Source of the DNA: Parabacteroides sp. PH5-46
GTDB taxonomy: Bacteria; Bacteroidota; Bacteroidia; Bacteroidales; Tannerellaceae
Assembly (NCBI RefSeq): GCF_029892785.1
Contig: NZ_JARXXA010000007.1
Location: forward strand, 1-64,000
Direction: 5' to 3'
DNA length: 64,000 nt
Part shown: positions 1 to 64,000 of the stretch, piece by piece
Numbering within the stretch: the stretch's first letter is position 1
Layout: the number at the start of each line of letters is the position of its first letter
Notes under the pieces: generated by a model
Seen by the model: only the letters and a program-made list of their open reading frames with translations
Databases searched by the model: none
What the model was told of the DNA's origin: nothing
Position numbers and translations under genes: made by a program

Positions 1-97
1 AGATAAAGATACTAATTCTTGCAGATATAAACAAGAAATAATCAAACTAATATATTGTCAATCAAATAAATGAAATGCTTTTAAGGATAGACTAAAT

Positions 98-211
98 AAT
101 GAAGATTTCGAAAAATGGATGCAAAAGTTATCCAAGAAATTGGACGATATAGGTCAAGACCTGAAATCGTTCATCAACACCAAAGAGGTATTTGACGGAG
201 ATGAGGAATGA
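98..211 (+). pseudogene. Internally deleted helix-turn-helix gene remnant
   Basis: The reading frame gives NEDFEKWMQKLSKKLDDIG and continues to TKEVFDGDEE then stop. It matches the first third of the intact gene at 8753-9109 and then jumps directly to that gene's last codons, so roughly 230 bases encoding the helix-turn-helix core are missing. No in-frame start codon lies upstream. The downstream sequence (about 212-345) also matches the region after the intact gene (9110-9300), with smaller deletions. It is therefore a decayed copy, not a short gene. Confidence 0.75.
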
Positions 212-457
212 TTCTGCATTTTATGTTTTAAGCAGAATAAAGCAAATGATGAAGGCTTGCTTTTGGTTTACGCCTCTTGTAAATAGCTCCGCATTTAGAA
301 GAAACTGGACTTCGTTCTGTTCTTCCTCTTACCCTGCGGGGCAAATTCTTTAGTAACTGAAACAATGCCATAAACTCCCACTTAAAGCCACTGGTCTCGA
401 TTTCTCAAAACCTCTCACTCCTTCATCTATATTTGTCGACAGAACGTATAAAACCGA

Positions 458-748
458 ATGAATATGGATATTATCGCAATAGAAAAAGAATCTTTTGATT
501 CCTTCAAAAAGAAACTGGAACGGATAACCTCATTAGTTCCAAAGCAACCATCCAATAATACTCTGTGCATAGAACAGGAGTGGATAGAGGGCAAAGAACT
601 GGCTGCTTCTCTTAATCTGCCGCCTCGCCGACTACAACATCTTCGGGAAAGTGGTACACTATCATTCTCTACCATCGGGAAGAAAATCTATTACCGAATT
701 TCCGAAGTTAAACTCCTGTTGGAACAAGGCAAAATCAATTCTAAATAA
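458..748 (+). CDS. Small helix-turn-helix protein (excisionase/MerR-like)
   Basis: A 96-residue protein with a helix-turn-helix domain of the type used by Bacteroidales excisionase-like and regulatory factors. Residues about 48-90 contain the core (NLPPRRLQHLRESG, then GKKIYYRISEVKLLLEQGK). The N-terminal 40 residues form a probable alpha-helical segment. It lies 7 bases ahead of a second helix-turn-helix gene and upstream of a convergent integrase gene. Its close paralogue is at 45820-46104 and a more distant one at 11747-12031. The likely role is control of excision or of integrase expression, inferred from position. Translation could also begin at codon 3 (ATG at 464). Confidence 0.75.
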   Translation: MNMDIIAIEKESFDSFKKKLERITSLVPKQPSNNTLCIEQEWIEGKELAASLNLPPRRLQHLRESGTLSFSTIGKKIYYRISEVKLLLEQGKINSK

Positions 749-755
749 CTTTTCC

Positions 756-1049
756 ATGCAACTATATACCAATCAAGATAGCCAGGAACTATTGCAAGCA
801 TTAAACAATGCTTTGCCTTATATCGAACACATCCTGAAAACGCATAAGCCGTTATTTGACGGTGAACGTTATCTAACAAGCGAGGAGCTCTGTTCTATTC
901 TTAAAATATCTCGACGCACTTTACAGGATTACCGGAAGAACGGAGTTTTGCCATTTATCCAATTGCCGGGAAAGGTTCTGTTTCGTGAATCGGATATTCG
1001 AAAGGTTTTGGAAGAACGGTTTCGTCCCGCTTATGATGGTTCTTTATAA
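756..1049 (+). CDS. Small helix-turn-helix protein (excisionase-like)
   Basis: A 97-residue protein starting MQLYTNQD. The open frame extends further upstream, but this ATG is chosen because the paralogue at 46111-46392 begins with the same residues and because a longer form would run deep into the preceding gene. The helix-turn-helix core is at about residues 45-85 (LTSEELCSILKISRRTLQDY, then GKVLFRESDIRKVLEERF). It is probably co-transcribed with 458-748 and faces the integrase gene across a bidirectional terminator. The role is inferred to be regulation of excision. Confidence 0.78.
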   Translation: MQLYTNQDSQELLQALNNALPYIEHILKTHKPLFDGERYLTSEELCSILKISRRTLQDYRKNGVLPFIQLPGKVLFRESDIRKVLEERFRPAYDGSL

Positions 1050-1070
1050 GCGTTGTTCTTAGGTTATCTG

Positions 1071-1103
1071 AACGGCTGAACATTCGTGAATGAGTCAGCC
1101 GTT
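1071..1103. terminator. Bidirectional terminator between HTH gene and integrase
   Basis: A perfect 9-bp inverted repeat (AACGGCTGA / TCAGCCGTT) with a 15-base loop, followed by a T-rich run, between two convergent genes. The same structure with longer arms recurs at 47130-47172 in the equivalent position of the related element. Confidence 0.7.
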
Positions 1104-1119
1104 TCTTCTTTCATATAAC

Positions 1120-2334
1120 CTACTTCGCAAAACTTTCTTTTACCCCTTGCATATCCCGGAGAATACTTTGGTCTAATACCTTTGCATAACGTTGTGTCAT
1201 TCGGGTATTCGTATGTCCAACCATTTTTGCGATGTTTTCCAACGAAACATTATTAGCCAGTGTAACCACTGAGCAGAACGTATGTCTCCCTGTGTGCGTG
1301 GAGAGATTCTTTTTAATTCCGCAGCAATCGGCAATTTCTTTCAAGTAAGCATTACACTTTTGATTGCTTAATACGGGTAGTAAAATACCTCTCTTTTGGC
1401 AAAGCGGATGATCTTTATATTTCTCAATAATCCCCAATGGAACATCAAGCAATGGTACGTTACACATGATTCCGGTTTTATGCCTTTCCTTTCGTATCCA
1501 TAGGTTTCCGTCATTATCAGCAATGATATGTTCTTCTTTTAATTCGGATACATCTATGAAGGCGAGTCCAGTATAGCACTGCACTAAAAATACATCCCGC
1601 ACCAATTCCAATCGTGGAATCTCAAATTCTTTTGTGCGAAGTGTTTCCAGCTCCTCTTTTGTAAGGAACTCTTTGTGTACTTCCTTCTCGTGGAAACGGA
1701 TATTGCCGAATGGATTCTTTTGTATCCAATCGTAGTTTACCGCAATGTTTAATACCTTCTTTACTACCTTCATGTAACGAATAACTGTATTTTCTTGCAA
1801 TCCCTTTTCGGCTTTTAGAAAGTGGATGTAATCATGAATCATGCCGTTGGTGACTTCTTTTAACGGAATATCTTTCCGCTGATATTGGGTTACACTCATT
1901 TCCCGAAAATACTTCAAACAAGTATCAAAACGGGAGATCGTTACTTTTGCATAATCCTTTCCGATCAACTCCCTACATTTGTCGTTATGCTCCTGAAATA
2001 CCTGAAAGAACATTTTGTGCTCTTCATCCAGTCCGAGAAATTTCCGCTTGATTTCCATCGGATTGATTAGTTTGCCGTCTTCCTCCATCTTTCGGTGGAT
2101 TTCAAATAGGCGAAGTTTCACCGATTCAAGGTAGCGGTTAATCTCTAAAGATGCAGAATCCTTACCTGTACAGCGCTCTTTCGCTTGATTCCAAAGGTTA
2201 GGCTTTACGTCACGTTTAAGTTGCATTTCGACCAACTGTCCTTCAATGGTGATGCGCAACATGATTGGTGTATCACCTGTTTTCTTCAACTTTGTTCTTC
2301 TCACAAAGAAAAGCACATTAAAAGTCTGTTTCAT
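1120..2334 (-). CDS. Tyrosine site-specific integrase (CTnDOT-like)
   Basis: A 404-residue tyrosine recombinase. Residues 1-95 resemble the arm-binding domain, about 105-205 the SAM-like core-binding domain, and about 225-395 the catalytic domain. The catalytic signature is visible: K near residue 285 (HKTGIMCNVPL), HTGRH with H347 and R350, GHTNTR with H374, and the nucleophile Y383 in QRYAKV. As in CTnDOT-type enzymes, the usual first Arg (in YTGLAFIDV) is not obvious. The gene sits 235 bp left of an att-like copy of the tRNA-Phe 3' end, which fits integration there. It is nearly identical along most of its length to the integrase at 47180-48394. Confidence 0.93.
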   Translation of the reverse strand: MKQTFNVLFFVRRTKLKKTGDTPIMLRITIEGQLVEMQLKRDVKPNLWNQAKERCTGKDSASLEINRYLESVKLRLFEIHRKMEEDGKLINPMEIKRKFLGLDEEHKMFFQVFQEHNDKCRELIGKDYAKVTISRFDTCLKYFREMSVTQYQRKDIPLKEVTNGMIHDYIHFLKAEKGLQENTVIRYMKVVKKVLNIAVNYDWIQKNPFGNIRFHEKEVHKEFLTKEELETLRTKEFEIPRLELVRDVFLVQCYTGLAFIDVSELKEEHIIADNDGNLWIRKERHKTGIMCNVPLLDVPLGIIEKYKDHPLCQKRGILLPVLSNQKCNAYLKEIADCCGIKKNLSTHTGRHTFCSVVTLANNVSLENIAKMVGHTNTRMTQRYAKVLDQSILRDMQGVKESFAK

Positions 2335-2517
2335 ACTCTATAAATTAATGGTTTAAAGATACTTGAACCATGCTAAATAGAGAACATTGAACTCTAAGAC
2401 AATCAGTGACTTACAGTGCTATTCGTGGTCATTTTTTTACGTGGATAAAATTGACCACGATTTAGCCCGAGGGAACTGCTTGATTTTGCTAAAAATGGAG
2501 GATTTCTTGGAAAAAGA

Positions 2518-2549
2518 AAATCCCTGAAATGTTTTATTTTCAGGGATTT
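2518..2549. terminator. Conserved hairpin upstream of integrase, next to att
   Basis: A 12-bp perfect inverted repeat (AAATCCCTGAAA / TTTCAGGGATTT) between the integrase start and the att repeat. The identical structure is at 48578-48609, and a different-sequence analogue is at 16968-17000. It could stop transcription entering the element end, or be a recombinase or host-factor site. Confidence 0.5.
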
Positions 2550-2569
2550 ACCAAATTTGAAGTCTTTTA

Positions 2570-2591
2570 AAAGTGGTGCCACCAGGAATCG
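2570..2591. repeat. att-like direct repeat (tRNA-Phe 3' end), copy 1
   Basis: The sequence AAAGTGGTGCCACCAGGAAT followed by CG is identical to the 3' end of the tRNA-Phe gene at 48634-48706 and its flank. To its left the sequence stays nearly identical to the region left of the tRNA gene, because both are ends of related elements. To its right identity stops within a few bases. It marks the E3/E2 junction. Confidence 0.8.
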
Positions 2592-2765
2592 TCATTTTGA
2601 TTTAAGTGGCTGTATTTCTTATAGATATATTTTCAAAAAAGAAGTAATCTCCCGCTATTGCTCCACCAAATTTTTGCACTACTTTGCGGCGAAATTCTTC
2701 ACATCACATTTCCTATTACAAATATACGAGGAATCGTCATAATTTGGAAATTTATGAGATTCTTT

Positions 2766-3713
2766 TTATGCGTTCAATATTGCAGACCTATTCTGAATAA
2801 GTTGCTTATACTCTTCTTTCATCTGTTCAGGCAAGAAAGATATATCTATAAAATCATACCATTGAGGTAGTATCTTCCTGAATTTCTCATATACATTTTC
2901 AATCGTCTTTTCATCTACTTTAAAGGATTTCAGAAGATTATCGAAGTCAGCCCTTTTCAGTTTCCGTTTTTTACCGTTCAAGGTCAAAGCCAGTTCTTCA
3001 TTATCTTCCGGTATAACTAATTTAGTAGATAACAAATCATAAGCAGGAGCAAAGGTATATTCGCCTGTACCTTTGTAAAGAGAGAAATTTTTCAAGTGCA
3101 TATCTGCATTTCCTGTCAAATAGCAAAATAGTAGAACTTCAAAATAATTAATCAAGTCCAATACAGGATAAGCTGAATACTCTATAATTTTTTTTGCTAT
3201 TTGTTCGTGCGAACCTTTATATTTCTGTTCTGTTAGCTTCTCCGTCAACTGACACATATCTTCCATTGGTATTTTTTCACCTTCTTTATCTCGGTCTATC
3301 CGTTTTGTAATATAAGCCAATGAACCATCCTTGAACCGTATTAAGGAATGGGGAACGGTTTTTATCTTTGTCAACTCAGCCAAATGCATGGTTAAATCCT
3401 CATTTTCAGGAAGATTATCATATTCTTCGGTTTGAGGTTTTAGGATATAACCACCCCATAAACCGACTATTGTAAAACGCTTTTCTCCGCTTTTCTCTTT
3501 TTCCAAATCAACAGATAACTTCGGCTGTACTCCTGTAATCGTTATTTGCGAACGAACAACCTCTAAAGCTAACGATTCTATATCTGCTTTGCTATATGGA
3601 AGAACAGGAAGCGTTGCTGTTCCAAATATTTTCTTTGAACATTGCGGATGAAAATCAGTTTGCCCTTCGTCAAGCGACTGATAACAATATAAACACCTTT
3701 GCATAATACTCAT
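2766..3713 (-). CDS. hipT: HipT/HipA-like serine/threonine kinase toxin
   Basis: A kinase of 315 residues with the HipA C-terminal fold. Visible features are a Cys-rich N-terminus (CLYCYQ, then FHPQC, possibly zinc binding), a Gly-rich loop ITGVQPK at about residues 59-65, the ATP-binding Lys in YILKP (about 92), the catalytic loop GNADMHLKN (201-209, Asp204 and Asn209) and the metal-binding Asp in AYDLLST (about 226). The ATG at 3713 follows two bases after the hipS stop; the longer open frame would need a TTG start inside hipS. HipA-family kinases phosphorylate translation-related targets such as aminoacyl-tRNA synthetases. The N-terminal subdomain is a separate gene, as in HipBST systems. 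The specific target here is unknown. Confidence 0.88.
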   Translation of the reverse strand: MSIMQRCLYCYQSLDEGQTDFHPQCSKKIFGTATLPVLPYSKADIESLALEVVRSQITITGVQPKLSVDLEKEKSGEKRFTIVGLWGGYILKPQTEEYDNLPENEDLTMHLAELTKIKTVPHSLIRFKDGSLAYITKRIDRDKEGEKIPMEDMCQLTEKLTEQKYKGSHEQIAKKIIEYSAYPVLDLINYFEVLLFCYLTGNADMHLKNFSLYKGTGEYTFAPAYDLLSTKLVIPEDNEELALTLNGKKRKLKRADFDNLLKSFKVDEKTIENVYEKFRKILPQWYDFIDISFLPEQMKEEYKQLIQNRSAILNA

Positions 3714-3715
3714 GA

Positions 3716-4030
3716 TTAAAGAGGTTGAACACTCACAGCACCGATACAATCTTTACAGCAGGCAAGCAGCAAAGACATTCTATCCCGATTGTTTATTTTC
3801 CAGTTCTTTTCGGCAATATCTAATAGCCACCCTTCGGGTATCAGTCCGTCAAAGAATGGATGCAATACATTACTTAGATAAGGCTTATCTGTCAGTGGTA
3901 AAGTTAAGCTGATAGCTTCTGCCTTTTCACTGGCTAAATAATCAGAATCATACTCAAACTTATATCCGTTTTCGTCTTCTGTCAGAATGCCTGCAAATGT
4001 ACTGTACATGTAAATTTGGGCTTGTTTCAT
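3716..4030 (-). CDS. hipS: HipS-like protein (separate HipA N-terminal subdomain)
   Basis: A 104-residue protein equivalent to the N-terminal subdomain of HipA (couple_hipA). It contains an ASEKAEAISLTLPLTDKPY segment and a FFDGLIPEGWLLD motif typical of that domain. Its start overlaps the hipB stop by ATGA, and it is followed two bases later by hipT. In the described HipBST system the small HipS protein, rather than HipB, neutralises the kinase. The same role is inferred here from gene order and domain split. Confidence 0.83.
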   Translation of the reverse strand: MKQAQIYMYSTFAGILTEDENGYKFEYDSDYLASEKAEAISLTLPLTDKPYLSNVLHPFFDGLIPEGWLLDIAEKNWKINNRDRMSLLLACCKDCIGAVSVQPL

Positions 4031-4251
4031 GCTTCTATCAAATTAGTTCTGTTCATTGGTATGGCACCGAGTTGCATACCAAACAGTTTTAATACTTGGT
4101 TTACTTTATCCATTTTCAGGGTTTCTTTCCCTTGTTCCAGTTCACGCAAGAAACGAAGCCCTACACCCGCTTTTTGTGCAAACTCTTCTCGTGATAGCCC
4201 AAGTGCTTTACGCTTGGTTTTCACATACTCATTCAATGGCAGATCATTCAT
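4027..4251 (-). CDS. hipB: HipB-like DNA-binding antitoxin component
   Basis: A 74-residue HTH_3 (Cro/CI-type) protein: residues about 8-60 contain KALGLSREEFAQKAGVGLRF and a second helix LRELEQGKETLKMDKVNQVL. The ATG at 4251 is chosen, not the upstream ATG at 4293. A -7 box (TATATTTG on the minus strand, 4272-4279) and an operator (4256-4271) lie between them, so transcription probably starts after 4293. It is the first gene of the hipBST operon and overlaps hipS by four bases. It likely binds the repeated operators upstream and autorepresses. Confidence 0.82.
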   Translation of the reverse strand: MNDLPLNEYVKTKRKALGLSREEFAQKAGVGLRFLRELEQGKETLKMDKVNQVLKLFGMQLGAIPMNRTNLIEA

Positions 4252-4255
4252 ATTC

Positions 4256-4353
4256 GATACCTTTTCGGGTACAAATATAAGAATATTATTCAATAAATAC
4301 CCGAAAGGGTGCTAAAAAGGTAGGTAAAGCAAAATAATACCCGAAGAGGTGCT
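4256..4353. promoter_or_regulatory. hip promoter with three repeated operators
   Basis: Three copies of a 16-base motif lie upstream of hipB: GATACCTTTTCGGGTA at 4256-4271, TACCCGAAAGGGTGCT at 4298-4313 and TACCCGAAGAGGTGCT at 4338-4353; the first is inverted relative to the others. Each has a partly palindromic TACCCGAA core. A minus-strand -7 box TATATTTG is at 4272-4279, touching the first operator. Spacing between copies 2 and 3 is 40 bp. This layout fits HipB-mediated autorepression with several sites. Confidence 0.7.
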
Positions 4354-4576
4354 AACAATGAGGCTGCATAAAATATTTCTTGAAGTACAAAATTTGATTT
4401 TTGACTATTGAATATCAGGACTTTAAGAAAGGAAAATAAACAATAGGTAACGATTTAGAAATGAGCGAAAGACTTTGGTCTGCTTTGTATTTCCATTGTT
4501 TCAAATAACACCACAAAGATAGTGAAATATACATTATTAGAGAAAATAAATACAATTAAATCTCGGTTTTAATGTG

Positions 4577-4584
4577 TATGTTTG
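4577..4584 (+). promoter_or_regulatory. -7 box (TATGTTTG) of phzF-like gene
   Basis: It matches the Bacteroidetes sigma-ABfr -7 consensus TAnnTTTG and lies 36 bp before the ATG at 4621, placing the transcript start near 4590. This excludes the TTG at 4582 as a start. Confidence 0.6.
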
Positions 4585-4620
4585 CCAAATATTCAATCCT
4601 TAGAAATAAAACCCATTAAG

Positions 4621-5499
4621 ATGAAACAATTTGTATATAAAAAGATAAATGCTTTTTCTACAATCAAATCTGGCGGAAATCCGGCGGTTTGTCTTTATTT
4701 GGATAAAGAGCAGCAACTATCCGAGGTTGAAATGTTATCCATAGCTAAAGAACATAAAGGTTTTGCTTCGGAAGTTATTTATTGTACTCCTTTGTGCGAA
4801 AATTCATTTCGGCTCAAATACTACTCTTCAGAATGTGAAGTTGAATTTTGCGGACATGGCACAATTGCGTGTATGTATGAGTTGATAAAAAATAATGAAA
4901 CGTTGATAGCCCTGCCAGTAATTACAATCTTTACCAATAAGGGCGAATTGATAGTTTATAACGAACTTGAACAGCTTAATGCTGTATTTATTACAGCACC
5001 TAAACCACAACATCTTATATTTTCTGCAAAACTGGATGATATTACAATTAGCCTGAATATTTCTAAAGATGAGATAAACTATAACTATCCCATTGAACTA
5101 ATAGATGCAGGACTTCGAACATTGATTGTTCCTGTAAACAGCTTAGAAAATGTGATTGGAATGCATCCTGACGAAATAGAATTGAAAGAATTTTGCCTGA
5201 CTAGTGGAATAGATATTATCCTTGTGTTTACAACATCTGTAACTGACATGAATAATATTGCAAGAACAAGAGTATTCGCACCTAAATTCGGCTACCTTGA
5301 AGACCCTGCTACTGGATCAGGTAATTCCGCATTTGGTTATTATATGATAAAACAACATCTTTGGCGTGGTAATCCTATTTCTATCGAACAAAATGCAGAA
5401 CTTAACGATTATAATATTGTCAAGTTAAAAACCGTAGCAGAAAGAGTATTGTTCGGTGGAAGTGCGGTTGTTAAAATCGAAGGAAAATATTTCCTGTAA
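4621..5499 (+). CDS. PhzF family isomerase/epimerase-like protein
   Basis: A 292-residue PhzF-fold protein. The family motifs are present: an N-terminal INAFSTIKSGGNPAVCLY (the GNPA signature, about residues 8-22), EFCGHGTIACMY (about 77-88) and the C-terminal EDPATGSGNSAFGYY motif. PhzF-like enzymes have two-domain diaminopimelate-epimerase folds and act on small carboxylated substrates, but most members have no assigned substrate. A second PhzF gene of a different subtype is at 7102-7890, and a nitroreductase and an AraC regulator lie between them. This suggests a small catabolic or detoxifying module. Confidence 0.85.
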   Translation: MKQFVYKKINAFSTIKSGGNPAVCLYLDKEQQLSEVEMLSIAKEHKGFASEVIYCTPLCENSFRLKYYSSECEVEFCGHGTIACMYELIKNNETLIALPVITIFTNKGELIVYNELEQLNAVFITAPKPQHLIFSAKLDDITISLNISKDEINYNYPIELIDAGLRTLIVPVNSLENVIGMHPDEIELKEFCLTSGIDIILVFTTSVTDMNNIARTRVFAPKFGYLEDPATGSGNSAFGYYMIKQHLWRGNPISIEQNAELNDYNIVKLKTVAERVLFGGSAVVKIEGKYFL

Positions 5500-5590
5500 G
5501 AGTTTTCTATCTACATATAGACAGGTAATTTATGTCAAAATCAGACATTAGAAACGAAAATAAATACAGTTTTTCGCTTATATTTATGTG

Positions 5591-5598
5591 TAATTTTG
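5591..5598 (+). promoter_or_regulatory. -7 box (TAATTTTG) of nitroreductase gene
   Basis: A TAnnTTTG match 16 bp before the ATG at 5615. The sequence before it (ATAAATACAGTTTTTCGC...) resembles the region ahead of the first phzF gene's promoter, which has ATAAATACAATTAAATCTCG, suggesting a shared regulator, possibly the AraC protein. Confidence 0.55.
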
Positions 5599-5614
5599 CC
5601 TGAAACTATTAACA

Positions 5615-6130
5615 ATGAATCATATGAATTTTTTGGAACTTATTAGAAAACGTAGAGCAATACGACAATTCGATTCTAAAGAAGTGGAGCAGGAAAAACT
5701 GGATTATATATTGGAATGTGCCAGATTTGCCCCTTCTGCTGTAAATATTCAACCTTGGCTTTTTTTCATCGTGAAAAGTGAAGAGAAAAAGAAAGATTTG
5801 CAAAAAGCATATCCCAATAGGTGGATAGATTCAGCTCCTTTTTATATTGTGGCTTGTGCTGATTCAGAACAGTCATGGAAACGCTCATATGATAGTAAAA
5901 ACCATGTGGACGTTGATCTTTCTATTGCCATTGAGCATATTTGTCTTGCAGCAGCGGAACAAGGACTTGGAACTTGTTGGGTGTGTAACTTCGATCCAAT
6001 TATTTGCTCTCAGGCATTGGAGTTATCAGAACATATACATCCTGTGGCAATAATACCCATAGGTTATCACAGTTCAGTAGTAAAGCCCCAAGTTCGGAAG
6101 CCAATTAAGGAAATCGTAAAAACAATATGA
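5615..6130 (+). CDS. Nitroreductase family protein
   Basis: A 171-residue FMN-dependent nitroreductase-fold enzyme. The N-terminal RKRRAIRQFDSKEV segment (FMN phosphate binding), ARFAPSAVNIQPWLFFIV and the C-terminal AAAEQGLGTCWVCNF are typical of the family. These enzymes use NAD(P)H to reduce nitro groups, quinones or enones. The ATG at 5624 is an alternative start. It lies between the two PhzF genes and is probably controlled with them. Confidence 0.88.
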   Translation: MNHMNFLELIRKRRAIRQFDSKEVEQEKLDYILECARFAPSAVNIQPWLFFIVKSEEKKKDLQKAYPNRWIDSAPFYIVACADSEQSWKRSYDSKNHVDVDLSIAIEHICLAAAEQGLGTCWVCNFDPIICSQALELSEHIHPVAIIPIGYHSSVVKPQVRKPIKEIVKTI

Positions 6131-6161
6131 TTAAAAAAGTGAGGGAAAGAAAGTGTAAATT

Positions 6162-7019
6162 CTAATCTTTCTTTTCTTCACTTTTATTCTGAACCAATCT
6201 AAAACTACCCGGACTAAGCCCTCTATACTTTTTGAATAGCTTATACAAATGGCTTTCATCAGTAAATCCAAATTCATTAGCTATCTCATTAATACGCATA
6301 TCACTATACAATAGTCTGCTCTCAATCATGCTTAGTTTATAGTTGATTATATATTGTTGCAGTAATACGCCTGTATGTTTCTTAAAATAACGACCAAGAT
6401 ACAATTCAGAAATACTAAAGGAAGATGAAATATTTTTAGCAATTAGCTTTTCGGGATTATGGATGTTAGAGTGGATGTAGTGTATGATTTCCATTATTCT
6501 TGAATCAGAATAATTATTTATTGTTTCAGGTAAAGAGAGCGATAAATTTCGGGCAGCAATTATTATCAATGTGTTTACTAATTGTCGAATAAATTCTTTA
6601 TCATATAAATCTGTTTTTTCATTCTCGTTAAGGATTGCTTCAACAATAGGTCTTATCAGCTGAATATCTGTTTTGTTTTTCAAGATACATCCACAATACT
6701 TGTCTGCATTGTTAAGGATAAATTTCAATCTTTTAGCACTCTCACTTGAAAGTGCATCAGAATTGATATGGTTTTCATGGAAGCGAACAATGAAAAATTC
6801 CGTCTTGGTCTCTACATCAAAAGCATGATGGTCTTTAGGTGTGATTAAAAAGAAATCCCCTTTACGATACCCGAACACATTACCATTTATGTTTTGTGTC
6901 CCTGAGCCTGAAAGAATATAAAGTAGTTCAAAGAAAGAGTGTCCATGTACATCCAATGGACATTGGTTTGTATTTAAGTAAACGATCTCGTAAGGTTGAA
7001 GCAGATTAACTTTTTTCAT
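6162..7019 (-). CDS. AraC family transcriptional regulator
   Basis: A 285-residue regulator: residues about 10-130 form a cupin-like sensor (HGHSFFELLYILSGSG), and the C-terminal 100 residues are the HTH_18 domain with two helix-turn-helices (NEIANEFGFTDESHLYKLFK and the closing GLSPGSFR). The ATG at 7019 is preferred over the upstream TTG, since the sequence upstream (CAAAAATA at 7022-7029, a minus-strand TATTTTTG) looks like a -7 box. It is divergent from the second phzF gene and convergent with the nitroreductase gene. It is the probable activator of the flanking cluster. Confidence 0.88.
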   Translation of the reverse strand: MKKVNLLQPYEIVYLNTNQCPLDVHGHSFFELLYILSGSGTQNINGNVFGYRKGDFFLITPKDHHAFDVETKTEFFIVRFHENHINSDALSSESAKRLKFILNNADKYCGCILKNKTDIQLIRPIVEAILNENEKTDLYDKEFIRQLVNTLIIIAARNLSLSLPETINNYSDSRIMEIIHYIHSNIHNPEKLIAKNISSSFSISELYLGRYFKKHTGVLLQQYIINYKLSMIESRLLYSDMRINEIANEFGFTDESHLYKLFKKYRGLSPGSFRLVQNKSEEKKD

Positions 7020-7076
7020 AGCACAAAAATACACTATTTCAACAAATAAATACAAGTTGAATATCTGTTTTATGTA

Positions 7077-7084
7077 TATCTTTG
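7077..7084 (+). promoter_or_regulatory. -7 box (TATCTTTG) of second phzF-like gene
   Basis: A TAnnTTTG match 17 bp before the ATG at 7102. The open frame begins earlier (7057), but that would place the start before the promoter. A short ATAAATACAAG tract upstream again resembles the regions ahead of the other two promoters of the cluster. Confidence 0.6.
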
Positions 7085-7101
7085 CCTTAAAAATAGTTAT
7101 T

Positions 7102-7890
7102 ATGGATAAATATAAGCTATATCAAGTCGATGCATTTACAGAAAAGTTATTTGGAGGAAATCCTGCTGCGGTTTGTCCGCTGAATAAATGGTTAGATGAT
7201 AGCCTGTTGCAAAAAATAGCAATGGAAAACAATCTTGCCGAAACAGCATTTTACGTTAAGCAGGATAACCAATACGAAATTCGTTGGTTTACTCCTAATG
7301 TCGAAGTCGATTTATGCGGACATGCTACATTGGCGGCAGCATACGTCCTGTTTTATCATGAAAACCATGCAGAAAACACTATCGTATTTCATTCTCCCAG
7401 AAGTGGTGAATTGAGGGTAAGTAAACAAGCGGATAGATTGATGCTTGATTTTCCTGTTGATGAATTTTGTGAAATACCGATATCAAGTGAAATAACAAGC
7501 TGTTTTGACAGAATGCCTATTGAAGTATATAAAGGCAAGACAGACTATATGTTGGTGTACGAAGAAGAAATAGACATCACCAATATTAAACCACAATTTG
7601 AATTTATTGCGAAGCTAAAAGCAAGAGGCGTTATCATTACAGCAAAAGGTAGAAGTGTCGATTTTGTTTCAAGATTTTTCGCTCCCCAATCAGGAATAAT
7701 CGAAGATCCCGTAACAGGGTCAGCCCACACGACTTTAACTCCATACTGGGCAGGAAAACTAAATAAAACAGAATTGTCCGCCTTGCAATTATCTGAACGT
7801 AAGGGATATCTATATTGTGTACTCATAGGAAAAAGGGTAGAAATAAGTGGACAGGCTAAATTATATTTGAAAGGTGAAATTTTTATTTAG
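7102..7890 (+). CDS. PhzF family phenazine biosynthesis-like isomerase
   Basis: A 262-residue PhzF-fold protein of the more common short subtype: YQVDAFTEKLFGGNPAAVCP at the N-terminus, the catalytic Glu in NNLAETAFYV, VDLCGHATLAAAYVLF (about residues 72-87) and EDPVTGSAHTTL in the C-terminal half. It is distinct from the gene at 4621-5499, so the two are not a recent duplication. The substrate is unknown. Confidence 0.88.
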   Translation: MDKYKLYQVDAFTEKLFGGNPAAVCPLNKWLDDSLLQKIAMENNLAETAFYVKQDNQYEIRWFTPNVEVDLCGHATLAAAYVLFYHENHAENTIVFHSPRSGELRVSKQADRLMLDFPVDEFCEIPISSEITSCFDRMPIEVYKGKTDYMLVYEEEIDITNIKPQFEFIAKLKARGVIITAKGRSVDFVSRFFAPQSGIIEDPVTGSAHTTLTPYWAGKLNKTELSALQLSERKGYLYCVLIGKRVEISGQAKLYLKGEIFI

Positions 7891-7960
7891 GAAAATTTCA
7901 CTAATCATTCAGCATAAAACAGGACTTCGGTCTGATTATTAATATTCACTTTAAAATTTT

Positions 7961-8600
7961 ATGCTCATGAATGAAATCTTAAAAACGAGGTTTTTCAGTC
8001 TATTGTCTGAATCCTCACAAGTCACAAACGAAGAAATGCAAAGTGCCTATGGAAACTTCATCCAACATGTAAAGGCGGTTAGTTCCGAAAATGATTACGC
8101 TGCAATCTATCGGAATTTGAGTAATACTCGTATTGAGTTATCAGCCTTAGAACTCCTAAATCGGTACGAGCAGGGGGGAAAATGCCCTGAAATTTGCCTA
8201 TCTACAAAAGGCTTTAGCCATTGTCAATGCTGAATTAGAACTACTTAACCTCAAAATTCAACATCCGAAACAGTTTTATCAATCCAACCAACCAGCGTTT
8301 GAATCCGAACTATATATAATCCCTAAGTCAAAAGACTTCGGGATTGTTGCTTTAGCGGAAATCGTAATCACCCTTTTCTTTTCAAAGAAAGTATTCCAAC
8401 GGAACGGAAAACCCGCACACCTGAACCAAATTGCAGATGCTTTTGAAAAGGTTTTTAATTGTAGTTTTGGCAGTATCTATGACCAACAGAAAAAGGTATT
8501 CGACCGTAAACCATTCAATCGGACAAAAGCCCTCGACTTCCTGCGTAACCTCATAATCCGAAAGGATAAAGAGGACAGAAATAAACAAGATGAAAAATAA
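7961..8600 (+). pseudogene. Frameshifted RteC-like regulator gene
   Basis: The first frame (from ATG at 7961) encodes ILKTRFFSLLSESSQVTNEE and continues to RYEQGG, then runs into an early stop. After a run of six G at 8172-8177 a different frame stays open to 8600, giving NALKFAYLQKALAIVNAEL, then PKSKDFGIVALAEIVITLFF and a C-terminal RKPFNRTKALDFLRNLIIRK. That tail resembles the RteC C-terminal domain seen at 38161-38991. Removing one G restores a protein of about 212 residues. RteC homologues regulate excision of Bacteroides conjugative elements. The break may be a mutation in the homopolymer or a sequencing error. Confidence 0.65.
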
Positions 8601-8648
8601 CCGTTTTGTAATATATTAAATACAAGTATGTTACAAAAAACTTTCGGG

Positions 8649-8666
8649 GGAGTAGTTAACTACTCC
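8649..8666. terminator. Terminator-like palindrome after rteC-like gene
   Basis: A perfect 18-bp palindrome GGAGTAGTTAACTACTCC followed by TCTTTTTCT. It probably ends the rteC-like transcript. Confidence 0.6.
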
Positions 8667-8695
8667 TCTTTTTCTGTTTCTCCATTCTGCCGAGC

Positions 8696-8750
8696 TTTGC
8701 TTCGTCAATGCATTGGATATAAGAAGTATTAATCTGTAAAACGAAGCAAA
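8696..8750 (+). promoter_or_regulatory. Conserved inverted-repeat leader before HTH gene
   Basis: Arms TTTGCTTCGT (8696-8705) and ACGAAGCAAA (8741-8750) are perfect 10-bp complements and end two bases before the ATG. The same leader, including CGTCAATGCATTGGA and GTATTAAT, precedes the paralogue at 37533-37865 on the minus strand (about 37866-37927). It could be an operator or an RNA hairpin hiding the ribosome binding site. Confidence 0.55.
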
Positions 8751-8752
8751 TC

Positions 8753-9109
8753 ATGTATATCAATAATGAAGATTTTGAAATGTGGATGCAAAAGCTATCC
8801 AAGAAATTGAACGATATAGGTCAAGACCTGAAATCGCTCATCAACACCAAAGAGGTATTTGACGAAGACGAGAAACTGCTCGATAATCAAGATTTAGCCT
8901 TTCTCCTAAAAGTATCTTACCGAACATTACAGCGGTATCGTTCCAGTAAAAAACTACCTTTCTTTATGATTGCCCACAAAACCTATTACCGCACTTCTGA
9001 TGTTCGGGAGTTTGTGCGAGCGCACATGGATTTTCAAACCTATCAGGATTTTGAAAAGAAGCACCCAAAGCCCAAAGACAAGGATAAAAAAGACGAAAAA
9101 GAGGAATGA
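8753..9109 (+). CDS. Helix-turn-helix protein of mobile elements
   Basis: A 118-residue protein with an N-terminal helical region (residues 1-45), a helix-turn-helix core (DNQDLAFLLKVSYRTLQRYR, then AHKTYYRTSDVREFVRAHMD) and a very charged Lys-rich tail. Its paralogue is at 37533-37865 in E1 and a deleted copy is at 98-211 in E3, so all three elements carried it. The likely role is an accessory DNA-binding factor for excision or mobilization. Its ATG directly follows the conserved inverted-repeat leader. Confidence 0.75.
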   Translation: MYINNEDFEMWMQKLSKKLNDIGQDLKSLINTKEVFDEDEKLLDNQDLAFLLKVSYRTLQRYRSSKKLPFFMIAHKTYYRTSDVREFVRAHMDFQTYQDFEKKHPKPKDKDKKDEKEE

Positions 9110-9305
9110 TTCTACTTTCTATGATTTAAGCAGAATAGAGCAAATGAAAGAGGCTTGCTTTTGGTTTACGCCTCCTGTAAATAGCTCCGCATTTAGCAGA
9201 AACAACTTCGTCTCTCGGCTCTGCCTGTTTCGCTAAATTAAGCAAGAGGGAACTGGACTTCGTCCTGTTCTTCCTCTTGCCCTGCGGGTCAAAGCCTTCG
9301 GCTTT

Positions 9306-9370
9306 AGCGGTTTAACATAAACCGCTATAATTAGTCCAATAATTAGCCTTTTGTGTTTATCGCTAATTAT
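9306..9370. other. Candidate oriT hairpins before bfmA
   Basis: The stretch 9110-9412 has no gene. It holds two inverted repeats: AGCGGTTT/AAACCGCT (9306-9313 and 9319-9326) and ATAATTAGC/GCTAATTAT (9339-9347 and 9362-9370, 14-base loop), directly upstream of the mobilization genes. This is where an origin of transfer is expected in small mobilizable elements. The part before 9300 is shared with E3 (212-345). No nick site can be assigned from the sequence alone. Confidence 0.4.
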
Positions 9371-9412
9371 CAGACTTTTAATGACATGAAATTCCATTAA
9401 AAAGTAATTATC

Positions 9413-9901
9413 ATGAAAGATGAAGCCCCAAAGATTATATATACTACTGTTTCCATAGACAAGGAAACAGGACGTTTAGTAGAAAAGATATGTAAACGCT
9501 ATTCGTTGAAAAAGAGCGAAGTTGTAAAGCTGGCATTCCTGTATCTGGATAAAGCACATATTAACCCTGCGGATGCTCCCGAATCGGTAAAATCAGAACT
9601 TGCCAAGATTAATAAACGGCAGGATGATATTATCCGCTTCATTCGCCACTACGAAGAAGAACAACTCAACCCGATGATACGAACAAGCCATTCAATAGCC
9701 GTTAAGTTCGATACGGCTGTCGGAATCCTGACGGAAAAAGTAAATTTAGAAATAAACACCTCAAAAGATAACCTTGTCAATGTACTGAAAAAGTTGGACG
9801 AACATTTCGGTAAAATAGCAGTAGTAATAAATAACCAGTCCGCAAGCCTTGATAAACTATCTGCTACTATTGACAATCATTCCAGGACGATTAATAGCTA
9901 A
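9413..9901 (+). CDS. bfmA: BfmA/BtgA family mobilization protein, C-terminally shortened
   Basis: A 162-residue relaxosome accessory protein. The N-terminus (KIIYTTVSIDKETGRLVEKI, then YSLKKSEVVKLAF) has the look of a ribbon-helix-helix DNA-binding domain, and the rest is helical. It precedes the DUF5712 relaxase-like gene, the usual arrangement in Bacteroides mobilizable elements. The TAA at 9899-9901 is followed in the same frame by 45 further sense codons (TQVQQRNNQKLLKLISLYSE to SLRAEINDLINE) ending at 10039. The ancestral protein was therefore probably about 208 residues. Whether the short form works is unknown. Confidence 0.8.
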   Translation: MKDEAPKIIYTTVSIDKETGRLVEKICKRYSLKKSEVVKLAFLYLDKAHINPADAPESVKSELAKINKRQDDIIRFIRHYEEEQLNPMIRTSHSIAVKFDTAVGILTEKVNLEINTSKDNLVNVLKKLDEHFGKIAVVINNQSASLDKLSATIDNHSRTINS

Positions 9902-10042
9902 ACCCAGGTACAACAAAGGAATAATCAGAAGCTATTGAAATTAATCTCCCTGTATTCGGAGCTTGCCACTTGTGGAGTAATGGACGGCAAGCGTAAAGAG
10001 AGCCTAAGAGCCGAGATTAACGACTTGATAAACGAGTAACCC

Positions 10043-10987
10043 ATGAATATAGATTTCCCGCCACCGTCCAAAGGCACATACAACAATGCAGGCAGTAGCA
10101 GAAAGCTATGCAACTATTTAGAACATGAGGACTTAGAGCGCATGGAGCAGGGAATCTATACCGAAGGATTCTTCAACCTGACAGATGACAATATCTACAA
10201 ATCACAGGTTATAAAAGATATAGACAGCAATATCGGGCAACTTATGAAAACGGATGCCAAGTTTTATGCTATCCATGTCAGCCCATCGGAAAAAGAACTT
10301 CGGGCAATGGGTAACACCGAACAAGAACAAACCGAAGCCATGAAACGGTATATCCGTGAAGTGGTTATTCCTGAATATGCCAAGAACTTCAATAAAGGAC
10401 TATCGGCAGATGATATAAAGTTTTACGGCAAGATACATTTCAGCCGGGACAGGTCAAGTAACGAACTAAATATGCACTGTCATTTGATTGTCAGCCGTAA
10501 AGACCAATCCAACAAAAAGAAACTATCTCCACTTACCAATCACAAGAATACCACGAAAGGAACGGTTAAGGGTGGTTTTGACAGGAAGAACCTGTTCCAA
10601 CAAGCAGAGCAAGGATTTGATAGGCTATTCGGCTACCAACGGCAATTAACCGAATCCTTTGAATACTACAATACCATGAAGAACGGAAGTATCTCTGACC
10701 AACTTAATATGCAGGAACGCCAGATTTTCGATGAAAGAAAAAATACAGATATGCAGACTGGCTTGTATGCAGATAAGCAAGGCGAACCGAATGAAAACAA
10801 GGTTGCATATAAACAAGACGACAACCTTTCAAACGATATTGAAAATAAGCAAAGTTTCAATCTCCCTGATTTGGGTTTATCCTCTGCATTAGGTTTGCTT
10901 ACTCCTGAACCGAATAATACAGAAGAACAACAAATTCCCGTGAAAAGAAAAAAGAAGAAACCAAATAAGAGAATAAGAAGAGGATAA
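10043..10987 (+). CDS. DUF5712 mobilization (relaxase-like) protein
   Basis: A 314-residue protein of the DUF5712 / BfmC type. A relaxase-like metal-binding motif MHCHLIVSRKD lies at about residues 152-162, after KIHFSRDRSSNELN. An N-terminal GTYNNAGSSRKLCNYLEHED segment is family-typical, and the C-terminus is highly basic (KRKKKKPNKRIRRG). It likely nicks and carries the element DNA during mobilization with BfmA. It starts three bases after the stop of the extended bfmA frame. Confidence 0.8.
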   Translation: MNIDFPPPSKGTYNNAGSSRKLCNYLEHEDLERMEQGIYTEGFFNLTDDNIYKSQVIKDIDSNIGQLMKTDAKFYAIHVSPSEKELRAMGNTEQEQTEAMKRYIREVVIPEYAKNFNKGLSADDIKFYGKIHFSRDRSSNELNMHCHLIVSRKDQSNKKKLSPLTNHKNTTKGTVKGGFDRKNLFQQAEQGFDRLFGYQRQLTESFEYYNTMKNGSISDQLNMQERQIFDERKNTDMQTGLYADKQGEPNENKVAYKQDDNLSNDIENKQSFNLPDLGLSSALGLLTPEPNNTEEQQIPVKRKKKKPNKRIRRG

Positions 10988-10997
10988 AAAACTATAA

Positions 10998-11414
10998 ATG
11001 AATACTATGTGCGAATATGAAGAAATACGGGAAGCAATAGATAGCTACCTGATGGAGCAGTTCAGATACCGCCGTTCCTTTGTCCGGCTTACACCTGATA
11101 ATATCGTAACCACCCGAAGAAATAGCCGGATAGACCTCTATTTGCGTATCAGGAGAATAGAAAGCCTATTTCCGCCCAATTGCCTTATTATAGCCCGAAT
11201 CGGCTTTCAAAAAGAACGCATAGGGCATGGCTCTCATTTCGTCAGGTTTTTAGCAGAAATAGCCATAAAATATGGTTTTAAGTATATTGGAATTGAATCA
11301 ACCAATGAGAAAAGCAGTTCATTTGCCAAGAAATTGGGTTTCTACTCAATAGACGGTTTAAACTATGCAATATCAGTGAAGAATCTCCTATCATATTTTC
11401 AAGATAAGAGATAG
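10998..11414 (+). CDS. GNAT-like N-acetyltransferase domain protein
   Basis: A 138-residue protein with a GNAT-like acetyl-CoA-binding region at residues about 72-115 (ERIGHGSHFVRFLAEIAIKY), followed by an SSFAKKLGFY motif typical of the fold. It is 10 bp downstream of the DUF5712 gene, so probably in the same transcript. Small GNAT proteins like this are common passengers beside mobilization genes in Bacteroidales; the substrate is unknown. Confidence 0.6.
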   Translation: MNTMCEYEEIREAIDSYLMEQFRYRRSFVRLTPDNIVTTRRNSRIDLYLRIRRIESLFPPNCLIIARIGFQKERIGHGSHFVRFLAEIAIKYGFKYIGIESTNEKSSSFAKKLGFYSIDGLNYAISVKNLLSYFQDKR

Positions 11415-11476
11415 TATAATTCTTTATTTATTTGATTTACAAAAGTACATTCCGGTAATAGAACGCCAACACCAAG

Positions 11477-11536
11477 CCGCAAGCGGTTTTTAGAAATTTC
11501 TTCCTTTTCATGCTGAAAAGAGTAAATTTCTAAAAA
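11477..11536. other. Long nested hairpin in intergenic region 11415-11746
   Basis: This 330-bp gap has no gene. A short GC hairpin CCGCAAGCGG (11477-11486) runs directly into TTTTT. It is followed by a large stem-loop with outer arms 11487-11499 and 11524-11536 (TTTTTAGAAATTT / AAATTTCTAAAAA) and inner arms CTTTTCA/TGAAAAG around a TGC loop. It may terminate the mobilization transcript. A similarly built hairpin is at 37443-37507 in E1. Confidence 0.5.
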
Positions 11537-11746
11537 GTGTTGTCTTATCTATTCCCTGCATGAATGAGATGTATATCAATTAAAAAAAGAAAAAAATATG
11601 TGTAGGGGATTAAGTATTTACGCCAGACACAGCCACTTTCAGCCATTGCACCCCATTTCGTAAAACCTGCCTGAAATCTACTTTCCTTTGCCTGAAAATC
11701 ATTGCAATGAGAATAATTTCAGTAATCAGTAAAAACAGATTTTAAT

Positions 11747-12031
11747 ATGGATATAGTAGCAATCGAAAGCAAAACGTTCGAACAGATGAGAGGACGTTTT
11801 GAGGATTTTGCCCGACAGATAAAAATCCTTTGTGGGGAGAATCAGGATAAAGAACAATGGTTAGGCAACGATGATGTTTGTAGCCTTCTGCAAATATCGC
11901 CGAGAACATTACAGTCATACAGGGATAACGGTATTCTGCCTTATTCGCATATTGGGCGTAAATGTTATTACAAGGTATCGGATATTGAGAATTTAATCAG
12001 TCAGTCACAAAGAAGCAAAGAGCAAAAATGA
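11747..12031 (+). CDS. Small helix-turn-helix protein
   Basis: A 94-residue protein of the same family as 458-748 and 45820-46104: N-terminus MDIVAIESKTFEQMRGRFED, helix-turn-helix at about residues 43-80 (CSLLQISPRTLQSYRDNGIL, then GRKCYYKVSDIENLIS). Its TGA stop overlaps the next ATG (ATGA). It is the first gene of a three-gene operon that ends in a second helix-turn-helix gene; the role is inferred to be control of excision. Confidence 0.78.
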   Translation: MDIVAIESKTFEQMRGRFEDFARQIKILCGENQDKEQWLGNDDVCSLLQISPRTLQSYRDNGILPYSHIGRKCYYKVSDIENLISQSQRSKEQK

Positions 12032-12306
12032 AAACAGAAAATGTCAATTTAGATAGGTTGGTTGGTAATTGGGAGAGCATAAATTTGAATCCGACAGTTA
12101 TTATATACCGAAGCGGAGAAAGCTATTTACTTAGTGTTATCCACATGAACGAAACAAGCAAACAGGCAAGCCCTGCTACCTACGAGATACAGAAAGATGA
12201 AGACGGCTTCTTTATCAACTATAACCTGAAACGGACGGCTATCAGCTATGATATAAAACTGGGTATATTAACTATCTCCGCATTGGGCGACTATATACGG
12301 AACTAA
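12028..12306 (+). CDS. DUF3876 domain protein
   Basis: A 92-residue small protein with an alternating beta-strand pattern (LVGNWESINLNPTVIIYRSG, then YLLSVIH and a closing KLGILTISALGDYIR). It fits the DUF3876 family found next to helix-turn-helix genes on Bacteroidales mobile elements. It is translationally coupled to the preceding gene through an ATGA overlap. The function is unknown. Confidence 0.65.
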   Translation: MKTENVNLDRLVGNWESINLNPTVIIYRSGESYLLSVIHMNETSKQASPATYEIQKDEDGFFINYNLKRTAISYDIKLGILTISALGDYIRN

Positions 12307-12319
12307 AAAAGATACAACA

Positions 12320-12601
12320 ATGGAAATATTAGATAAGAAATCAACGGAAATAACTTCTTTCTTCACGGGATTGGATGAGTTACTGGATACTATCGGGCAA
12401 GCCCTTAAAAGCCGAACTCCACACCTGAATGGAGAAAAACTCCTGTCAAACCGTGATATCTGTCGGATGCTTCACGTTTCGTTCCGGACGTTACAGGATT
12501 GGCGGGATACTGGCAAAATCCCATTTATTCAGATTAAGGGAAAGATTTTGTATAAGGAATCGGAGATACTGAATTTGGTAGAAAATAATATCATTAAGTA
12601 A
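12320..12601 (+). CDS. Small helix-turn-helix protein
   Basis: A 93-residue protein related to 756-1049 and 46111-46392. The helix-turn-helix is at about residues 42-85 (NRDICRMLHVSFRTLQDWRD, then GKILYKESEILNLVE). It is the third gene of the operon, 13 bp after DUF3876. It probably works as a pair with 11747-12031, as the paired genes do in E1 and E3. Confidence 0.78.
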   Translation: MEILDKKSTEITSFFTGLDELLDTIGQALKSRTPHLNGEKLLSNRDICRMLHVSFRTLQDWRDTGKIPFIQIKGKILYKESEILNLVENNIIK

Positions 12602-12627
12602 ACAAAATCTATACTAATAAAGCAATT

Positions 12628-12663
12628 GAAAAGACCTGTAAGAAGTAGCTTGTAGGTCTTTTC
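12628..12663. terminator. Bidirectional terminator
   Basis: A 10-bp perfect inverted repeat GAAAAGACCT / AGGTCTTTTC with partly pairing inner bases, between convergent transcription units (12601 and 12669), with T-rich flanks on both strands. Confidence 0.7.
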
Positions 12664-12668
12664 TGTAA

Positions 12669-13748
12669 CTATTTGAGAAGACTATTGTAGACTTTTCTTG
12701 CATTATTCCAGAATTCACTCGCTTTTTCTCGTTTAAATGAAGTAGTTGGTGCATAATATACTTTTTTATTACCTTTAGTACCTTCTATATTTCCTGTATT
12801 AATAACCGATACTTCAAATATTTTAGGACTACCTTTGAATTCTGCTTTTATAATTAGTAAAGCAGAAGTTCTAATGCTTTTGAATTCGTAGGTCATTGCA
12901 GTAAAGACACAACCGCTATTTTCTGCTTGCCGAACAAATGAATGTTCCCTTAAATTTCGACCATCCAAAACCGCTTGGCTAATTCCACCTAAGTCCTTTT
13001 CACTTACTTCCTCTAAGGTCTCTTCCTCTCCCTCTTCTTCTATCTCTAGAACATTTCCTCTTCTCTTAAATGTTAGCTGTTTGATATCTAACAAAGCCCA
13101 TTCTTTTTTGTCAAAACCCTCTTTTGCTAATCTATCAAAAAAAGTAATAACATCTTGCTCTTGTAGGTCATCGATTTTCAATGTCGCTATTTCAGCAGAT
13201 TTTGCTCCAATAACCATTTGCATGAGTTTTAGAACCTCTTTCCCGTCAGAAGAACTGGAACCATCAACTTCTACTTGCCAAGAACCATCAGGTAAATTAA
13301 AGAAAAAGAATTCTGTATTATATTTTTCGCCTTGTAAAAATTCAATTTTTCCCGACTTGTGTTTAGTATATTCAATTTCGCCTTTACAACATACTATTTC
13401 CTCGCTTCTTTTCTCTCTAGACAATGTCTTAAGTTGATAGCCTTTTGATTGCAATTGCCCATATTCTCTCAAACGATTATACAAAGATTCTAAATCAAAA
13501 TCCGTGTCTTTAGGCTTAATAGTAAAACCACTTAGAGATTGCTTATTTGATGTTTGGTACGAGGCTTCCCTTATTTCCTCTAAATCAGACAATTCGTATA
13601 ATAGGGATGAGAGTTCTTTTACTAAATCATCCTTACTGGCATTAGTTAAAATAAGACCTCTTGATTGAGCAAACTTATTGATAAAAGCTCTCGTTTGTGC
13701 ACTAAGAACTTCATAAATATCATATGTGGGAGGGTATTTTGTTATCAT
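12669..13748 (-). CDS. Unrecognised protein C of three-gene cassette (SAP-like N-terminus)
   Basis: A 359-residue protein with no family I can name. The ATG at 13748 overlaps the preceding stop (ATGA). The N-terminal stretch FAQSRGLILTNASKDDLVKE (about residues 26-45) has the helix-loop-helix spacing of a SAP-like nucleic-acid-binding motif. A mixed alpha/beta middle follows (FFFFNLPDGSWQVEVDG, MVIGAKSAEIATLKIDDL), then a long acidic segment (EIEEEGEEETLEEVSEKDL). A C-terminal beta-rich part follows (YEFKSIRTSALLIIKAEFKG). No transmembrane segment is seen. It is the last gene of a tightly overlapped operon with a nuclease-like protein; a defence role is inference only. Confidence 0.6.
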   Translation of the reverse strand: MITKYPPTYDIYEVLSAQTRAFINKFAQSRGLILTNASKDDLVKELSSLLYELSDLEEIREASYQTSNKQSLSGFTIKPKDTDFDLESLYNRLREYGQLQSKGYQLKTLSREKRSEEIVCCKGEIEYTKHKSGKIEFLQGEKYNTEFFFFNLPDGSWQVEVDGSSSSDGKEVLKLMQMVIGAKSAEIATLKIDDLQEQDVITFFDRLAKEGFDKKEWALLDIKQLTFKRRGNVLEIEEEGEEETLEEVSEKDLGGISQAVLDGRNLREHSFVRQAENSGCVFTAMTYEFKSIRTSALLIIKAEFKGSPKIFEVSVINTGNIEGTKGNKKVYYAPTTSFKREKASEFWNNARKVYNSLLK

Positions 13749-14656
13749 TTTATATTCGTTATAAATGCAGGCAATTCTCGACAAGAATCCATATCTTTTA
13801 TTTCAAAGTCAATATTATCTTCTTTATACAGTTTTATTATATCCGGTTCTATTTTACGGAATTCTTCATCTCTGTGATATTTATATATAATCAATTTCCG
13901 TGATTCATCTATAAATAAAAAGGAAAGCAAAACTGATTTTAATAGCCTAAATGACTGCGTGTTTAACTCTCCAAAGTAGAAGACTATATTCAATTCAGCT
14001 CCTGAATTATCTTTAGATTGTCCCAGTATGAATTTTGAAAAAATATAGTCTAAAGATAAAATAGACGTCCTTTGAACTGCTCTGTTATTTATAAATGAGG
14101 AAGGATAATAAAACTTAAATTCATTAAAATCTTTAATCACCGAATGTATTGAGCAAAGTTTAGATATTAAGTCATTATCAATTATATATATCTTATTAAA
14201 AATAGAACTTTTTAAAGGTTTGGTAGATACTGTAATATTTTCAACCATTTCTCGAAAACGAGGACGAAAAGATTTATATTCATCAGTGTTACTAAACCAA
14301 ATGAATATTATACCAATTTTCAAATCTGATATTTCTTGAAATATAGGATGTCTATCAAAGAGTTCTTTAGAGCCTCTCAATGTTGATATCTTTAAATTCA
14401 ATCTATCAACCCAAGCTTGTAATGCTGATTGACTAAGACTAGTTGTCAAATAACATTTAGCTTCAATTATCAGACTTTCTGGAATATCTTTAGCCGGATT
14501 TTTTATACTGTACAAACAGTCAATCCCATACTCCACGTTGTCAGTACCCTCAACATCCATACCACTGTCGCCAATTTTTTCCCATGAAAGCAGATTTAAT
14601 AAGGCTATAGCCTGTTGAGTCCAAAGTTCTCCCTTATATTGTGAATCTTCACCCAT
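13745..14656 (-). CDS. Putative PD-(D/E)XK nuclease-like protein B of three-gene cassette
   Basis: A 303-residue protein. The N-terminal 95 residues carry a pattern like a PD-(D/E)XK nuclease: a helix with a possible Glu (KGELWTQQAIALLNL), YGIDCLY with Asp46, then SLIIEAKCY with Glu65 and Lys67, then a helix QSALQAWVDRLNLKI. The remainder is an unrecognised alpha/beta region (IGIIFIWFSNTDEYKSFRPR; ELNIVFYFGELNTQSFRLLK). The start overlaps the upstream gene by eight bases and the stop overlaps the next by four, so the three proteins are made together. The nuclease call rests on motif spacing alone. Confidence 0.6.
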   Translation of the reverse strand: MGEDSQYKGELWTQQAIALLNLLSWEKIGDSGMDVEGTDNVEYGIDCLYSIKNPAKDIPESLIIEAKCYLTTSLSQSALQAWVDRLNLKISTLRGSKELFDRHPIFQEISDLKIGIIFIWFSNTDEYKSFRPRFREMVENITVSTKPLKSSIFNKIYIIDNDLISKLCSIHSVIKDFNEFKFYYPSSFINNRAVQRTSILSLDYIFSKFILGQSKDNSGAELNIVFYFGELNTQSFRLLKSVLLSFLFIDESRKLIIYKYHRDEEFRKIEPDIIKLYKEDNIDFEIKDMDSCRELPAFITNIK

Positions 14657-15329
14657 GTATATTGTCTTTTATGTTTTCTAATATAGGATAAAAATCATCT
14701 TCTTCACATTTTATACTTAGTGTATTTGAAGAGATAATTAAATAATAATCTTTCTGGCTAACGATATTGATTGAAACTTTCAATACGTCATTTGCATAAC
14801 TATTGATAAGCTCTTTACCTATAACTTGATTTGATATTTTTGCTATGTATTTTCCCAGAACTCCGTCACTATATTTAAAGTTTTTAATAATAATTTCTTC
14901 AATATTAAATGATTGATTATTACATGAGATCTTTCTCATAATATCAACAGGAGTAAAGCCAAAATCATTATAAGAGAGAGGGGTTTCAAGAGTACTTCTT
15001 AACGCACTTTTTATCTTATTATGATTTGCATTTGCTCCAAAAGAGTACAATAGGTTTTTATTAAAATCCATACAGAATGGAATTTTCTCATAAATAGGTA
15101 TTTCAATTTTTTTTAAATCATTTATATCTGGATTAAAACCTAGAATAGACGTAATAGTCCGTTTTATTAAAGTAGAATATAAAATGCCTTCATTGATTTC
15201 AAGATCAGAATAACCAATACCATTGTCTTCTGTGTATTCTATATCTTTTAAGATATGAAATATGTCTTCCATAAGAGAATTGTCTTCTATAGAAAAACGA
15301 CTGAACATTATGTTGGTTCTCTTTTTCAT
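14649..15329 (-). CDS. Unrecognised protein A of three-gene cassette
   Basis: A 226-residue protein with no family I recognise. The open frame extends upstream, but the ATG at 15329 is chosen: it has AGGAG five bases before it and a -7 box TATCTTTG at 15347-15354 (minus strand). A conserved-looking central block IPFCMDFNKNLLYSFG (about residues 84-99) is followed by a helix and a beta-rich C-terminus ending in EDDFYPILENIKDN. It is the first gene of the operon. The sequence is visibly AT-rich compared with the neighbouring mobilization genes. Confidence 0.6.
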   Translation of the reverse strand: MKKRTNIMFSRFSIEDNSLMEDIFHILKDIEYTEDNGIGYSDLEINEGILYSTLIKRTITSILGFNPDINDLKKIEIPIYEKIPFCMDFNKNLLYSFGANANHNKIKSALRSTLETPLSYNDFGFTPVDIMRKISCNNQSFNIEEIIIKNFKYSDGVLGKYIAKISNQVIGKELINSYANDVLKVSINIVSQKDYYLIISSNTLSIKCEEDDFYPILENIKDNIHG

Positions 15330-15346
15330 AACTCCTTGATTTTCTA

Positions 15347-15354
15347 CAAAGATA
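15347..15354 (-). promoter_or_regulatory. -7 box of three-gene cassette
   Basis: On the minus strand TATCTTTG, a TAnnTTTG match, 17 bp before the ATG at 15329. It supports transcription of the cassette from its own promoter. Confidence 0.6.
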
Positions 15355-15550
15355 CAATCTTTATAGAAATATAAATAATTATTCCTAAAAAAATAGACAT
15401 ATATAGTCTTGACTTTCAGGCAAAACATTATATCTAAGACTCCTTATTGTCGATTTCTCCATATTGATTTCCTGCAAATAGCATTTTGAAGTAAAATAAA
15501 GGTACTAAATTTAAGAAAAAGCACCTTTCAACCCTTTTAATATAGGAATA

Positions 15551-16780
15551 TTACAAGGATGTAGAAACGTTTCCAACTTTCTGCATATCGTTCAGAATAC
15601 TTTGATCAAGTACTCGTGCATATCGTTTCGTCATACTGATATTGGAATGACCAAGCATTTTCGCAACATTCTCGATGCTTACACCGTTGGCTAGGCACAC
15701 TGACGTAGCATAGCTATGGCGCGCTGTGTGTGTCGAAATTTCCTTCTTAATTCCGCACAAATCGGCGATTTCCTTCAAATAACTATTCATCTTTTGATTA
15801 CAGGGTACAGGCAACAATACATTCCGTTTTTCACAAAGAGGACAGCCTTTATACTTCTCTATAATTGCTAAAGGTACATCCAACAGCGGGATATTACACA
15901 TGTTTTTTGTCTTTTGCCGAGCCTTCCGAATCCAATAATTTCCCTCTCGGTCGTTTACTATATGCTCTGATGTCAGTTGCTTTACATCTATGAATGAGAG
16001 TCCAGTAAAAGCACAAAATATGAAAATATCACGAACCAAATCAATACGAGGCAACTCAAACTTTTTGTTTATAACTGTTTGCAGTTCATCCCAAGTAAGA
16101 AACTCCCGATTTACTTCTTTCTCATGAAATTTTATTCCCATAAACGGGTCTTTGCTTATCCACTCATTGGCAAGAGATAGATTAGTAATCTTTTTAAGGC
16201 ACTTCATGTAGCGGATAACGGTATTTTGAGCACATTCTTTTTCAGTTTTCAAGTAGAAATCGAAAGCCCTAATGAATTCTCCGTTCACATCTTTAAGCGG
16301 AATATCTTCTTTGTCGAACTTTATTTTTATAAGTTCAACTAAATAACGTTTGCAACTTTCGTAACGGCGTACAGTTATTAAAGCGAAGTCTTTACCTACT
16401 AATTGCCGGCATTGGTCGTTATGCTCTTGAATGGTAGCTATAAGGGTTCTTGGTGCTTCCTTCTCTTCCAATCCAAAGAACTTATCCCGGAGAATAATTG
16501 CTGTAATGGGTAAACCTTCCTGCCTCAAATCGGAATGAATATTATACAACTTGATTCGAGCTTCTTCAATAAACTTGTTTAAGTCGTTTGACTTGCGGTC
16601 TTTGCCACGAGAACATTCTTTCGCCTGATTCCAGAGGGAAGGACTAATACTTTTACGAATGTTCGTTTCAGCGCGGACATTGTTTACTGTAATTCTCATA
16701 CATACAGAGGCTTCACCATTCTTCAATAGTTTTGTTTTCTTTAAGAAAAACAAAACACTAAATGAATTTCTTTCCATCAT
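15551..16780 (-). CDS. Tyrosine site-specific integrase of E2
   Basis: A 409-residue CTnDOT-like recombinase, clearly different from the E1 and E3 enzymes. The architecture is arm-binding (1-95), SAM-like (about 110-210) and catalytic (about 230-400). Catalytic residues: Lys in RQKTKNMCNIPLL, HTARH with H351 and R354, GHSNIS with H378, and Tyr387 in KRYARVL; FTGLSFIDV lies where the first Arg normally sits. It lies 240 bp left of att copy 2, as the other two integrases do relative to their att copies. Codon 2 (ATG at 16777) is an alternative start. Confidence 0.93.
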   Translation of the reverse strand: MMERNSFSVLFFLKKTKLLKNGEASVCMRITVNNVRAETNIRKSISPSLWNQAKECSRGKDRKSNDLNKFIEEARIKLYNIHSDLRQEGLPITAIILRDKFFGLEEKEAPRTLIATIQEHNDQCRQLVGKDFALITVRRYESCKRYLVELIKIKFDKEDIPLKDVNGEFIRAFDFYLKTEKECAQNTVIRYMKCLKKITNLSLANEWISKDPFMGIKFHEKEVNREFLTWDELQTVINKKFELPRIDLVRDIFIFCAFTGLSFIDVKQLTSEHIVNDREGNYWIRKARQKTKNMCNIPLLDVPLAIIEKYKGCPLCEKRNVLLPVPCNQKMNSYLKEIADLCGIKKEISTHTARHSYATSVCLANGVSIENVAKMLGHSNISMTKRYARVLDQSILNDMQKVGNVSTSL

Positions 16781-16967
16781 TTTTCTACTTGTTTTAAGTG
16801 ATACAAAATTATGAAAAAGTGGAGAGAGTTTCGCTACGCAACAGGCTGACAGTCAATGCCAATTAAGGTCAAAAGGTGGAGATAAATATCTCCTGAGTTT
16901 GCTCCACCTTTTGCTCCACCAGAGTAGGTCGAAATTTGCTGTTTTTTGCGTAGTGGGTAAAAATGAA

Positions 16968-17000
16968 AAACTCCCGATATTCGTTGAATATCAGGAGTTT
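16968..17000. terminator. Hairpin between integrase and att (E2)
   Basis: Arms AAACTCCCGATATTC (16968-16982) and GAATATCAGGAGTTT (16986-17000) pair over 15 bases with one mismatch and a 3-base loop. The position matches the hairpins at 2518-2549 and 48578-48609, though the sequence differs. The rest of the gap 16781-17177 holds only the att repeat. Confidence 0.55.
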
Positions 17001-17019
17001 ACTTCTTTTTGCTTTCTCT

Positions 17020-17036
17020 AAAAGTGGTGCCACCAG
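17020..17036. repeat. att-like direct repeat, copy 2
   Basis: AAAAGTGGTGCCACCAG matches 17 bases at the tRNA-Phe 3' end (48630-48646) and at 2570-2586. The match stops at GAATCG, where this copy reads AAAGAG. It marks the E2/E1 junction. Confidence 0.75.
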
Positions 17037-17177
17037 AAAGAGAACTGTTATTGTATCTCTATTGATAGTCAACCTTTTATGTTTTCTTAAATTTGGAATC
17101 CCACACGATTTAGCACACGATTATTTTTCATCGTTCTGCTCGCTATGAGCATGGTGCTTGTACAAAGGTACAAATTA

Positions 17178-18443
17178 TTATAAATTTAGAAGCCATTTCC
17201 ATGCAGGAATAACTTCAATTGTGTTACCATCTATTTCCAACATCCGTTCGGTATCGCGGGTGATAATCATCAACTTTTTACACTCTAACACACTCGGAAG
17301 TTTCAATAATGCTTCAACCTCTCTATCAAATGTACCATCGCTATTGTCAAGGTCATAACACGCTTGAATAGCAATAGCTTCATCAGGGATATAAAAATCT
17401 ACTTCAACTCCTTTATTGTAGAAAAAAACCGCATCATTGCGTCCATATTTACGCAACAGGTTAATAGCTATCAAATTTTCCAATAACGAAGTATTTCCAT
17501 CCAATAAGAAAAGATTCAGAATACCATTGTCAGTAAAATAATACTTTGGATTCGTTTCCTTTTCAACCAGCTTGCCTGCTATATTTTGTAGCGAAGAAAT
17601 CAGCCAAGCATCTTTTGCATATTCTATATAGTTGATTATAGTCGTTTTGCCTACTTTCGCTCCGGTCGATGACACGATGTTGGTTACTCTAGAAAATGAC
17701 ACAGGCTGTTTTACGCTTTCGGCCAGTTTTTTGAACATGATACGCAAGGCAAACGTGTTGTCTACTGAATGACGGGTAGCAATATCTCCCAAATATATTT
17801 TTTGATAAACACTTGTCAAATAATCTCGTTTGGCAGTGAATTCTGCACTCTCTGGGAATCCTCCGAAATAAAAATAATCATTGAATTTTCTTAGAACTTC
17901 AGCCTTCCCTTCCGTTGAAAGCAAAGATTCTTCATTGAACTTGATTTCATTTGCAGTCAGAAATTCCTTGAAATTATATGGAAAAACATCTATGGGAATG
18001 TAACGTCCCCCAAGAATGGTCTGGATATCCTGACTTAACATTTTGGCATTACTTCCGGTAATATAAACCCGATGTTTGGTATCAGCCATACGGCGGGCGA
18101 ATTTTTCCCAACCGATAATGTTCTGTATCTCATCAAGAAAAAGTATCGGCTTCTTTCCATACATCTCTAAATGGACTTCTAAAAGCAAATTCAAATCTTC
18201 CAAAGACATACCAACCAGACGTTCATCCTCAAAATTAACATATAGCATCTCATCCCACTGTACGCCTTGCGCAAGTAACTGCTGCATTCGTTGATAGAGC
18301 AAGAAAGACTTTCCAGCTCTTCGAATACCCACAAAAACGTAATTACCAAATTCTTCAAAGATGAAATCTCTTGGAATTACCTTGTATTTAGGCACTTCTA
18401 TCTGATTGTCTGCAATAACTGTTTTCAGTATGTTTTTATCCAT
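17178..18443 (-). CDS. AAA-family ATPase with DUF4143 domain
   Basis: A 421-residue protein of the AAA_14/DUF4143 family. Walker A is FVGIRRAGKSFLLY (about residues 36-49), Walker B is PILFLDEIQNI (about 94-104), and a sensor-like YITGSNAKMLS follows. The C-terminal DUF4143 part (about 200-380) has GVEVDFYIPDEAIAIQACY, a degenerate nuclease-like strand pattern with Gln-Ala-Cys where catalytic residues would be. The cellular role of this family is not settled. The promoter upstream is flanked by two palindromes (18453-18501), suggesting tight control. Confidence 0.88.
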   Translation of the reverse strand: MDKNILKTVIADNQIEVPKYKVIPRDFIFEEFGNYVFVGIRRAGKSFLLYQRMQQLLAQGVQWDEMLYVNFEDERLVGMSLEDLNLLLEVHLEMYGKKPILFLDEIQNIIGWEKFARRMADTKHRVYITGSNAKMLSQDIQTILGGRYIPIDVFPYNFKEFLTANEIKFNEESLLSTEGKAEVLRKFNDYFYFGGFPESAEFTAKRDYLTSVYQKIYLGDIATRHSVDNTFALRIMFKKLAESVKQPVSFSRVTNIVSSTGAKVGKTTIINYIEYAKDAWLISSLQNIAGKLVEKETNPKYYFTDNGILNLFLLDGNTSLLENLIAINLLRKYGRNDAVFFYNKGVEVDFYIPDEAIAIQACYDLDNSDGTFDREVEALLKLPSVLECKKLMIITRDTERMLEIDGNTIEVIPAWKWLLNL

Positions 18444-18452
18444 AATTATTCC

Positions 18453-18501
18453 GTCTTGTCAACAGGACAAATATAGTACATTTTCGTCTTGCAAACAAGA
18501 C
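18453..18501 (-). promoter_or_regulatory. Promoter flanked by two operator palindromes
   Basis: GTCTTGTCAACAGGAC (18453-18468) and GTCTTGCAAACAAGAC (18486-18501) share the pattern GTCTTG-N4-CAAGAC; the second is perfect and the first has one mismatch. They lie 33 bp apart, about three helical turns. A minus-strand -7 box TATATTTG (18468-18475) lies directly between them. Start of the ATPase gene is at 18443. The binding protein is not obvious nearby. Confidence 0.65.
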
Positions 18502-18526
18502 GATTTGATGGTTTTTTTCTTCTAAT

Positions 18527-18820
18527 TTAAAGTTGGTATGTCTTAAAAAGCAATTTCATTCTACAGAGAAGGGCTTTACTTTGGAACTTATCGCAATAGT
18601 CCATCAACAAATCTTTGTTCAAATCGTCATTCAGATAATCCTCGTCTAAGCGTAATTCTTCCAACTCCTGTCCACTATAAACGGATAAAGATACAGCAAA
18701 TCAAGCAATGCTTTTTCGGGTGTAGCAAACTGTATGGTACGACTGTCTGCCATTGGTTTCAACTCGTATCCGAACATCAGGTTATCTTTGACCCTTAAAT
18801 TCCAGAAAAGTCTTTTTCTA
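18527..18820 (-). pseudogene. AbiEi-like antitoxin remnant
   Basis: Read on the minus strand, the sequence gives RLFWNLRVKDNLMFGYELKP, then MADSRTIQFATPEKALLDLL, which resembles the C-terminal half of AbiEi-type antitoxins. After LLYLYPF the frame changes and continues as SGQELEELRLDEDYLNDDLN to CRMKLLFKTYQL and a stop at 18527-18529. In-frame stops lie just upstream, so the N-terminal half is gone and the rest is frameshifted. No AbiEii nucleotidyltransferase is next to it. It explains most of the gap between 18444 and 18949. Confidence 0.6.
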
Positions 18821-18922
18821 TTTTGTTTCTATTATGCTGCAAGTATAGTGCGTTTTGGAAATAAAATAAAATTCTTGTGATAAACAAACCTCTTCACCAA
18901 AGTCTTTCAAATTAGAAAAATG

Positions 18923-18930
18923 TAACTTTG
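18923..18930 (+). promoter_or_regulatory. -7 box (TAACTTTG)
   Basis: A TAnnTTTG match 19 bp before the ATG at 18950. Confidence 0.55.
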
Positions 18931-18949
18931 CAGAATAAGAATTATTATC

Positions 18950-20197
18950 ATGAATACTATCTCCGCACCAATACTTGATGGACTTATTACTAAGGCTCAA
19001 TCTTGCCCTGATTTATTGAGTCAGACGGATAAGGAAGTTTTGTTATGTATATTAGAGAAGATGCAATGTGTTGCTATTTGTGGAAATGACGAACGCAGAG
19101 AGCTTTGGCTTACCACTGATCATGGCTCTATCGAGGATTTTGGCGATTACGATGATTATTTGGAAAATGAGATAGTGGAAAACAGAGATGACTTCGAAAA
19201 GATATGGAAAGAAGAGTATCCTGATCTAATTAAATGGTATCTCTTTTCTGTTACTCACTATAACGGGGAGTATTTCTTCTTTGTTGACAATAGGCTCACT
19301 CTGCATATAAAAAAGGAAGAACCTTACTCTACTGAATCACTCAACACCCAGCTTATTTCATGGCTCGAACAAACTGTTGATAAGTGTCTTGACTGGCTCA
19401 AAAAAGATACAGCCGGATATAATGAATATACCAATCAGCATCTCCCATATACAAAACGTACAGGGCGCATCCTCCGCCAACAATATTGGGATATTGACCC
19501 AGAAGAAAAAGAGTGGATGTTGAAAGGACTAACTAAAGATGATATTGATACGCTAAAAGCAATAGTAGAGTTATCAGAAGGTGATGACATGCTTATTACA
19601 TCTGATAAAATGACCTCCGGCTTCTTTTTTAATTGTTGCAAGCTGGGATATGACGCGAATGGTTATTCGTACGATGCAAATCTATCCTTGCCTGATTTAT
19701 ATCGTAAATTTGCTGATGGAAGAGATTTTGTGCTTACTGAACTTGATATTAACTCCCCAAAAGCTTTCAAAGAATGGTTCGATAAACGCGAATGGCAATT
19801 CGGCCATCCATGGGAAGTTTGCCGAGGTGGAAATTCTACGCATATTTCATTGTATGTAAATAAGAGGGGAAATGGTTGGCAGTTATCTCTTGCTGGGAAA
19901 AGCAGTAGCCGAGTTGCTGAAACCGTTCGGTTTGCCATAGCTCTGTATAAAAACAATATTCCGTTTAAACTATGGGATGCTAAAGAGATTCTGGCAATGG
20001 TGTCCGGAACTGATTATATCGGAATTGTGCCGGAAGGGGTTACGCCAGTTTATTGTCAGTCCTATTTCCCCCAAGAAGATCATATTATTGATTTTATGAA
20101 TTTGCCAGTGGAGAATAGAAATAGGGTAATTGAGGAGGCTTATTGGTCTTCAGAGAACGTGGTCAGGTTAGCTGAAAATTGTGAGTCAAATAAGTAG
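18950..20197 (+). CDS. Uncharacterised cytosolic protein
   Basis: A 415-residue soluble acidic protein with no signal peptide or membrane segment and no family I can name. It is rich in Trp, Tyr and Asp, with notable stretches YFFFVDNRLTLHIKKEE, HPWEVCRGGNSTHISLYV and GWQLSLAGKSSSRVAETVRF. It reads opposite to the flanking ATPase and Wadjet operons and has its own promoter. An association with the neighbouring defence genes is only positional. Confidence 0.65.
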   Translation: MNTISAPILDGLITKAQSCPDLLSQTDKEVLLCILEKMQCVAICGNDERRELWLTTDHGSIEDFGDYDDYLENEIVENRDDFEKIWKEEYPDLIKWYLFSVTHYNGEYFFFVDNRLTLHIKKEEPYSTESLNTQLISWLEQTVDKCLDWLKKDTAGYNEYTNQHLPYTKRTGRILRQQYWDIDPEEKEWMLKGLTKDDIDTLKAIVELSEGDDMLITSDKMTSGFFFNCCKLGYDANGYSYDANLSLPDLYRKFADGRDFVLTELDINSPKAFKEWFDKREWQFGHPWEVCRGGNSTHISLYVNKRGNGWQLSLAGKSSSRVAETVRFAIALYKNNIPFKLWDAKEILAMVSGTDYIGIVPEGVTPVYCQSYFPQEDHIIDFMNLPVENRNRVIEEAYWSSENVVRLAENCESNK

Positions 20198-20226
20198 GAG
20201 CTTTCTCACAAATTATTAACCGACAT

Positions 20227-21078
20227 CTACCTTATTAAGGCTTCTTGATCTAACCCTTTTTTATATGAATGTATTATCCTGACTAACTCAAGTAGTTTTT
20301 CGTTAGTAATTTCTTTGGTGTCAAAATGAGTAATTTGATTATTATATCTTTTTGAATTACCGTATTTTTCAATCAAAGATTCTATATTTGGCGGGATAAA
20401 GAAATGCGCCTTATCCCCTAAATGCTGGAAATATTCAAAAAGGAAAATCCGGATTCCTGCCAAATCAAAATCTCCGAAGTGCAGATATGGATTGTCAATA
20501 ATTTGTAACCAGCGAATTAAATCTTTGTATTGATTCTGCGGATAACGGCTCACGAAAAGTGGTTTTATATGTTCAAACAAATAATGCTGTTTTTCTATCT
20601 GTCTAAAGTTTTCGGCATTCTCAACTCCGACAACCGTTACGCCTTTATCAATCGTAAAAGTCTCAAAGTCGTAGATAAACTGAAATGTTCCGGATGCAGG
20701 GTGAATAACAATCTGTTCATTGTTCAATGTGGCTGAAATTGGCTCATAACTATTTACCAGAAAGCCTTTGAAGCTTCTTACTGTACGGGCTTTTGAATCG
20801 GATGAAGCAAGGACAAGTTCAGATTTTGTTATTTCTTCTTTTTTCAATGCATCAACATATACATATAAATCATGTATCCCAAAGCGATTAGATAAGTATG
20901 TATAAAAACTTTGAGGATTACGCAATTGATAAACGCTTTTCATTCGTCCTTGCCGAATTTCGGTCAGAATGTTTTCCGCAAGTAGTTCTTTTACTTCAGG
21001 ATATTTCATCTGACTTGAAGGCATTTTTTCGCCCTCAAGTAAACGCAGAAGTTTTTTGGCAAGACCTAATCTCAGCAT
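20227..21078 (-). CDS. jetD: Wadjet protein JetD (Toprim-containing nuclease subunit)
   Basis: A 283-residue protein, last gene of the Wadjet operon. The Toprim signature is visible: VVGVENAENF with Glu153, and HFGDFDLAGIRIF with Asp203 and Asp205, as in topoisomerase VI-like JetD subunits. In characterised Wadjet systems the SMC complex extrudes plasmid DNA and JetD cuts small circular molecules. Translation starts one base after the jetC stop. It is shorter than many JetD proteins, so the Wadjet subtype cannot be fixed. Confidence 0.87.
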   Translation of the reverse strand: MLRLGLAKKLLRLLEGEKMPSSQMKYPEVKELLAENILTEIRQGRMKSVYQLRNPQSFYTYLSNRFGIHDLYVYVDALKKEEITKSELVLASSDSKARTVRSFKGFLVNSYEPISATLNNEQIVIHPASGTFQFIYDFETFTIDKGVTVVGVENAENFRQIEKQHYLFEHIKPLFVSRYPQNQYKDLIRWLQIIDNPYLHFGDFDLAGIRIFLFEYFQHLGDKAHFFIPPNIESLIEKYGNSKRYNNQITHFDTKEITNEKLLELVRIIHSYKKGLDQEALIR

Positions 21079-21079
21079 C

Positions 21080-24000
21080 TCAGCTTATTTTTTTGATTAA
21101 ACGATGCACAGTCGTCACGCTTCGCGTGTCTTTGCCTAATTTGTATGTGTATTTGTAATCGGTGGCATTGTATGATGTTGGTGAACTGTTTATCAGTAAG
21201 ATATTCCGGCTATTGGCAAAATCCAATATCCCCTTGATGTTGGTCGGATGTAATTTTCCAATTTCGTCCATCATGCAATGTAATTTGAAGTCGTTGAATC
21301 GCTTCGAAGCATGCTCTTTGAATACATTCAACAGCATAATGTTTATCATAGCTTTTACCAACACATCCGTTCCGTCGGAACCAACATTTGATAGTTTTTC
21401 CACCCAACCGCTATCGTTGTCGTTTTCCACAATTTTGAATTGCAGTTCGAACGAATCGGACAGGGTTATTTTATCTTCTTTGTAGATGCCGATTTCTCGC
21501 ACAAGCAATTTCAGCAGTTCTACTGATTTTCGGTTCAGACTTTCTCGGTTACTTGAGCTGAAGAGATTGTCTTCGCCGATTTCAAACGAATGTTCATCAT
21601 TGAATTTCTTTATCTGCATCATCCATTGCACCACTTTGTTTCCACTATCAACAACTCGCAGTTCAATACTTTTGATAACGCCTGTAAAAATTCGTTCGAC
21701 AAAGTCATCATTGATATTTTTAATAATCCGCTGAATATCACCCGAACGAGAAATGAGTTCCGTCGTTTCTTTTCCAATTTGCCGTATAATATCGGTATAA
21801 AGTTGATTGACACGCTGCTTGAATGTCTCAATTTTATCTTCTTCAATAAATTCTTGCAACTCTTCTGCAAATCGGACAAATTCTTCACTCTCAATCAAAT
21901 GAGTTTTAAAGTTGAATATATTGTCTTCTTTGAAATTGCCAAGAAAACGGTTGATAGACTCTTTTAGGTCTTCATATCGTTTAATGGTCGTATTGTTGTT
22001 AACATACATGAAATTAATTAATTCCGAACAATTTTTGTCGGTCTTTTCCTGTTTTGTTTGTCCTTCTACGAATGTCCAGCAATCGGTCAATTTGAAATTT
22101 TCAACATTCTGAAGGTCAGTTTGCAGTTTTTCAATATTTTTTCCAAGAAGAGCGATAAGGTCGTCTATTTCTGTTATTTCATGTTTGATTTTTTCTTTTT
22201 GCAGTTTGTATTTGTCGGCTTCCGTTTGTAGCTGACTCTCCAATAATTGCTTCTTTGTATTGAAATCATCCGTTTTGTCGAAAAGTTCACGTTTATCTTT
22301 TTGATAATCGGATACCGTATCACGATTTTCTTCGATGTATTTCAATTCTTCGCCAATTTGAGCCAAGGACATGTCAATAGTAGCCAATCGCTTGGTATCA
22401 ACGCCTTTTCCTAATAAATCGCTTTGTTGCTTTGCCTTCGCTTCTGTGAATTTGGTTTGGAATACCGATTCATTTTGGCGAATGGCTTCTTCTATGCATT
22501 TTGTTTTTTGTCGGACAGCGTCTTCTTCTTCCTGAATTTTCTTCGTTTTTTCTTTGTGCTTTTTATCTAACTTCTTTTCTATATCTTCTTTTATTTTACG
22601 CAAATTCTCTTCTGATTTACGTTTTTCTTCTATTAACTGATTGATAGCAAGAGTCAATTGTTGCAAAGCAGTTGCCTTTTCTTCCTCGGCTTTTCGCTGC
22701 CAATCGACAAGCTTTATTTCTGACTCTTCCTGTTTCAGTTTTCCCTGTTCGACTAATATTTTGTTCGTATTTATCGTCTCTTTCAGCGTTCTGATCTTAG
22801 GATTATATTTCTGCTTGATTTTCTCTAAATTGATTAACTGCGTTTTGTTTAATTCGTTTTGTAGCGTTTTGTTTGCTGCAATCTCTTGTTTCAGATTATC
22901 CTTTTCGACTTCATAATCCGATACGGTTTTTACCTCCCGTTCGATTTCGGATAAATCCAGACGAATCCCGTAAAATTCCAAATCAGCACCTTGCACTTTT
23001 TGGGGACTTAGCCCACCATGAAAGAGAATATCCTCGTCAATCACTTTACCAATGGTATTTTCCCATTCAGGGTATTCTTTGTTGAGCCACTCATAAAACG
23101 AGTCTTTGCAATCTTCCAATTTTTTGTCGATAGCAGAAATTTTTCGGTTCAGTTTTTCCAGCTTTTCTTCTACTTTTTCTTTTGAGGCATCATACTCCAA
23201 ATGACAACTTTTTGTTTCCAACTCCCATTGTTTCTGAAGTGTTCCGATTTCTCCTTCCGCTTTCGTTCGGATGTTTTCTGCCAAACGGATTTTTTCTTTC
23301 CACTTGTCCGCCTCCTGTTTGCAAGTATTAATTTCCGACAGAAGAAACGGTTTGTGTTTCGTTTCAGCTTCTTTTACCCGTAAATCCTGAATATTCCGTC
23401 CTTTTTCTTCCAACAAATCTTGTGCTGCATCAAGTTCCTGTTGATATTTTTTTCTGATTTCATCGAAATAGACTTCATATTGTCCTGCTAAATCTTCTTT
23501 AAACTTTAAGAAATCAGCCTTGATACTTATTTTTTCTTTATTTCTGATATTATTGAAATCATTTTTCTGATTTTCAAACTGTTTGAAAATGGCTTCGTAT
23601 TTTTGATTGACCTCCTCGAACTTTGATGTCAGCAACCGTTGTTCTTCTTCCAGATTTTGCTTGTTTTTTTCTTGTGTTCCTTTTTGAGAAACTCGACGCA
23701 GTATTTCGGTAATATTTAATCCTTTGTAATATTTTTCTTTCTCTTTAATATCTTCTAATTTATTGGCTAAGACGCTGATTTCTCCGTTCAACTTGTCCTT
23801 TTTGGACTGAAAGCGAGCATCTACTACGCTCTCCTTTTTCTCAACCGTTTGTTTTCTCTCAATTTCCGACTCTTGCTTTTTCATCTCTTTTGGAAGCATA
23901 ATGACTGCACCTTCCCATGCGAAATTGAATTCCGCAGTCAATTCCGTCATTTCATGTTCCAAAAAACGAATGGAAGAAAGCGCATTTGTTATCCGTTCCG

Positions 24001-24730
24001 CTTGTTTACGGATAATAATTTCACCTTTTGCATTTTTATCCGACCATTTTCCAATGTCATTCAGTTTAGCCTCAAAGTCTTTCAGGTGATTGGCGTAATT
24101 CGTCAAATCAACTTCCACATCCTCTTCATTCAACGATTTGATAATGGTCTGTTTGATAAACTCGGCATCTAATTTAGAATTGAGGAATACATTCTGAATC
24201 GTTCGTGGAACGTTCTGATAATTCTTGCTTTCCAGCAATGCATATTTTTTGAATTCGGAACGAAGTCCTGCATTATTGCCGTAAAGAATATCCTTGTATT
24301 CTTCATAACGGTCTATTTTTCTGGTTGAACGAATGTTTTTTCCTAACGATTCCCGAATATAGTCCCAACTGCCAAATACTTGTCCGCTACTGTCAATAAA
24401 ATGTTTTTTATCGTAAACCGTATCAAAGAAACGGAAACAAACACGCCCTTGTTGTTTGTAAGCCAATACGCAATAAGCTTCCGTCTCCTTTTCTACTTCG
24501 TAAATAATATAAGAGTTAATATATGGGAAGTAATATTCGTCAAAATTTTTCTTTTCGCGCGAAATGCCTAACTTTAATTTATCTGCATTATAAAAGAACA
24601 GAATTGCACGTAATAATGTGCTTTTTCCAACTCCCTGCGTGCCGATAAAATGGACATTTCCATCCAGGCTTATTTCCGAATATTTTACGGAAGCGCTATT
24701 GATAAATATGATTTTATTCAGGTATCTCAT
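21080..24730 (-). CDS. jetC: Wadjet SMC-like ATPase JetC
   Basis: A 1216-residue MukB/SMC-like protein. Walker A GTQGVGKST is at residues 30-38; two very long coiled-coil arms (about 290-590 and 640-880) flank a hinge-like region; the signature-like LSNVGSDGTDVLVKAMINI and Walker B LHCMMDEIGKLH lie near 1110-1160. It forms the motor of the JetABC condensin-like complex. It overlaps jetB by 17 bp and is followed without a gap by jetD. Confidence 0.92.
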   Translation of the reverse strand: MRYLNKIIFINSASVKYSEISLDGNVHFIGTQGVGKSTLLRAILFFYNADKLKLGISREKKNFDEYYFPYINSYIIYEVEKETEAYCVLAYKQQGRVCFRFFDTVYDKKHFIDSSGQVFGSWDYIRESLGKNIRSTRKIDRYEEYKDILYGNNAGLRSEFKKYALLESKNYQNVPRTIQNVFLNSKLDAEFIKQTIIKSLNEEDVEVDLTNYANHLKDFEAKLNDIGKWSDKNAKGEIIIRKQAERITNALSSIRFLEHEMTELTAEFNFAWEGAVIMLPKEMKKQESEIERKQTVEKKESVVDARFQSKKDKLNGEISVLANKLEDIKEKEKYYKGLNITEILRRVSQKGTQEKNKQNLEEEQRLLTSKFEEVNQKYEAIFKQFENQKNDFNNIRNKEKISIKADFLKFKEDLAGQYEVYFDEIRKKYQQELDAAQDLLEEKGRNIQDLRVKEAETKHKPFLLSEINTCKQEADKWKEKIRLAENIRTKAEGEIGTLQKQWELETKSCHLEYDASKEKVEEKLEKLNRKISAIDKKLEDCKDSFYEWLNKEYPEWENTIGKVIDEDILFHGGLSPQKVQGADLEFYGIRLDLSEIEREVKTVSDYEVEKDNLKQEIAANKTLQNELNKTQLINLEKIKQKYNPKIRTLKETINTNKILVEQGKLKQEESEIKLVDWQRKAEEEKATALQQLTLAINQLIEEKRKSEENLRKIKEDIEKKLDKKHKEKTKKIQEEEDAVRQKTKCIEEAIRQNESVFQTKFTEAKAKQQSDLLGKGVDTKRLATIDMSLAQIGEELKYIEENRDTVSDYQKDKRELFDKTDDFNTKKQLLESQLQTEADKYKLQKEKIKHEITEIDDLIALLGKNIEKLQTDLQNVENFKLTDCWTFVEGQTKQEKTDKNCSELINFMYVNNNTTIKRYEDLKESINRFLGNFKEDNIFNFKTHLIESEEFVRFAEELQEFIEEDKIETFKQRVNQLYTDIIRQIGKETTELISRSGDIQRIIKNINDDFVERIFTGVIKSIELRVVDSGNKVVQWMMQIKKFNDEHSFEIGEDNLFSSSNRESLNRKSVELLKLLVREIGIYKEDKITLSDSFELQFKIVENDNDSGWVEKLSNVGSDGTDVLVKAMINIMLLNVFKEHASKRFNDFKLHCMMDEIGKLHPTNIKGILDFANSRNILLINSSPTSYNATDYKYTYKLGKDTRSVTTVHRLIKKIS

Positions 24731-25274
24731 ATTTTACTTCCTCAGGTATATTGATAGATAAAACCAACTGCTCCAAATAATGGAAAGCGGCTGTTACTTT
24801 ATACATTCGTGATATGGGATTTTCCTCCTCCACGAAACCTTCTTTTTTCAAGATTTCCATTATTTTTTCGATGCTTTCATCATATTTTTCTTTTTCGGTA
24901 TATTTTTTCAATCCCATCAATTTATCTTTCAATTCGGCATCTAAATTAAGGCGCACAGAGATATCCGAAGATGTAAACCGAAAACCCGAGCCGAACGAAC
25001 TATTGAAACTCTTTACAAAATCAAGAATATCAATCCATTTCATTGCTTGCCGAAGTTTTCGTTCAATATCCACTTTGTTTTCCATGCGGACAAAATAAAA
25101 GTATTCATCTCCTCTTGTCAGAAAAAAGCGAATAGCCATAAAATAATCATATAACTCATCGAAGTTCTCATCAATCACAAGATATAATCGACGCAAATTC
25201 TCATCAACACTATTGGACGAAATGAATTGTCCTTTACTTAGTATTTCGAATATTTCTGCGGTTTGTTTAATCAT
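24714..25274 (-). CDS. jetB: Wadjet MukE-like subunit JetB
   Basis: A 186-residue protein with winged-helix-like character (VDENLRRLYLVIDENFDELY; MEILKKEGFVEEENPISRMY), placed between jetA and jetC, the standard position of the MukE-like DUF4194 subunit. It bridges the kleisin JetA to the SMC heads. It lies eight bases after jetA and overlaps jetC. Confidence 0.83.
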   Translation of the reverse strand: MIKQTAEIFEILSKGQFISSNSVDENLRRLYLVIDENFDELYDYFMAIRFFLTRGDEYFYFVRMENKVDIERKLRQAMKWIDILDFVKSFNSSFGSGFRFTSSDISVRLNLDAELKDKLMGLKKYTEKEKYDESIEKIMEILKKEGFVEEENPISRMYKVTAAFHYLEQLVLSINIPEEVKYEIPE

Positions 25275-25282
25275 TGTTCTTT

Positions 25283-26470
25283 TTATTTAGGATAAACCAT
25301 AGCATATTCAATATTTTCATGTACATTGAACGTTTCTGAAACAATCAGTTCGTTTTCATACTGTGAAATGAGTTGGCAATACAATGTTACTCTTTCGTTA
25401 AAATCCACTTCGTGTTGGAAATTATAGTTCAAAATAAAATCGAATAAATGATTTCCCGAAGCTGTAAAACGATTTTTTACTTCTTCGAGATTGATGAACA
25501 TCATTTCTTCGGCTTCCACATCCAAATATTCATCCGAAATAATTTCGGCCATTTTTTGCCGAATGTTGGCTTGAATTTTAATGCTTTCAAATACTTTTTG
25601 AATTAAAGCCAATAACTCATCATCTGTTTGCAGTCGGTCAATGGATAATTTCAATGGATAAGCCGGATTTGATTCAAAAACAACAGCATTATTCTCTGAT
25701 AGAATTTTTCGGATATCCGTTTTGCTCTCAAGCTCAAACTGGTCTTTCAGATATTTGATTTGCCTCAACTTTTCAAGGAACCGACTTTGATATTTTATTT
25801 GATTCAGATATTCGATAATCTGCTTCTGTATTTCTATCAGATTATGTCTGCATTCGTTTAACTGTCGTTTCAGCAATGTTTCAATACGATTCAGTTCTTC
25901 GTCGTAAGCAATTTTGAAGAATGTCAGCTCTTCTTCTGACAACAACCGCTCCGTAGCATGGATAAGCGTAGAAATATCCTCCCGCTTTTTATCCAAGAAC
26001 TCCAGTTTGCTTTTTTTGTTTTTATAGTTTGGCTCGTTTTTGAAGGTATTATCTGTATTACGCTTCAAATCAATAACATTGCGCACTGTGATATTCCCGA
26101 TTTTGCGAATAGAGTTTTTAATCGTTTTGAGGTAAGTGTATTTCCGAGTTTCATTATTCTCCTGTAGATAATAAAGAATATGCTGCTTTACATTTTGAAT
26201 GCTTTCGTTGATATACGAAATGTTAATTTCTTCATTTATTGCTAACACTTGCTCAAAAAACTGAAGATATAAGTCGTCTAATTCCAAAAAACCTTCATTT
26301 TGACGAATTACAGCATGGTCTATCAGAAACTGAATGTGGTCTTCATCTGTAAATTCAAGAGCAAAATCATACTTATAAGCCATTGTTCGCTTCGCAAACA
26401 TTTCCGCAAATAAATCCTTATGCCTGCTCAACGCATTAATAAGTTCTTTTATGGAATAGAAAGTATTCAT
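25283..26470 (-). CDS. jetA: Wadjet kleisin-like subunit JetA
   Basis: A 395-residue largely helical protein with winged-helix-like N-terminal (about 1-90) and C-terminal (about 310-390) ends and a coiled middle (ERLLSEEELTFFKIAYDEEL, then RQLNECRHNLIEIQKQIIEY). Sequence identity to JetA families is not obvious by eye; the call rests on size, predicted shape and position at the head of jetBCD. No -7 box is seen in the 46 bp before it, so it is likely transcribed with the ABC-3C operon upstream. Confidence 0.8.
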   Translation of the reverse strand: MNTFYSIKELINALSRHKDLFAEMFAKRTMAYKYDFALEFTDEDHIQFLIDHAVIRQNEGFLELDDLYLQFFEQVLAINEEINISYINESIQNVKQHILYYLQENNETRKYTYLKTIKNSIRKIGNITVRNVIDLKRNTDNTFKNEPNYKNKKSKLEFLDKKREDISTLIHATERLLSEEELTFFKIAYDEELNRIETLLKRQLNECRHNLIEIQKQIIEYLNQIKYQSRFLEKLRQIKYLKDQFELESKTDIRKILSENNAVVFESNPAYPLKLSIDRLQTDDELLALIQKVFESIKIQANIRQKMAEIISDEYLDVEAEEMMFINLEEVKNRFTASGNHLFDFILNYNFQHEVDFNERVTLYCQLISQYENELIVSETFNVHENIEYAMVYPK

Positions 26471-26516
26471 TTACTGATATTCTTTATTGCATGAGAAAAT
26501 ATGATTTTTATTTATT

Positions 26517-29500
26517 TTACTGTTGCTTTATCTTTCCAAAAGTTTCAAGTTCAATATATTTTGAGCGGAATAGCCCTTTGGGCAGCTTTTTTTTCAATAG
26601 AAGATGAAAGTTTTCTTCGTGGGTAGATAAAATTAATTGTTTTTTATGATTGACAACTAAACTTCTCAACAAGTCTATTGTTGACAAAATATTTATGCTA
26701 TCCATAGATTGGATAGGATCATCCAAAAAAATGCAATTCACAGCTCTTCCTTTATCATCTGTAGTATTCAATGCTTTTGCCAGAAAAATGCTAAGACTTA
26801 AAACATTAAGTTGCGCTGCGCTAAAATAAAGACTTGGAGAGATGTATTTTCCTTGCTCTCCCAATGATTTAACAAAAACTGTCAATTTGGGAGATGTGTC
26901 GTCAAAATTACAAGCGAAATCAATTTCCTTATAATCAGGATGAGGGTCTATTTTGGAATATATATCCACAATTAGGTCTTTATGAAAAAATGAGTTAATA
27001 TGATTCTGAATATGGACAGCCAGACCTTTCCTCTCTTTTTCAAAGTCTTCTTTCAAGGTTGTATGTTTCTCTAAATCCTTTTTTGCACAAGATATGTCTT
27101 CTTGTGTTTTTTGTTGATTCAAATAAGGCAATATATACTCTTTTGATCTTTCTAATTTCTGATACTCTTCCCTCATTTTTTTTTGAAAAGAGATTTTATT
27201 ATCAATATCAACGAGAAATTTATCAACAAAAATAATCAGGTGCTCTTTGTTCTCTGCATTATCTTCCGAAGTGTTAATTTTCTTTATGAATGCATCGAAT
27301 TTTGACAAAAATCCAAGAACTTCCTGTAATTGTGTTTCTTTGTTTGTGATGTTATTTTCTATTTTTGAAATATCAATAGGCAAAAGAAGCTCGTTTAATT
27401 TGTCGATTTTAGAATTATGCTCTGTTATTTGGTCTTCTATCACTTTTATTTTATCCGACTCTTTAATTATTAAACTTTGAAGTAGTTCAGGGTTAAGACT
27501 TTCAAGATAATGTGTTACTTGAAAATTCAAAACTGTTTTATATTCCGGATTTTCTTTGGTAGATGAAATAATGTCGATAGAGACTTTATTTTTATCTATT
27601 AAAGCTTGAATTTCCTTATTGAGTAATGATTGCCTCTCAATCTCTTTAGCTAATTTTTCTCCTTCTTCCTGTTTTACTGTGATATTTATTTTTTTTTGGT
27701 TTTCTAATTTTAATTGAAATTCTTTTTCTTGGAGGTTTTCTGTCTTTTTAGTATAAGTTTCTAATTCTGTGATTTTATCACTTATTCCTTTTTCCAAAAA
27801 TGATTTTTCTTGTACTGTTTCGCCTATGTTTTTTGTATTATTTAAAATTTCAACCTCTAACTTTTGTTGTTTGTCCAAGATTTCTTTTTTGATTTCACTT
27901 TTCAAGGAGTCAATTAAATCCTTATTTGTTTTCTGTTTTACTTCTTCTAATGATTTATTTTTTAACAATATACTTTCATTTTCAGAAAGAAGCGGATTGT
28001 CTGAAATTCTTTCCAGCAAATCTTGGAAAGAGTCGTGTTTTGTATTACATAATGGGCAAATTTCAGTCTGAGATTGTTCAATAATTCCAGTACCTATTCG
28101 CAGGAGGGATTTTACATCTTCTTTGATTTGAATTTCTTCTGAAATTCTTTTTTCGTAATCTTTTATGATTCTATTCGAATTTTCAATATCACGGAAAAGT
28201 TTTTCAATCTGAACAATATTCGCTTGCTTTTCTTCTGTTAGCCCCTCGATATTGTTAAATGAACCTTTTTCGAAATGAATGAGATTTTGCTCAGTTATCA
28301 TTTTAAGATTTTTATGCTTATCTAAAAGTTGAGAATATTCCTGAAGTTTATTTTTTAAGTCTGAGACTTTTTCTTGCCTTTCTTTGATTTCTATATTTAC
28401 CGAACTAATTTTTGCATATACATTTGGTATATCTTTAATTTTCGCATCTATTGTCAGTATATTCTCATTTAATCTTCCTACTTCATTTTGAATATTATTG
28501 ATGATGTGTTTTAGTTTCTCGGTATCAGCAGTTTTTATTTCCAATGCTGATGCACATTCTAATTGGATTTTCTCTTCTTTCGATATTCTTTCTTTTGCCT
28601 GTAAATAAACTGGATAGATTTTAAGAATATCATCAATATGTTTTTTCTGAATATTATTTTTTTCGACTTCTCTTTTTAAATTATTGATTTGATTAGTTAA
28701 AGATTCTCTTTCTTGAACTCTTTTTTTGCTCTCTTTCAACAGATTGACTTCCGAAATTATGATGTTGTATTGCTCCTTTTTTTCGAAATAAAAATCAATT
28801 TTTGCACTTTGAATTTTGATTTCTTCTGATAATGAAATGAGATTTTCAGTAGTGTTTTCTATTTCAATAAATCTGTTATTAATAATATCTTCTAATCCTT
28901 TTTTTGTTTGTTCGTCAAAATAGATATCGATTTTCTTTAATTTTTCTCCCCAAGAAAGAAGAGTTTCTATCTGCGCATTTGTTGTTTCAATAATCTTATT
29001 ATCTGCAATTTCAAATGGTATTTTTTCTAATTCGGAAATTTTCTTTTTTATCTCTGTGATCTGTGTTTCATTTTCTTTTATCAGACTAACTAAGTTCTTA
29101 TAATACAAGTCTATTTCTTTATTACCAAAATATTCCATGAATTTCTCATACCTTTTTTCGGCAGTATCTTCTCTCAAAAAAGCATCAATCCAATCTTGCG
29201 ACAAAATTACATCTCTGAAAAACTTCATATTTTCCAAAGTATCTTTTTCGTCGAAATTAAAATCAGTTCCTCCTTTTTTAGGGACAGGGGGAATAATTCT
29301 ATAAGGACTATAATCCTCTTCTTGAAATGTAGTTTCGATTTTTACATAAGCATTCTTGCTTTCTCCAAAATCCCGATTTCTTAAAATAAACTGTTTTGTC
29401 TTATCTTTTTTCCGTTCTTCTTTTGCTATAATCTTATTTTCTTTTTCTCGTTTTAACAAGCGACTAATATTATTTGTCATCCCCCATTCTGTAGCATCAT

Positions 29501-29645
29501 AAAAAGAGGTTTTACCAAAGCCATTAGGGGCATATATGGAAACAAAATCAGCACAATCTCCGTCGGCCAACATGAAATTATATGTGGAATTTTCAGCATT
29601 TTGATAAGCCCTGAAACCTTGTATTTCAACTTTCTTTATTTTCAT
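26517..29645 (-). CDS. ABC-3C system SMC/Rad50-like ATPase
   Basis: A 1042-residue AAA_23-type ATPase. Walker A YAPNGFGKTSF is at residues 38-48; long coiled coils enclose a zinc-hook-like CPLCNTKH at about residue 530; the signature region YFSAAQLNVLSLSIFLAKAL and Walker B NCIFLDDPIQSMD lie near 940-975, followed by ILSTHEENF. It is the last gene of a four-gene ABC-three-component (ABC-3C) operon. In that class the ATPase is thought to sense foreign nucleic acid and license effectors. Its start overlaps the middle component by 20 bp. Confidence 0.88.
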   Translation of the reverse strand: MKIKKVEIQGFRAYQNAENSTYNFMLADGDCADFVSIYAPNGFGKTSFYDATEWGMTNNISRLLKREKENKIIAKEERKKDKTKQFILRNRDFGESKNAYVKIETTFQEEDYSPYRIIPPVPKKGGTDFNFDEKDTLENMKFFRDVILSQDWIDAFLREDTAEKRYEKFMEYFGNKEIDLYYKNLVSLIKENETQITEIKKKISELEKIPFEIADNKIIETTNAQIETLLSWGEKLKKIDIYFDEQTKKGLEDIINNRFIEIENTTENLISLSEEIKIQSAKIDFYFEKKEQYNIIISEVNLLKESKKRVQERESLTNQINNLKREVEKNNIQKKHIDDILKIYPVYLQAKERISKEEKIQLECASALEIKTADTEKLKHIINNIQNEVGRLNENILTIDAKIKDIPNVYAKISSVNIEIKERQEKVSDLKNKLQEYSQLLDKHKNLKMITEQNLIHFEKGSFNNIEGLTEEKQANIVQIEKLFRDIENSNRIIKDYEKRISEEIQIKEDVKSLLRIGTGIIEQSQTEICPLCNTKHDSFQDLLERISDNPLLSENESILLKNKSLEEVKQKTNKDLIDSLKSEIKKEILDKQQKLEVEILNNTKNIGETVQEKSFLEKGISDKITELETYTKKTENLQEKEFQLKLENQKKINITVKQEEGEKLAKEIERQSLLNKEIQALIDKNKVSIDIISSTKENPEYKTVLNFQVTHYLESLNPELLQSLIIKESDKIKVIEDQITEHNSKIDKLNELLLPIDISKIENNITNKETQLQEVLGFLSKFDAFIKKINTSEDNAENKEHLIIFVDKFLVDIDNKISFQKKMREEYQKLERSKEYILPYLNQQKTQEDISCAKKDLEKHTTLKEDFEKERKGLAVHIQNHINSFFHKDLIVDIYSKIDPHPDYKEIDFACNFDDTSPKLTVFVKSLGEQGKYISPSLYFSAAQLNVLSLSIFLAKALNTTDDKGRAVNCIFLDDPIQSMDSINILSTIDLLRSLVVNHKKQLILSTHEENFHLLLKKKLPKGLFRSKYIELETFGKIKQQ

Positions 29646-30189
29646 AATTCTGTAAGATTTGCTTCAAGATTGTTTTAGTGTCGTTATTGTCTTTATTTTT
29701 ACCGGAGGTAATTTGACTATTTTTTATAGTATCCCACAATGGAGTTTGACCCATATAATCGACAGAAGAGTTTGAGCCTGTATTTTCGACACTAATATCT
29801 TCCATTGTCACTTTTGATGAAATCAATGTTCTTTTTACCTGATCAGAAAAATCTTCCTTCAGAAAGTTCTCTATAACGATTTTCCTACAACAAAATTTAT
29901 CATTCTCTATTTCATACTTGATCTCTTTGGAAACTCCTGTTTTGCAAAGCAATAGTAAATACAAGTTCCATTTTATAAATACATTATCAATTTGTCCTTG
30001 TATGCAGGCTACAATAGAACTTGTGATTTTTCCCCAATTATCTTTTAATAAATTTTCATCAGGGAAGAGAGCAAAAGTAACAATCGCGTTGTGCAAAGTG
30101 TCAACTTCAACAACACTTATGTTGAAATCTTTGAATTCGTTTTTTAAGACTTCTACTTCCGGTATTTTATCCAATAGAGAATGTGTCAT
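29626..30189 (-). CDS. ABC-3C system middle component
   Basis: A 187-residue protein placed between the effector-like genes and the ATPase, as in ABC-3C operons. Residues about 95-115 (NDKFCCRKIVIENFLKEDF) resemble the middle component 1 family; the C-terminus is polar and low in complexity (SQITSGKNKDNNDTKTILKQ). It overlaps both neighbours (23 and 20 bp). It is thought to link the ATPase to the effector. Confidence 0.78.
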   Translation of the reverse strand: MTHSLLDKIPEVEVLKNEFKDFNISVVEVDTLHNAIVTFALFPDENLLKDNWGKITSSIVACIQGQIDNVFIKWNLYLLLLCKTGVSKEIKYEIENDKFCCRKIVIENFLKEDFSDQVKRTLISSKVTMEDISVENTGSNSSVDYMGQTPLWDTIKNSQITSGKNKDNNDTKTILKQILQNYENKES

Positions 30190-31465
30190 TCATTTTATCT
30201 TTAAAGAAATTTGGTATTTTTAAAATATCATTAGGATATTCAAACTGTTTTTCTAATAAATCTTTTTGAAACTTGTAAATATGGAATAATCCAAAATCTG
30301 AGTATATGTCAATCCCTGAATCAATTTGTAATTTTTCATCATCTCGTTGAACTTTTGCTATATTAGGAATACTTGTTTTAGGAATGCTGACAACTGTTGG
30401 CATTTTGTCTTTATCTGTACTAATAATTATAGAGCCGCCTTTGCTTAAACCCTTTAGATTGGATTTGTAGATGTCTTTTATGAGATGCATCCAATTTTCG
30501 GATATTCCAAATAAAAATCTGTTTTTAGATAAATAGTTATTTATAGACTCAATAGAAATCTCATCATTTGAATCTTTCATTAAGTTGATTACTATAAACT
30601 CTAAAAATGTAATCCAAAGATGTTTATTAAATAAATTTGCTGATGAATGTCCTGAAATGAGTAAACTTTCATTATACTCTTTAAGCACTTGATGGGGAAA
30701 AATTGATTCGCACAGCTTTGATTTCACTTGATTTAGCAGGTAATCTCTTAAAGGAGTATTGTCAGGTGTAAGGTTGTTAAGAGGAAATATCGCATCTTTC
30801 AAATGTAAAAAACAAGTTAAATAAGATGGCATAAGAGGAGGTAATCCTTTTTTTTCTATTAATTCTTGAAAAGAGTCTAAAGGAATAAAATTTATACGAC
30901 CTAAGATTTCATTTTCATCCTTCGCTACCATTTCCGATTGAATGCCAATTAGCTCAATATTACTCCCGAATTGCCGGAGAATACCACCGCCAGACATTCC
31001 ATCTACCTCTTTAAACACTGGTTTTCCTTGAATTTCTGCCTCGATAAAATCATCAAGTTTATCATCTTTTAATTCTATATCATTTGAACGATAAGAATCT
31101 ACATCATTTCTTCGTCTTAATGGATAACCACAAAGTTTATAAATGTGAGAAGGATCAAATTTTAATTCTGTTTTGTAAACAGGCAATATTTCTTCAATGC
31201 CATTTTTTTTTATTTTTATTATGGCTGCTCCATCTCTTGTTTTAACATTTTCATCATAATAGGGTGGGGCTATCAGTTCCAAAACTACAGGTTCTGTTCC
31301 TGTTTGTTGTTCTATCTTAATATCTTCAACAGACAAATCTTTAATAACATGCCGGGCAGTAAGAACATAAGAATATTCCGCAGTAAGAGGCTGAAATAAG
31401 CATCCGCTGCCATTATTCACTTTGACAGTCAATGCTCTGAATCTATTTGATATGTTGTCCGTCAT
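30167..31465 (-). CDS. ABC-3C trypsin-like serine protease effector
   Basis: A 432-residue protein with an N-terminal trypsin-like domain: GSGCLF, then VLTARHVI (His39), DGAAIIKI (Asp78) and EVDGMSGGGIL (Ser158), a complete catalytic triad. The C-terminal half (about 220-432) is an unrecognised helical region. The ATG at 31465 is used; the longer frame would start at a TTG. It overlaps the preceding and following genes. In ABC-3C systems such enzymes are proposed to be released on activation to harm the infected cell. Confidence 0.83.
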   Translation of the reverse strand: MTDNISNRFRALTVKVNNGSGCLFQPLTAEYSYVLTARHVIKDLSVEDIKIEQQTGTEPVVLELIAPPYYDENVKTRDGAAIIKIKKNGIEEILPVYKTELKFDPSHIYKLCGYPLRRRNDVDSYRSNDIELKDDKLDDFIEAEIQGKPVFKEVDGMSGGGILRQFGSNIELIGIQSEMVAKDENEILGRINFIPLDSFQELIEKKGLPPLMPSYLTCFLHLKDAIFPLNNLTPDNTPLRDYLLNQVKSKLCESIFPHQVLKEYNESLLISGHSSANLFNKHLWITFLEFIVINLMKDSNDEISIESINNYLSKNRFLFGISENWMHLIKDIYKSNLKGLSKGGSIIISTDKDKMPTVVSIPKTSIPNIAKVQRDDEKLQIDSGIDIYSDFGLFHIYKFQKDLLEKQFEYPNDILKIPNFFKDKMNDTFSIG

Positions 31466-32528
31466 TATTGTATTCAATAGAAGAAACAGGTTTTGCTATA
31501 AATTTATGTTCTTTATAATCGGTATCGTTGAATATTTCCGATATAAGTTTCGGATAGTTGAATAACAATGTCGGATTATCATTCAATTTTATAATTCTAG
31601 ACAAGCATGTTTTATCCGGTAATCCATGCCTTTCTCCATTTGTTGATATAACATATGTGTCACAATTTATAAGTTCCAAAAGTTTAGGACTTGTGTTTGC
31701 CTTGCTACCATGATGCGATAATTTTACTAATTCAACAGAACATTTGTTCTTGGTCGTATATCCTAATTTTTCAAGACTCTCTGTTATTGTTTTGTCGAAA
31801 GCATCTCCCAAAAATAAAAAATTCTTTTCGTTCAATGTCAATAAAAATGCAATTGAACTTCCATTATGAATTGATTTATCAGGGGAAAATACATCATTTT
31901 TTATTAATTGAGTAAGCGTTTTATTGTAATCGGTTGATTTCCCAGAAGTTTGATTATTGTTCTTTTCAAATTCCCATTTAACAATTAACTTTTTAAGATT
32001 TTCTATATCTGGAGATAATATTTTAATTTCCATTCCAAAAAAATCAATAACATCTCCGGATTTTATAATTTTCTTTTCCCAACCAGCCTTATTTATTATA
32101 TATTCAAATTTAACTCCTTGAGGAATTCCTGTTTGTGTGTTTGTATTTGTTCGTGGAGAAATGGGAATGAAATTCTCCTCAATCACCGGCTGATTAAAAA
32201 AATCTGAAATTACATTTCCGGAATTAAACCAAATATTTTTTACCAGATTTATATCGAAATTTTCATCTTCGAACCAGTTTAAAATTCCGTCTATGTGATC
32301 ACAATCAACATGCGTAACAATAAGCAAGTCTATTTTTTGCCCATTTTCAGAGATCTCCTGTACAACATTTTTTAAATCTCCAGAAAGTTTTTGCTTAGTT
32401 CTCTTATCTATAGATTCATACGTAAATGCAGTACCTCCATCAATTAAGATATGCTTTATATCTTCCTTATAATTAAAAGATATGAGAATGGAATCTCCAT
32501 AGTATGCCGAAAGAAATTTTATAATCAT
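31443..32528 (-). CDS. Metallo-beta-lactamase fold hydrolase (ComEC/Rec2-like) of ABC-3C operon
   Basis: A 361-residue MBL-fold protein without membrane segments. Metal-binding motifs: ILIDGGTAFTYES at the N-terminus, THVDCDHIDG (His73, Asp75, Asp77, His78), FLFLGDAFDK, and VKLSHHGSKANTSP. This resembles the soluble MBL domain of ComEC-type nucleases. It is the first gene of the operon and overlaps the protease gene by about 20 bp. It may be a nuclease effector or a processing enzyme; the substrate is unknown. Confidence 0.85.
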   Translation of the reverse strand: MIIKFLSAYYGDSILISFNYKEDIKHILIDGGTAFTYESIDKRTKQKLSGDLKNVVQEISENGQKIDLLIVTHVDCDHIDGILNWFEDENFDINLVKNIWFNSGNVISDFFNQPVIEENFIPISPRTNTNTQTGIPQGVKFEYIINKAGWEKKIIKSGDVIDFFGMEIKILSPDIENLKKLIVKWEFEKNNNQTSGKSTDYNKTLTQLIKNDVFSPDKSIHNGSSIAFLLTLNEKNFLFLGDAFDKTITESLEKLGYTTKNKCSVELVKLSHHGSKANTSPKLLELINCDTYVISTNGERHGLPDKTCLSRIIKLNDNPTLLFNYPKLISEIFNDTDYKEHKFIAKPVSSIEYNNDGQHIK

Positions 32529-32569
32529 GCTTATTTACAATACTAGTTCTTTAGGAATGAGACCTTTTG

Positions 32570-32577
32570 CAAAAATA
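32570..32577 (-). promoter_or_regulatory. -7 box of ABC-3C (and probably Wadjet) operon
   Basis: On the minus strand TATTTTTG, a TAnnTTTG match, 41 bp before the ATG at 32528. It is the only clear promoter seen for the eight same-strand genes down to 20227. Confidence 0.55.
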
Positions 32578-32655
32578 CAAATAATATATAACATAAAAAC
32601 ATGAACTCCGAAGAATAATAGATATATATCCTTCGGGTCTAACTTGATTCTAAAG

Positions 32656-32960
32656 TTAATAGCTATATCGGATTACGCTCTCTGTTTTCCGGTTATACTC
32701 CTCAATCCTACTATGGCAATGTCCATGTACCATACAAGCTCCGTAATTTTTGCGACTTCATGAAACAAGCGGATAATGATAAAGTGCCAGAGAAAAATCT
32801 GTCTCCAAGAATGGGAATCGGAATGCTTTGAAAGTCAATTCCTTCATTTGTTGAACACTTTCAAAATAGTTGGGTAGTTTAACATTACTCGCATCATGAT
32901 TGCCTACATTCAGATGCTTTATTTCATGCAATTTACCCGTATGAAGGAGTTTACAACTTT
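32656..32960 (-). pseudogene. Metallophosphoesterase remnant
   Basis: Read on the minus strand: KLHEIKHLNVGNHDASNVKL (the GNHD motif), then PNYFESVQQMKELT and LALYHYPLVS, then an in-frame TGA, then SRKNYGACMVHGHCHSRIEE and a stop at 32656-32658. GNHD, HYPL and GHCH are the conserved motifs of calcineurin-like phosphoesterases, where the residue after HYPLVS is normally Trp, so TGG to TGA is likely. The N-terminal third is missing. It fills most of the gap 32529-33033. Confidence 0.65.
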
Positions 32961-33033
32961 TTGATATATAAATAATTTGCAGAAACGGACACAATCTGTC
33001 CATCTCTGCAAATTATTTATTCTTTATTTCCGC

Positions 33034-33717
33034 TTACTCCCTAACAAATCTCCTAAAATCAAACCCCTCATCCCCATTGCCGGACAATGCTTGCCTGTTA
33101 TCCTCAATCCGGTTCAGGATAGCCATAGCCCGCTCCTCCGCTCCATGAATCTGTTTGGTGAATTGGTTGTAAATATCCGTTCCTTCAATCTTGGGAATGA
33201 TATGTTCAACTTGCACTTCCTCTTCTTTTGTAATCGGATTATCCTTCAGGGTTCTGACCACCAATTCAAATTCATCAAGGGTTGTCCCTGTGCTGAATTG
33301 TGACCGTTCCTTTTCTGTCAAAACTGGAATAGTTTCATCATCTATAGTGTCCGGATCAATGTCGGAAACTTCTTTTTTCTCCATCGGAATAGACATAAAA
33401 GGCTTATTCTCTTCTATCATTTTGGATTGTTGCAACACCAGCTCTTTTAATTCGGCAATTTCCTTTTTTAATGGATTTGCGGGTTCTATCAGTTCCTGTT
33501 CTGCCTGTTTAGAGATACTTTTTTCTTTCAGTTTAAATTTCGATTTTCCTACAATATCTGGAATCAGGTCTTTGGTTGGCGAACTTCTCTTTTTATCCTC
33601 TTGTCTTGACTGATACTTATTATCAAACCAATCTTTGAAGATATTCCAAAGGTTCAGGCATGCCATAAAGAAACATGCCGTCGCCAATAGAATTGCTTTT
33701 AACTTTTCCACTTCCAT
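33034..33717 (-). CDS. TraD-like accessory protein of CTnDOT-type transfer region
   Basis: A 227-residue protein with one N-terminal membrane segment (LLATACFFMACLNLWNIF, residues about 10-27) and a long hydrophilic charged remainder (KKEIAELKELVLQQSKMIEE; EVQVEHIIPKIEGTDIY). Its place directly after a ParA-like and a DUF3408 gene matches traD of CTnDOT-type elements. It starts one base after the traA stop. No further transfer genes follow. Confidence 0.6.
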   Translation of the reverse strand: MEVEKLKAILLATACFFMACLNLWNIFKDWFDNKYQSRQEDKKRSSPTKDLIPDIVGKSKFKLKEKSISKQAEQELIEPANPLKKEIAELKELVLQQSKMIEENKPFMSIPMEKKEVSDIDPDTIDDETIPVLTEKERSQFSTGTTLDEFELVVRTLKDNPITKEEEVQVEHIIPKIEGTDIYNQFTKQIHGAEERAMAILNRIEDNRQALSGNGDEGFDFRRFVRE

Positions 33718-33718
33718 A

Positions 33719-34504
33719 TTACAAGTTGATTATTTTGACAATCTCTTCCACCAGTAAATCCAATTTGCTGTCTTTCAGAAGCGGTTTATCGGGAGGAAAG
33801 ATTGTAGAGAGGAATAAGTAATCATTTCCTTCTATGGATTGTTCCCTGTCATAACGGACACTTTGCGGAATACGGCTCTCCATAATAGAAATACCCAATC
33901 CTAAAATGGCTTCCTCATAGTAATTGAATAATTCCTTTCTTTCCCGATTTGTTACTTTGTTCCAGAACGGATAAATACCTTTTAGCCGGATTTGCGGGTT
34001 CATGGTTATCATTTCGTTAATGGAGATAATAAACGGTAGGGTGCTTTCCATGTTGATGCGTGAAGTTGTTACCGGGACAAACAGGTAATCCATTTGAAAA
34101 AATATCTCGACAACATTCTCATTGTTTACCGTTCCCGGCAGGTCGAATAACACCACATCGTATTTTTCCGCTTCGTTTTCCAAAAACGCTTTTGCCCTTG
34201 CAAGTGCCTGTTCCGGCTTGGTCGGAACGATAGGATAAGTTGGTTTGCCCAATTTTGCGAACAGTGCTTCTGCTTTCTTCTGATAGAAAGCGTTGCTTTG
34301 TAGTTGTTCCGCTTCCCGTTTCCGCATCTTCTGAATACTCCATTGCGGAAAATCACAATCTATTACGGCGACATTATACTCTTTTTGGTAATGTAGATAG
34401 CTTGCTACCAACGTTGTAAATACGGATTTGCCTGCTCCACCCTTTTGTGTGCAAAATGAGATATACACAGGTCTTGTTTGCTTTTGATTTTCTGAATTGT
34501 TCAT
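33719..34504 (-). CDS. ParA family ATPase (TraA-like)
   Basis: A 261-residue MinD/ParA ATPase with the deviant Walker A CTQKGGAGKSVFTT (about residues 18-31), VAVIDCDFPQWS and the Walker B DVVLFDLPGTVNNE. In CTnDOT-type elements this traA gene lies upstream of traB/traD and near the mob genes. ParA-like proteins may help position DNA before transfer. It is followed immediately by the traD-like gene. Confidence 0.85.
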   Translation of the reverse strand: MNNSENQKQTRPVYISFCTQKGGAGKSVFTTLVASYLHYQKEYNVAVIDCDFPQWSIQKMRKREAEQLQSNAFYQKKAEALFAKLGKPTYPIVPTKPEQALARAKAFLENEAEKYDVVLFDLPGTVNNENVVEIFFQMDYLFVPVTTSRINMESTLPFIISINEMITMNPQIRLKGIYPFWNKVTNRERKELFNYYEEAILGLGISIMESRIPQSVRYDREQSIEGNDYLFLSTIFPPDKPLLKDSKLDLLVEEIVKIINL

Positions 34505-34541
34505 GATGTTCTTTTTTAATTTATACTGTTTCTGAAATGTA

Positions 34542-35015
34542 TTACCTACTGTTCCTTTTTATGGGTCTTTTGATGTTCTCTTCGTAGATACGGTTGATTT
34601 CGTCTTCGTAGAGTTCGATATGATGGCTGATAATGTTATCGACCAATCCGCTGATGCTAATCCGTTCATTGCGTATTGAGCGGACAAGGGTTTGAAGCAC
34701 TTCGTAGTTATCTTTGCCAATATATAATCCCTGCCGGTTACGAAGTTCGTTTCGGGAAAGAAATACCGATTCATAATCTACCGCTTGTCCCCGCTTCTTT
34801 TTGGGCGGCTCTTTCGTTTTTTCTTCAATCGTTTTTTCCTCAATGCAGGTTCCTGCTTCGGGATTAGTATTGCTTACGACAGTCTCCGTCTGATTCTCTG
34901 CCAGTGTGGATTTAGGCATTTCTTCATTGCTGCCTGCAACTGCAACTTGACGAATAAATGCACTTGCGTCTATCTTCACACCTGCCTTTTTGTTTGCTTG
35001 ATTCTCTTCTTTCAT
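34542..35015 (-). CDS. DUF3408 domain protein (TraB-like)
   Basis: A 157-residue protein of the DUF3408 family: a low-complexity N-terminal half, then KKKRGQAVDYESVFLSRNEL, then KDNYEVLQTLVRSIRNERIS and a helical C-terminus (ISGLVDNIISHHIELYEDEI). This arrangement is typical of the small DNA-binding-like proteins beside traA. It is 37 bp upstream of traA in the same direction. Confidence 0.78.
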   Translation of the reverse strand: MKEENQANKKAGVKIDASAFIRQVAVAGSNEEMPKSTLAENQTETVVSNTNPEAGTCIEEKTIEEKTKEPPKKKRGQAVDYESVFLSRNELRNRQGLYIGKDNYEVLQTLVRSIRNERISISGLVDNIISHHIELYEDEINRIYEENIKRPIKRNSR

Positions 35016-35490
35016 ATATGAATATTTTTAGGATTACCTACATTTACGCAATTCTTCTTTTGCTCATTTAATCAGCCATTCAGTTATACGTTTCTGTCTA
35101 CCTGAATATCTGCATACCTGCTTATCTGCACATTTATCAGCAGATAGGCAAATAGGTAGTTCGACTTGCATTCTGATTTGCATTTTTGTTTTTATATCAC
35201 AAAGAAAATGATAAAAAATAGCTGATTTTGGAATCAGTTATAAGTGGCATCGGTTGTCTGTTTCTGTCCGCTTATCTTATTGTATATAAGCGAAGTTCAT
35301 CCCCTATCTTTGTCTAACGGGACTGAAAAGTCGGGAGTCGTTTTCTGTTTTAAACTCCCGCTTAATGAGTAACCGTTCCGCTTACTATCAATGTCCGCCC
35401 TGAGTGCGGATTTTATTGTCGATAGACAATAGCAAGAAGTGTTTTTGTCAGCGAAAAATTCCATTTTCCTTCTTCCAAAAACATTTCTTG

Positions 35491-35510
35491 CCCAAACCTG
35501 AGAGTTTGGG
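35491..35510. other. Candidate oriT hairpin in mob-tra intergenic region
   Basis: The 542 bp between DUF3408 (35015) and mobA (35558) carry no convincing gene. Close to mobA is a 7-bp inverted repeat CCCAAAC/GTTTGGG with a 6-base loop, followed by a GGCGGTTCTCCC tract. CTnDOT-type elements keep their origin of transfer in this divergent gap between traA/B and mobA. The exact nick site cannot be read off. Confidence 0.45.
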
Positions 35511-35557
35511 GGCGGTTCTCCCAAGTCGAACCTTTTAAAAAATACATTCAAAGATTA

Positions 35558-36004
35558 ATGAACATGGAACATGTCGATAATGGAGCCAGGCGGCTCAAAA
35601 AGAAAAGAGGGCGCAAGCCTAAAGCGGATAAGCAGACTTACCGCCACATGATACGCCTCAACAACAAGGATAACGAACGGTTTTTATCCTTGTACCATAA
35701 GTCGGGACACAAAAGTAAGTCCCGGTTTATAGCAGATTGTATATTGAACAATCCGGTAAAAATCGTTCCGATCAATAAATCGGCTATGGATTTTGCGATG
35801 TTGTTGTCCCAATTCTTTGCACAGTTCCGGGCGGTAAAGACCAATTACAATCAGGTTTTTCAGGTCTTGGTTAGGAATCTGGGCGAAGAAAAAGCACGCT
35901 CGATGATGAAGATTATTGAGAAACCGACACTGGATTTTGTCCTGATGAAAGCCCAGATAGAAGATTTATACACTCAAATCCGGGAAAGATGCTTGCCAAA
36001 ATAA
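35558..36004 (+). CDS. mobA: MobA-like relaxosome accessory protein
   Basis: A 148-residue basic protein: N-terminal KKKRGRKPKADKQTYRHMIR, then SGHKSKSRFIADCILNNPVK, typical of ribbon-helix-helix MobA/MobC proteins that bind oriT. The ATG at 35564 is an alternative start. It overlaps the relaxase gene by 16 bp, showing translational coupling. Confidence 0.83.
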   Translation: MNMEHVDNGARRLKKKRGRKPKADKQTYRHMIRLNNKDNERFLSLYHKSGHKSKSRFIADCILNNPVKIVPINKSAMDFAMLLSQFFAQFRAVKTNYNQVFQVLVRNLGEEKARSMMKIIEKPTLDFVLMKAQIEDLYTQIRERCLPK

Positions 36005-37275
36005 GTTCCGGAAAATCGGTATTCGGGGTATTAGCCTATAATAAAATCAAGGTGGAAGACAATCAGGCGGATGTGGTGTATAGCCAAAAAATGTTTGATT
36101 CTCCCGACGGCAAATTCTCTATCCGTAATTGTATGGATTCATTTGCTCCTTATTTGGCTATGAATAACCGAACTGAAAAAGTAGTATTCCATGCTTCGCT
36201 TAATCCCGATCCGAAAGATAAACTGTCGGATGAACGGTTGTCAGAAATAGCCCAATGCTATATGGAGAAGTTGGGCTATGGAAACCAACCCTATATTGTT
36301 TTTAAGCATACGGATATAGACCGGACGCATGCACATATCGTTTCCTTGCGGATTGATGAAACAGGCAAGAAGATAAATGACAGCTATGAAGTTGCCCGTT
36401 CCATGAAAATTTGTAAGGAGCTGGAACAGGAATTTAATCTTATCCCGCTAAAGAAAGGGAAACGGGAAAGTGAAGCTCCAACCAAGAAGATAGACTACAA
36501 AGCAGGAAATATAAAACATCAGGTGGGTAATATAGCTAAATCTGTGATGAATCATTTCTATTTCCAGTCATTTGGAGAATACCGCACATTATTGGAACAA
36601 TTCAATGTAACGGTAGAAGAAGTGAAAGGAGAATATAAAGGCAAACCATATCTGGGATTGGTTTATTCGGTAATAGATAACAAAGGAGAAAAAATCGGTG
36701 TCCCGGTTAAATCTTCCAAGTTTGGAAAATCGGTTGGCTATGATGCGATGCAAAAGCATTTTGAGCACTCCAAATCGGCGATTGAGAGAAATAGGGTAAG
36801 GGAGAACCTTCGTCCAGTTATTGCTAAGGCCATGAAAGAAGCCAATAATATAGATGATTTTAAATTGCTATTGAAAGAAAAAAGTATCGGTGCCATTTTC
36901 CGGCAGAACGAACAAGGGCGTATTTATGGGGTTACATTTATTGACTATCAAAATCAGGCTATTCTCAACGGTTCGCGCTTAGGTAAAGAATTTTCCGCTA
37001 ATCAATTTCAAGCCTTATCCAATGATTCTCCGGTGAAAGAAAAAGAAGAAAGACCGGAACAACAAGTCAGTTATAAGCCCCAACTGGAAAAGCTATCTTC
37101 TCCTTCGCTGAATTTATCAGGTGTTACAGATGCCACTTCAAGTCTATTCAGCATCTTTGATTTAGAACCGCAAGGAGATAATTATGAAGATATTGCTTTT
37201 GCCAAAGAAAAAGAATACGAGGAAAAGCAGCGGCAACGGAAAGCGAAAAGGAGAAAACCGGGTAGACAGATTTGA
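35989..37275 (+). CDS. mobB: MobB relaxase (CTnDOT-like)
   Basis: A 428-residue relaxase/mobilization nuclease. The N-terminus LAKISSGKSVFGVLAYNKIK is family-typical, and the metal-binding HTDIDRTHAHIVSLRID motif (about residues 105-121) carries the catalytic histidines. A long C-terminal region ends in a Lys/Arg-rich tail (KEYEEKQRQRKAKRRKPGR). It would nick oriT and pilot the strand. The mobC/traG coupling-protein gene that usually follows is absent. Confidence 0.88.
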   Translation: MLAKISSGKSVFGVLAYNKIKVEDNQADVVYSQKMFDSPDGKFSIRNCMDSFAPYLAMNNRTEKVVFHASLNPDPKDKLSDERLSEIAQCYMEKLGYGNQPYIVFKHTDIDRTHAHIVSLRIDETGKKINDSYEVARSMKICKELEQEFNLIPLKKGKRESEAPTKKIDYKAGNIKHQVGNIAKSVMNHFYFQSFGEYRTLLEQFNVTVEEVKGEYKGKPYLGLVYSVIDNKGEKIGVPVKSSKFGKSVGYDAMQKHFEHSKSAIERNRVRENLRPVIAKAMKEANNIDDFKLLLKEKSIGAIFRQNEQGRIYGVTFIDYQNQAILNGSRLGKEFSANQFQALSNDSPVKEKEERPEQQVSYKPQLEKLSSPSLNLSGVTDATSSLFSIFDLEPQGDNYEDIAFAKEKEYEEKQRQRKAKRRKPGRQI

Positions 37276-37442
37276 ACTTAGCACTTATTGAAAGACAGAA
37301 TAACTTTTTTAACGCTATGCTAAAAGTTATTTCCATCTTCCAACAAGTCATCATCATCATTTTTTATTTTTCTTGATAAATTTTCCACAATCTAATGACC
37401 GTTACCGTAGTAATAGCTACGAATACAAATCAATTTAAAAAG

Positions 37443-37507
37443 AAATATTTTCCTTTTCAAAGTCCCCCAAGGGGTTGGTGAGGGGACGTTCGAAAAGAAA
37501 AATATTT
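37443..37507. other. Large nested hairpin after mobB
   Basis: Outer arms AAATATTTTCCTTTTC (37443-37458) and GAAAAGAAAAATATTT (37492-37507) pair with one mismatch; inner arms GTCCCC (37462-37467) and GGGGAC (37482-37487). It lies in the convergent gap between mobB and a helix-turn-helix gene (37276-37532), where nothing else is seen. Terminator or a structural site are both possible. Confidence 0.5.
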
Positions 37508-37532
37508 GCTGGGAGAGAGTTCCGGGTGAAAT

Positions 37533-37865
37533 TTAGGTGCTTTTATCAGGATCATTCTGTTTCTCAAATTCCTGCCAAGTTTGGAAATCCATGTGGCTGC
37601 GGACAAATTCCCGTACATCGGAAATGCGGTAGTAGGTTTTGTGAGCGATCATGAAATAGGGTAATTTCTTACTCGTCCTATAGCGTTGGAGCGTTCTGTA
37701 ACTCACTTTTAAGAGAAAAGCCAAATCTTGGTTATCCAACAGTTTTTCTTCTTCGCTGAATACTTCACTTGTATTAATCAGGGATGTTAAGTTCTGACCG
37801 ATTTCATTCAGTTTTTTGGATAGCTTCTCCATCCATTTATCAAAATCTTCATTGTTTATATACAT
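37533..37865 (-). CDS. Helix-turn-helix protein of mobile elements
   Basis: A 110-residue paralogue of 8753-9109, with the same N-terminal MYINNEDF start, helix-turn-helix core (DNQDLAFLLKVSYRTLQRYR) and AHKTYYRISDVREFVRSHMD, but a shorter C-terminal tail. Its leader (37866-37927) is conserved with that of the E2 copy. It is the probable DNA-binding accessory factor of E1. Confidence 0.77.
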   Translation of the reverse strand: MYINNEDFDKWMEKLSKKLNEIGQNLTSLINTSEVFSEEEKLLDNQDLAFLLKVSYRTLQRYRTSKKLPYFMIAHKTYYRISDVREFVRSHMDFQTWQEFEKQNDPDKST

Positions 37866-38089
37866 GATTCTACTTCGTTTTTCAAATTAATACTATTGGT
37901 GTCCAATGCATTGACGAAGCAAAGTTCGGACATATTTACACCGGTTATAACGAGGCCGGTATGACTTTTCTTGAAAATTTTTAGCAAAATGGCTATCCAT
38001 AAGGGTTTACAGAGGGATTTTCCTGTAAAAACAGGAGAGGAAAAACAAGAAAAGGCCGGTATTTTTACGATATAGAGGAATTATAAATG

Positions 38090-38134
38090 AAAACACCCGG
38101 TTTTGACCTGAATCAGGTCAAAATCGGGTGTTTT
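38090..38134. terminator. Strong terminator-like stem-loop after rteC
   Basis: Two 22-base arms (38090-38111 and 38113-38134) pair fully with a single G-T wobble and end in T5, directly downstream of the leftward rteC gene. It is enclosed by a second inverted repeat (CCGGTATTT near 38056, AAATACCG near 38140), and CCGGTATTTTT recurs at 38151. Confidence 0.75.
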
Positions 38135-38160
38135 TGAGTAAATACCGACCCCGGTATTTT

Positions 38161-38991
38161 TTATTTTCTACCCATACGTCGTAGCAAAGCGTTTTTTAGT
38201 TTATCCATAAAGGGTGTAGGGTTGTTTCTGGTCTTCAAATCATCTAAAATCCGTGAAAGATTGCTGTCTACTTGAATATTGAATACATTTTGCATATAGC
38301 TGTGAAGTTGTGTGAATGGTACATCGCCAAATGTAGCTGCATTATCCCATGATAAAACCTGCTCCTGAAATTCTGCTTTCGTTCCTTTCCATGTTATCTT
38401 AGTAGCTGGAAAACCGAAAGAGCTTATTATCATATTATTATTGTCGTTTAGTGCTTCTATTTCGCTTGATAGATAATCAGAAAGCATATCATTCGCCAGA
38501 ATCTTTGCCACTTTAAAATCACAATTTGTGGAAAAATTGGGATCAAATTCATGAGAGAATGTTTCCATGTACTGTTCTGTATCAGCTTGTCCCCGTAAAA
38601 AATAAAGAGAGTCAAATATAGAAGACCCCGAACGATAATAACGAATAAAATCAAGCCGTTTGCAGTTGTATTTATTTATACCGTTCAATAGATCATTTAA
38701 GTACTCGCGTTGTTTCTCTGTGCCAGTGGGACGATCCATTTCAACATTATACAATTTACGATAAAAGATTAAACGAAAACATAGTCTTGGCTTAATTTCC
38801 TTAAAAAATAGAATTTCTTCCTCCTCGCTCTGAAATGTATATGACGAAATGAATGATTTTAATTCATTGTAAGCATCCCTGAGTAAACGGGATGCTTCTA
38901 ATGATTTCGTCATTGAGCTGATCTCCGAGTTTTCTATTTTTTCAATTTCAGCATCTATTTCTTTTTTTAAACAAGAACAAAATTGAAGCAT
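38161..38991 (-). CDS. rteC: RteC domain protein (excision/transfer regulator)
   Basis: A 276-residue RteC family protein. The central block YTFQSEEEEILFFKEIKPRL, then RLDFIRYYRSGSSIFDSLYF, and the C-terminal winged-helix-like region (WDNAATFGDVPFTQLHSYMQ) match the family. In CTnDOT, RteC activates excision genes when the RteAB signal is on. No rteA or rteB gene is present in the window. A GGGGAG ribosome binding site precedes the ATG. Confidence 0.85.
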   Translation of the reverse strand: MLQFCSCLKKEIDAEIEKIENSEISSMTKSLEASRLLRDAYNELKSFISSYTFQSEEEEILFFKEIKPRLCFRLIFYRKLYNVEMDRPTGTEKQREYLNDLLNGINKYNCKRLDFIRYYRSGSSIFDSLYFLRGQADTEQYMETFSHEFDPNFSTNCDFKVAKILANDMLSDYLSSEIEALNDNNNMIISSFGFPATKITWKGTKAEFQEQVLSWDNAATFGDVPFTQLHSYMQNVFNIQVDSNLSRILDDLKTRNNPTPFMDKLKNALLRRMGRK

Positions 38992-39096
38992 GATTGTTTT
39001 TTTTACTCCCCAATAGGCATCTGCAATTTGTAGAATCTTAACCCTAATCTACACAGTTTCTCAAGATACAACTACTATCACTACTCTTTATCGTTT

Positions 39097-40293
39097 TCAC
39101 TTTTGAATCCTAAAGTTTAGAATGATTAGTTTAGAAATGTAGATTAAAAGTACGACAAACAGCATAATTATAAGGAATAAGAAAGCAACAGATAGTGAAG
39201 AGTGTTGTGCAATAAAACCTAATAATACAGGTCCAGCAAGTTGTCCAGAGTATCCAAGAGTAGTAATAACAGATAGTACCAATGATATTTTCATTTTTTC
39301 TATCTTACCTCCTTCACTAAATAACACAGGCACAGAATTGGCTACACCAATTCCTACAAAAGCAAAACCTCCTAAGATTAAAAATGTAGCATTAGAAAAA
39401 ATAATGAGCAACAAACCTATAATAGCAACTATTCCTCCTCCAACAATAACCTGATGACTACTGATTTTGGCAATAACTTGTCCTCCAATAAGTCGCATTC
39501 CAGCCATAGCAACTGAAAATGCAGCATATCCCATTCCTGCAAGCTCGATAGGAATCCTTTTTACATCATTTAAAAAGATAGCACTCCAGTCTAACATTGC
39601 TCCTTCAACTAAAAAAAAAGAAAAACAAAAAAAACCTAATAGTAAGACTTTTCCACTAAGCCATGCATTTGTTCTCACTTCTTCTTTTTCTTCCTTAATC
39701 ATGGAATTTCCGTTCTCATTCTTCTCAAAATCCAGAGAAAGTAAATTTCTTTGTTGATTGTATAATATAATTAATATGAAAGTTGAAAGAATGAGAGTTG
39801 CATAAAATGGGGTTAATCCCCATTTTATAAAAAAAGATACACACAGCGCTCCAACTAATGCCCCAACACTAAATAAACCATGCAAAAAAGAAAATATAGG
39901 TTTTTGATAATGTTTTTCTATTATTACACCATGTGTATTCATTGAAACGTCTACCATCCCAATTCCTCCACCGAAAAGGAATAAAGTTAGTGACATTATG
40001 AAAATAGAGGATGATATTGCGAGTATAGGAATAGTTAAAGCTATAATAATACTACCGAATAACATAATCTTCCGACTACCAAATTTCGAAGTCAACACCC
40101 CCGAAAGTGGCATCATTAACATACCACCTCCGCCAAGTAGCAAGAGTAATAAACCTAAATCACTATCAGTAAGGTCTAAACGTTCTTTTGCAAAAGGCAC
40201 TAAAGGTGCCCAGCACGAGAGGCCTAATCCACAAATAAAGAAAAACCATTGATTTGCAATCTTGGCTTTTTTTATGTCTTTTGTAATATTCAT
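39097..40293 (-). CDS. MFS transporter
   Basis: A 398-residue major facilitator protein with about 12 membrane segments and a central loop at about residues 190-215 (LDFEKNENGNSMIKEEKEEV). The MFS motif between helices 2 and 3 is seen as GVLTSKFGSRKIM, and the YbjJ-like pattern GGGIGMVDVSMNTHG follows. The ATG at 40293 is preferred to the upstream TTG. It is 23 bp downstream of a methyltransferase gene, so they are probably co-transcribed. It could export a toxic compound; the substrate is unknown. Confidence 0.85.
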   Translation of the reverse strand: MNITKDIKKAKIANQWFFFICGLGLSCWAPLVPFAKERLDLTDSDLGLLLLLLGGGGMLMMPLSGVLTSKFGSRKIMLFGSIIIALTIPILAISSSIFIMSLTLFLFGGGIGMVDVSMNTHGVIIEKHYQKPIFSFLHGLFSVGALVGALCVSFFIKWGLTPFYATLILSTFILIILYNQQRNLLSLDFEKNENGNSMIKEEKEEVRTNAWLSGKVLLLGFFCFSFFLVEGAMLDWSAIFLNDVKRIPIELAGMGYAAFSVAMAGMRLIGGQVIAKISSHQVIVGGGIVAIIGLLLIIFSNATFLILGGFAFVGIGVANSVPVLFSEGGKIEKMKISLVLSVITTLGYSGQLAGPVLLGFIAQHSSLSVAFLFLIIMLFVVLLIYISKLIILNFRIQK

Positions 40294-40316
40294 ATATGAT
40301 AACAATCTTATTTTTT

Positions 40317-41036
40317 CTATATTTTATTAGCGGGAAGTTTTCTTCCTACAAAATAGGCATAGCTATAATAATCTCTATATTTCTCGAATAGATTTACAGC
40401 TAAATTTATGCTTCTTAAAAACGATTGAACATCTTTGTTATTTGCATATTTTTTTGATAAATTTTCCTTTTGCACATCTATCGAATAGAAAAAATTCCAC
40501 CAACTGGTATCGGGTACAATAAAGTGAGAAACAGGAGCAAATCCCTTATTTTCCATTTCTTCTATCCGATTAGAGATGTGATCTATTTCTATACCACAGC
40601 TAAGGAAAAAATCAGAAACCTCCTTTGGTTTGTAAGGTGAATTCCAACAGTAAGCGCATATAACAATATATCCATTTCTCTTTATGAATTGAGACCAATT
40701 ACTTAACACTCTTTTAAATGTAAATTCAGAAGGTAGATCACTTGACCACAAAATGTCAAGCTCCTCTTCATTAAAAGGCAGTTTATCTAATTTGCTGTAT
40801 TTTGCAATAATATGATTATTTAATTTGTTAAATTTCAATTCGTTCTGAAATATTTCAATAAGCTCACTTCTATGATCAATTGCTATTATATCTGCATTCG
40901 TCAGCTCATATAATGCTATACTTAGGTTTCCATAGCCACAACTAATGTCTGCAATTCTTTCGATTTGAGGTAAATACGATAGCTCCTTTATAATAGTCTT
41001 TGTCAAAGATAGACATTCAGGCCCAAGACTATCCAT
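40317..41036 (-). CDS. SAM-dependent methyltransferase, possibly 5'-truncated
   Basis: A 239-residue class I methyltransferase: motif I RIADISCGYGNLSIAL (about residues 23-38), motif II ADIIAIDHR (about 48-56) and DILWSSDLPSEF. The frame stays open about 30 codons upstream (KKNLPEVLLSEFLYD precedes the ATG) and that stretch looks coding and family-like, but it contains no usual start codon. The N-terminus may thus be lost or start from a rare codon. It is followed by the MFS gene. Confidence 0.78.
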   Translation of the reverse strand: MDSLGPECLSLTKTIIKELSYLPQIERIADISCGYGNLSIALYELTNADIIAIDHRSELIEIFQNELKFNKLNNHIIAKYSKLDKLPFNEEELDILWSSDLPSEFTFKRVLSNWSQFIKRNGYIVICAYCWNSPYKPKEVSDFFLSCGIEIDHISNRIEEMENKGFAPVSHFIVPDTSWWNFFYSIDVQKENLSKKYANNKDVQSFLRSINLAVNLFEKYRDYYSYAYFVGRKLPANKI

Positions 41037-41154
41037 ATCGTATAAAAACTCAGAAAGCAGTACTTCAGGTAAGTTCTTTTTTTCATGTTTAATAAAGGAT
41101 TATAATAGCTGTCCGCAATAGTGATAAAATTCATTTATTTTTTACAACAATCTT

Positions 41155-41292
41155 ATGTCTGACAATATAAATGCTATTACTACACATTTAGGATATAAGT
41201 TGAATGCATATGGCCATATAGTAACTTGTCATAGAAATAATTCCATTAATTTTTCTATAAATGAATGGATTAAATTTGAGAAGAAAATTTAG
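41155..41292 (+). CDS. Possible 45-residue small protein
   Basis: A short open frame starts MSDNINAITTHLGYKLNAYG and ends NEWIKFEKKI. It has a balanced amino-acid mix and lies in a 376-bp gap (41037-41412) that otherwise holds only a terminator. No clear ribosome binding site or promoter is seen. It could be a remnant of a larger gene. Confidence 0.25.
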   Translation: MSDNINAITTHLGYKLNAYGHIVTCHRNNSINFSINEWIKFEKKI

Positions 41293-41301
41293 CATTGTAA
41301 A

Positions 41302-41333
41302 AAAATGTGAGGAAAGATCCTACCTCACATTTT
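41302..41333. terminator. Terminator after DUF1349 gene
   Basis: A perfect 11-bp inverted repeat AAAATGTGAGG / CCTCACATTTT with a 10-base loop, downstream of the leftward gene at 41413. Confidence 0.7.
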
Positions 41334-41412
41334 CCAGTTAGTTGGAGATGTTTTTTGTGTTGAGAACTTAATTATATATAAACTAATACCTCTTCTAAAT
41401 AGAAACGCTTGA

Positions 41413-42174
41413 TTAGATACCCATCCTAAAATCTGATACACTTTTTTCTTCTAAATGAATGTCCTCAAACACACTTTCATTTCCTTCGCCCATTGGACAT
41501 TGAGAACTGATTCCAAGCCATATTTCATCAGGATAATTATTTTCATATAAACGAACCATTTGCCAATTTATGTTATCAAGAGAGTAATATGATGCTATAG
41601 TGCGAGTGTCAGATGATATCTTCATGTAGGCGTAGGGTAGTTCTACTATATCGTGATTACTGTCGTCTGATGTACCTACAGTTTGAACTGTAACTATTCT
41701 ATGCTTACCTCTTTCATCTTGTTCAAAACAGTGTTTTTGAAAAAAGCTATCATTTGCATAGACATATAGCACGCCCGCATTATAAACATCCTGCTCATTA
41801 AAGCCAGGAGTTACTTTTGCTGTGAAAGTAAAAGGTTTAGTGTTGTCAACATCGGTTAATAGTATAGGAGCACTTGTATTCGACAACTTGCCATTTGGGT
41901 CACTAAAATAATCAGTCTTCTCTTTTGCAGTAAAAACAACTTTCCCGTCCTTTTGTACTTTAATTGAAGATGCTGCATCATTTATTGATTTTGTAAAGCG
42001 GATATTCCCAACTGTTAAATCACATGGAGTTCCACTCACTTTCCCATTAACTTGTGTAGAAGAGCTAAGCGGCAAATTTCCTGACTCTAATTGTTTTGAG
42101 GTATCCTTATTCGTACAATTGCAGAAAAGTATTCCAGACATAACCATAAAAATTAAAAAAACTTTTTTTTTCAT
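41413..42174 (-). CDS. DUF1349 lipoprotein
   Basis: A 253-residue protein beginning MKKKVFLIFMVMSGILFCNC, a lipoprotein signal with a Cys near residue 20. The mature part is a concanavalin A-like beta-sandwich of the DUF1349 type (KPFTFTAKVTPGFNEQDVYN, AGVLYVYANDSFFQKHCF, WLGISSQCPMGEGNESVF). Such domains bind or resemble carbohydrate-binding lectin folds. The ATG at 42174 is the start because it opens the signal peptide. It is divergent from a LuxR gene and shares its promoter gap. Confidence 0.83.
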   Translation of the reverse strand: MKKKVFLIFMVMSGILFCNCTNKDTSKQLESGNLPLSSSTQVNGKVSGTPCDLTVGNIRFTKSINDAASSIKVQKDGKVVFTAKEKTDYFSDPNGKLSNTSAPILLTDVDNTKPFTFTAKVTPGFNEQDVYNAGVLYVYANDSFFQKHCFEQDERGKHRIVTVQTVGTSDDSNHDIVELPYAYMKISSDTRTIASYYSLDNINWQMVRLYENNYPDEIWLGISSQCPMGEGNESVFEDIHLEEKSVSDFRMGI

Positions 42175-42207
42175 TTTGAACAATTTTATAAGATTGAATA
42201 TTATTGG

Positions 42208-42228
42208 TAACTTTGTGATGCAAAGATA
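42208..42228. promoter_or_regulatory. Overlapping divergent promoters
   Basis: A plus-strand -7 box TAACTTTG (42208-42215) points to the luxR-type gene and a minus-strand TATCTTTG (42221-42228) to the DUF1349 gene. The boxes lie within 21 bp, so one bound regulator could affect both. Confidence 0.5.
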
Positions 42229-42280
42229 GGTGTACTTTGTATCTGATGCAATACTCAAAATTAACCAATTATATTGTGGT

Positions 42281-43060
42281 ATGACTATAGAAGCAATTCA
42301 AAAAGAGGTTAACGACGCTTTGATCGAGCAGGTCTCTATAGATTCGTTTCAAAAAGAAACTATCATTGACCACTATAAACAAACAGCACAATCATACGTT
42401 AAGGTTGAGCAGAGCGTTGCTGTACTTACAAATTATCAGGATAATTACAGCTATATCTTTGCTGGTGCATTTGGTTCCGTTTTTGGAATGAAATCGGGTA
42501 GCACTTATATAAACTCTGCTTTTGAGGATGATATTTTTAACAAAATTCATTCTGATGATTTGTTAGAACGGCATGTATTAGAACTACGTTACTTTCACTT
42601 CTTAAAGACTTTATCGCCAGAAGATAGATACAAATACAGCACTCACAGCTATATCAGAACTAGAAATGCAGACGGAATTTATAAATATATTACCCATCGG
42701 ACGTATTTTCTTACAAGTTTGTCAAATGGTATTATCTGGTTAGCACTCTGTACTTATTCGCCTTGTCTGGAACAAAATCCACGAAAAGGGATTGAAGGTA
42801 AAATCGTAAATAACGAAAATGGTGAAATACTGCCAGCAGCTGAATATATTCACTGTGACAAAATGATATTAAGTGAGCGAGAAATAGAAATTCTAAGAGA
42901 AATTGCAGTAGGAAAAGGAAGTAAGGAAATAGCATCTGAGCTATACATTTCTCCTTATACTGTATACAGACATAGACAAAATCTGATAAGAAAATTAAAA
43001 GTTTCGAATAGCGCAGAAGCTGTAAAAACAGCCTTACTCATGGGATTAATTACTATCTAA
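42281..43060 (+). CDS. LuxR family transcriptional regulator
   Basis: A 259-residue regulator. The C-terminal 62 residues are a GerE/LuxR helix-turn-helix (LSEREIEILREIAVGKGSKE, then LYISPYTVYRHRQNLIRKLK). The N-terminal 190 residues resemble a PAS-like sensor, with no phosphoacceptor seen. The ATG at 42281 is preferred to an upstream GTG. It probably controls the divergent lipoprotein gene. Confidence 0.85.
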   Translation: MTIEAIQKEVNDALIEQVSIDSFQKETIIDHYKQTAQSYVKVEQSVAVLTNYQDNYSYIFAGAFGSVFGMKSGSTYINSAFEDDIFNKIHSDDLLERHVLELRYFHFLKTLSPEDRYKYSTHSYIRTRNADGIYKYITHRTYFLTSLSNGIIWLALCTYSPCLEQNPRKGIEGKIVNNENGEILPAAEYIHCDKMILSEREIEILREIAVGKGSKEIASELYISPYTVYRHRQNLIRKLKVSNSAEAVKTALLMGLITI

Positions 43061-43123
43061 ACAGATATAAATGTAAACTTCAGGAGTTTATTGCTTTCAT
43101 ATTCCTTAATAGTATCAATACAT

Positions 43124-43498
43124 TTAAAGTTTAACTTTTTCTACTATAAATTCTTTATGCTTTTCACCCCATTTTTCGAGCATTGACAAAATGGGGATTA
43201 GTTCTGCTCCTATCTTAGTAAGTTCATATTCTACGCGCGGAGGAACTTCTGCATAAACAGTACGAGTTACTAACTTATTTTGCTCCATCTTTCGTAGCTG
43301 CAAAGTTAACATTCGCTCAGTTATTCCGGGTAAACACTTGCGTAATTCACCAAATCTGAGTTTTCCATTTTGTAGATAACAACATATCGACAAAGTCCAT
43401 TGACCACTTATTAAACTTGCACCATAAACGCTTGTACATTCATTTTTTAAGTTTGTTTTATTCTCAAAATTTGTCGATGTTTCCTTGATCTTACTCAT
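43124..43498 (-). CDS. HxlR family transcriptional regulator
   Basis: A 124-residue HxlR winged-helix protein: GQWTLSICCYLQNGKLRFGE, then CLPGITERMLTLQLRKMEQN and VPPRVEYELTKIGAEL are the family pattern. It is divergent from an NAD(P)H oxidoreductase gene and likely controls it in response to an electrophile or quinone. Confidence 0.9.
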   Translation of the reverse strand: MSKIKETSTNFENKTNLKNECTSVYGASLISGQWTLSICCYLQNGKLRFGELRKCLPGITERMLTLQLRKMEQNKLVTRTVYAEVPPRVEYELTKIGAELIPILSMLEKWGEKHKEFIVEKVKL

Positions 43499-43553
43499 TT
43501 TGTAATTATTGTTTCTAATACTTACATTTTTTATAGTACCCTACATTTAGTTG

Positions 43554-43589
43554 CAAATATACGAAATGGCATGAATTGAGCTATATTTG
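43554..43589. promoter_or_regulatory. Divergent promoters of hxlR-type and oxidoreductase genes
   Basis: Two TATATTTG -7 boxes: minus strand at 43554-43561 toward the HxlR gene, plus strand at 43582-43589 toward the oxidoreductase. The gap between them is about 20 bp, with the HxlR site expected here. Confidence 0.55.
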
Positions 43590-43613
43590 CAGCAAATAAA
43601 AAAATAAATTCTA

Positions 43614-44150
43614 ATGAAAACTTTAATCATTGTTACTCATCCAAATTTGAGAGAATCTGTTGTAAACAAACGGTGGATAGAAGAGTTAAATAAGTATCCT
43701 GATAAATATCAGGTTCATGATTTATACAAAACTTATCCTGATGAAAAAATTGATGTAGAAAAAGAACAACAATTAATAGAATCTTTCGATAATATTGTAT
43801 TCCAATTCCCTTTATACTGGTTTAGTTCACCTCCTTTGCTTAAAAAGTGGTTTGATGAAGTATTGACTTATGGTTGGGCATATGGTAGTAAAAGTGGATA
43901 CAAAGTGGGTGGTAAAAAAATTGCTCTGGCTATATCAGCGGGAATTGACGAAGAAGATTATTCATCTACTGGTAAATATCGGTATACTTTAAAAGAATTA
44001 ACAAAACCATTCGAAATCATATTCCAGTATGTGAAAGCAGATTACCAATTCTTCTATGCATTTTATGGAATAGAACAAAATCCATCAGTTGAAGATATTG
44101 AAAGTAGTGTAGATGAATATGTTAATTATTTAGAGTCGTTTAGCATATGA
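43614..44150 (+). CDS. NAD(P)H-dependent flavodoxin-fold oxidoreductase
   Basis: A 178-residue protein of the KefF/NQO1-like flavodoxin_2 family: LIIVTHPNLRESVVNKRW at the N-terminus, FQFPLYWFSSPPLLKKWFDE (about residues 64-83) and TYGWAYGSKSGYKVGGKKIA. These enzymes reduce quinones using FMN or FAD. It is divergent from the HxlR regulator. Confidence 0.88.
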   Translation: MKTLIIVTHPNLRESVVNKRWIEELNKYPDKYQVHDLYKTYPDEKIDVEKEQQLIESFDNIVFQFPLYWFSSPPLLKKWFDEVLTYGWAYGSKSGYKVGGKKIALAISAGIDEEDYSSTGKYRYTLKELTKPFEIIFQYVKADYQFFYAFYGIEQNPSVEDIESSVDEYVNYLESFSI

Positions 44151-44186
44151 AATAAATACAGATAAAATAAATAAAGGTTCTGTTAG

Positions 44187-44218
44187 GAAATAAAGCCCCT
44201 TAAATCAAAATGACGATT
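44187..44218. repeat. Inverted copy of the E2 left-end sequence
   Basis: The reverse complement of these 32 bases matches 2587-2618 at the left end of E2 with two mismatches (shared core TCGTCATTTTGATTTAAG). It lies inside E1 in a 380-bp gene-free gap (44151-44530) together with a terminator. Confidence 0.6.
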
Positions 44219-44260
44219 TCAAGGAGTGTATATTTAAGAAATCATGTAGGTTCTATTTTG

Positions 44261-44307
44261 ATAATAATCAAGAGGCTGTCCCAACAGGGTAGCCTCTTGA
44301 TTATTAT
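44261..44307. terminator. Strong terminator
   Basis: A perfect 17-bp inverted repeat with arms 44261-44277 and 44291-44307 (AGAGGCT / AGCCTCT at the loop base) and a 13-base loop, AT-rich outward on both sides. Confidence 0.75.
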
Positions 44308-44530
44308 AGAATCTCTCAATAACATCTTCTCTGAATTAGCCCTTATAGTACATGACACATGGTAGTCATTACATATTGTGTCTGTCATTCTTACCTTGAT
44401 ATTTATATCTATAGATATCTTTCAGCATAGGAATTAGTATATTAGCTGTCAGAAGGCTACAAACTCCTAAGAATGATTTACTAGAAATATTAAGTAAATT
44501 ATATATTCATATTGAGGCTTTTGACAGGCG

Positions 44531-45064
44531 TTAATCTTTCAGTTTGATATAGGATATTTTTACAACTCCATTTCCGTAACACATACTATGCCGCAACTCC
44601 CATCGGGATTCTTTCGGATTGTCAGGGAATAAGGGAATTCCCTGACCAAGAATAATAGGAATATAGGCAATCTGCATTTCATCTACCAAATCGGCGGCAA
44701 GAAGCATTGAAATCAACTCACCTCCGCCAAACAACCAAATATCTTTTCCTGGCTGATTACGCAGATCGAGAATGCGTTCAATCACATTTTCTGTAATGAA
44801 TTTAATATTTCCTTTTTCACTCCAATCATTGCGGGAAACTACATAAACTGCCTTGTCGTCATACGCACCCATTGCATCCATATTTGATAATTCACGCCAA
44901 GAGCGACCACCCATGATGATAGTGTCAATAGAAGCCATAAATTCTTTATAACCATAATTCATTTTTTCTGTAATGGGAAATTCCGAAAGCCACTCGATAT
45001 CACCGTCCGGTTCGGCAATTCGTCCGTCAATAGACGCAGCGATGTAGAGGATAATCTTTTTCAT
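44531..45064 (-). CDS. Dihydrofolate reductase-like (RibD C-terminal) protein
   Basis: A 177-residue member of the RibD_C/DHFR family: IILYIAASIDGRIAEPDGDI, then DTIIMGGRSWREL, DIWLFGGGELISMLLAADLV and IPIILGQGIPLF. These NADPH-dependent reductases are often regulated separately from folate metabolism, and most have unknown substrates. A -7 box and TetR-type palindrome lie 230-280 bp upstream with no gene between. Confidence 0.88.
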   Translation of the reverse strand: MKKIILYIAASIDGRIAEPDGDIEWLSEFPITEKMNYGYKEFMASIDTIIMGGRSWRELSNMDAMGAYDDKAVYVVSRNDWSEKGNIKFITENVIERILDLRNQPGKDIWLFGGGELISMLLAADLVDEMQIAYIPIILGQGIPLFPDNPKESRWELRHSMCYGNGVVKISYIKLKD

Positions 45065-45296
45065 GTTTTCTATTTTTACGTATTATTAATTCTACTTTTT
45101 GATGTCAATAACACGCAAAAAAGAAGCGTGGAACCTACGACCGTCCCACCGCAAGGTACTGGAATACCCAAGAGGAAACGGAAGCAATCCCACGCTATAC
45201 GATACACGTATAGCATGAACATTGCTGTTTTCCTCTTGCCTTGTAAATTTCCAGTTTTTGCGGCAGAATTCAGCGAACATCATGTTATATCTAATA

Positions 45297-45341
45297 AACG
45301 GACAAGTCCGTTATAAATTCTATTTAGCTGATGCAAAGGTA
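45297..45341 (-). promoter_or_regulatory. TetR-type palindrome next to a -7 box
   Basis: AACGGACAAGTCCGTT (45297-45312) has perfect 7-bp arms and 2 central bases, the form of many TetR-family operators. A minus-strand -7 box TACCTTTG is at 45334-45341, so the operator lies just downstream of the transcript start. Transcription would run toward the DHFR-like gene. No TetR gene is nearby. Confidence 0.55.
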
Positions 45342-45819
45342 GTAATTTATTTCAAGTAACTGTATTTTCGCAATCAATGGAGTTCATCAGCACAGCTCTG
45401 CTCCAATCATTTTTTATAGTTTTCTGAACGTAGAATAAGGCTTCATGCACGGGTTCGCATTCAGCATATATTTACATATGACAACGCCAGAAGGGGGTGA
45501 GTGGTCTCCTAATTCGCCACCAGCTTGGTCACGAATTGTATCAATCTCTTTTATTCCGGGTAATTCACCAAGTTCCATAATATCCAACATCTGAAAACGG
45601 ATGTTTGAGATATATTCTGTATGAGAATTATGGAAGAGATTCATAATTGCTGAAGTCGCTGTATATCTTCATTCTCTTCTTTAGAATAAAAATACCGTTT
45701 TTATAAATAGTCATGAGAAAAAGCCATCTACTTCCATGCAATGCCATTGACACCTATTTCCGAAAACCTCTCTATCTCTTATATATATTTGTTGGAAAAA
45801 CAAAGTAACTCAAACAAAT
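45342..45819. other. Intergenic region before HTH genes
   Basis: No gene is called here. A minus-strand open frame (45414-45644) gives IMELGELPGIKEIDTIRDQA and a Cys-containing tail, which looks mildly protein-like but matches nothing I recognise; it may be a gene remnant. The last 60 bases are the leader of the helix-turn-helix gene at 45820 and resemble the leader at 400-457 in E3 (CCTCTC...ATATATTTGT). Confidence 0.4.
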
Positions 45820-46104
45820 ATGAATATTATAGGTGTAGAAAAAGAATCCTTTGATTCCTTCAAAAAGAAGCTGGAACAGATAGCTTCATTAGTTCCAAAA
45901 CACCCCTCTGATAATGCACTGTTCATTGAACAGGAATGGATAGAGAACAAAGAACTTGCAGAGATCTTAAATCTATCTCCTCGTCGTTTGCAGTATCTTC
46001 GGGAAAGTGGAAAACTCTCATTCTCATCTCTTGGAAAGAAAGTTTATTATCGCATATCTGAGGTAAAATATTTATTGGAACAGGGCAAAATCAACTCAAA
46101 ATAA
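45820..46104 (+). CDS. Small helix-turn-helix protein (excisionase-like)
   Basis: A 94-residue close paralogue of 458-748: N-terminus MNIIGVEKESFDSFKKKLEQ, helix-turn-helix LNLSPRRLQYLRESGKLSFS and GKKVYYRISEVKYLLEQGK. It is followed six bases later by the second helix-turn-helix gene. The pair plus integrase forms the recombination module of E1. Confidence 0.78.
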   Translation: MNIIGVEKESFDSFKKKLEQIASLVPKHPSDNALFIEQEWIENKELAEILNLSPRRLQYLRESGKLSFSSLGKKVYYRISEVKYLLEQGKINSK

Positions 46105-46110
46105 TATCTC

Positions 46111-46392
46111 ATGCAACTATACACCAACCAAGATGGCAAAGAACTATTACAGGCATTGAATAATGCCCTGCCTTATATTGAACACATTTTGGAAACGCAT
46201 AAGCCATTATTTGACGGTGAGCGCTACCTGACAAGTGAAGAGCTTTGTTCTATCTTGAAAATAAGCCGCCGCTGTCTACAGGATTATCGTAATAATGGCG
46301 TTTTACCATTTATCCAGTTGCCGGGAAAGGTTCTGTTTCGTGAATCTGATATTAAAAAGGTTTTGGAAGAACGATTTCGTCCGGCGTATTAA
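46111..46392 (+). CDS. Small helix-turn-helix protein (excisionase-like)
   Basis: A 93-residue close paralogue of 756-1049: LTSEELCSILKISRRCLQDY and GKVLFRESDIKKVLEERF. It ends at RPAY, four residues shorter than the E3 copy. It is probably the partner of the preceding gene in excision control. Confidence 0.8.
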   Translation: MQLYTNQDGKELLQALNNALPYIEHILETHKPLFDGERYLTSEELCSILKISRRCLQDYRNNGVLPFIQLPGKVLFRESDIKKVLEERFRPAY

Positions 46393-46439
46393 TTCTATTG
46401 TTGGTTTTGCTTAAATTTGCGTCATAAACAGAACTGCAA

Positions 46440-47111
46440 ATGTCCGATAAAACAGAAAATATGCTCCCTTTTGATATTCAGATAGAAAACCTGCAGAAAA
46501 GTGAATATGAGAAAGTATCCACTCTATTAACAGATGCTTTTGAATCGAACCCTGCTTATGCCTTAATATTTACGAAGAAAGAGAAATTACGGGATGGGTT
46601 ACTCTGGCTATTCAGAACTAATTTATTTTTGATAAACCGAAGAATTTCAGTCAAAAAAGTCGTAAAAGAAAAGGAGTCTGGTAAAATAATAGGTGTATTT
46701 AGCTTGCTACCTCCCGGTGGAGCAAAAGCCAGGTTTAGCGATTACCTACAGATAGGATTGTCTCGATTTGTTTCAAAATTTGGTTTCCAAACTTTGCATA
46801 AAATGTTGGGAATGGATTCTTATAATAAAAAACTTCTTACCAAAGCTATGGGGACAAATGAATATTATTATTTATCGATGGTTGCCATAAAGGAAGAATA
46901 CCGGGGAACTGGCATCGGCTCATTTATGATTACACACTCTTTAGATGAATTGAGACAGGCAAAGGGTAAAAGTCATATAGTCGGACTAACAACTCAACTG
47001 CCTGAAAATGTTACTTTTTATTCCCGGTTAGGGTTCCAAAAGTTGGATGAAGGAGAGGTTCAGTTTAAGCAGGAGCACTATTACAATTATAATATGAAGT
47101 TAGACTTATAG
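46440..47111 (+). CDS. GNAT family N-acetyltransferase
   Basis: A 223-residue GNAT protein: FESNPAYALIFTKKEKLRDG at the N-terminus, then LSMVAIKEEYRGTGIGSFMI with the acetyl-CoA loop (about residues 142-161) and a C-terminal FYSRLGFQKLDEGEV. It sits between the helix-turn-helix pair and the integrase, where E3 has nothing, so it is an insertion of cargo into the module. The substrate is unknown. Confidence 0.85.
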   Translation: MSDKTENMLPFDIQIENLQKSEYEKVSTLLTDAFESNPAYALIFTKKEKLRDGLLWLFRTNLFLINRRISVKKVVKEKESGKIIGVFSLLPPGGAKARFSDYLQIGLSRFVSKFGFQTLHKMLGMDSYNKKLLTKAMGTNEYYYLSMVAIKEEYRGTGIGSFMITHSLDELRQAKGKSHIVGLTTQLPENVTFYSRLGFQKLDEGEVQFKQEHYYNYNMKLDL

Positions 47112-47129
47112 CTTAAAATTGTGTTGATA

Positions 47130-47172
47130 AAAAAACGGCTGAACATTCTTAGGAATGAATCAGCCGTTTTTT
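47130..47172. terminator. Bidirectional terminator before integrase
   Basis: A perfect 13-bp inverted repeat AAAAAACGGCTGA / TCAGCCGTTTTTT with a 17-base loop, a longer version of the one at 1071-1103. Confidence 0.8.
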
Positions 47173-47179
47173 CGTTTGT

Positions 47180-48394
47180 TTACTTCGCAAAGTTTTCCCT
47201 TACCCCTTGCATATCCCTAAGGATGCTTTGATCCAACACTTTCGCATACCGCTGTGTCATTTTTGTATTGGTATGACCAAGCATTTTCGCCACGTTTTCT
47301 AGCGATACATTGTTGGCGAGGGCAACCACGGTCGAAAATGTATGTCGGCCAGAATGGCTCGAAATTTGCTTCTTAATCCCACAGAAATCGGCGATCTCTT
47401 TGAGGTAAGAATTTACCTTTTGGTTACTCATTACCGGAAGTAAAACACCTTTCTTCTGACAAAGCGGATGGTCTTTGTACTTTTCCAATATCTGCAATGG
47501 AATATCAAGCAACGGGATGTTACACATGATTTTAGTTTTCTGCCTGCTTTTACGAATCCACAAATTGCCTTCATTGTCAGAAACAATATGTTCTTCTTTC
47601 AATTCTGATACATCTATGAACGCTAACCCAGTCCAGCACTGGAAGAGAAAAACATCCCGCACCAAATCCAGTCGGGGAATATCAAATTCTTTCGTGCGAA
47701 GTATTTCCAATTCTTCTTTAGTCAGAAACTCTTTATGTACTTCCTGTTCGTGGAATTTGATATTAACAAATGGATTCTTTGTCATCCATTCATTTGCCAG
47801 TGCCATATTGGTGATTTTTTTGATTACTTTCATGTAGCGAATCAGTGTATTCTCTGATAAATTCTTTTCAACTTTTAGAAAATGGATATAATCTTGTATC
47901 AAAGCATGGTTGACTTCTCTAAGCGGAATGTCCTTCACCCGATATTGATTCAGCACCATTTCTTTGAAATATTTCAAGCAGGTGTCAAAACGGGAGATGG
48001 TTACCTTAGCATAATCCTTGCCGATCAACTCCCTACATTTGTCGTTATGCTCCTGAAATACTTTAAAGAACATTTTGTGTTCTTCATCCAATCCGAGGAA
48101 CTTCCGTTTAATTTCCATTGGATTAATAAGTTTGCCTTCTTCTTCCATTTTTCGATGGATTTCAAACAAACGGAGTTTTACGGATTCCAGATAACGGTTA
48201 ATTTCCAACGAAGCGGCATCTTTGCCCGTACATCGTTCTTTGTTCTGATTCCAAAGGTTTGGCTTTACATCACGTTTAAGTTGCATTTCGACTAACTGTC
48301 CTTCAATGGTGATACGCAACATGATTGGCGTATCACCTGTCTTTTTCAACTTTGTTCTTCTCACAAAGAAAAGCACATTAAATGTCTGTTTCAT
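47180..48394 (-). CDS. Tyrosine site-specific integrase of E1
   Basis: A 404-residue CTnDOT-like recombinase. Catalytic residues: Lys in RQKTKIMCNIPLL, HSGRH (H347, R350), GHTNTK (H374) and Tyr383 in QRYAKVL. The N-terminal 150 and C-terminal 60 residues are almost identical to the E3 integrase, while about 155-330 differ more, as if the core-binding and middle catalytic parts came from another lineage. It lies 240 bp from the tRNA-Phe gene, its likely target. Confidence 0.94.
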   Translation of the reverse strand: MKQTFNVLFFVRRTKLKKTGDTPIMLRITIEGQLVEMQLKRDVKPNLWNQNKERCTGKDAASLEINRYLESVKLRLFEIHRKMEEEGKLINPMEIKRKFLGLDEEHKMFFKVFQEHNDKCRELIGKDYAKVTISRFDTCLKYFKEMVLNQYRVKDIPLREVNHALIQDYIHFLKVEKNLSENTLIRYMKVIKKITNMALANEWMTKNPFVNIKFHEQEVHKEFLTKEELEILRTKEFDIPRLDLVRDVFLFQCWTGLAFIDVSELKEEHIVSDNEGNLWIRKSRQKTKIMCNIPLLDIPLQILEKYKDHPLCQKKGVLLPVMSNQKVNSYLKEIADFCGIKKQISSHSGRHTFSTVVALANNVSLENVAKMLGHTNTKMTQRYAKVLDQSILRDMQGVRENFAK

Positions 48395-48577
48395 ACTCTA
48401 AAAATTAATGGTTTAAAGATACTTGAACCATGCTTAATAGAGAGTTTTAAACGATAAGACAATCAGCGACTTACGGTGTCATTCGTGGTCAATTTTTCGT
48501 GGCTTAAAAAATGACCACGATTTAGCCCGAAGGAACTGCTTAGTTTTGCTAAAAATGGAGGATTTCTTGGAAAAAGA

Positions 48578-48609
48578 AAATCCCTGAAATGTTTTATTTT
48601 CAGGGATTT
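48578..48609. terminator. Conserved hairpin between integrase and tRNA-Phe
   Basis: The same 12-bp inverted repeat AAATCCCTGAAA / TTTCAGGGATTT as at 2518-2549, in the same position relative to the integrase and att. Confidence 0.5.
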
Positions 48610-48629
48610 ACCAAATTTGAAGTCTTTTA

Positions 48630-48651
48630 AAAGTGGTGCCACCAGGAATCG
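48630..48651. repeat. att site overlapping tRNA-Phe 3' end, copy 3
   Basis: AAAGTGGTGCCACCAGGAAT plus CG, the same as copy 1, here continuing into the intact tRNA gene. The integrases regenerate the tRNA 3' end on insertion. Confidence 0.8.
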
Positions 48652-48706
48652 AACCGGGGACACAAGGATTTTCAGTCCTTTGCTCTACCAACTGAGCTAT
48701 GGCACC
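48634..48706 (-). tRNA. tRNA-Phe (GAA)
   Basis: A 73-nt tRNA on the minus strand. The acceptor stem is GGTGCCA paired with TGGCACC, discriminator A at 48634; the D arm is AGCTCAGTTGGTAGAGC; the anticodon loop is CTGAAAA with GAA; the T arm is CCCCGGTTCGATTCC-like. The CCA is not encoded. It is the insertion target of the element array. Confidence 0.95.
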
Positions 48707-48775
48707 ATCGTTTTTGATTACGGGTGCAAAGATAGGGGGATTTTTTGAATTTGCAACTCATGTTGGTACTTTTTT

Positions 48776-50971
48776 TTATAATTGTTGAGTGATTTCTATT
48801 AGCCTACTGCTCATATCTGCTGTGGTAAAGGCACTTAGGCCTACTTTCATCAGGTAGTCTCCGGTGTATGTTTTTCCGTTGCTTTGCAGGCGCGAGCTTG
48901 TTCCGGGCATCAGGTTTATTTCTTCTACCTTGTATGTTTTTGCGGGATCGAGTCCTTGTAGCTTGACTGGCAGCAGCTTTTCGCCAAAGCGCGGATGGAT
49001 GTCGTAGGCATACAGGAGAGCTTTATCTTGCCCTTTTGCTACGTGCATAACGGCTGTATGGTTGCTTTCGTAGGGGGACACCAAGCGATAGAAATCGCCA
49101 TCCAGGATTACTTTCTTCAGACGATTATAATTGCTTACAGCTGTTTGGCAATAGGTTAGCTCTTTTTCATCCATTTCCTTCAGGCTGATATCGAAGCCTA
49201 ATTTGCACATCATGGCTACATCTGTACGGAATTTGATACTGGCTCGTTTGTTCCAGCTTGTCACATGGGCAGCCATTGATTTAACAGGGAAGAAGTGCGA
49301 AAATCCCCATTGGATAAACAAACGCTCTACGGGATCGGTATTGTCGCTACACCAAAACTCTGTAAAGTACTTCAGCGCTTCGTAGTCGCAACGGGCTCCT
49401 CCGCCGGAGCAGAGCATCATCGGCAAGTCAGGATATTGCTCCTTTACTCTTCTGAAAACATTATAAACGCCACGTACATGATCGACATACAACTGGTTCT
49501 GCTTCTCTTTCAGGTAGGGAGAGTAGATATTGGTGATCGGGCTGTTGCAATCCCATTTAAAATAGGCCAAATCCAGGTTTTCTTTCATTATATTCTCTAC
49601 TACTCCGAATACATAGTTTTGAACTGCTGGGTTACTCATATCCAACACCAATTGGTTCCTGTAGTAGTATGTTTCCCTGTTTGGCAAACGGATCGCCCAG
49701 TCGGGATGCTTCTCGAAAAGTTCGCTCTTGGGATTTACCATTTCAGGCTCTATCCAGATGCCGAACTTCACACCTGCCTCTTTAGCCGATTTTACCAGGT
49801 GGGGAACGCCGTTCGGCAACTTGCTTTTAGTCACTTCCCAATCGCCCAGCCCGGCCTTATCATTTTCGCGTGGATATTTATTGGCAAACCAGCCATCATC
49901 CAGCAGAAACATATCTACACCAAGGCTTTTGGCTTCTTTCATTAACTCTTCCAGCTTTTTCTCATCAAAGTCAAAGTAGGTTGCTTCCCAGTTGTTCAGA
50001 AGAGTCAAGCGGTCGCCCTTGCCGTCTTTCAACTGATAAGCTCTGGCCCAGTCGTGGAAGTTTCTACTCCCCTGCCCTGTTCCTTTATTGCTTAATGTAA
50101 AGATAAACTCAGGTGTTGCGAAAACCTCATCAGGCTTTAATTCATAGTTCGAGGCATACGGATTAATACCTGAAATAATGCGTAAGCTGCCGGCATTGTC
50201 CACTTCAAATGTAAATTGAAAATTACCGGTCCATCCCAATGTCCCCATCAATACATTACCTTCATTTTCAGAGGGAACAGCATCCAATCCTACTTCAAAA
50301 AACGGACTAACATGCATTGCCGCGCGTGAGCCTAACTTCGTGTCAAGTATTTTCTTCCCGTATTGCAGCTCTTGGGTACTCATATTTACTTCCTTCGCCC
50401 AGTCGCCGCTATATTCGGTCAGAAAGTAGCGGGAATTTTCAAAATACAACATATTAGACGCATAGCGCCAGACACTTACAGGCTTCTTCTCCTTATGTCT
50501 GATTTCGCTCCATGTCTTAATGACATTTTCTTTTTTATATGCAAGATAGTGCAGTGTCACGTCTACCGGATACACCTTATCTTTCAGACAAATAGTCGTT
50601 TCCGTTACATTATCGTCTATTTTCTTGCTTTCGGATGACACAAAGGAGAGAATGGTTGTCATATTGCCATCATTGTGGGTCAGGGCCAATGCTGGTTCAA
50701 AATAATCCTCAGCACCTGATGCCGGATACACCTCCCATCCCCTGGGGGCATTACTTCCGTCAGAGCCTGCCGATGCCCAATAAGACAAATGCGCCAGATC
50801 TGCCTCATACTGCAAGCGAGGACCCAAATACGCTTGATACAAGCGCCCGTTTGGAGCTACGGAGAAGATCAGGTCTGTTTCATTAGTGGAGATACGAATA
50901 GGCGCTTCTTTGGCTCGTAACTGCGTGAAACAAAAGAGCAGAAGCATACATAAAAATAATTCCTTTTTCAT
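48776..50971 (-). CDS. Secreted GH36 alpha-galactosidase
   Basis: A 731-residue glycoside hydrolase of family 36. A signal peptide is at residues 1-20 (LFLCMLLLFCFTQLRA). Typical parts are the N-terminal beta-sandwich, then the catalytic barrel with FLLDDGWFANKYPREND, GIWIEPEMVNPKSEL, the nucleophile Asp in YFKWDCNSPI (about residue 474) and the acid/base Asp in EFWCSDNTDPVERL (about 541). It releases galactose from alpha-galactosides, probably in the periplasm. It is the first core gene after the tRNA. Confidence 0.9.
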   Translation of the reverse strand: MKKELFLCMLLLFCFTQLRAKEAPIRISTNETDLIFSVAPNGRLYQAYLGPRLQYEADLAHLSYWASAGSDGSNAPRGWEVYPASGAEDYFEPALALTHNDGNMTTILSFVSSESKKIDDNVTETTICLKDKVYPVDVTLHYLAYKKENVIKTWSEIRHKEKKPVSVWRYASNMLYFENSRYFLTEYSGDWAKEVNMSTQELQYGKKILDTKLGSRAAMHVSPFFEVGLDAVPSENEGNVLMGTLGWTGNFQFTFEVDNAGSLRIISGINPYASNYELKPDEVFATPEFIFTLSNKGTGQGSRNFHDWARAYQLKDGKGDRLTLLNNWEATYFDFDEKKLEELMKEAKSLGVDMFLLDDGWFANKYPRENDKAGLGDWEVTKSKLPNGVPHLVKSAKEAGVKFGIWIEPEMVNPKSELFEKHPDWAIRLPNRETYYYRNQLVLDMSNPAVQNYVFGVVENIMKENLDLAYFKWDCNSPITNIYSPYLKEKQNQLYVDHVRGVYNVFRRVKEQYPDLPMMLCSGGGARCDYEALKYFTEFWCSDNTDPVERLFIQWGFSHFFPVKSMAAHVTSWNKRASIKFRTDVAMMCKLGFDISLKEMDEKELTYCQTAVSNYNRLKKVILDGDFYRLVSPYESNHTAVMHVAKGQDKALLYAYDIHPRFGEKLLPVKLQGLDPAKTYKVEEINLMPGTSSRLQSNGKTYTGDYLMKVGLSAFTTADMSSRLIEITQQL

Positions 50972-51049
50972 GGTGTGTTATTCTTTAATGGTTAAATAGC
51001 CCAATCCCTTTTCGGAACTGAGCTATTCAACAATTTATATAGATTAAAA

Positions 51050-52543
51050 TCAAGTTTGTTCTTTCAGTATTACATCATGGGCTCCTCCTTCTACTATGCT
51101 GGTAGATGATACGAGGGTTATTTTGGAGAATTTCTGCAGTTCTTCTATCGTTACTGAACCGCAGCTACACATGGTTGCTTTTATTTTCCCCAAGGTGATA
51201 TTCAGGTTGTCTTTCATCTTGCCGGCATAGGGTACATAGCTGTCTACGCCTTCTTCAAATTTAAGAGCTTCGGATCCACCCATGTCGTATCGTTGCCAGT
51301 TCTGCGCACGATTTGAGCCTTCGCCCCAATATTCTTTTACATAATTATTTCCGATCCTCAATTTCTTGGTAGGCGACTCGTCAAAACGGGCAAAATAACG
51401 TCCCATCATCAGGAAGTCTGCTCCCATTGCCAGCGCTAGTACCATGTGGTAATCATGTACCAGTCCGCCATCGCTACAAATCGGGACGTACATGCCTGTT
51501 TTCTCAAGGTGCTTTTTCCGGGCCTCTGCTACATCCATCAAGGCTGTAGCCTGTCCCCTTCCAATACCTTTTTGTTCGCGTGTGATACAAATGGAACCGC
51601 CGCCGATACCTACCTTTATAAAGTCTGCTCCAGCTTCAACCAAGTAATTAAAGCCATCCTGGTCTACTACATTTCCGGCTCCTACTAATACTTTATCGCC
51701 ATATTTCTCTTTAATCCAGACAAGTGTATCACGTTGCCATTCGGAGTATCCGTCTGACGAGTCGATGCACAAAACATCCACTCCGGCATCCACCAAGGCT
51801 GGTACGCGTTCTTCGTAATCGCGGGTATTAATCCCGGCTCCTACCAGAAGTGTTTTATCTTCTCCCGACAATTCATGCGGGTTTTCACGATGATTGTCAT
51901 AATCTTTTCGGAACACGAAATAGGCCAGGTTTTGATCCTTATCTATTATCGGTAACGTATTTAATTTGTTTTCCCACAAAATTTGATTTGCTTCAGACAA
52001 GCTTATACCCAACTGACCGACAATCAGCTTATCAAAAGGGGTCATAAAATCTTTGATCTTCGTATGCGGATTATCTTTTTCCACGCGAAAATCACGACTG
52101 GTTACCAATCCCAGCAGCTTACCGTTAGGGGTACCATCTTCTGTTATTCCGATTGTAGAGTGCCCCATTTCCTTTATTAAAGCCACTACATCAGACAACC
52201 TGTGCTCCGGAGTGAGGTTCGAATCGCTTACAACGAAACCTGCCTTGAATTTTTTCACCTTGCGCACCATTTCGGCCTGGCTCTCAATCGGCTGTGAGCC
52301 GAAAATAAAAGAAAGCCCGCCATTGCGAGCCAACTCTATTGCTAATTCAGGACCAGACACCGATTGCATAATAGCCGAAACGAACGGTATATTCAAGCGG
52401 ATAGCCGGCTTCTCTCCTGCCTTATGCTTTACCAGCGGCGTACGTAATGAAATATTGGTTGGAACACATAGTTTGGTTGTTAATCCCGGAATAAGTAGAT
52501 ATTCCCCAAAGGTCCTTGAGACATCGTTTAAGTAGATCGCCAT
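51050..52543 (-). CDS. guaB: IMP dehydrogenase
   Basis: A 497-residue IMPDH: TIM barrel with [20 protein letters not shown], an inserted CBS pair (about residues 100-230), the catalytic Cys in [18 protein letters not shown] (about 318) and the C-terminal flap with [15 protein letters not shown]. It converts IMP to XMP, the first step toward GMP. It is divergent from purH, which makes IMP, across a 419-bp gap. Confidence 0.94.
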
Positions 52544-52741
52544 ATTGATTAATTTTGCTAATGAAAGAATAATCGCACAAAATTAATCATTTCTCCTGAG
52601 ATAATAAAATTCAATTTGTTTGTTTTTAGCAAACGTATTAAAAATGCCCGTATTTTTCCGTTACAGCCCCGTCAGGATGCAAGTTTCTTTGGGTTCTATG
52701 ATTGTTGAATTGAAATCCCACATATGTTGAACTTATGTTCT

Positions 52742-52771
52742 ACAACTGTTGAACATGAGTTCAACAGTTGT
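52742..52771. repeat. Long palindrome in guaB-purH gap
   Basis: Arms ACAACTGTTGAAC (52742-52754) and GTTCAACAGTTGT (52759-52771) are perfect 13-bp complements with a 4-base centre. Further GTTGAA/TTCAAC units lie on both sides (52725-52796). It could be an operator or a bidirectional terminator-like structure between two purine genes. Confidence 0.6.
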
Positions 52772-52901
52772 TGAATACATGTTCAACAGATGTAAAACAT
52801 ATATTTAATACCTATAAAACCTAATCCGGCAAACATATTTGCGGTTTTTTAGACAGATTTATTCTAAAAACACACTTTGTGTAGTTTTTTTATTTTAGTC
52901 C

Positions 52902-52933
52902 TTGACTTTATTAGAAATAAATATCTATTTTTG
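52902..52933 (+). promoter_or_regulatory. purH promoter
   Basis: TTG at 52902-52904 and TATTTTTG at 52926-52933 are 21 bp apart, matching the Bacteroidetes -33 and -7 elements, 30 bp before the ATG. Confidence 0.65.
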
Positions 52934-52962
52934 TGTCTTAAAATTAATGTAAATCATAGAAG

Positions 52963-54486
52963 ATGACGGCATCGAAGCGAATGAGACACGCCTTGGTCTC
53001 TGTTTTCCATAAAGAAGGGTTAGATGAAATATTAAAAAAGCTTCATGAAGAGGGTGTCAGTTTTGTTTCTACTGGTGGAACACAAACCTTTATAGAATCA
53101 CTGGGATTACCGTGTGAAGCTGTTGAAGAGCTTACCGGATATCCGTCTATTTTAGGAGGAAGAGTAAAAACACTTCATCCTAATGTGTTTGGAGGAATTC
53201 TTGCCCGTAGAGATAACGAAACGGATAAAGAACAGCTGGCAGAATATAGCATCCCGGAAATAGATCTGGTAATTGTAGATCTATATCCCTTTCAGGAAAC
53301 AGTAGCCTCCGGGGCAGAGGAACAAGCAATTATTGAGAAAATAGATATCGGCGGCATATCACTGATACGTGCCGCTGCCAAGAACTACAAAGATGTGCTG
53401 ATTGTGGCTTCAAAAGCACAATATACTCCGCTATTACATATACTAGAGGAAAAAGGAGCCGAAACAAGTCTGGAAGACCGCCGCTGGTTTGCCAAAGAAG
53501 CCTTTGCAGTTTCTTCGGGGTATGACTCGGCTATCTTCAACTATTTCGACGATCAGGAAGCCTCTGCACTTCGCATAGCGGTAGACGAGCCCATGCATTT
53601 ACGTTATGGGGAAAATCCACATCAGCAAGCCAAATTTTTCGGTAAATTCGATGAGATGTTCGACCAGATACATGGTAAGGAAATCTCTTACAACAATCTG
53701 TTGGACATAGATGCAGCCGTGAATTTGATAGATGAATTTGATGAACTGACTTTTGCAATATTAAAACACAATAACGCCTGCGGCATTGCTTCACGTGATA
53801 CAGTATTGGAAGCATGGACAGATGCACTAGCCGGCGATCCGGTTTCCGCCTTTGGGGGGATTCTTGTTACCAATGCTGCTATCAATAAGGAAGCAGCCGA
53901 AGAAATCAACAAGATATTCTTTGAGGTAATAATAGCCCCTGACTATGACACGGATGCTCTGGATGTGTTGATGCAAAAGAAAAACCGTATCATACTAATC
54001 CGCAAGAAGACTCAAACATCCTCTGTACAATTCCGCTCGTTACTGAATGGTGTACTAACGCAGGATAAAGATTTGAGTATTCAGACAAAAGAAGACCTGG
54101 AGCCAATGACAGTAAAACAGCCATCGCCTCAGGAAATTGAAGATTTACTGTTTGCCAATAAACTGGTAAAAAACAGCAAATCAAATGCCATTACACTGGT
54201 AAAAAACAAACAGCTTTGTGCCAGCGGAGTAGGTCAAACCTCCCGTGTGGATGCATTGAAGCAAGCCATCGAAAAGGCTCATTCGTTCCAGTTCGACCTG
54301 AATGGAGCGGTTATGGCTTCCGATGCTTTCTTCCCCTTCCCCGATTGTGTGGAAATAGCACATCAGACTGGTATTACGGCAGTTATCCAACCCGGGGGTT
54401 CCGTTAAGGACGAACTATCAGTGGAGTATTGCAATGATCACGGCTTAGCGATGGTAAAGACGGGTATCCGTCATTTTAAACATTAA
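52963..54486 (+). CDS. purH: Bifunctional AICAR transformylase/IMP cyclohydrolase
   Basis: A 507-residue PurH: N-terminal MGS-like cyclohydrolase (VSTGGTQTFIESLGL; GGRVKTLHPNVFGGILARRD; IDIGGISLIRAAAKNY), then the transformylase with LRYGENPHQQAKF, ILKHNNACGIA, DPVSAFGGILV and the closing SDAFFPFPDCVE. It carries out the last two steps of IMP synthesis. It begins a run of core genes that continues with mreB 24 bp later. Confidence 0.96.
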   Translation: MTASKRMRHALVSVFHKEGLDEILKKLHEEGVSFVSTGGTQTFIESLGLPCEAVEELTGYPSILGGRVKTLHPNVFGGILARRDNETDKEQLAEYSIPEIDLVIVDLYPFQETVASGAEEQAIIEKIDIGGISLIRAAAKNYKDVLIVASKAQYTPLLHILEEKGAETSLEDRRWFAKEAFAVSSGYDSAIFNYFDDQEASALRIAVDEPMHLRYGENPHQQAKFFGKFDEMFDQIHGKEISYNNLLDIDAAVNLIDEFDELTFAILKHNNACGIASRDTVLEAWTDALAGDPVSAFGGILVTNAAINKEAAEEINKIFFEVIIAPDYDTDALDVLMQKKNRIILIRKKTQTSSVQFRSLLNGVLTQDKDLSIQTKEDLEPMTVKQPSPQEIEDLLFANKLVKNSKSNAITLVKNKQLCASGVGQTSRVDALKQAIEKAHSFQFDLNGAVMASDAFFPFPDCVEIAHQTGITAVIQPGGSVKDELSVEYCNDHGLAMVKTGIRHFKH

Positions 54487-54510
54487 GGAATTAAAATTCG
54501 AAACAAACAA

Positions 54511-55530
54511 ATGGGATTATTTTCTTTCACTCAAGAAATAGCAATGGACCTGGGAACGGCCAACACCATTATCATCAGCAATGGTAAGGTAGTTGTAGAC
54601 GAACCATCGGTTGTTGCCTTAGACAGACGTACAGACAAAGTATTGGCAGTAGGCGAAAAAGCACGCCAAATGCACGGTAAGACACACGAAAACATTCGTA
54701 CAATCCGTCCGTTGCGCGACGGAGTGATTGCCGACTTCTTTGCTGCCGAACAAATGATTCGCGGGATGATCAAAATGATCGGATCGAAGAATCGCTGGTT
54801 CTCCCCTTCCCTACGCATCGTAGTATGTATCCCATCAGGCAGTACGGAAGTGGAACTTCGTGCCGTACGCGACTCGGCAGAGCATGCCGGAGGGCGCGAC
54901 GTGTATATGATCTACGAACCGATGGCGGCTGCCATTGGTATAGGTATCGACGTAGAAGCCCCTGAAGGCAATATGGTGGTAGATATAGGTGGTGGTACTA
55001 CAGAAATTGCCGTTATATCATTGGGAGGTATCGTATCGAACAAGTCTATCCGCATTGCCGGAGACGACCTGACAGCTGATATAATGGAATATATGCGCCG
55101 GCAGCACAACGTAAAAGTGGGCGAGCGCACAGCAGAGCAAATAAAAATAAACGTAGGATCGGCTCTAACCTTCCTGGATAATCCCCCGGAAGATTATGTA
55201 GTGCATGGACCTAATCAGATGACAGCTCTTCCTATGGAAGTTTCTGTGTCTTATCAGGAAATAGCACACTGCCTGGAAAAATCACTCTCCAAGATGGAGG
55301 CAGCTATCTTGAGTGCTTTGGAAACTACCCCTCCCGAACTATATGCAGATATTGTACGAAATGGTATATACCTGGCAGGTGGTGGCGCCTTGATGAGAGG
55401 TTTAGACAAACGTTTAACCGAGAAGATAAACATTCAGTTCCATGTGGCCGAAGACCCCTTGCACGCAGTAGCAAAAGGTACCGGTATTGCTTTAAAAAAC
55501 ATAGACAAATTTAATTTTCTTATACGATAA
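54511..55530 (+). CDS. mreB: Rod shape-determining protein MreB
   Basis: A 339-residue actin homologue: phosphate-1 AMDLGTANTIIISNGKVVVD, phosphate-2 VVDIGGGTTEIAVISLGG and adenosine motif GIYLAGGGALMRG. It polymerises under the inner membrane and guides cell-wall elongation with MreC, MreD, PBP2 and RodA, whose genes follow in order. Confidence 0.96.
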   Translation: MGLFSFTQEIAMDLGTANTIIISNGKVVVDEPSVVALDRRTDKVLAVGEKARQMHGKTHENIRTIRPLRDGVIADFFAAEQMIRGMIKMIGSKNRWFSPSLRIVVCIPSGSTEVELRAVRDSAEHAGGRDVYMIYEPMAAAIGIGIDVEAPEGNMVVDIGGGTTEIAVISLGGIVSNKSIRIAGDDLTADIMEYMRRQHNVKVGERTAEQIKINVGSALTFLDNPPEDYVVHGPNQMTALPMEVSVSYQEIAHCLEKSLSKMEAAILSALETTPPELYADIVRNGIYLAGGGALMRGLDKRLTEKINIQFHVAEDPLHAVAKGTGIALKNIDKFNFLIR

Positions 55531-55556
55531 TTCAATTGGAAATTATTCAATAGAAT

Positions 55557-56411
55557 ATGCGCAAACTGCTTGACTTTCTTATTAGAAAAAGGCATTGGTT
55601 TTTATTTATTTTATTGGAGCTCGTTTCTTTCGCGTTAATTTACCGTAACAGTGCTTATCAACAGAACATTATGTTCAGTACAGCAAATGTAGTAACGGCA
55701 AATATCGTATCAGTAACAGGTTCGGTAACTTCATATCTTAACTTGCGGGAAAAGAACAAGGAGCTACTGGAGCGAAACGGTCGGCTGGAACTGGAATTGC
55801 TGAAACTGCAAGATCTGGTAGAGACCATGAAAGCCGATACAGCTTCTTTCCGGGCATTTGTAATTGATACAGCCAGGCAGTTTCCTTACTCATTTACAAC
55901 TGCAAAGGTTATCAATAACAGTGTGTCATACAACTCCAACTATATTACCTTAAATAAAGGTAGAAAAGACGGAGTTACTCCGGATATGGGAGTAGTATCC
56001 GAGAATGGCGCTATAGGTGTTGTATCTATGGCATCAGACTATTATTCGGTTGTTCTTCCCTTGCTCAACACTAAGTTCAAACTGAGTTGCAAGGTGTTAA
56101 GAAGTAGCCATATCGGATCACTAAGCTGGAATGGGCGCGAACCGCAGTATGCCAATTTGGATGAACTACCCAGACATGTGGAGTTCCAGATTGGCGATAC
56201 TATTGTTACAAGTGGCTTTTCAGCCGTATTCCCCGAAGGAATACTGGTAGGATATGTTTCTTCGTTCGAAAGACAAAGGGATGATAACTTTAATTCGCTG
56301 AAAATAAAGTTGGCAACCGACTTCCAGAGGCTGAGTAATGTAATGGTTATCACCAATTACCGCCAGTCGGAGCAAAGAGAAATAGAAGAGGAGGCAAAAA
56401 GCAATGATTAA
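55557..56411 (+). CDS. mreC: Rod shape-determining protein MreC
   Basis: A 284-residue inner-membrane protein: basic N-terminus, one membrane segment (HWFLFILLELVSFALIY), a coiled coil (NLREKNKELLERNGRLELEL) and the periplasmic beta domain (VSYNSNYITLNKGRKDGVTP; GVVSENGAIGVVS). It overlaps mreD by 8 bp. Confidence 0.93.
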   Translation: MRKLLDFLIRKRHWFLFILLELVSFALIYRNSAYQQNIMFSTANVVTANIVSVTGSVTSYLNLREKNKELLERNGRLELELLKLQDLVETMKADTASFRAFVIDTARQFPYSFTTAKVINNSVSYNSNYITLNKGRKDGVTPDMGVVSENGAIGVVSMASDYYSVVLPLLNTKFKLSCKVLRSSHIGSLSWNGREPQYANLDELPRHVEFQIGDTIVTSGFSAVFPEGILVGYVSSFERQRDDNFNSLKIKLATDFQRLSNVMVITNYRQSEQREIEEEAKSND

Positions 56412-56919
56412 TATCGTAAAAGGAAGCATCTATTTTGTTGTATTAGTCCTGGTTCAGGTATTAATACTAAACAACATACATTTCCTCAGACTGGCAACTC
56501 CCTTCCTGTATATCTACTTTATATTGAAACTTCCGATAGGTTTTACTTCAACAAGGGTTACCTTTTTTTCGTTTCTGATAGGCCTTGTTATAGATATATT
56601 TTCCAATACTCCGGGCATGCATGCTGCAACCTGTACATTAGTTGGATTTGCCCGAATGCCAATACTTAAAATTATCATAAAAGATGAGATGCAGGAATCT
56701 CTTTCTCCATCTCTTCATGCTTTTGGCTTCGGGGGATTTCTCAGATATGTACTTGCTTTGGTTGTACTACATCATGTTACTCTGTTTTTGTTGGAGTCGC
56801 TTACCTTGTTTGATCCCTTATTCCTTCTTATTCGTATCGTTGCCAGTATAGTAACGACAACGCTATTGGTCTGCATTGTAGAAGCCTTTAATATAGATGC
56901 CAAAAGAAATGCAGACTAA
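56404..56919 (+). CDS. mreD: Rod shape-determining protein MreD
   Basis: A 171-residue membrane protein with about five hydrophobic segments (IYFVVLVLVQVLILNNIHFL; YLYIYFILKLPIGF-like region; FFSFLIGLVIDIFSNTPGMH; YVLALVVLHHVTLFLLE). It overlaps both mreC and mrdA, showing tight coupling. Confidence 0.9.
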   Translation: MINIVKGSIYFVVLVLVQVLILNNIHFLRLATPFLYIYFILKLPIGFTSTRVTFFSFLIGLVIDIFSNTPGMHAATCTLVGFARMPILKIIIKDEMQESLSPSLHAFGFGGFLRYVLALVVLHHVTLFLLESLTLFDPLFLLIRIVASIVTTTLLVCIVEAFNIDAKRNAD

Positions 56920-58765
56920 CTCTAAATATGCGTTGGAAAACAGACGTTATATACTCTCCGGTGCAGTTATATTAGTTGTCCTTATTTTCATTATCCGCTT
57001 GTTTTACCTGCAGGTAATAGAAAATGAGTATAAGATGTGGGCAGACAGCAATGCCTTTCTAAAGAAAACACTTTACCCTTCGAGGGGAATGATATACGAC
57101 CGGAACAATAAGCTGCTGGTTTTTAACCAACCAGCCTACGATGTAATGCTTATTATGCGTGAGGTAAAACCTTTTGACACATTAGACTTTTGTAATACAG
57201 TAAACATTACGAAAGAACAGTTTATCAAGCGTATAGCAGATATCAAAAACAAACGTTTGAACCCCGGCTACTCATCGTATGTTCCACAAGTGTTTATGAA
57301 TCAGCTCTCGGCTAAAGACTATGGCGTACTACAGGAAAAACTTTATAAGTTTCCGGGATTCTACATCCAAAACCGTACCATCCGCGAGTATGAATACCCC
57401 TATGCCGCTCATATATTAGGCAATATAGGAGAGGTAAACAGGCGTGATATCGAGCAAGACAACTACTATGTGCAGGGAGATAACTCCGGACGTTCAGGCG
57501 TGGAACGTTCTTACGAAAAAGTGCTGAGAGGAGAAAAGGGCGTTGAAATCCTCTTACGGGATGCCCATGGAAGAATCAAAGGAAAATACGAAGAAGGCAG
57601 ACATGATGTTGCTCCCGTCTCCGGCAAAAGCCTTACACTATCGCTGGATATGGATTTACAAGCATACGGAGAGTTATTATTACATAACAAAATAGGTTGT
57701 ATAGTGATGACTGAACCCTCCACCGGAGAAATCCTCTGCATGGTATCGACTCCAACATATGATCCCAATATGCTTGTAGGCCGCCAACGGGGCAAGAACC
57801 ATGCCATGCTGGAAAGTGATCCGCTTAAGCCTCTGTTTGATCGCGCAATTATGGCTGGTTATCCGCCCGGTTCAACTTTCAAGCCCGCAATGGGACTTAT
57901 CTTTCTGCAAGAAGATGTTATTACACCCGAGACATCTTACTCCTGTGGACATGGTTATCCGCCACTGGGAGGAAAGCCAGCCTGCCATTCCCACTTCTCA
58001 CCCATCAGCCTGGTTCCGGCTATTGCGACTTCGTGTAATGCCTTTTTCTGCTGGGGGTTACGTGATATGATTGACAGTCGTAAACGCTATCCGAAAGTAC
58101 AGGAAGGCTTTGATATATGGAGAGATCATATGCTGAGCATGGGATACGGAAGACCCTTAGGAATTGACCTTCCTTCAGAAAAAGGAGGTTCCATCCCCAC
58201 CAGTAAAATGTATGACAAATTCTATAAAGGCAGATGGTCGTCCAGTACCATTATCTCCATCGCTATCGGACAGGGAGAAGTATTGGCTACTCCTTTGCAA
58301 ATCTGCAATCTGGCTACAACAATAGCTAATAGAGGATTCTTCTACACACCACATATTGTAAAGGAAGTACATGGTGGAGAAATGGACCCTCGATTCTCTG
58401 TCAAACATTATCCGACAATCGATAAAAAGAATTATGAATATATTGCTGAAGGAATGCGGAATGCCGTAACGGGAGGTACATGTCGTAGAGCCGCTTTGCC
58501 GGGTATTGCCGTTTGTGGTAAAACAGGTACATCCGAGAATCCACACGGAAAAGACCATTCTATTTTTATGGGATTTGCTCCGTACGAAAATCCGCAGGTA
58601 GCTATCTCTGTATTTGTTGAAAATGCGGGCTTCGGGGCAACATACGCAGTTCCTATAGCTAAACTGATGCTTCAAAAATACCTGAAAGGAGCTATTCAAG
58701 AAAGCGATAAATACCTGGAAGATTATATTATAAATACAGCTATATTACCAAGAGATGCCTTATAA
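56897..58765 (+). CDS. mrdA: Penicillin-binding protein 2 (elongation transpeptidase)
   Basis: A 622-residue PBP2: one N-terminal membrane segment (LSGAVILVVLIFIIRLFYL), dimerisation domain (RNRTIREYEYPYAAHILGNI; SGRSGVERSYEKVLRG) and transpeptidase with the catalytic Ser in GYPPGSTFKPAMG (about residue 327), ATSCNAFF and CGKTGTSENPHGKDH. It crosslinks peptidoglycan with RodA. Its start overlaps mreD by 23 bp and its end overlaps rodA by 11 bp. Confidence 0.94.
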   Translation: MPKEMQTNSKYALENRRYILSGAVILVVLIFIIRLFYLQVIENEYKMWADSNAFLKKTLYPSRGMIYDRNNKLLVFNQPAYDVMLIMREVKPFDTLDFCNTVNITKEQFIKRIADIKNKRLNPGYSSYVPQVFMNQLSAKDYGVLQEKLYKFPGFYIQNRTIREYEYPYAAHILGNIGEVNRRDIEQDNYYVQGDNSGRSGVERSYEKVLRGEKGVEILLRDAHGRIKGKYEEGRHDVAPVSGKSLTLSLDMDLQAYGELLLHNKIGCIVMTEPSTGEILCMVSTPTYDPNMLVGRQRGKNHAMLESDPLKPLFDRAIMAGYPPGSTFKPAMGLIFLQEDVITPETSYSCGHGYPPLGGKPACHSHFSPISLVPAIATSCNAFFCWGLRDMIDSRKRYPKVQEGFDIWRDHMLSMGYGRPLGIDLPSEKGGSIPTSKMYDKFYKGRWSSSTIISIAIGQGEVLATPLQICNLATTIANRGFFYTPHIVKEVHGGEMDPRFSVKHYPTIDKKNYEYIAEGMRNAVTGGTCRRAALPGIAVCGKTGTSENPHGKDHSIFMGFAPYENPQVAISVFVENAGFGATYAVPIAKLMLQKYLKGAIQESDKYLEDYIINTAILPRDAL

Positions 58766-60212
58766 GAAAATAAGCATATGGAGAAGCATTGACTGGATAA
58801 CAATTCTATTATACGTTATCATGATTGTGGCCGGATGGTTCAGCATCTGTGGTGCCAGCTATGAATACGACAATGTAGGCTTGTTTGATCCGTCAGGCCG
58901 TCCTGGCTCTCAGCTGATCTGGATCGGGCTTTCTTTTGTACTGATCTTTATCATCCTGATGCTGGATGCCGATTTTTACAGTGTCTTTTCTTATCTTATA
59001 TACGGAATGATCATTCTGTTGCTGATTGCTACAGTTTTCCTGGCACCGGAGATTAAAGGTTCGCGCTCCTGGTTAGTCATTGGACCTCTGCGATTACAAC
59101 CAGCAGAATTTGCCAAATTTGCCACAGCTTTGGCATTGGCTAAGTGCATGAGTTCCTATGGCTTTAAGCTGGTTTCGTTTAAGAACTTTATGCTCTGTAT
59201 GCTGATTATATTCCTGCCGATGGTCTGCATTTTGTTGCAAAAAGAAACAGGCTCAGCATTGGTCTATTTAGCATTCTTTTTGGTACTGTATCGTGAAGGT
59301 ATGTCAGGCTATGTTTTATTGGCGGGGATTTGTGCAGTTACCTTCTTTGTCCTTAACATGAAATTTACCGGTATATTGGTAGGAGCAACGCCTATGGGAG
59401 AGTTGATAGTCTTAGTAATTATCCAACTCATACTAACCGGATTGACATTTCTTGTACAACATAAGAACAATACTTTGCCGGCCAAAATAATAGTAGTAGC
59501 TACTGCTGCTGTTTATTTGGTAGCATATCTTGTGCTTTTACTATTCTCAATTCCGATCAATTTTGTACATATCTCCTTAGGTATAATAGCTGCGAGTTGC
59601 TGTTTTCTGATTTTCTTAGCTATTAAAAATTGGGTTTGGCATTATCTTCTGATAATCCTTTTTGCTCTGTTATCTGTGGGTTTCCTGTTCTCTGTAGATT
59701 ATGTTTTCAACGAAGTATTGGAACCTCACCAGCAAGTACGTATCAAGGTTTCTTTAGGCTTGGAAGATGACCCCAGCGGAGCCGGATATAACGTAAACCA
59801 ATCCAAAATAGCTATCGGATCAGGAGGATTGTTGGGCAAAGGGTTTCTGAATGGAACACAAACCAAGCTGAAATATGTTCCGGAACAAGATACAGACTTT
59901 ATCTTCTGCACAGTAGGTGAAGAGCAAGGATTTATAGGGTCTTCACTAACCCTAATAGTTTTCGCGATCTTTATTATTCGGTTGATCATTCTCTCTGAAA
60001 AACAAAAGACAGCTTTTAATCGTATTTATGGCTATAGTGTGGCCTCTATTTTCTTTTTCCATCTGGTGATTAATATAGGTATGGTAATCGGACTTACCCC
60101 CGTGATAGGCATCCCGCTACCGTTTTTCAGCTACGGAGGGTCTGCACTCTGGGGATTTACTATTTTACTCTTTATATTCTTACGCTTGGACGCTACACGA
60201 AAGGAACGCTAA
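58755..60212 (+). CDS. rodA: Rod shape-determining protein RodA (SEDS glycosyltransferase)
   Basis: A 485-residue SEDS polytopic protein. Family motifs: LRLQPAEFAKFATALALAKC, LLQKETGSALVYLAFFLVLY (with the catalytic Asp position replaced by local context typical of RodA), SKIAIGSGGLLGKGFLNGTQ, FIFCTVGEEQGFIGS and the C-terminal PLPFFSYGGSALWGF. It polymerises lipid II during elongation. It has an extra run of membrane segments in the middle (about residues 215-310), making it longer than enterobacterial RodA. Confidence 0.93.
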   Translation: MPYKKISIWRSIDWITILLYVIMIVAGWFSICGASYEYDNVGLFDPSGRPGSQLIWIGLSFVLIFIILMLDADFYSVFSYLIYGMIILLLIATVFLAPEIKGSRSWLVIGPLRLQPAEFAKFATALALAKCMSSYGFKLVSFKNFMLCMLIIFLPMVCILLQKETGSALVYLAFFLVLYREGMSGYVLLAGICAVTFFVLNMKFTGILVGATPMGELIVLVIIQLILTGLTFLVQHKNNTLPAKIIVVATAAVYLVAYLVLLLFSIPINFVHISLGIIAASCCFLIFLAIKNWVWHYLLIILFALLSVGFLFSVDYVFNEVLEPHQQVRIKVSLGLEDDPSGAGYNVNQSKIAIGSGGLLGKGFLNGTQTKLKYVPEQDTDFIFCTVGEEQGFIGSSLTLIVFAIFIIRLIILSEKQKTAFNRIYGYSVASIFFFHLVINIGMVIGLTPVIGIPLPFFSYGGSALWGFTILLFIFLRLDATRKER

Positions 60213-60679
60213 GGCTGCGCTTTCTCAATCCGGAGACCTATTTCCTGAATCCCCTTGAGGGCATCATTTCTCATTCCTTGCCTAAAACTCAAAGTATATT
60301 GTCCTTTATTCGGAAACATATAGTTTGTACGAACCGGAAAGCCAGACTGGTATAATGAGATCCCACGCCCCACCCATTTGCCATATTCATTGGCCAGTAA
60401 ACACTCGATTGTATCTCGTTTGAGTGAACCGATAGGCTGTTCTTCACTCAGAAAAACCCACAGATTCTGGTAAGGATATAAATTATTATTCCGCGTTTCG
60501 AACGTAATATCATATGGTATAGATACATCTTCTATCTGAAACGTGAAGTAATATTCTTTATCCTTTTCCCACGAAACATTATCTATCGCCTGATATTGGT
60601 TATATACGATATTACTTTCGCAAGATGAGAAGAGGAACGAAATAAGACAAACAAGAATACAAACAATACTATTTCGCAT
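60209..60679 (-). CDS. gldH: Gliding motility lipoprotein GldH homologue
   Basis: A 156-residue lipoprotein: signal with lipobox-like FLFSSCES (Cys about residue 20), then IDNVSWEKDKEYYFTFQIED and YPYQNLWVFLSEEQP. GldH homologues are kept in non-gliding Bacteroidales, where their role is unclear. It is convergent with rodA (4-bp overlap of ends) and its start overlaps the end of the ricT gene by 11 bp. Confidence 0.87.
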   Translation of the reverse strand: MRNSIVCILVCLISFLFSSCESNIVYNQYQAIDNVSWEKDKEYYFTFQIEDVSIPYDITFETRNNNLYPYQNLWVFLSEEQPIGSLKRDTIECLLANEYGKWVGRGISLYQSGFPVRTNYMFPNKGQYTLSFRQGMRNDALKGIQEIGLRIEKAQP

Positions 60680-61874
60680 TCGGCTGAGATTTTTCGTTAT
60701 TTATCGGCTTCTGTCTGTTTTCTTTCTGTTTCTGCGGAGCATTATTCCTGTTTTCCGGATTATTTCCGTTTACAGGCAAGCGTTTTTTCTTCTTTTTCTT
60801 CTTTTTTGATGCACTATTATCAAAGCGGGTAAGGCTGTCCTGTCCCAAAATATCATGCGAATCACGTTTGGGTGGTTGGGGCTTTTCGTCTGCTTCCAAT
60901 GAAATGGGTTTCATCCCTCTCTTATTCATATTAATTACATCAAAAGCACGCTTAGCCGGGATCATAACCAGATTAGAAGCAAAAGACTTGTCAGTAGAGT
61001 ATGTAATCTCACGTTTGAATATATCAGTCTTGAAATGGTAATAGGTATTATCTTTCGTTTCTAATACTATTTCTCGTGAAGGCAAACGCTTCTGAGCTTC
61101 TACATACGCATCTACTTCATAGTTGATACAACATTTCAGCTTGGCACATTGCCCTGCCAGTTTTTGAGGATTCATAGAGATGTCCTGATAACGGGCTGCA
61201 CCTGTTGCCACAGATACAAAACTTGTCATCCAGCTTGAACAGCAGAGCTCACGTCCGCAAGGGCCAATCCCTCCGATACGACCTGCTTCCTGGCGAGCAC
61301 CTATTTGCTTCATCTCGATCCGCACACGAAATGCGTCTGCCAATACTTTAATTAACTGTCGAAAGTCAACCCTTTCGTCAGCTATATAATAAAAGATAGC
61401 CTTATTGCCGTCGCCCTGATATTCTACATCTCCGATTTTCATATTTAAGCCTAGGTCTGCAGCTATCTGGCGGGAGCGAATCATGGTTTCATGTTCTTTG
61501 GCCTTTGCCTCTTCGTACTTTTCAAGGTCATTTGGCTTAGCTTTGCGGTAAATACGTTTGATTTCCACATCTGTACGGGTATTGTTCTTTTTCATTTGCA
61601 AAAGAACTAACTTACCGGTAAGCGTAACACTACCTATATCATGACCAGGAGTAGCTTCTACAGCTACCACATCACCTTTTTCGAGAGGGATTTTTGCACT
61701 ATTTACATAATATCCCTTACGGGTATTCTTGAATTGGACTTCTACATAGTCTGTTGCATTTTCTGCATCAGGTACGTCGCAAAGCCAGTCGTATGTGTTG
61801 AGTTTATTGTTTTGCACTTTGCTGCATCCTTTCCTTCCCATGCAACAACTGCCATTATTTAGTTTAAAATTCAT
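60669..61874 (-). CDS. ricT: PSP1/RicT family protein
   Basis: A 401-residue PSP1-domain protein. The hallmark RQEAGRIGGIGPCGRELCCS with SSWM follows, and further Cys pairs are present (NGSCCMGRKGC at the N-terminus, AKLKCCINYE). The C-terminal 70 residues are a low-complexity basic tail (SASKKKKKKKKRLPVNG). In Bacillus, RicT works with RicA/RicF as an iron-sulfur protein affecting RNA processing; the role in Bacteroidales is not known. Confidence 0.88.
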   Translation of the reverse strand: MNFKLNNGSCCMGRKGCSKVQNNKLNTYDWLCDVPDAENATDYVEVQFKNTRKGYYVNSAKIPLEKGDVVAVEATPGHDIGSVTLTGKLVLLQMKKNNTRTDVEIKRIYRKAKPNDLEKYEEAKAKEHETMIRSRQIAADLGLNMKIGDVEYQGDGNKAIFYYIADERVDFRQLIKVLADAFRVRIEMKQIGARQEAGRIGGIGPCGRELCCSSWMTSFVSVATGAARYQDISMNPQKLAGQCAKLKCCINYEVDAYVEAQKRLPSREIVLETKDNTYYHFKTDIFKREITYSTDKSFASNLVMIPAKRAFDVINMNKRGMKPISLEADEKPQPPKRDSHDILGQDSLTRFDNSASKKKKKKKKRLPVNGNNPENRNNAPQKQKENRQKPINNEKSQPNAK

Positions 61875-62002
61875 TTCAGATTAATAGTTTATGTCTAATA
61901 ACTATAAAGTTACAAAAATAGGTAATTATTCTTAGATGTATGCATCTTAACAAAAAAAACCGCCTCTGCAAGGAGACGGTTCTTTATATTATGAAATAGT
62001 AC

Positions 62003-63256
62003 TTAAGGTACTAATTTATGTTTCCTAAATACTTTATGAATAGCTTCCAGTGCATAATCCAATTGCTCTTGCGTATGAGTAGCCATCAACGAGAAGCGGA
62101 TTAGAGTATCATCCGGAGCAACAGCCGGAGATACAACCGGATTCACAAAGATTCCCGCGTCAAACAATTCACGGACAATAAGGAATGTCAGGTCATTATT
62201 ACGTATAAATAACGGAATAATAGGAGTAGATGTATTTCCTATCTCACATCCGATATTACGGAAGCCATCCAATGCATAGTTGGTCAACTTCCACAGATGC
62301 TCAATACGTTCCGGTTCATTCAACATAATATCCAAAGAAGCATTCACTGCAGCAGTAGCTGCCGGTGTATTACTTGCGCTGAAAATATATGAACGAGAAT
62401 TATGGCGGAGATAGTTGATAGTATCCTTGTCTGAAGCGATAAACCCTCCGATAGATGCGAAAGACTTACTGAAAGTTCCCATGATAAGGTCAACGTCTTG
62501 TGAAACCCCAAAATGGTTACAGGTACCGCGTCCTTGTTTTCCCAGAACCCCAATACCATGCGCTTCATCAACCATGATGCTGGCATTGTATTTTTTACTC
62601 AAGGCTACAATTTCAGGGAGGTTTGCAACGTCACCTTCCATACTGAATACACCATCTATAACGATTAGCTTCACCTTGTCCGGCTCGCACTTCTGGAGTT
62701 GTTTTTCCAGAGACTCCATATCGTTATGTTTGAATTTCAGCTTTGTGGAATAAGATAGTCTGTGTCCTTCAATAATAGATGCGTGATCCAATTCATCCCA
62801 TAAGATATAGTCTTCACGTCCGGTAAGGCAAGAAACAACGCCTAAGTTAACCTGAAAACCGGTAGAATACACAATTGCATCTTCCTTTCCTACAAAATCA
62901 GCCAGCCGTTCTTCAAGCTGCACATGTAAGTCCAGAGTTCCATTGAGGAAACGAGAACCGGCACAGCCTGTTCCATACTTCCTGGTAGCTTCAATGGCAG
63001 CTTCTTTTACTTTCGGATGGTTGGTTAATCCCAGGTAGGAATTTGATCCAAACATCAAAACTTTTTTCCCACTGATCTGGACTTCTGTATCCTGATCGCT
63101 TTCAATCATGCGAAAATAAGGATATATTCCTGCAGCCATAGCTTTCTGCGGAGCATCATACTTGGCTAGTTTCTCTTGTAAAAGTTTCATATTATCAGAA
63201 GAGACTAATTCCTTCGCTTGTTTATTTTTTATCAAAGAGTTCGGATTCGTTATCAT
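62003..63256 (-). CDS. spt: Serine palmitoyltransferase-like alpha-oxoamine synthase
   Basis: A 417-residue PLP-dependent enzyme of the KBL/BioF/SPT group: FGSNSYLGLTNHPKV, GTGCAGSRFLNGTLDLHVQL, DELDHASIIEGHRLS, VDEAHGIGVLGKQGRG and the PLP Lys in GTFSKSFASIGGF (about residue 264). The close match to the Bacteroides sphingolipid enzyme favours serine palmitoyltransferase over glycine C-acetyltransferase. A -7 box TACTTTTG (63292-63299, minus strand) precedes it. The start may instead be the ATG at 63190 (MKLLQEKLAKYDAPQ). Confidence 0.85.
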   Translation of the reverse strand: MITNPNSLIKNKQAKELVSSDNMKLLQEKLAKYDAPQKAMAAGIYPYFRMIESDQDTEVQISGKKVLMFGSNSYLGLTNHPKVKEAAIEATRKYGTGCAGSRFLNGTLDLHVQLEERLADFVGKEDAIVYSTGFQVNLGVVSCLTGREDYILWDELDHASIIEGHRLSYSTKLKFKHNDMESLEKQLQKCEPDKVKLIVIDGVFSMEGDVANLPEIVALSKKYNASIMVDEAHGIGVLGKQGRGTCNHFGVSQDVDLIMGTFSKSFASIGGFIASDKDTINYLRHNSRSYIFSASNTPAATAAVNASLDIMLNEPERIEHLWKLTNYALDGFRNIGCEIGNTSTPIIPLFIRNNDLTFLIVRELFDAGIFVNPVVSPAVAPDDTLIRFSLMATHTQEQLDYALEAIHKVFRKHKLVP

Positions 63257-63351
63257 ATAAATAAATAATTTGATCGGGTAAATCCAGCCGCAAAAGTAGT
63301 AAAAAAATCACTTATAGTAGTTGATATGCTTTAAAAGTTTCGTAAAAGCAT

Positions 63352-63359
63352 TATTTTTG
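63352..63359 (+). promoter_or_regulatory. -7 box (TATTTTTG) of lipid kinase gene
   Basis: A TAnnTTTG match 42 bp before the ATG at 63402. Confidence 0.5.
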
Positions 63360-63401
63360 TTACTTTTATTGTCAAACATTAAAGGAAATACCCTTAGTAA
63401 G

Positions 63402-64000
63402 ATGAGTAATAATTGTGATGTTCAAGCGATAATCAACCCGATATCCGGTGTTGGTTCCAAACGTAAGATTCCGCAGATGATAGAAGAGGCTTGTGCTAAG
63501 GGGGGATATTCCCTTTGTATTTCTTTTACCGAATATGCCGGACATGCGAGTGAACTGACAAAGCAAGCGATAGAAAACGGCGTTAAACTAATTATAGCTG
63601 TTGGCGGAGACGGTACCGTAAACGAAGTGGCCAAGTCGATGATACATTCGGATGCTATTTTAGGTATAATACCTAAAGGCTCAGGGAACGGTCTGGCGCG
63701 TGAATTGCATATACCGATGGATACCAAGCGCGCCTTGGAGATGATCACAAAAGCAAATATCACAACTATTGATTGTTGCAAAGCTAACGACCGGGTTTTC
63801 TTCACTACCTGTGGTGTCGGGTTTGATGCAGCAGTAAGCAAAAAATTCGCCCGGGAGAAGCGGAGAGGCTCTATAACATATGTAAAAAACATCCTGGACG
63901 AATATCTCAGTTACCAACCCGAAGTCTATGAACTACAGTTTGATGATCAGTCTATCAAGGAAAAAGCCTTTCTGGTAGCCTGTGCCAATGCTTCACAGTA
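63402..64000 (+). CDS. Diacylglycerol kinase family lipid kinase (partial)
   Basis: The frame is open from ATG 63402 to the window end, 199 codons without a stop. It starts MSNNCDVQAIINPISGVGSK, with the DAGK motif VGGDGTVNEVAK (about residues 66-77) and IIPKGSGNGLARELHIP (about 88-104). The family phosphorylates diacylglycerol, sphingosine or related lipids. Its divergent neighbour is the SPT-like gene, so a sphingolipid substrate is possible but not shown. The C-terminus is outside the window. Confidence 0.9.
   Translation, partial: MSNNCDVQAIINPISGVGSKRKIPQMIEEACAKGGYSLCISFTEYAGHASELTKQAIENGVKLIIAVGGDGTVNEVAKSMIHSDAILGIIPKGSGNGLARELHIPMDTKRALEMITKANITTIDCCKANDRVFFTTCGVGFDAAVSKKFAREKRRGSITYVKNILDEYLSYQPEVYELQFDDQSIKEKAFLVACANASQ

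Follow-up and report, generated by a model that had tools for sequence, protein, structure and literature searches.

A conserved three-gene cassette with a predicted PD-(D/E)XK nuclease and an RdgC-like protein in Parabacteroides: a candidate mobile DNA-targeting defence module

The window, a 64,000-nucleotide (64-kb) stretch of a Parabacteroides sp. PH5-46 contig, carries three leftward genes, here called A, B and C, which are listed with the associated features in Table 1. A first-pass annotation, made from the sequence alone, had described these genes as sharing 8 and 4 bases at their junctions, and the coordinates agree with this description. For gene C a longer frame with a TTG start, reaching position 13784, is also present. 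The trio had further been credited with its own -7 box and AGGAG site. Both were found 5' of gene A (TATCTTTG at 15354-15347 and AGGAG at 15336-15332), but the box is weak evidence of a promoter: TANNTTTG alone occurs 99 times in the window against 81 expected, a count reached by 5 of 100 shuffles, and because the motif is so common the TATCTTTG box is compatible with a promoter and not proof of one. The trio was rightly placed beside an integrase, an integrase-like gene adjoining it (identity as a tyrosine recombinase read by eye). A relaxase-like mobilisation gene was read by eye in the carrier element, and a similar one adjoins the trio of Bacteroides stercorirosoris (L020:6265-7233; by eye). 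Direct repeats were searched for in positions 4000-20000 of the window and gave no convincing element ends.

Table 1. Position, strand and character of the features at the locus (window coordinates)
Feature	Position	Strand	Description
Gene A	14649..15329	minus	226 aa; matches unnamed PHROG family 5850 (phrog_5850, E 1.6e-5)
Gene B	13745..14656	minus	303 aa; predicted PD-(D/E)XK nuclease domain and C-terminal alpha/beta domain
Gene C	12669..13748	minus	359 aa, ATG start; matches unnamed PHROG family 6531 (phrog_6531, E 8.2e-6)
A/B overlap, 8 bases	14649..14656	minus	
B/C overlap, 4 bases	13745..13748	minus	
Predicted active site of B (Asp46, Glu65-x-Lys67)	14456..14521	minus	invariant in aligned sequences
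Acidic loop of C (residues about 232-252)	12993..13055	minus	low model confidence at 232-245
TATCTTTG box and AGGAG ribosome-binding site of the trio operon	15332..15354	minus	weak evidence
Integrase-like gene adjoining the trio	15551..16780	minus	tyrosine-recombinase identity read by eye
Relaxase-like mobilisation gene of the carrier element	10043..10987	plus	read by eye

The co-occurrence of A, B and C homologues had been fixed in advance as one of the points on which the first reading would stand or fall, and they were found together and in the same order in 12 + 2 loci (14 distinct loci, window included). A scan with B alone yielded eight new confirmed loci, in all of which A and C flank B; the two further loci, reached through C alone, both contain A and B, with gene A incomplete at the sequence end in each. 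The hosts include Bacteroidota and Chloroflexota (phyla taken from organism names) as well as haloarchaeal plasmids, in which profiles built from ten bacterial sequences detect each of A, B and C (E between 9e-36 and 1.7e-21). Of the 12 loci measured, 9 have the same 8-base A/B overlap, and the B/C junction varies among loci from an overlap of 22 bases to a gap of 17. The trio is patchy and rare, occurring in 3/300 and 2/301 sampled genomes with known carriers counted, and the window's own genome was the sole match both when 60 relatives were searched with B and when 296 genomes of the phylum were searched with phrog_6531. Matches were absent when C was compared with plasmids by tblastn, and scans with a single protein, C for viral contigs and B for genome contigs, gave no relative. 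A weak match to C in genome G089 (29% over residues 65-160, within a 690-residue frame) was set aside as likely due to chance. For A, B and C of the window nothing usable came from Pfam, NCBIfam or PADLOC, and sequence searches of solved structures gave either no chains or weak, unrelated ones.

Protein B is predicted with good confidence, by its motif and modelled fold, to be a PD-(D/E)XK nuclease, and would presumably act by cleavage. The residues first noted for their spacing (Asp46, Glu65 and Lys67) are invariant in 10/10 aligned sequences, window included, and are kept in both haloarchaeal B proteins too; Asp34 (codon 14557-14555) is also invariant in the aligned sequences. A structural check had been proposed together with the nuclease reading, and the model (pLDDT 85.9) bears it out: the PD-(D/E)XK core is predicted at about residues 1-140, with a C-terminal alpha/beta domain resembling the RPB5 jaw domain at about residues 160-292. 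Fold matches by VIA were FokI (Z 8.1), AspBHI (8.0), Upx (7.9), SduA (7.8), Can2 (7.6) and two Hachiman chains (6.4 and 6.3), with EndoMS and MspJI also matching over the N-terminal domain; every Z value was moderate (about 6-8). Foldseek alone gave no match for B at an E value of 0.001 or better. Argonaute rows were rejected (TM about 0.2 and rmsd above 12 by Foldseek; late, short and confined to the C-terminal part in VIA), as were acetyl-CoA-carboxylase rows (rmsd above 10). The match to EcoT38I (Z 6.0) falls in the C-terminal and not the N-terminal domain of B. Relatives of B match phrog_7059, which the window's B itself does not, and among ten trio relatives scanned one haloarchaeal B weakly matches the PADLOC family 'Hp1' (E 3.1e-6). 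The predicted nuclease fold of B is shared, at Z values of some 6 to 8, with Shedu SduA, Hachiman, Can2, the Avs4 nuclease domain and Upx; B differs from these in having its own C-terminal RPB5-jaw-like domain, and to our knowledge none of them has partners like A and C.

Protein C was modelled with moderate confidence (pLDDT 76.3, pTM 0.71) as a helical N-terminus and a two-part fold, the latter common to RdgC, the inner-kinetochore proteins Iml3/Chl4 (CENP-L/CENP-N) and predicted C. The model aligned with E. coli RdgC (2owl) at Z 10.1 over 225 residues (67-359; rmsd 5.2), with inner-kinetochore chains L at Z 8.2 and 7.7 and with Iml3 at Z 7.5. By Foldseek it matched human CENP-N (E 2.2e-6, probability 1.00) and phage RdgC proteins (probability 1.00), with low TM-scores of 0.13-0.27 by model length for the eight best solved chains. 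One of these eight chains is an unrelated aromatase/cyclase. Taken by itself, the first half of C has further matches at Z 7 to 8.5, among them KA1 domains and RnlA. On this model C resembles DNA-binding proteins of the RdgC/Iml3/CENP-N type, the RdgC/RexA/Iml3-Chl4 fold being provisional because of the model's pLDDT. No similarity to RdgC was detected in family profile searches, as distinct from a direct comparison with the E. coli sequence; the RdgC family is absent from the Pfam matches of C in the window, L010, L011 and L014-L017, and a C profile search of solved structures contained no RdgC chain at E values up to 10. From RdgC, RexA and Iml3/Chl4 (CENP-L/CENP-N), C differs in its extra helical N-terminus, its acidic loop and its constant A and B neighbours.

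The first-pass annotation had characterized C by a SAP-like N-terminal motif and a long acidic stretch. The acidic stretch is present and recurs in most of the 14 aligned C proteins, with varying length and strength. The SAP-like motif fared less well: residues 20-47 of the model do form a helix, an extended loop and a helix, but Pfam detected no SAP domain at E values up to 1, and beyond these two features the protein appears to have the RdgC/Iml3/CENP-N-type fold. The C proteins of two haloarchaeal loci carry a helix-hairpin-helix (HHH) domain.

RexA is absent from the fold matches listed for C, which does not exclude it as a relative; its link with C is made through the published comparison of RdgC with Iml3 (PMC11077077). 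According to the same source, RexA takes part in phage exclusion, has an RdgC/Iml3-type fold and binds DNA, as RdgC does, non-specifically; its DNA binding did not correlate with phage exclusion (PMC11077077), so the RdgC/RexA fold alone does not show a defence role. The RdgC-histone operon of Halobacteria and Bacillus resembles the trio in being a multi-gene unit with an RdgC-like protein that occurs also in haloarchaea; compared by its published description, it differs in having a histone and a membrane protein as partners and no PD-(D/E)XK nuclease (PMC11390915).

The trio had been held to match no named type. This stood as far as family assignments go: in PADLOC-DB 2.0.0 no window protein had a match at E values up to 1, and 0 families were assigned to A, B and C. 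It stood less well for relatives, since a related two-gene pair, B'-C', exists and the trio is therefore not wholly without kin. Such pairs, at which gene A was not found, lie on the Pantoea plasmid p5_CQ10, the Ewingella plasmid pB61b and contig C86 of G310, a genome of the same genus as the window's host. B and B' are related by profile-profile comparison (probability 95.7, E 9e-9), and the B' proteins of both plasmids are picked up by a ten-sequence B profile (E 6e-12 and 3e-10). B' shares the G-x-D motif with B and has S-x-K where B has E-x-K (by eye). On both plasmids B' and C' share 11 bases, and in G310 C' starts 5 bases after B'. The window's C and the C' of G310 both match phrog_6531; the direct alignment of C with C' is weak (probability 35.8 with the larger alignment and 4.4 with the smaller), and C' is missed by the C profile at E values up to 10. 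We take the pairs to resemble GAPS4 of the Gamma-Mobile-Trio islands, presumably a system of two genes only, one for a nuclease and one for a partner. By this definition the trio, which includes gene A as a third member in 14/14 loci, is not a two-gene system. A search for the two-gene relative by name found nothing relevant in the literature covered, most subscription papers and preprints lying outside it. No named defence system that fits the trio was found.

Relatives of A outside the trio were not found in the searches made. From its motif spacing A had been suspected to be a paralogue of C, which profile comparison does not show (hhalign probability 0.1-0.3; controls of the same type, 0.1 for A against B and 0.3 for B' against C). 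For A, a Chou-Fasman prediction was discarded because the method, applied to B and C, agreed with their models at only about 50% of residues. It is conceivable, if rather doubtful, that A and C pair as a heterodimeric DNA clamp, the counterpart of kinetochore Iml3-Chl4 (CENP-L/CENP-N), which would load the nuclease onto invading DNA as a prokaryotic immune machine; just as tentatively, A would be the short partner and C the partner with the helical head. If this were true, mobile defence modules of prokaryotes would contain structural cousins of a complex that binds eukaryotic centromeres.

The putative antiphage or anti-plasmid role is supported by known defence genes near three loci (L022-L024), where PADLOC matches comprised PDC-M01A/B (Septu-like), AbiGi, HNH, AbiU and PDC-S26. 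Six of ten neighbour proteins, picked by eye from these three loci only, matched PADLOC families, and the trio was thus found residing in defence islands at L022-L024. Loci L025 and L026 sit among ordinary chromosomal genes (by eye). The interpretation offered by the first-pass annotation is supported as largely right. We favour, at a probability of roughly 0.6, the reading of the trio as a mobile DNA-targeting defence module in which a nuclease guided by a DNA clamp would restrict invading phage or plasmid DNA. The effector would be B, as a PD-(D/E)XK endonuclease. C, with its predicted RdgC/RexA/Iml3-Chl4 fold, would serve as the clamp that brings B to DNA, and the helix-hairpin-helix domain on the two haloarchaeal C proteins supports such binding. 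A would join them as a stoichiometric partner that may have a part in sensing or licensing; since the overlapping start is conserved, it probably co-folds with B or C. When phage or plasmid DNA enters, the complex of all three would bind and cut that DNA, or would be triggered to cut DNA at large.

The overlapping genes, their mobile location and the predicted nuclease effector would also suit a toxin-antitoxin or addiction module, in which a nuclease toxin B is held inactive by A and/or C and mainly stabilizes the mobile element, any effect on phage being a by-product. Three-gene toxin modules are known, and half of C also matches the N-terminal part of the RnlA toxin (Z 7.4). This explanation is nevertheless unlikely: a minimal antitoxin would not need three genes co-conserved across bacteria and archaea, one of them for a predicted DNA clamp, and the two-gene relatives retain both B' and C', which fits an effector-targeting pair equally well.

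A role as a helper of recombination or excision, in which the RdgC-like protein and the nuclease process the element's own DNA, is suggested by the predicted fold of C and by the resemblance of the B model to XisH, a factor controlling element excision (2okf, Z 7.7; 2inb, Z 7.2). A profile search of the flanks found integrase-like genes close to the trio in the window and at L010, L019 and L024, and an annotated integrase lies beside L015. That search, with a profile built from six integrase-like sequences (window's included) that divergent integrases may escape, nevertheless found no intact integrase in the available flanks of L020, L021, L022, L023 (two short fragments only), L025 and L026, and with respect to the mobilisation genes the trio differs in strand and position from the window to L020; we regard such a role as quite improbable. 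A housekeeping DNA-repair complex carried on mobile elements by chance would agree with the action of RdgC in recombination and replication restart (PMC11077077) but is very improbable in view of the highly patchy distribution, with the window's own genome as sole match among the 60 relatives (B) and the 296 phylum genomes (phrog_6531), and of the defence genes near three loci.

If the trio does act as a defence module, it would add to those known one common to Bacteroidota, Chloroflexota and haloarchaea that couples a nuclease to an RdgC/RexA/CENP-N-type DNA clamp, a targeting principle not met in the limited literature searched. Whether clamps of this type recognise foreign DNA would become directly testable, and the RexA-type fold would gain a nuclease-coupled relative, which may help to explain phage exclusion by RexA-like proteins. 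The trio also occurs in one phage record, MT836957.1, found by tblastn with the window's B and C; in the stretches compared, the phage trio matches that on IMG/VR contig 2802429514 at 100%.

The cassette of genes A, B and C is a genuine, conserved three-gene module that comprises a predicted nuclease and a putative DNA-clamping protein, and most likely protects against invading DNA by restriction-like or abortive means (probability about 0.6). The three leftward genes lie where the first-pass annotation had placed them and overlap, as described there, by 8 bases (A/B) and 4 bases (B/C); C was counted from an ATG, near which the alignment of its relatives also begins. The box and the AGGAG site reported for the cassette are both found upstream of A; the box, TATCTTTG, is as a motif only mildly enriched in the window (99 occurrences vs 81 expected). 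The reported neighbouring integrase was recovered, by eye, as an integrase-like gene upstream of A.

Positions of the trio, its domains, its surroundings and related loci
Feature	Sequence	Positions	Strand	Remarks
Gene A	window	14649-15329	leftward	226 aa
Gene B	window	13745-14656	leftward	303 aa
B, C-terminal domain	window	13781-14179		residues about 160-292
Gene C	window	12669-13748	leftward	359 aa
C, first half	window	13206-13532		residues about 73-181
Integrase-like gene	window	15551-16780	same as A	
ATPase gene	window	17178-18443		AAA_14, DUF4143; adjoins integrase-like gene
Mobilisation-like and helix-turn-helix genes	window	between 8753 and 12601	opposite to trio	by eye
Integrase-like gene	window	1120-2334		
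Overlapping gene pair	window	2766-4030	leftward	resembles split HipA kinase (by eye)
Integrase-like gene	window	47180-48397		
tRNA-Phe	window	48633-48706		
B'-C' pair	contig C86 of G310 (L011)	85-1520		B' 301 aa
Haloarchaeal B	L014	6001-7008		
Defence island	L023	3273-11747		Pedobacter nyackensis

No name was obtained for A, B or C of the window from Pfam, PADLOC or NCBIfam, and no named system was matched, in agreement with the first-pass annotation. Window A matched the unnamed PHROGs family 5850 (E 1.6e-5) and window C family 6531 (E 8.2e-6). PHROGs 7059 was not matched by window B; it matched the B relatives of L010 (E 1.9e-9) and Natronorubrum (E 3.5e-20). The first relative was the phage-labelled record MT836957.1, with A-B-C in identical order; its trio is also that of IMG/VR contig 2802429514 (L010). 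Searching with L010 B led to plasmids of two haloarchaea, Natronorubrum daqingense and Halobacterium sp. DL1 (L014 and L015), each with three adjoining genes of sizes similar to A, B and C; all six genes were recovered by ten-sequence bacterial profiles (E between 9e-36 and 1.7e-21). Haloarchaeal B of L014 also gave a weak match to the PADLOC model Hp1 (E 3.1e-6).

Genome contigs were scanned with a three-sequence B alignment, and 8 of 149 pattern matches were confirmed (L019-L026): Bacteroidales UBA4893, Bacteroides stercorirosoris, one Chitinophagaceae, two Mucilaginibacter, Pedobacter nyackensis, one Saprospiraceae and one Anaerolineales. Co-occurrence of the trio, the check proposed in the first-pass annotation, was thereby borne out, as A and C stood beside B in all eight, using profiles made without these loci. 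The small A and C profiles placed the trio in 12 of 15 sources (the window, L010, L014, L015 and L019-L026), with no match in the two-gene loci L011, L016 and L017. C as query matched 2 of 301 genomes around the Anaerolineales carrier and 3 of 300 around Pedobacter; the two newly met loci (L028 and L031) both carried B, and A partial at the sequence end, bringing the distinct trio loci to 14. Nine of the 12 loci that were measured, haloarchaeal ones among them, share the 8-base A/B overlap, which points to translational coupling between A and B and to a stoichiometric complex; the B/C junction varied between loci.

With Foldseek alone, the model of B, built from ten aligned sequences (pLDDT 85.9, pTM 0.85), matched nothing at an E-value of 0.001 or lower. 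A second-look aligner, by whose own caution a lone Z below 8 may reflect common arrangements, placed its N-terminal domain on FokI (Z 8.1), AspBHI (8.0), Upx (7.9), SduA of Shedu (7.8) and Can2 (7.6), and lower on Avs4 (6.4) and Hachiman chains (6.4 and 6.3). Since many PD-(D/E)XK nucleases agree as fold matches, and D46, E65 and K67 are invariant across the ten sequences, the earlier reading of B as a PD-(D/E)XK nuclease is solid as a prediction from fold and motif. For the C-terminal domain the match (Z 9.0) was to a viral RNA polymerase chain, chain E, which we take to be an RPB5-type subunit.

The model of C, also from ten sequences, was of moderate quality (pLDDT 76.3, pTM 0.71), with four N-terminal helices followed by two halves rich in beta strands, a long helix closing each, and with a disordered acidic loop. 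With Foldseek, the best solved structure was human CENP-N (E 2.2e-6, probability 1.00); eight chains reached E 0.001, of which seven were inner-kinetochore chains K or N and the eighth an aromatase/cyclase (probability 0.54), and TM-scores were low. The second-look aligner ranked E. coli RdgC at the top (Z 10.1, 225 residues, rmsd 5.2), followed by partial KA1-domain matches, inner-kinetochore chains L of yeast and human (8.2 and 7.7; presumably Iml3 and CENP-L) and Iml3 (7.5). Among viral models, the first rank went to a protein labelled as an exonuclease and the next three to phage recombination-associated (RdgC) proteins, each at probability 1.00. No sequence similarity between C and RdgC was detected by Pfam on the C proteins of the window, L010, L011 and L014-L017 or by profile search of solved structures. 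PMC11077077 describes a common fold of RdgC, lambda RexA, Iml3 and Chl4, non-specific DNA binding by RdgC and RexA, and phage exclusion by RexA that does not correlate with its DNA binding; the RdgC/Iml3/Chl4 likeness is also stated in PMC4080450. Haloarchaeal C proteins carry an additional C-terminal helix-hairpin-helix domain (Pfam; E 1.9e-11, above the cut-off, and 1.3e-5, one bit under it). Given these fold matches, the published DNA binding and the haloarchaeal domain, the best inference is that C may clamp DNA. The first half of C alone matched the N-terminal part of RnlA (Z 7.4), an E. coli endoribonuclease toxin acting against phage T4.

A gave no significant match beyond the trio families in the searches made, PHROGs and solved structures among them, and no relation to B or C by profile comparison.

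A two-gene relative, B'-C', was found in G310, which belongs to the same genus as the window; there integrase-like genes adjoin and A is absent, and this copy looks decayed, as its C' frame stops at 174 residues. Its B' as query led to plasmids of Pantoea alfalfae and Ewingella americana, each with a B'-C' pair. B and B' aligned as profiles at probability 95.7, and the ten-sequence B profile recovered B' from both plasmids (E 6.1e-12 and 2.7e-10) and not from G310. The motif is S-x-K in B' vs E-x-K in B. In the three two-gene loci, ten-sequence profiles detected neither A nor C' at E up to 10; C aligned weakly with C' (probability 35.8 with 14 sequences, 4.4 with 10), and phrog_6531 was matched by both C and G310 C'. 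The pair may be related to GAPS4, a published two-gene system of similar kind. Since this relative exists and nuclease-based defence is already known as a kind, we do not regard the trio as categorically new. In a narrow literature search, no combination of a PD-(D/E)XK nuclease and an RdgC/RexA/CENP-N fold was met, which is weak evidence that such a combination is novel.

Ten neighbouring proteins, chosen by eye in L022-L024, were scanned with PADLOC, and six matched: PDC-S26 in L022; PDC-M01A and PDC-M01B (Septu-like), AbiGi and an HNH nuclease family in L023; and AbiU in L024. Pfam added HSDR_N (L022) and AIPR on the AbiU protein (L024). The surroundings of L025 and L026 looked chromosomal by eye. 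In L023 the Septu-like pair, the trio, AbiGi and the HNH nuclease form a compact island.

The trio is almost private within the window's kin. Counting the window genome each time, B was found in 1 of 60 relatives and, by profile, 1 of 295 genomes of the order; phrog_6531 was matched in 2 of 123 genomes of the family, the second match being G310 with its two-gene form, and in 1 of 296 genomes searched across the phylum. A single-sequence C search matched 2 of 295 genomes of the order, one of which was put aside as weak. This patchy occurrence is in keeping with a module that spreads by horizontal transfer. Four trio loci (the window, L010, L019 and L024) have integrase-like genes nearby, L023 has fragments beside it, and at L015 an integrase is annotated. 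The window holds two more integrase-like genes, of which the one at 47180-48397 lies close to tRNA-Phe, suggesting another integrated element.
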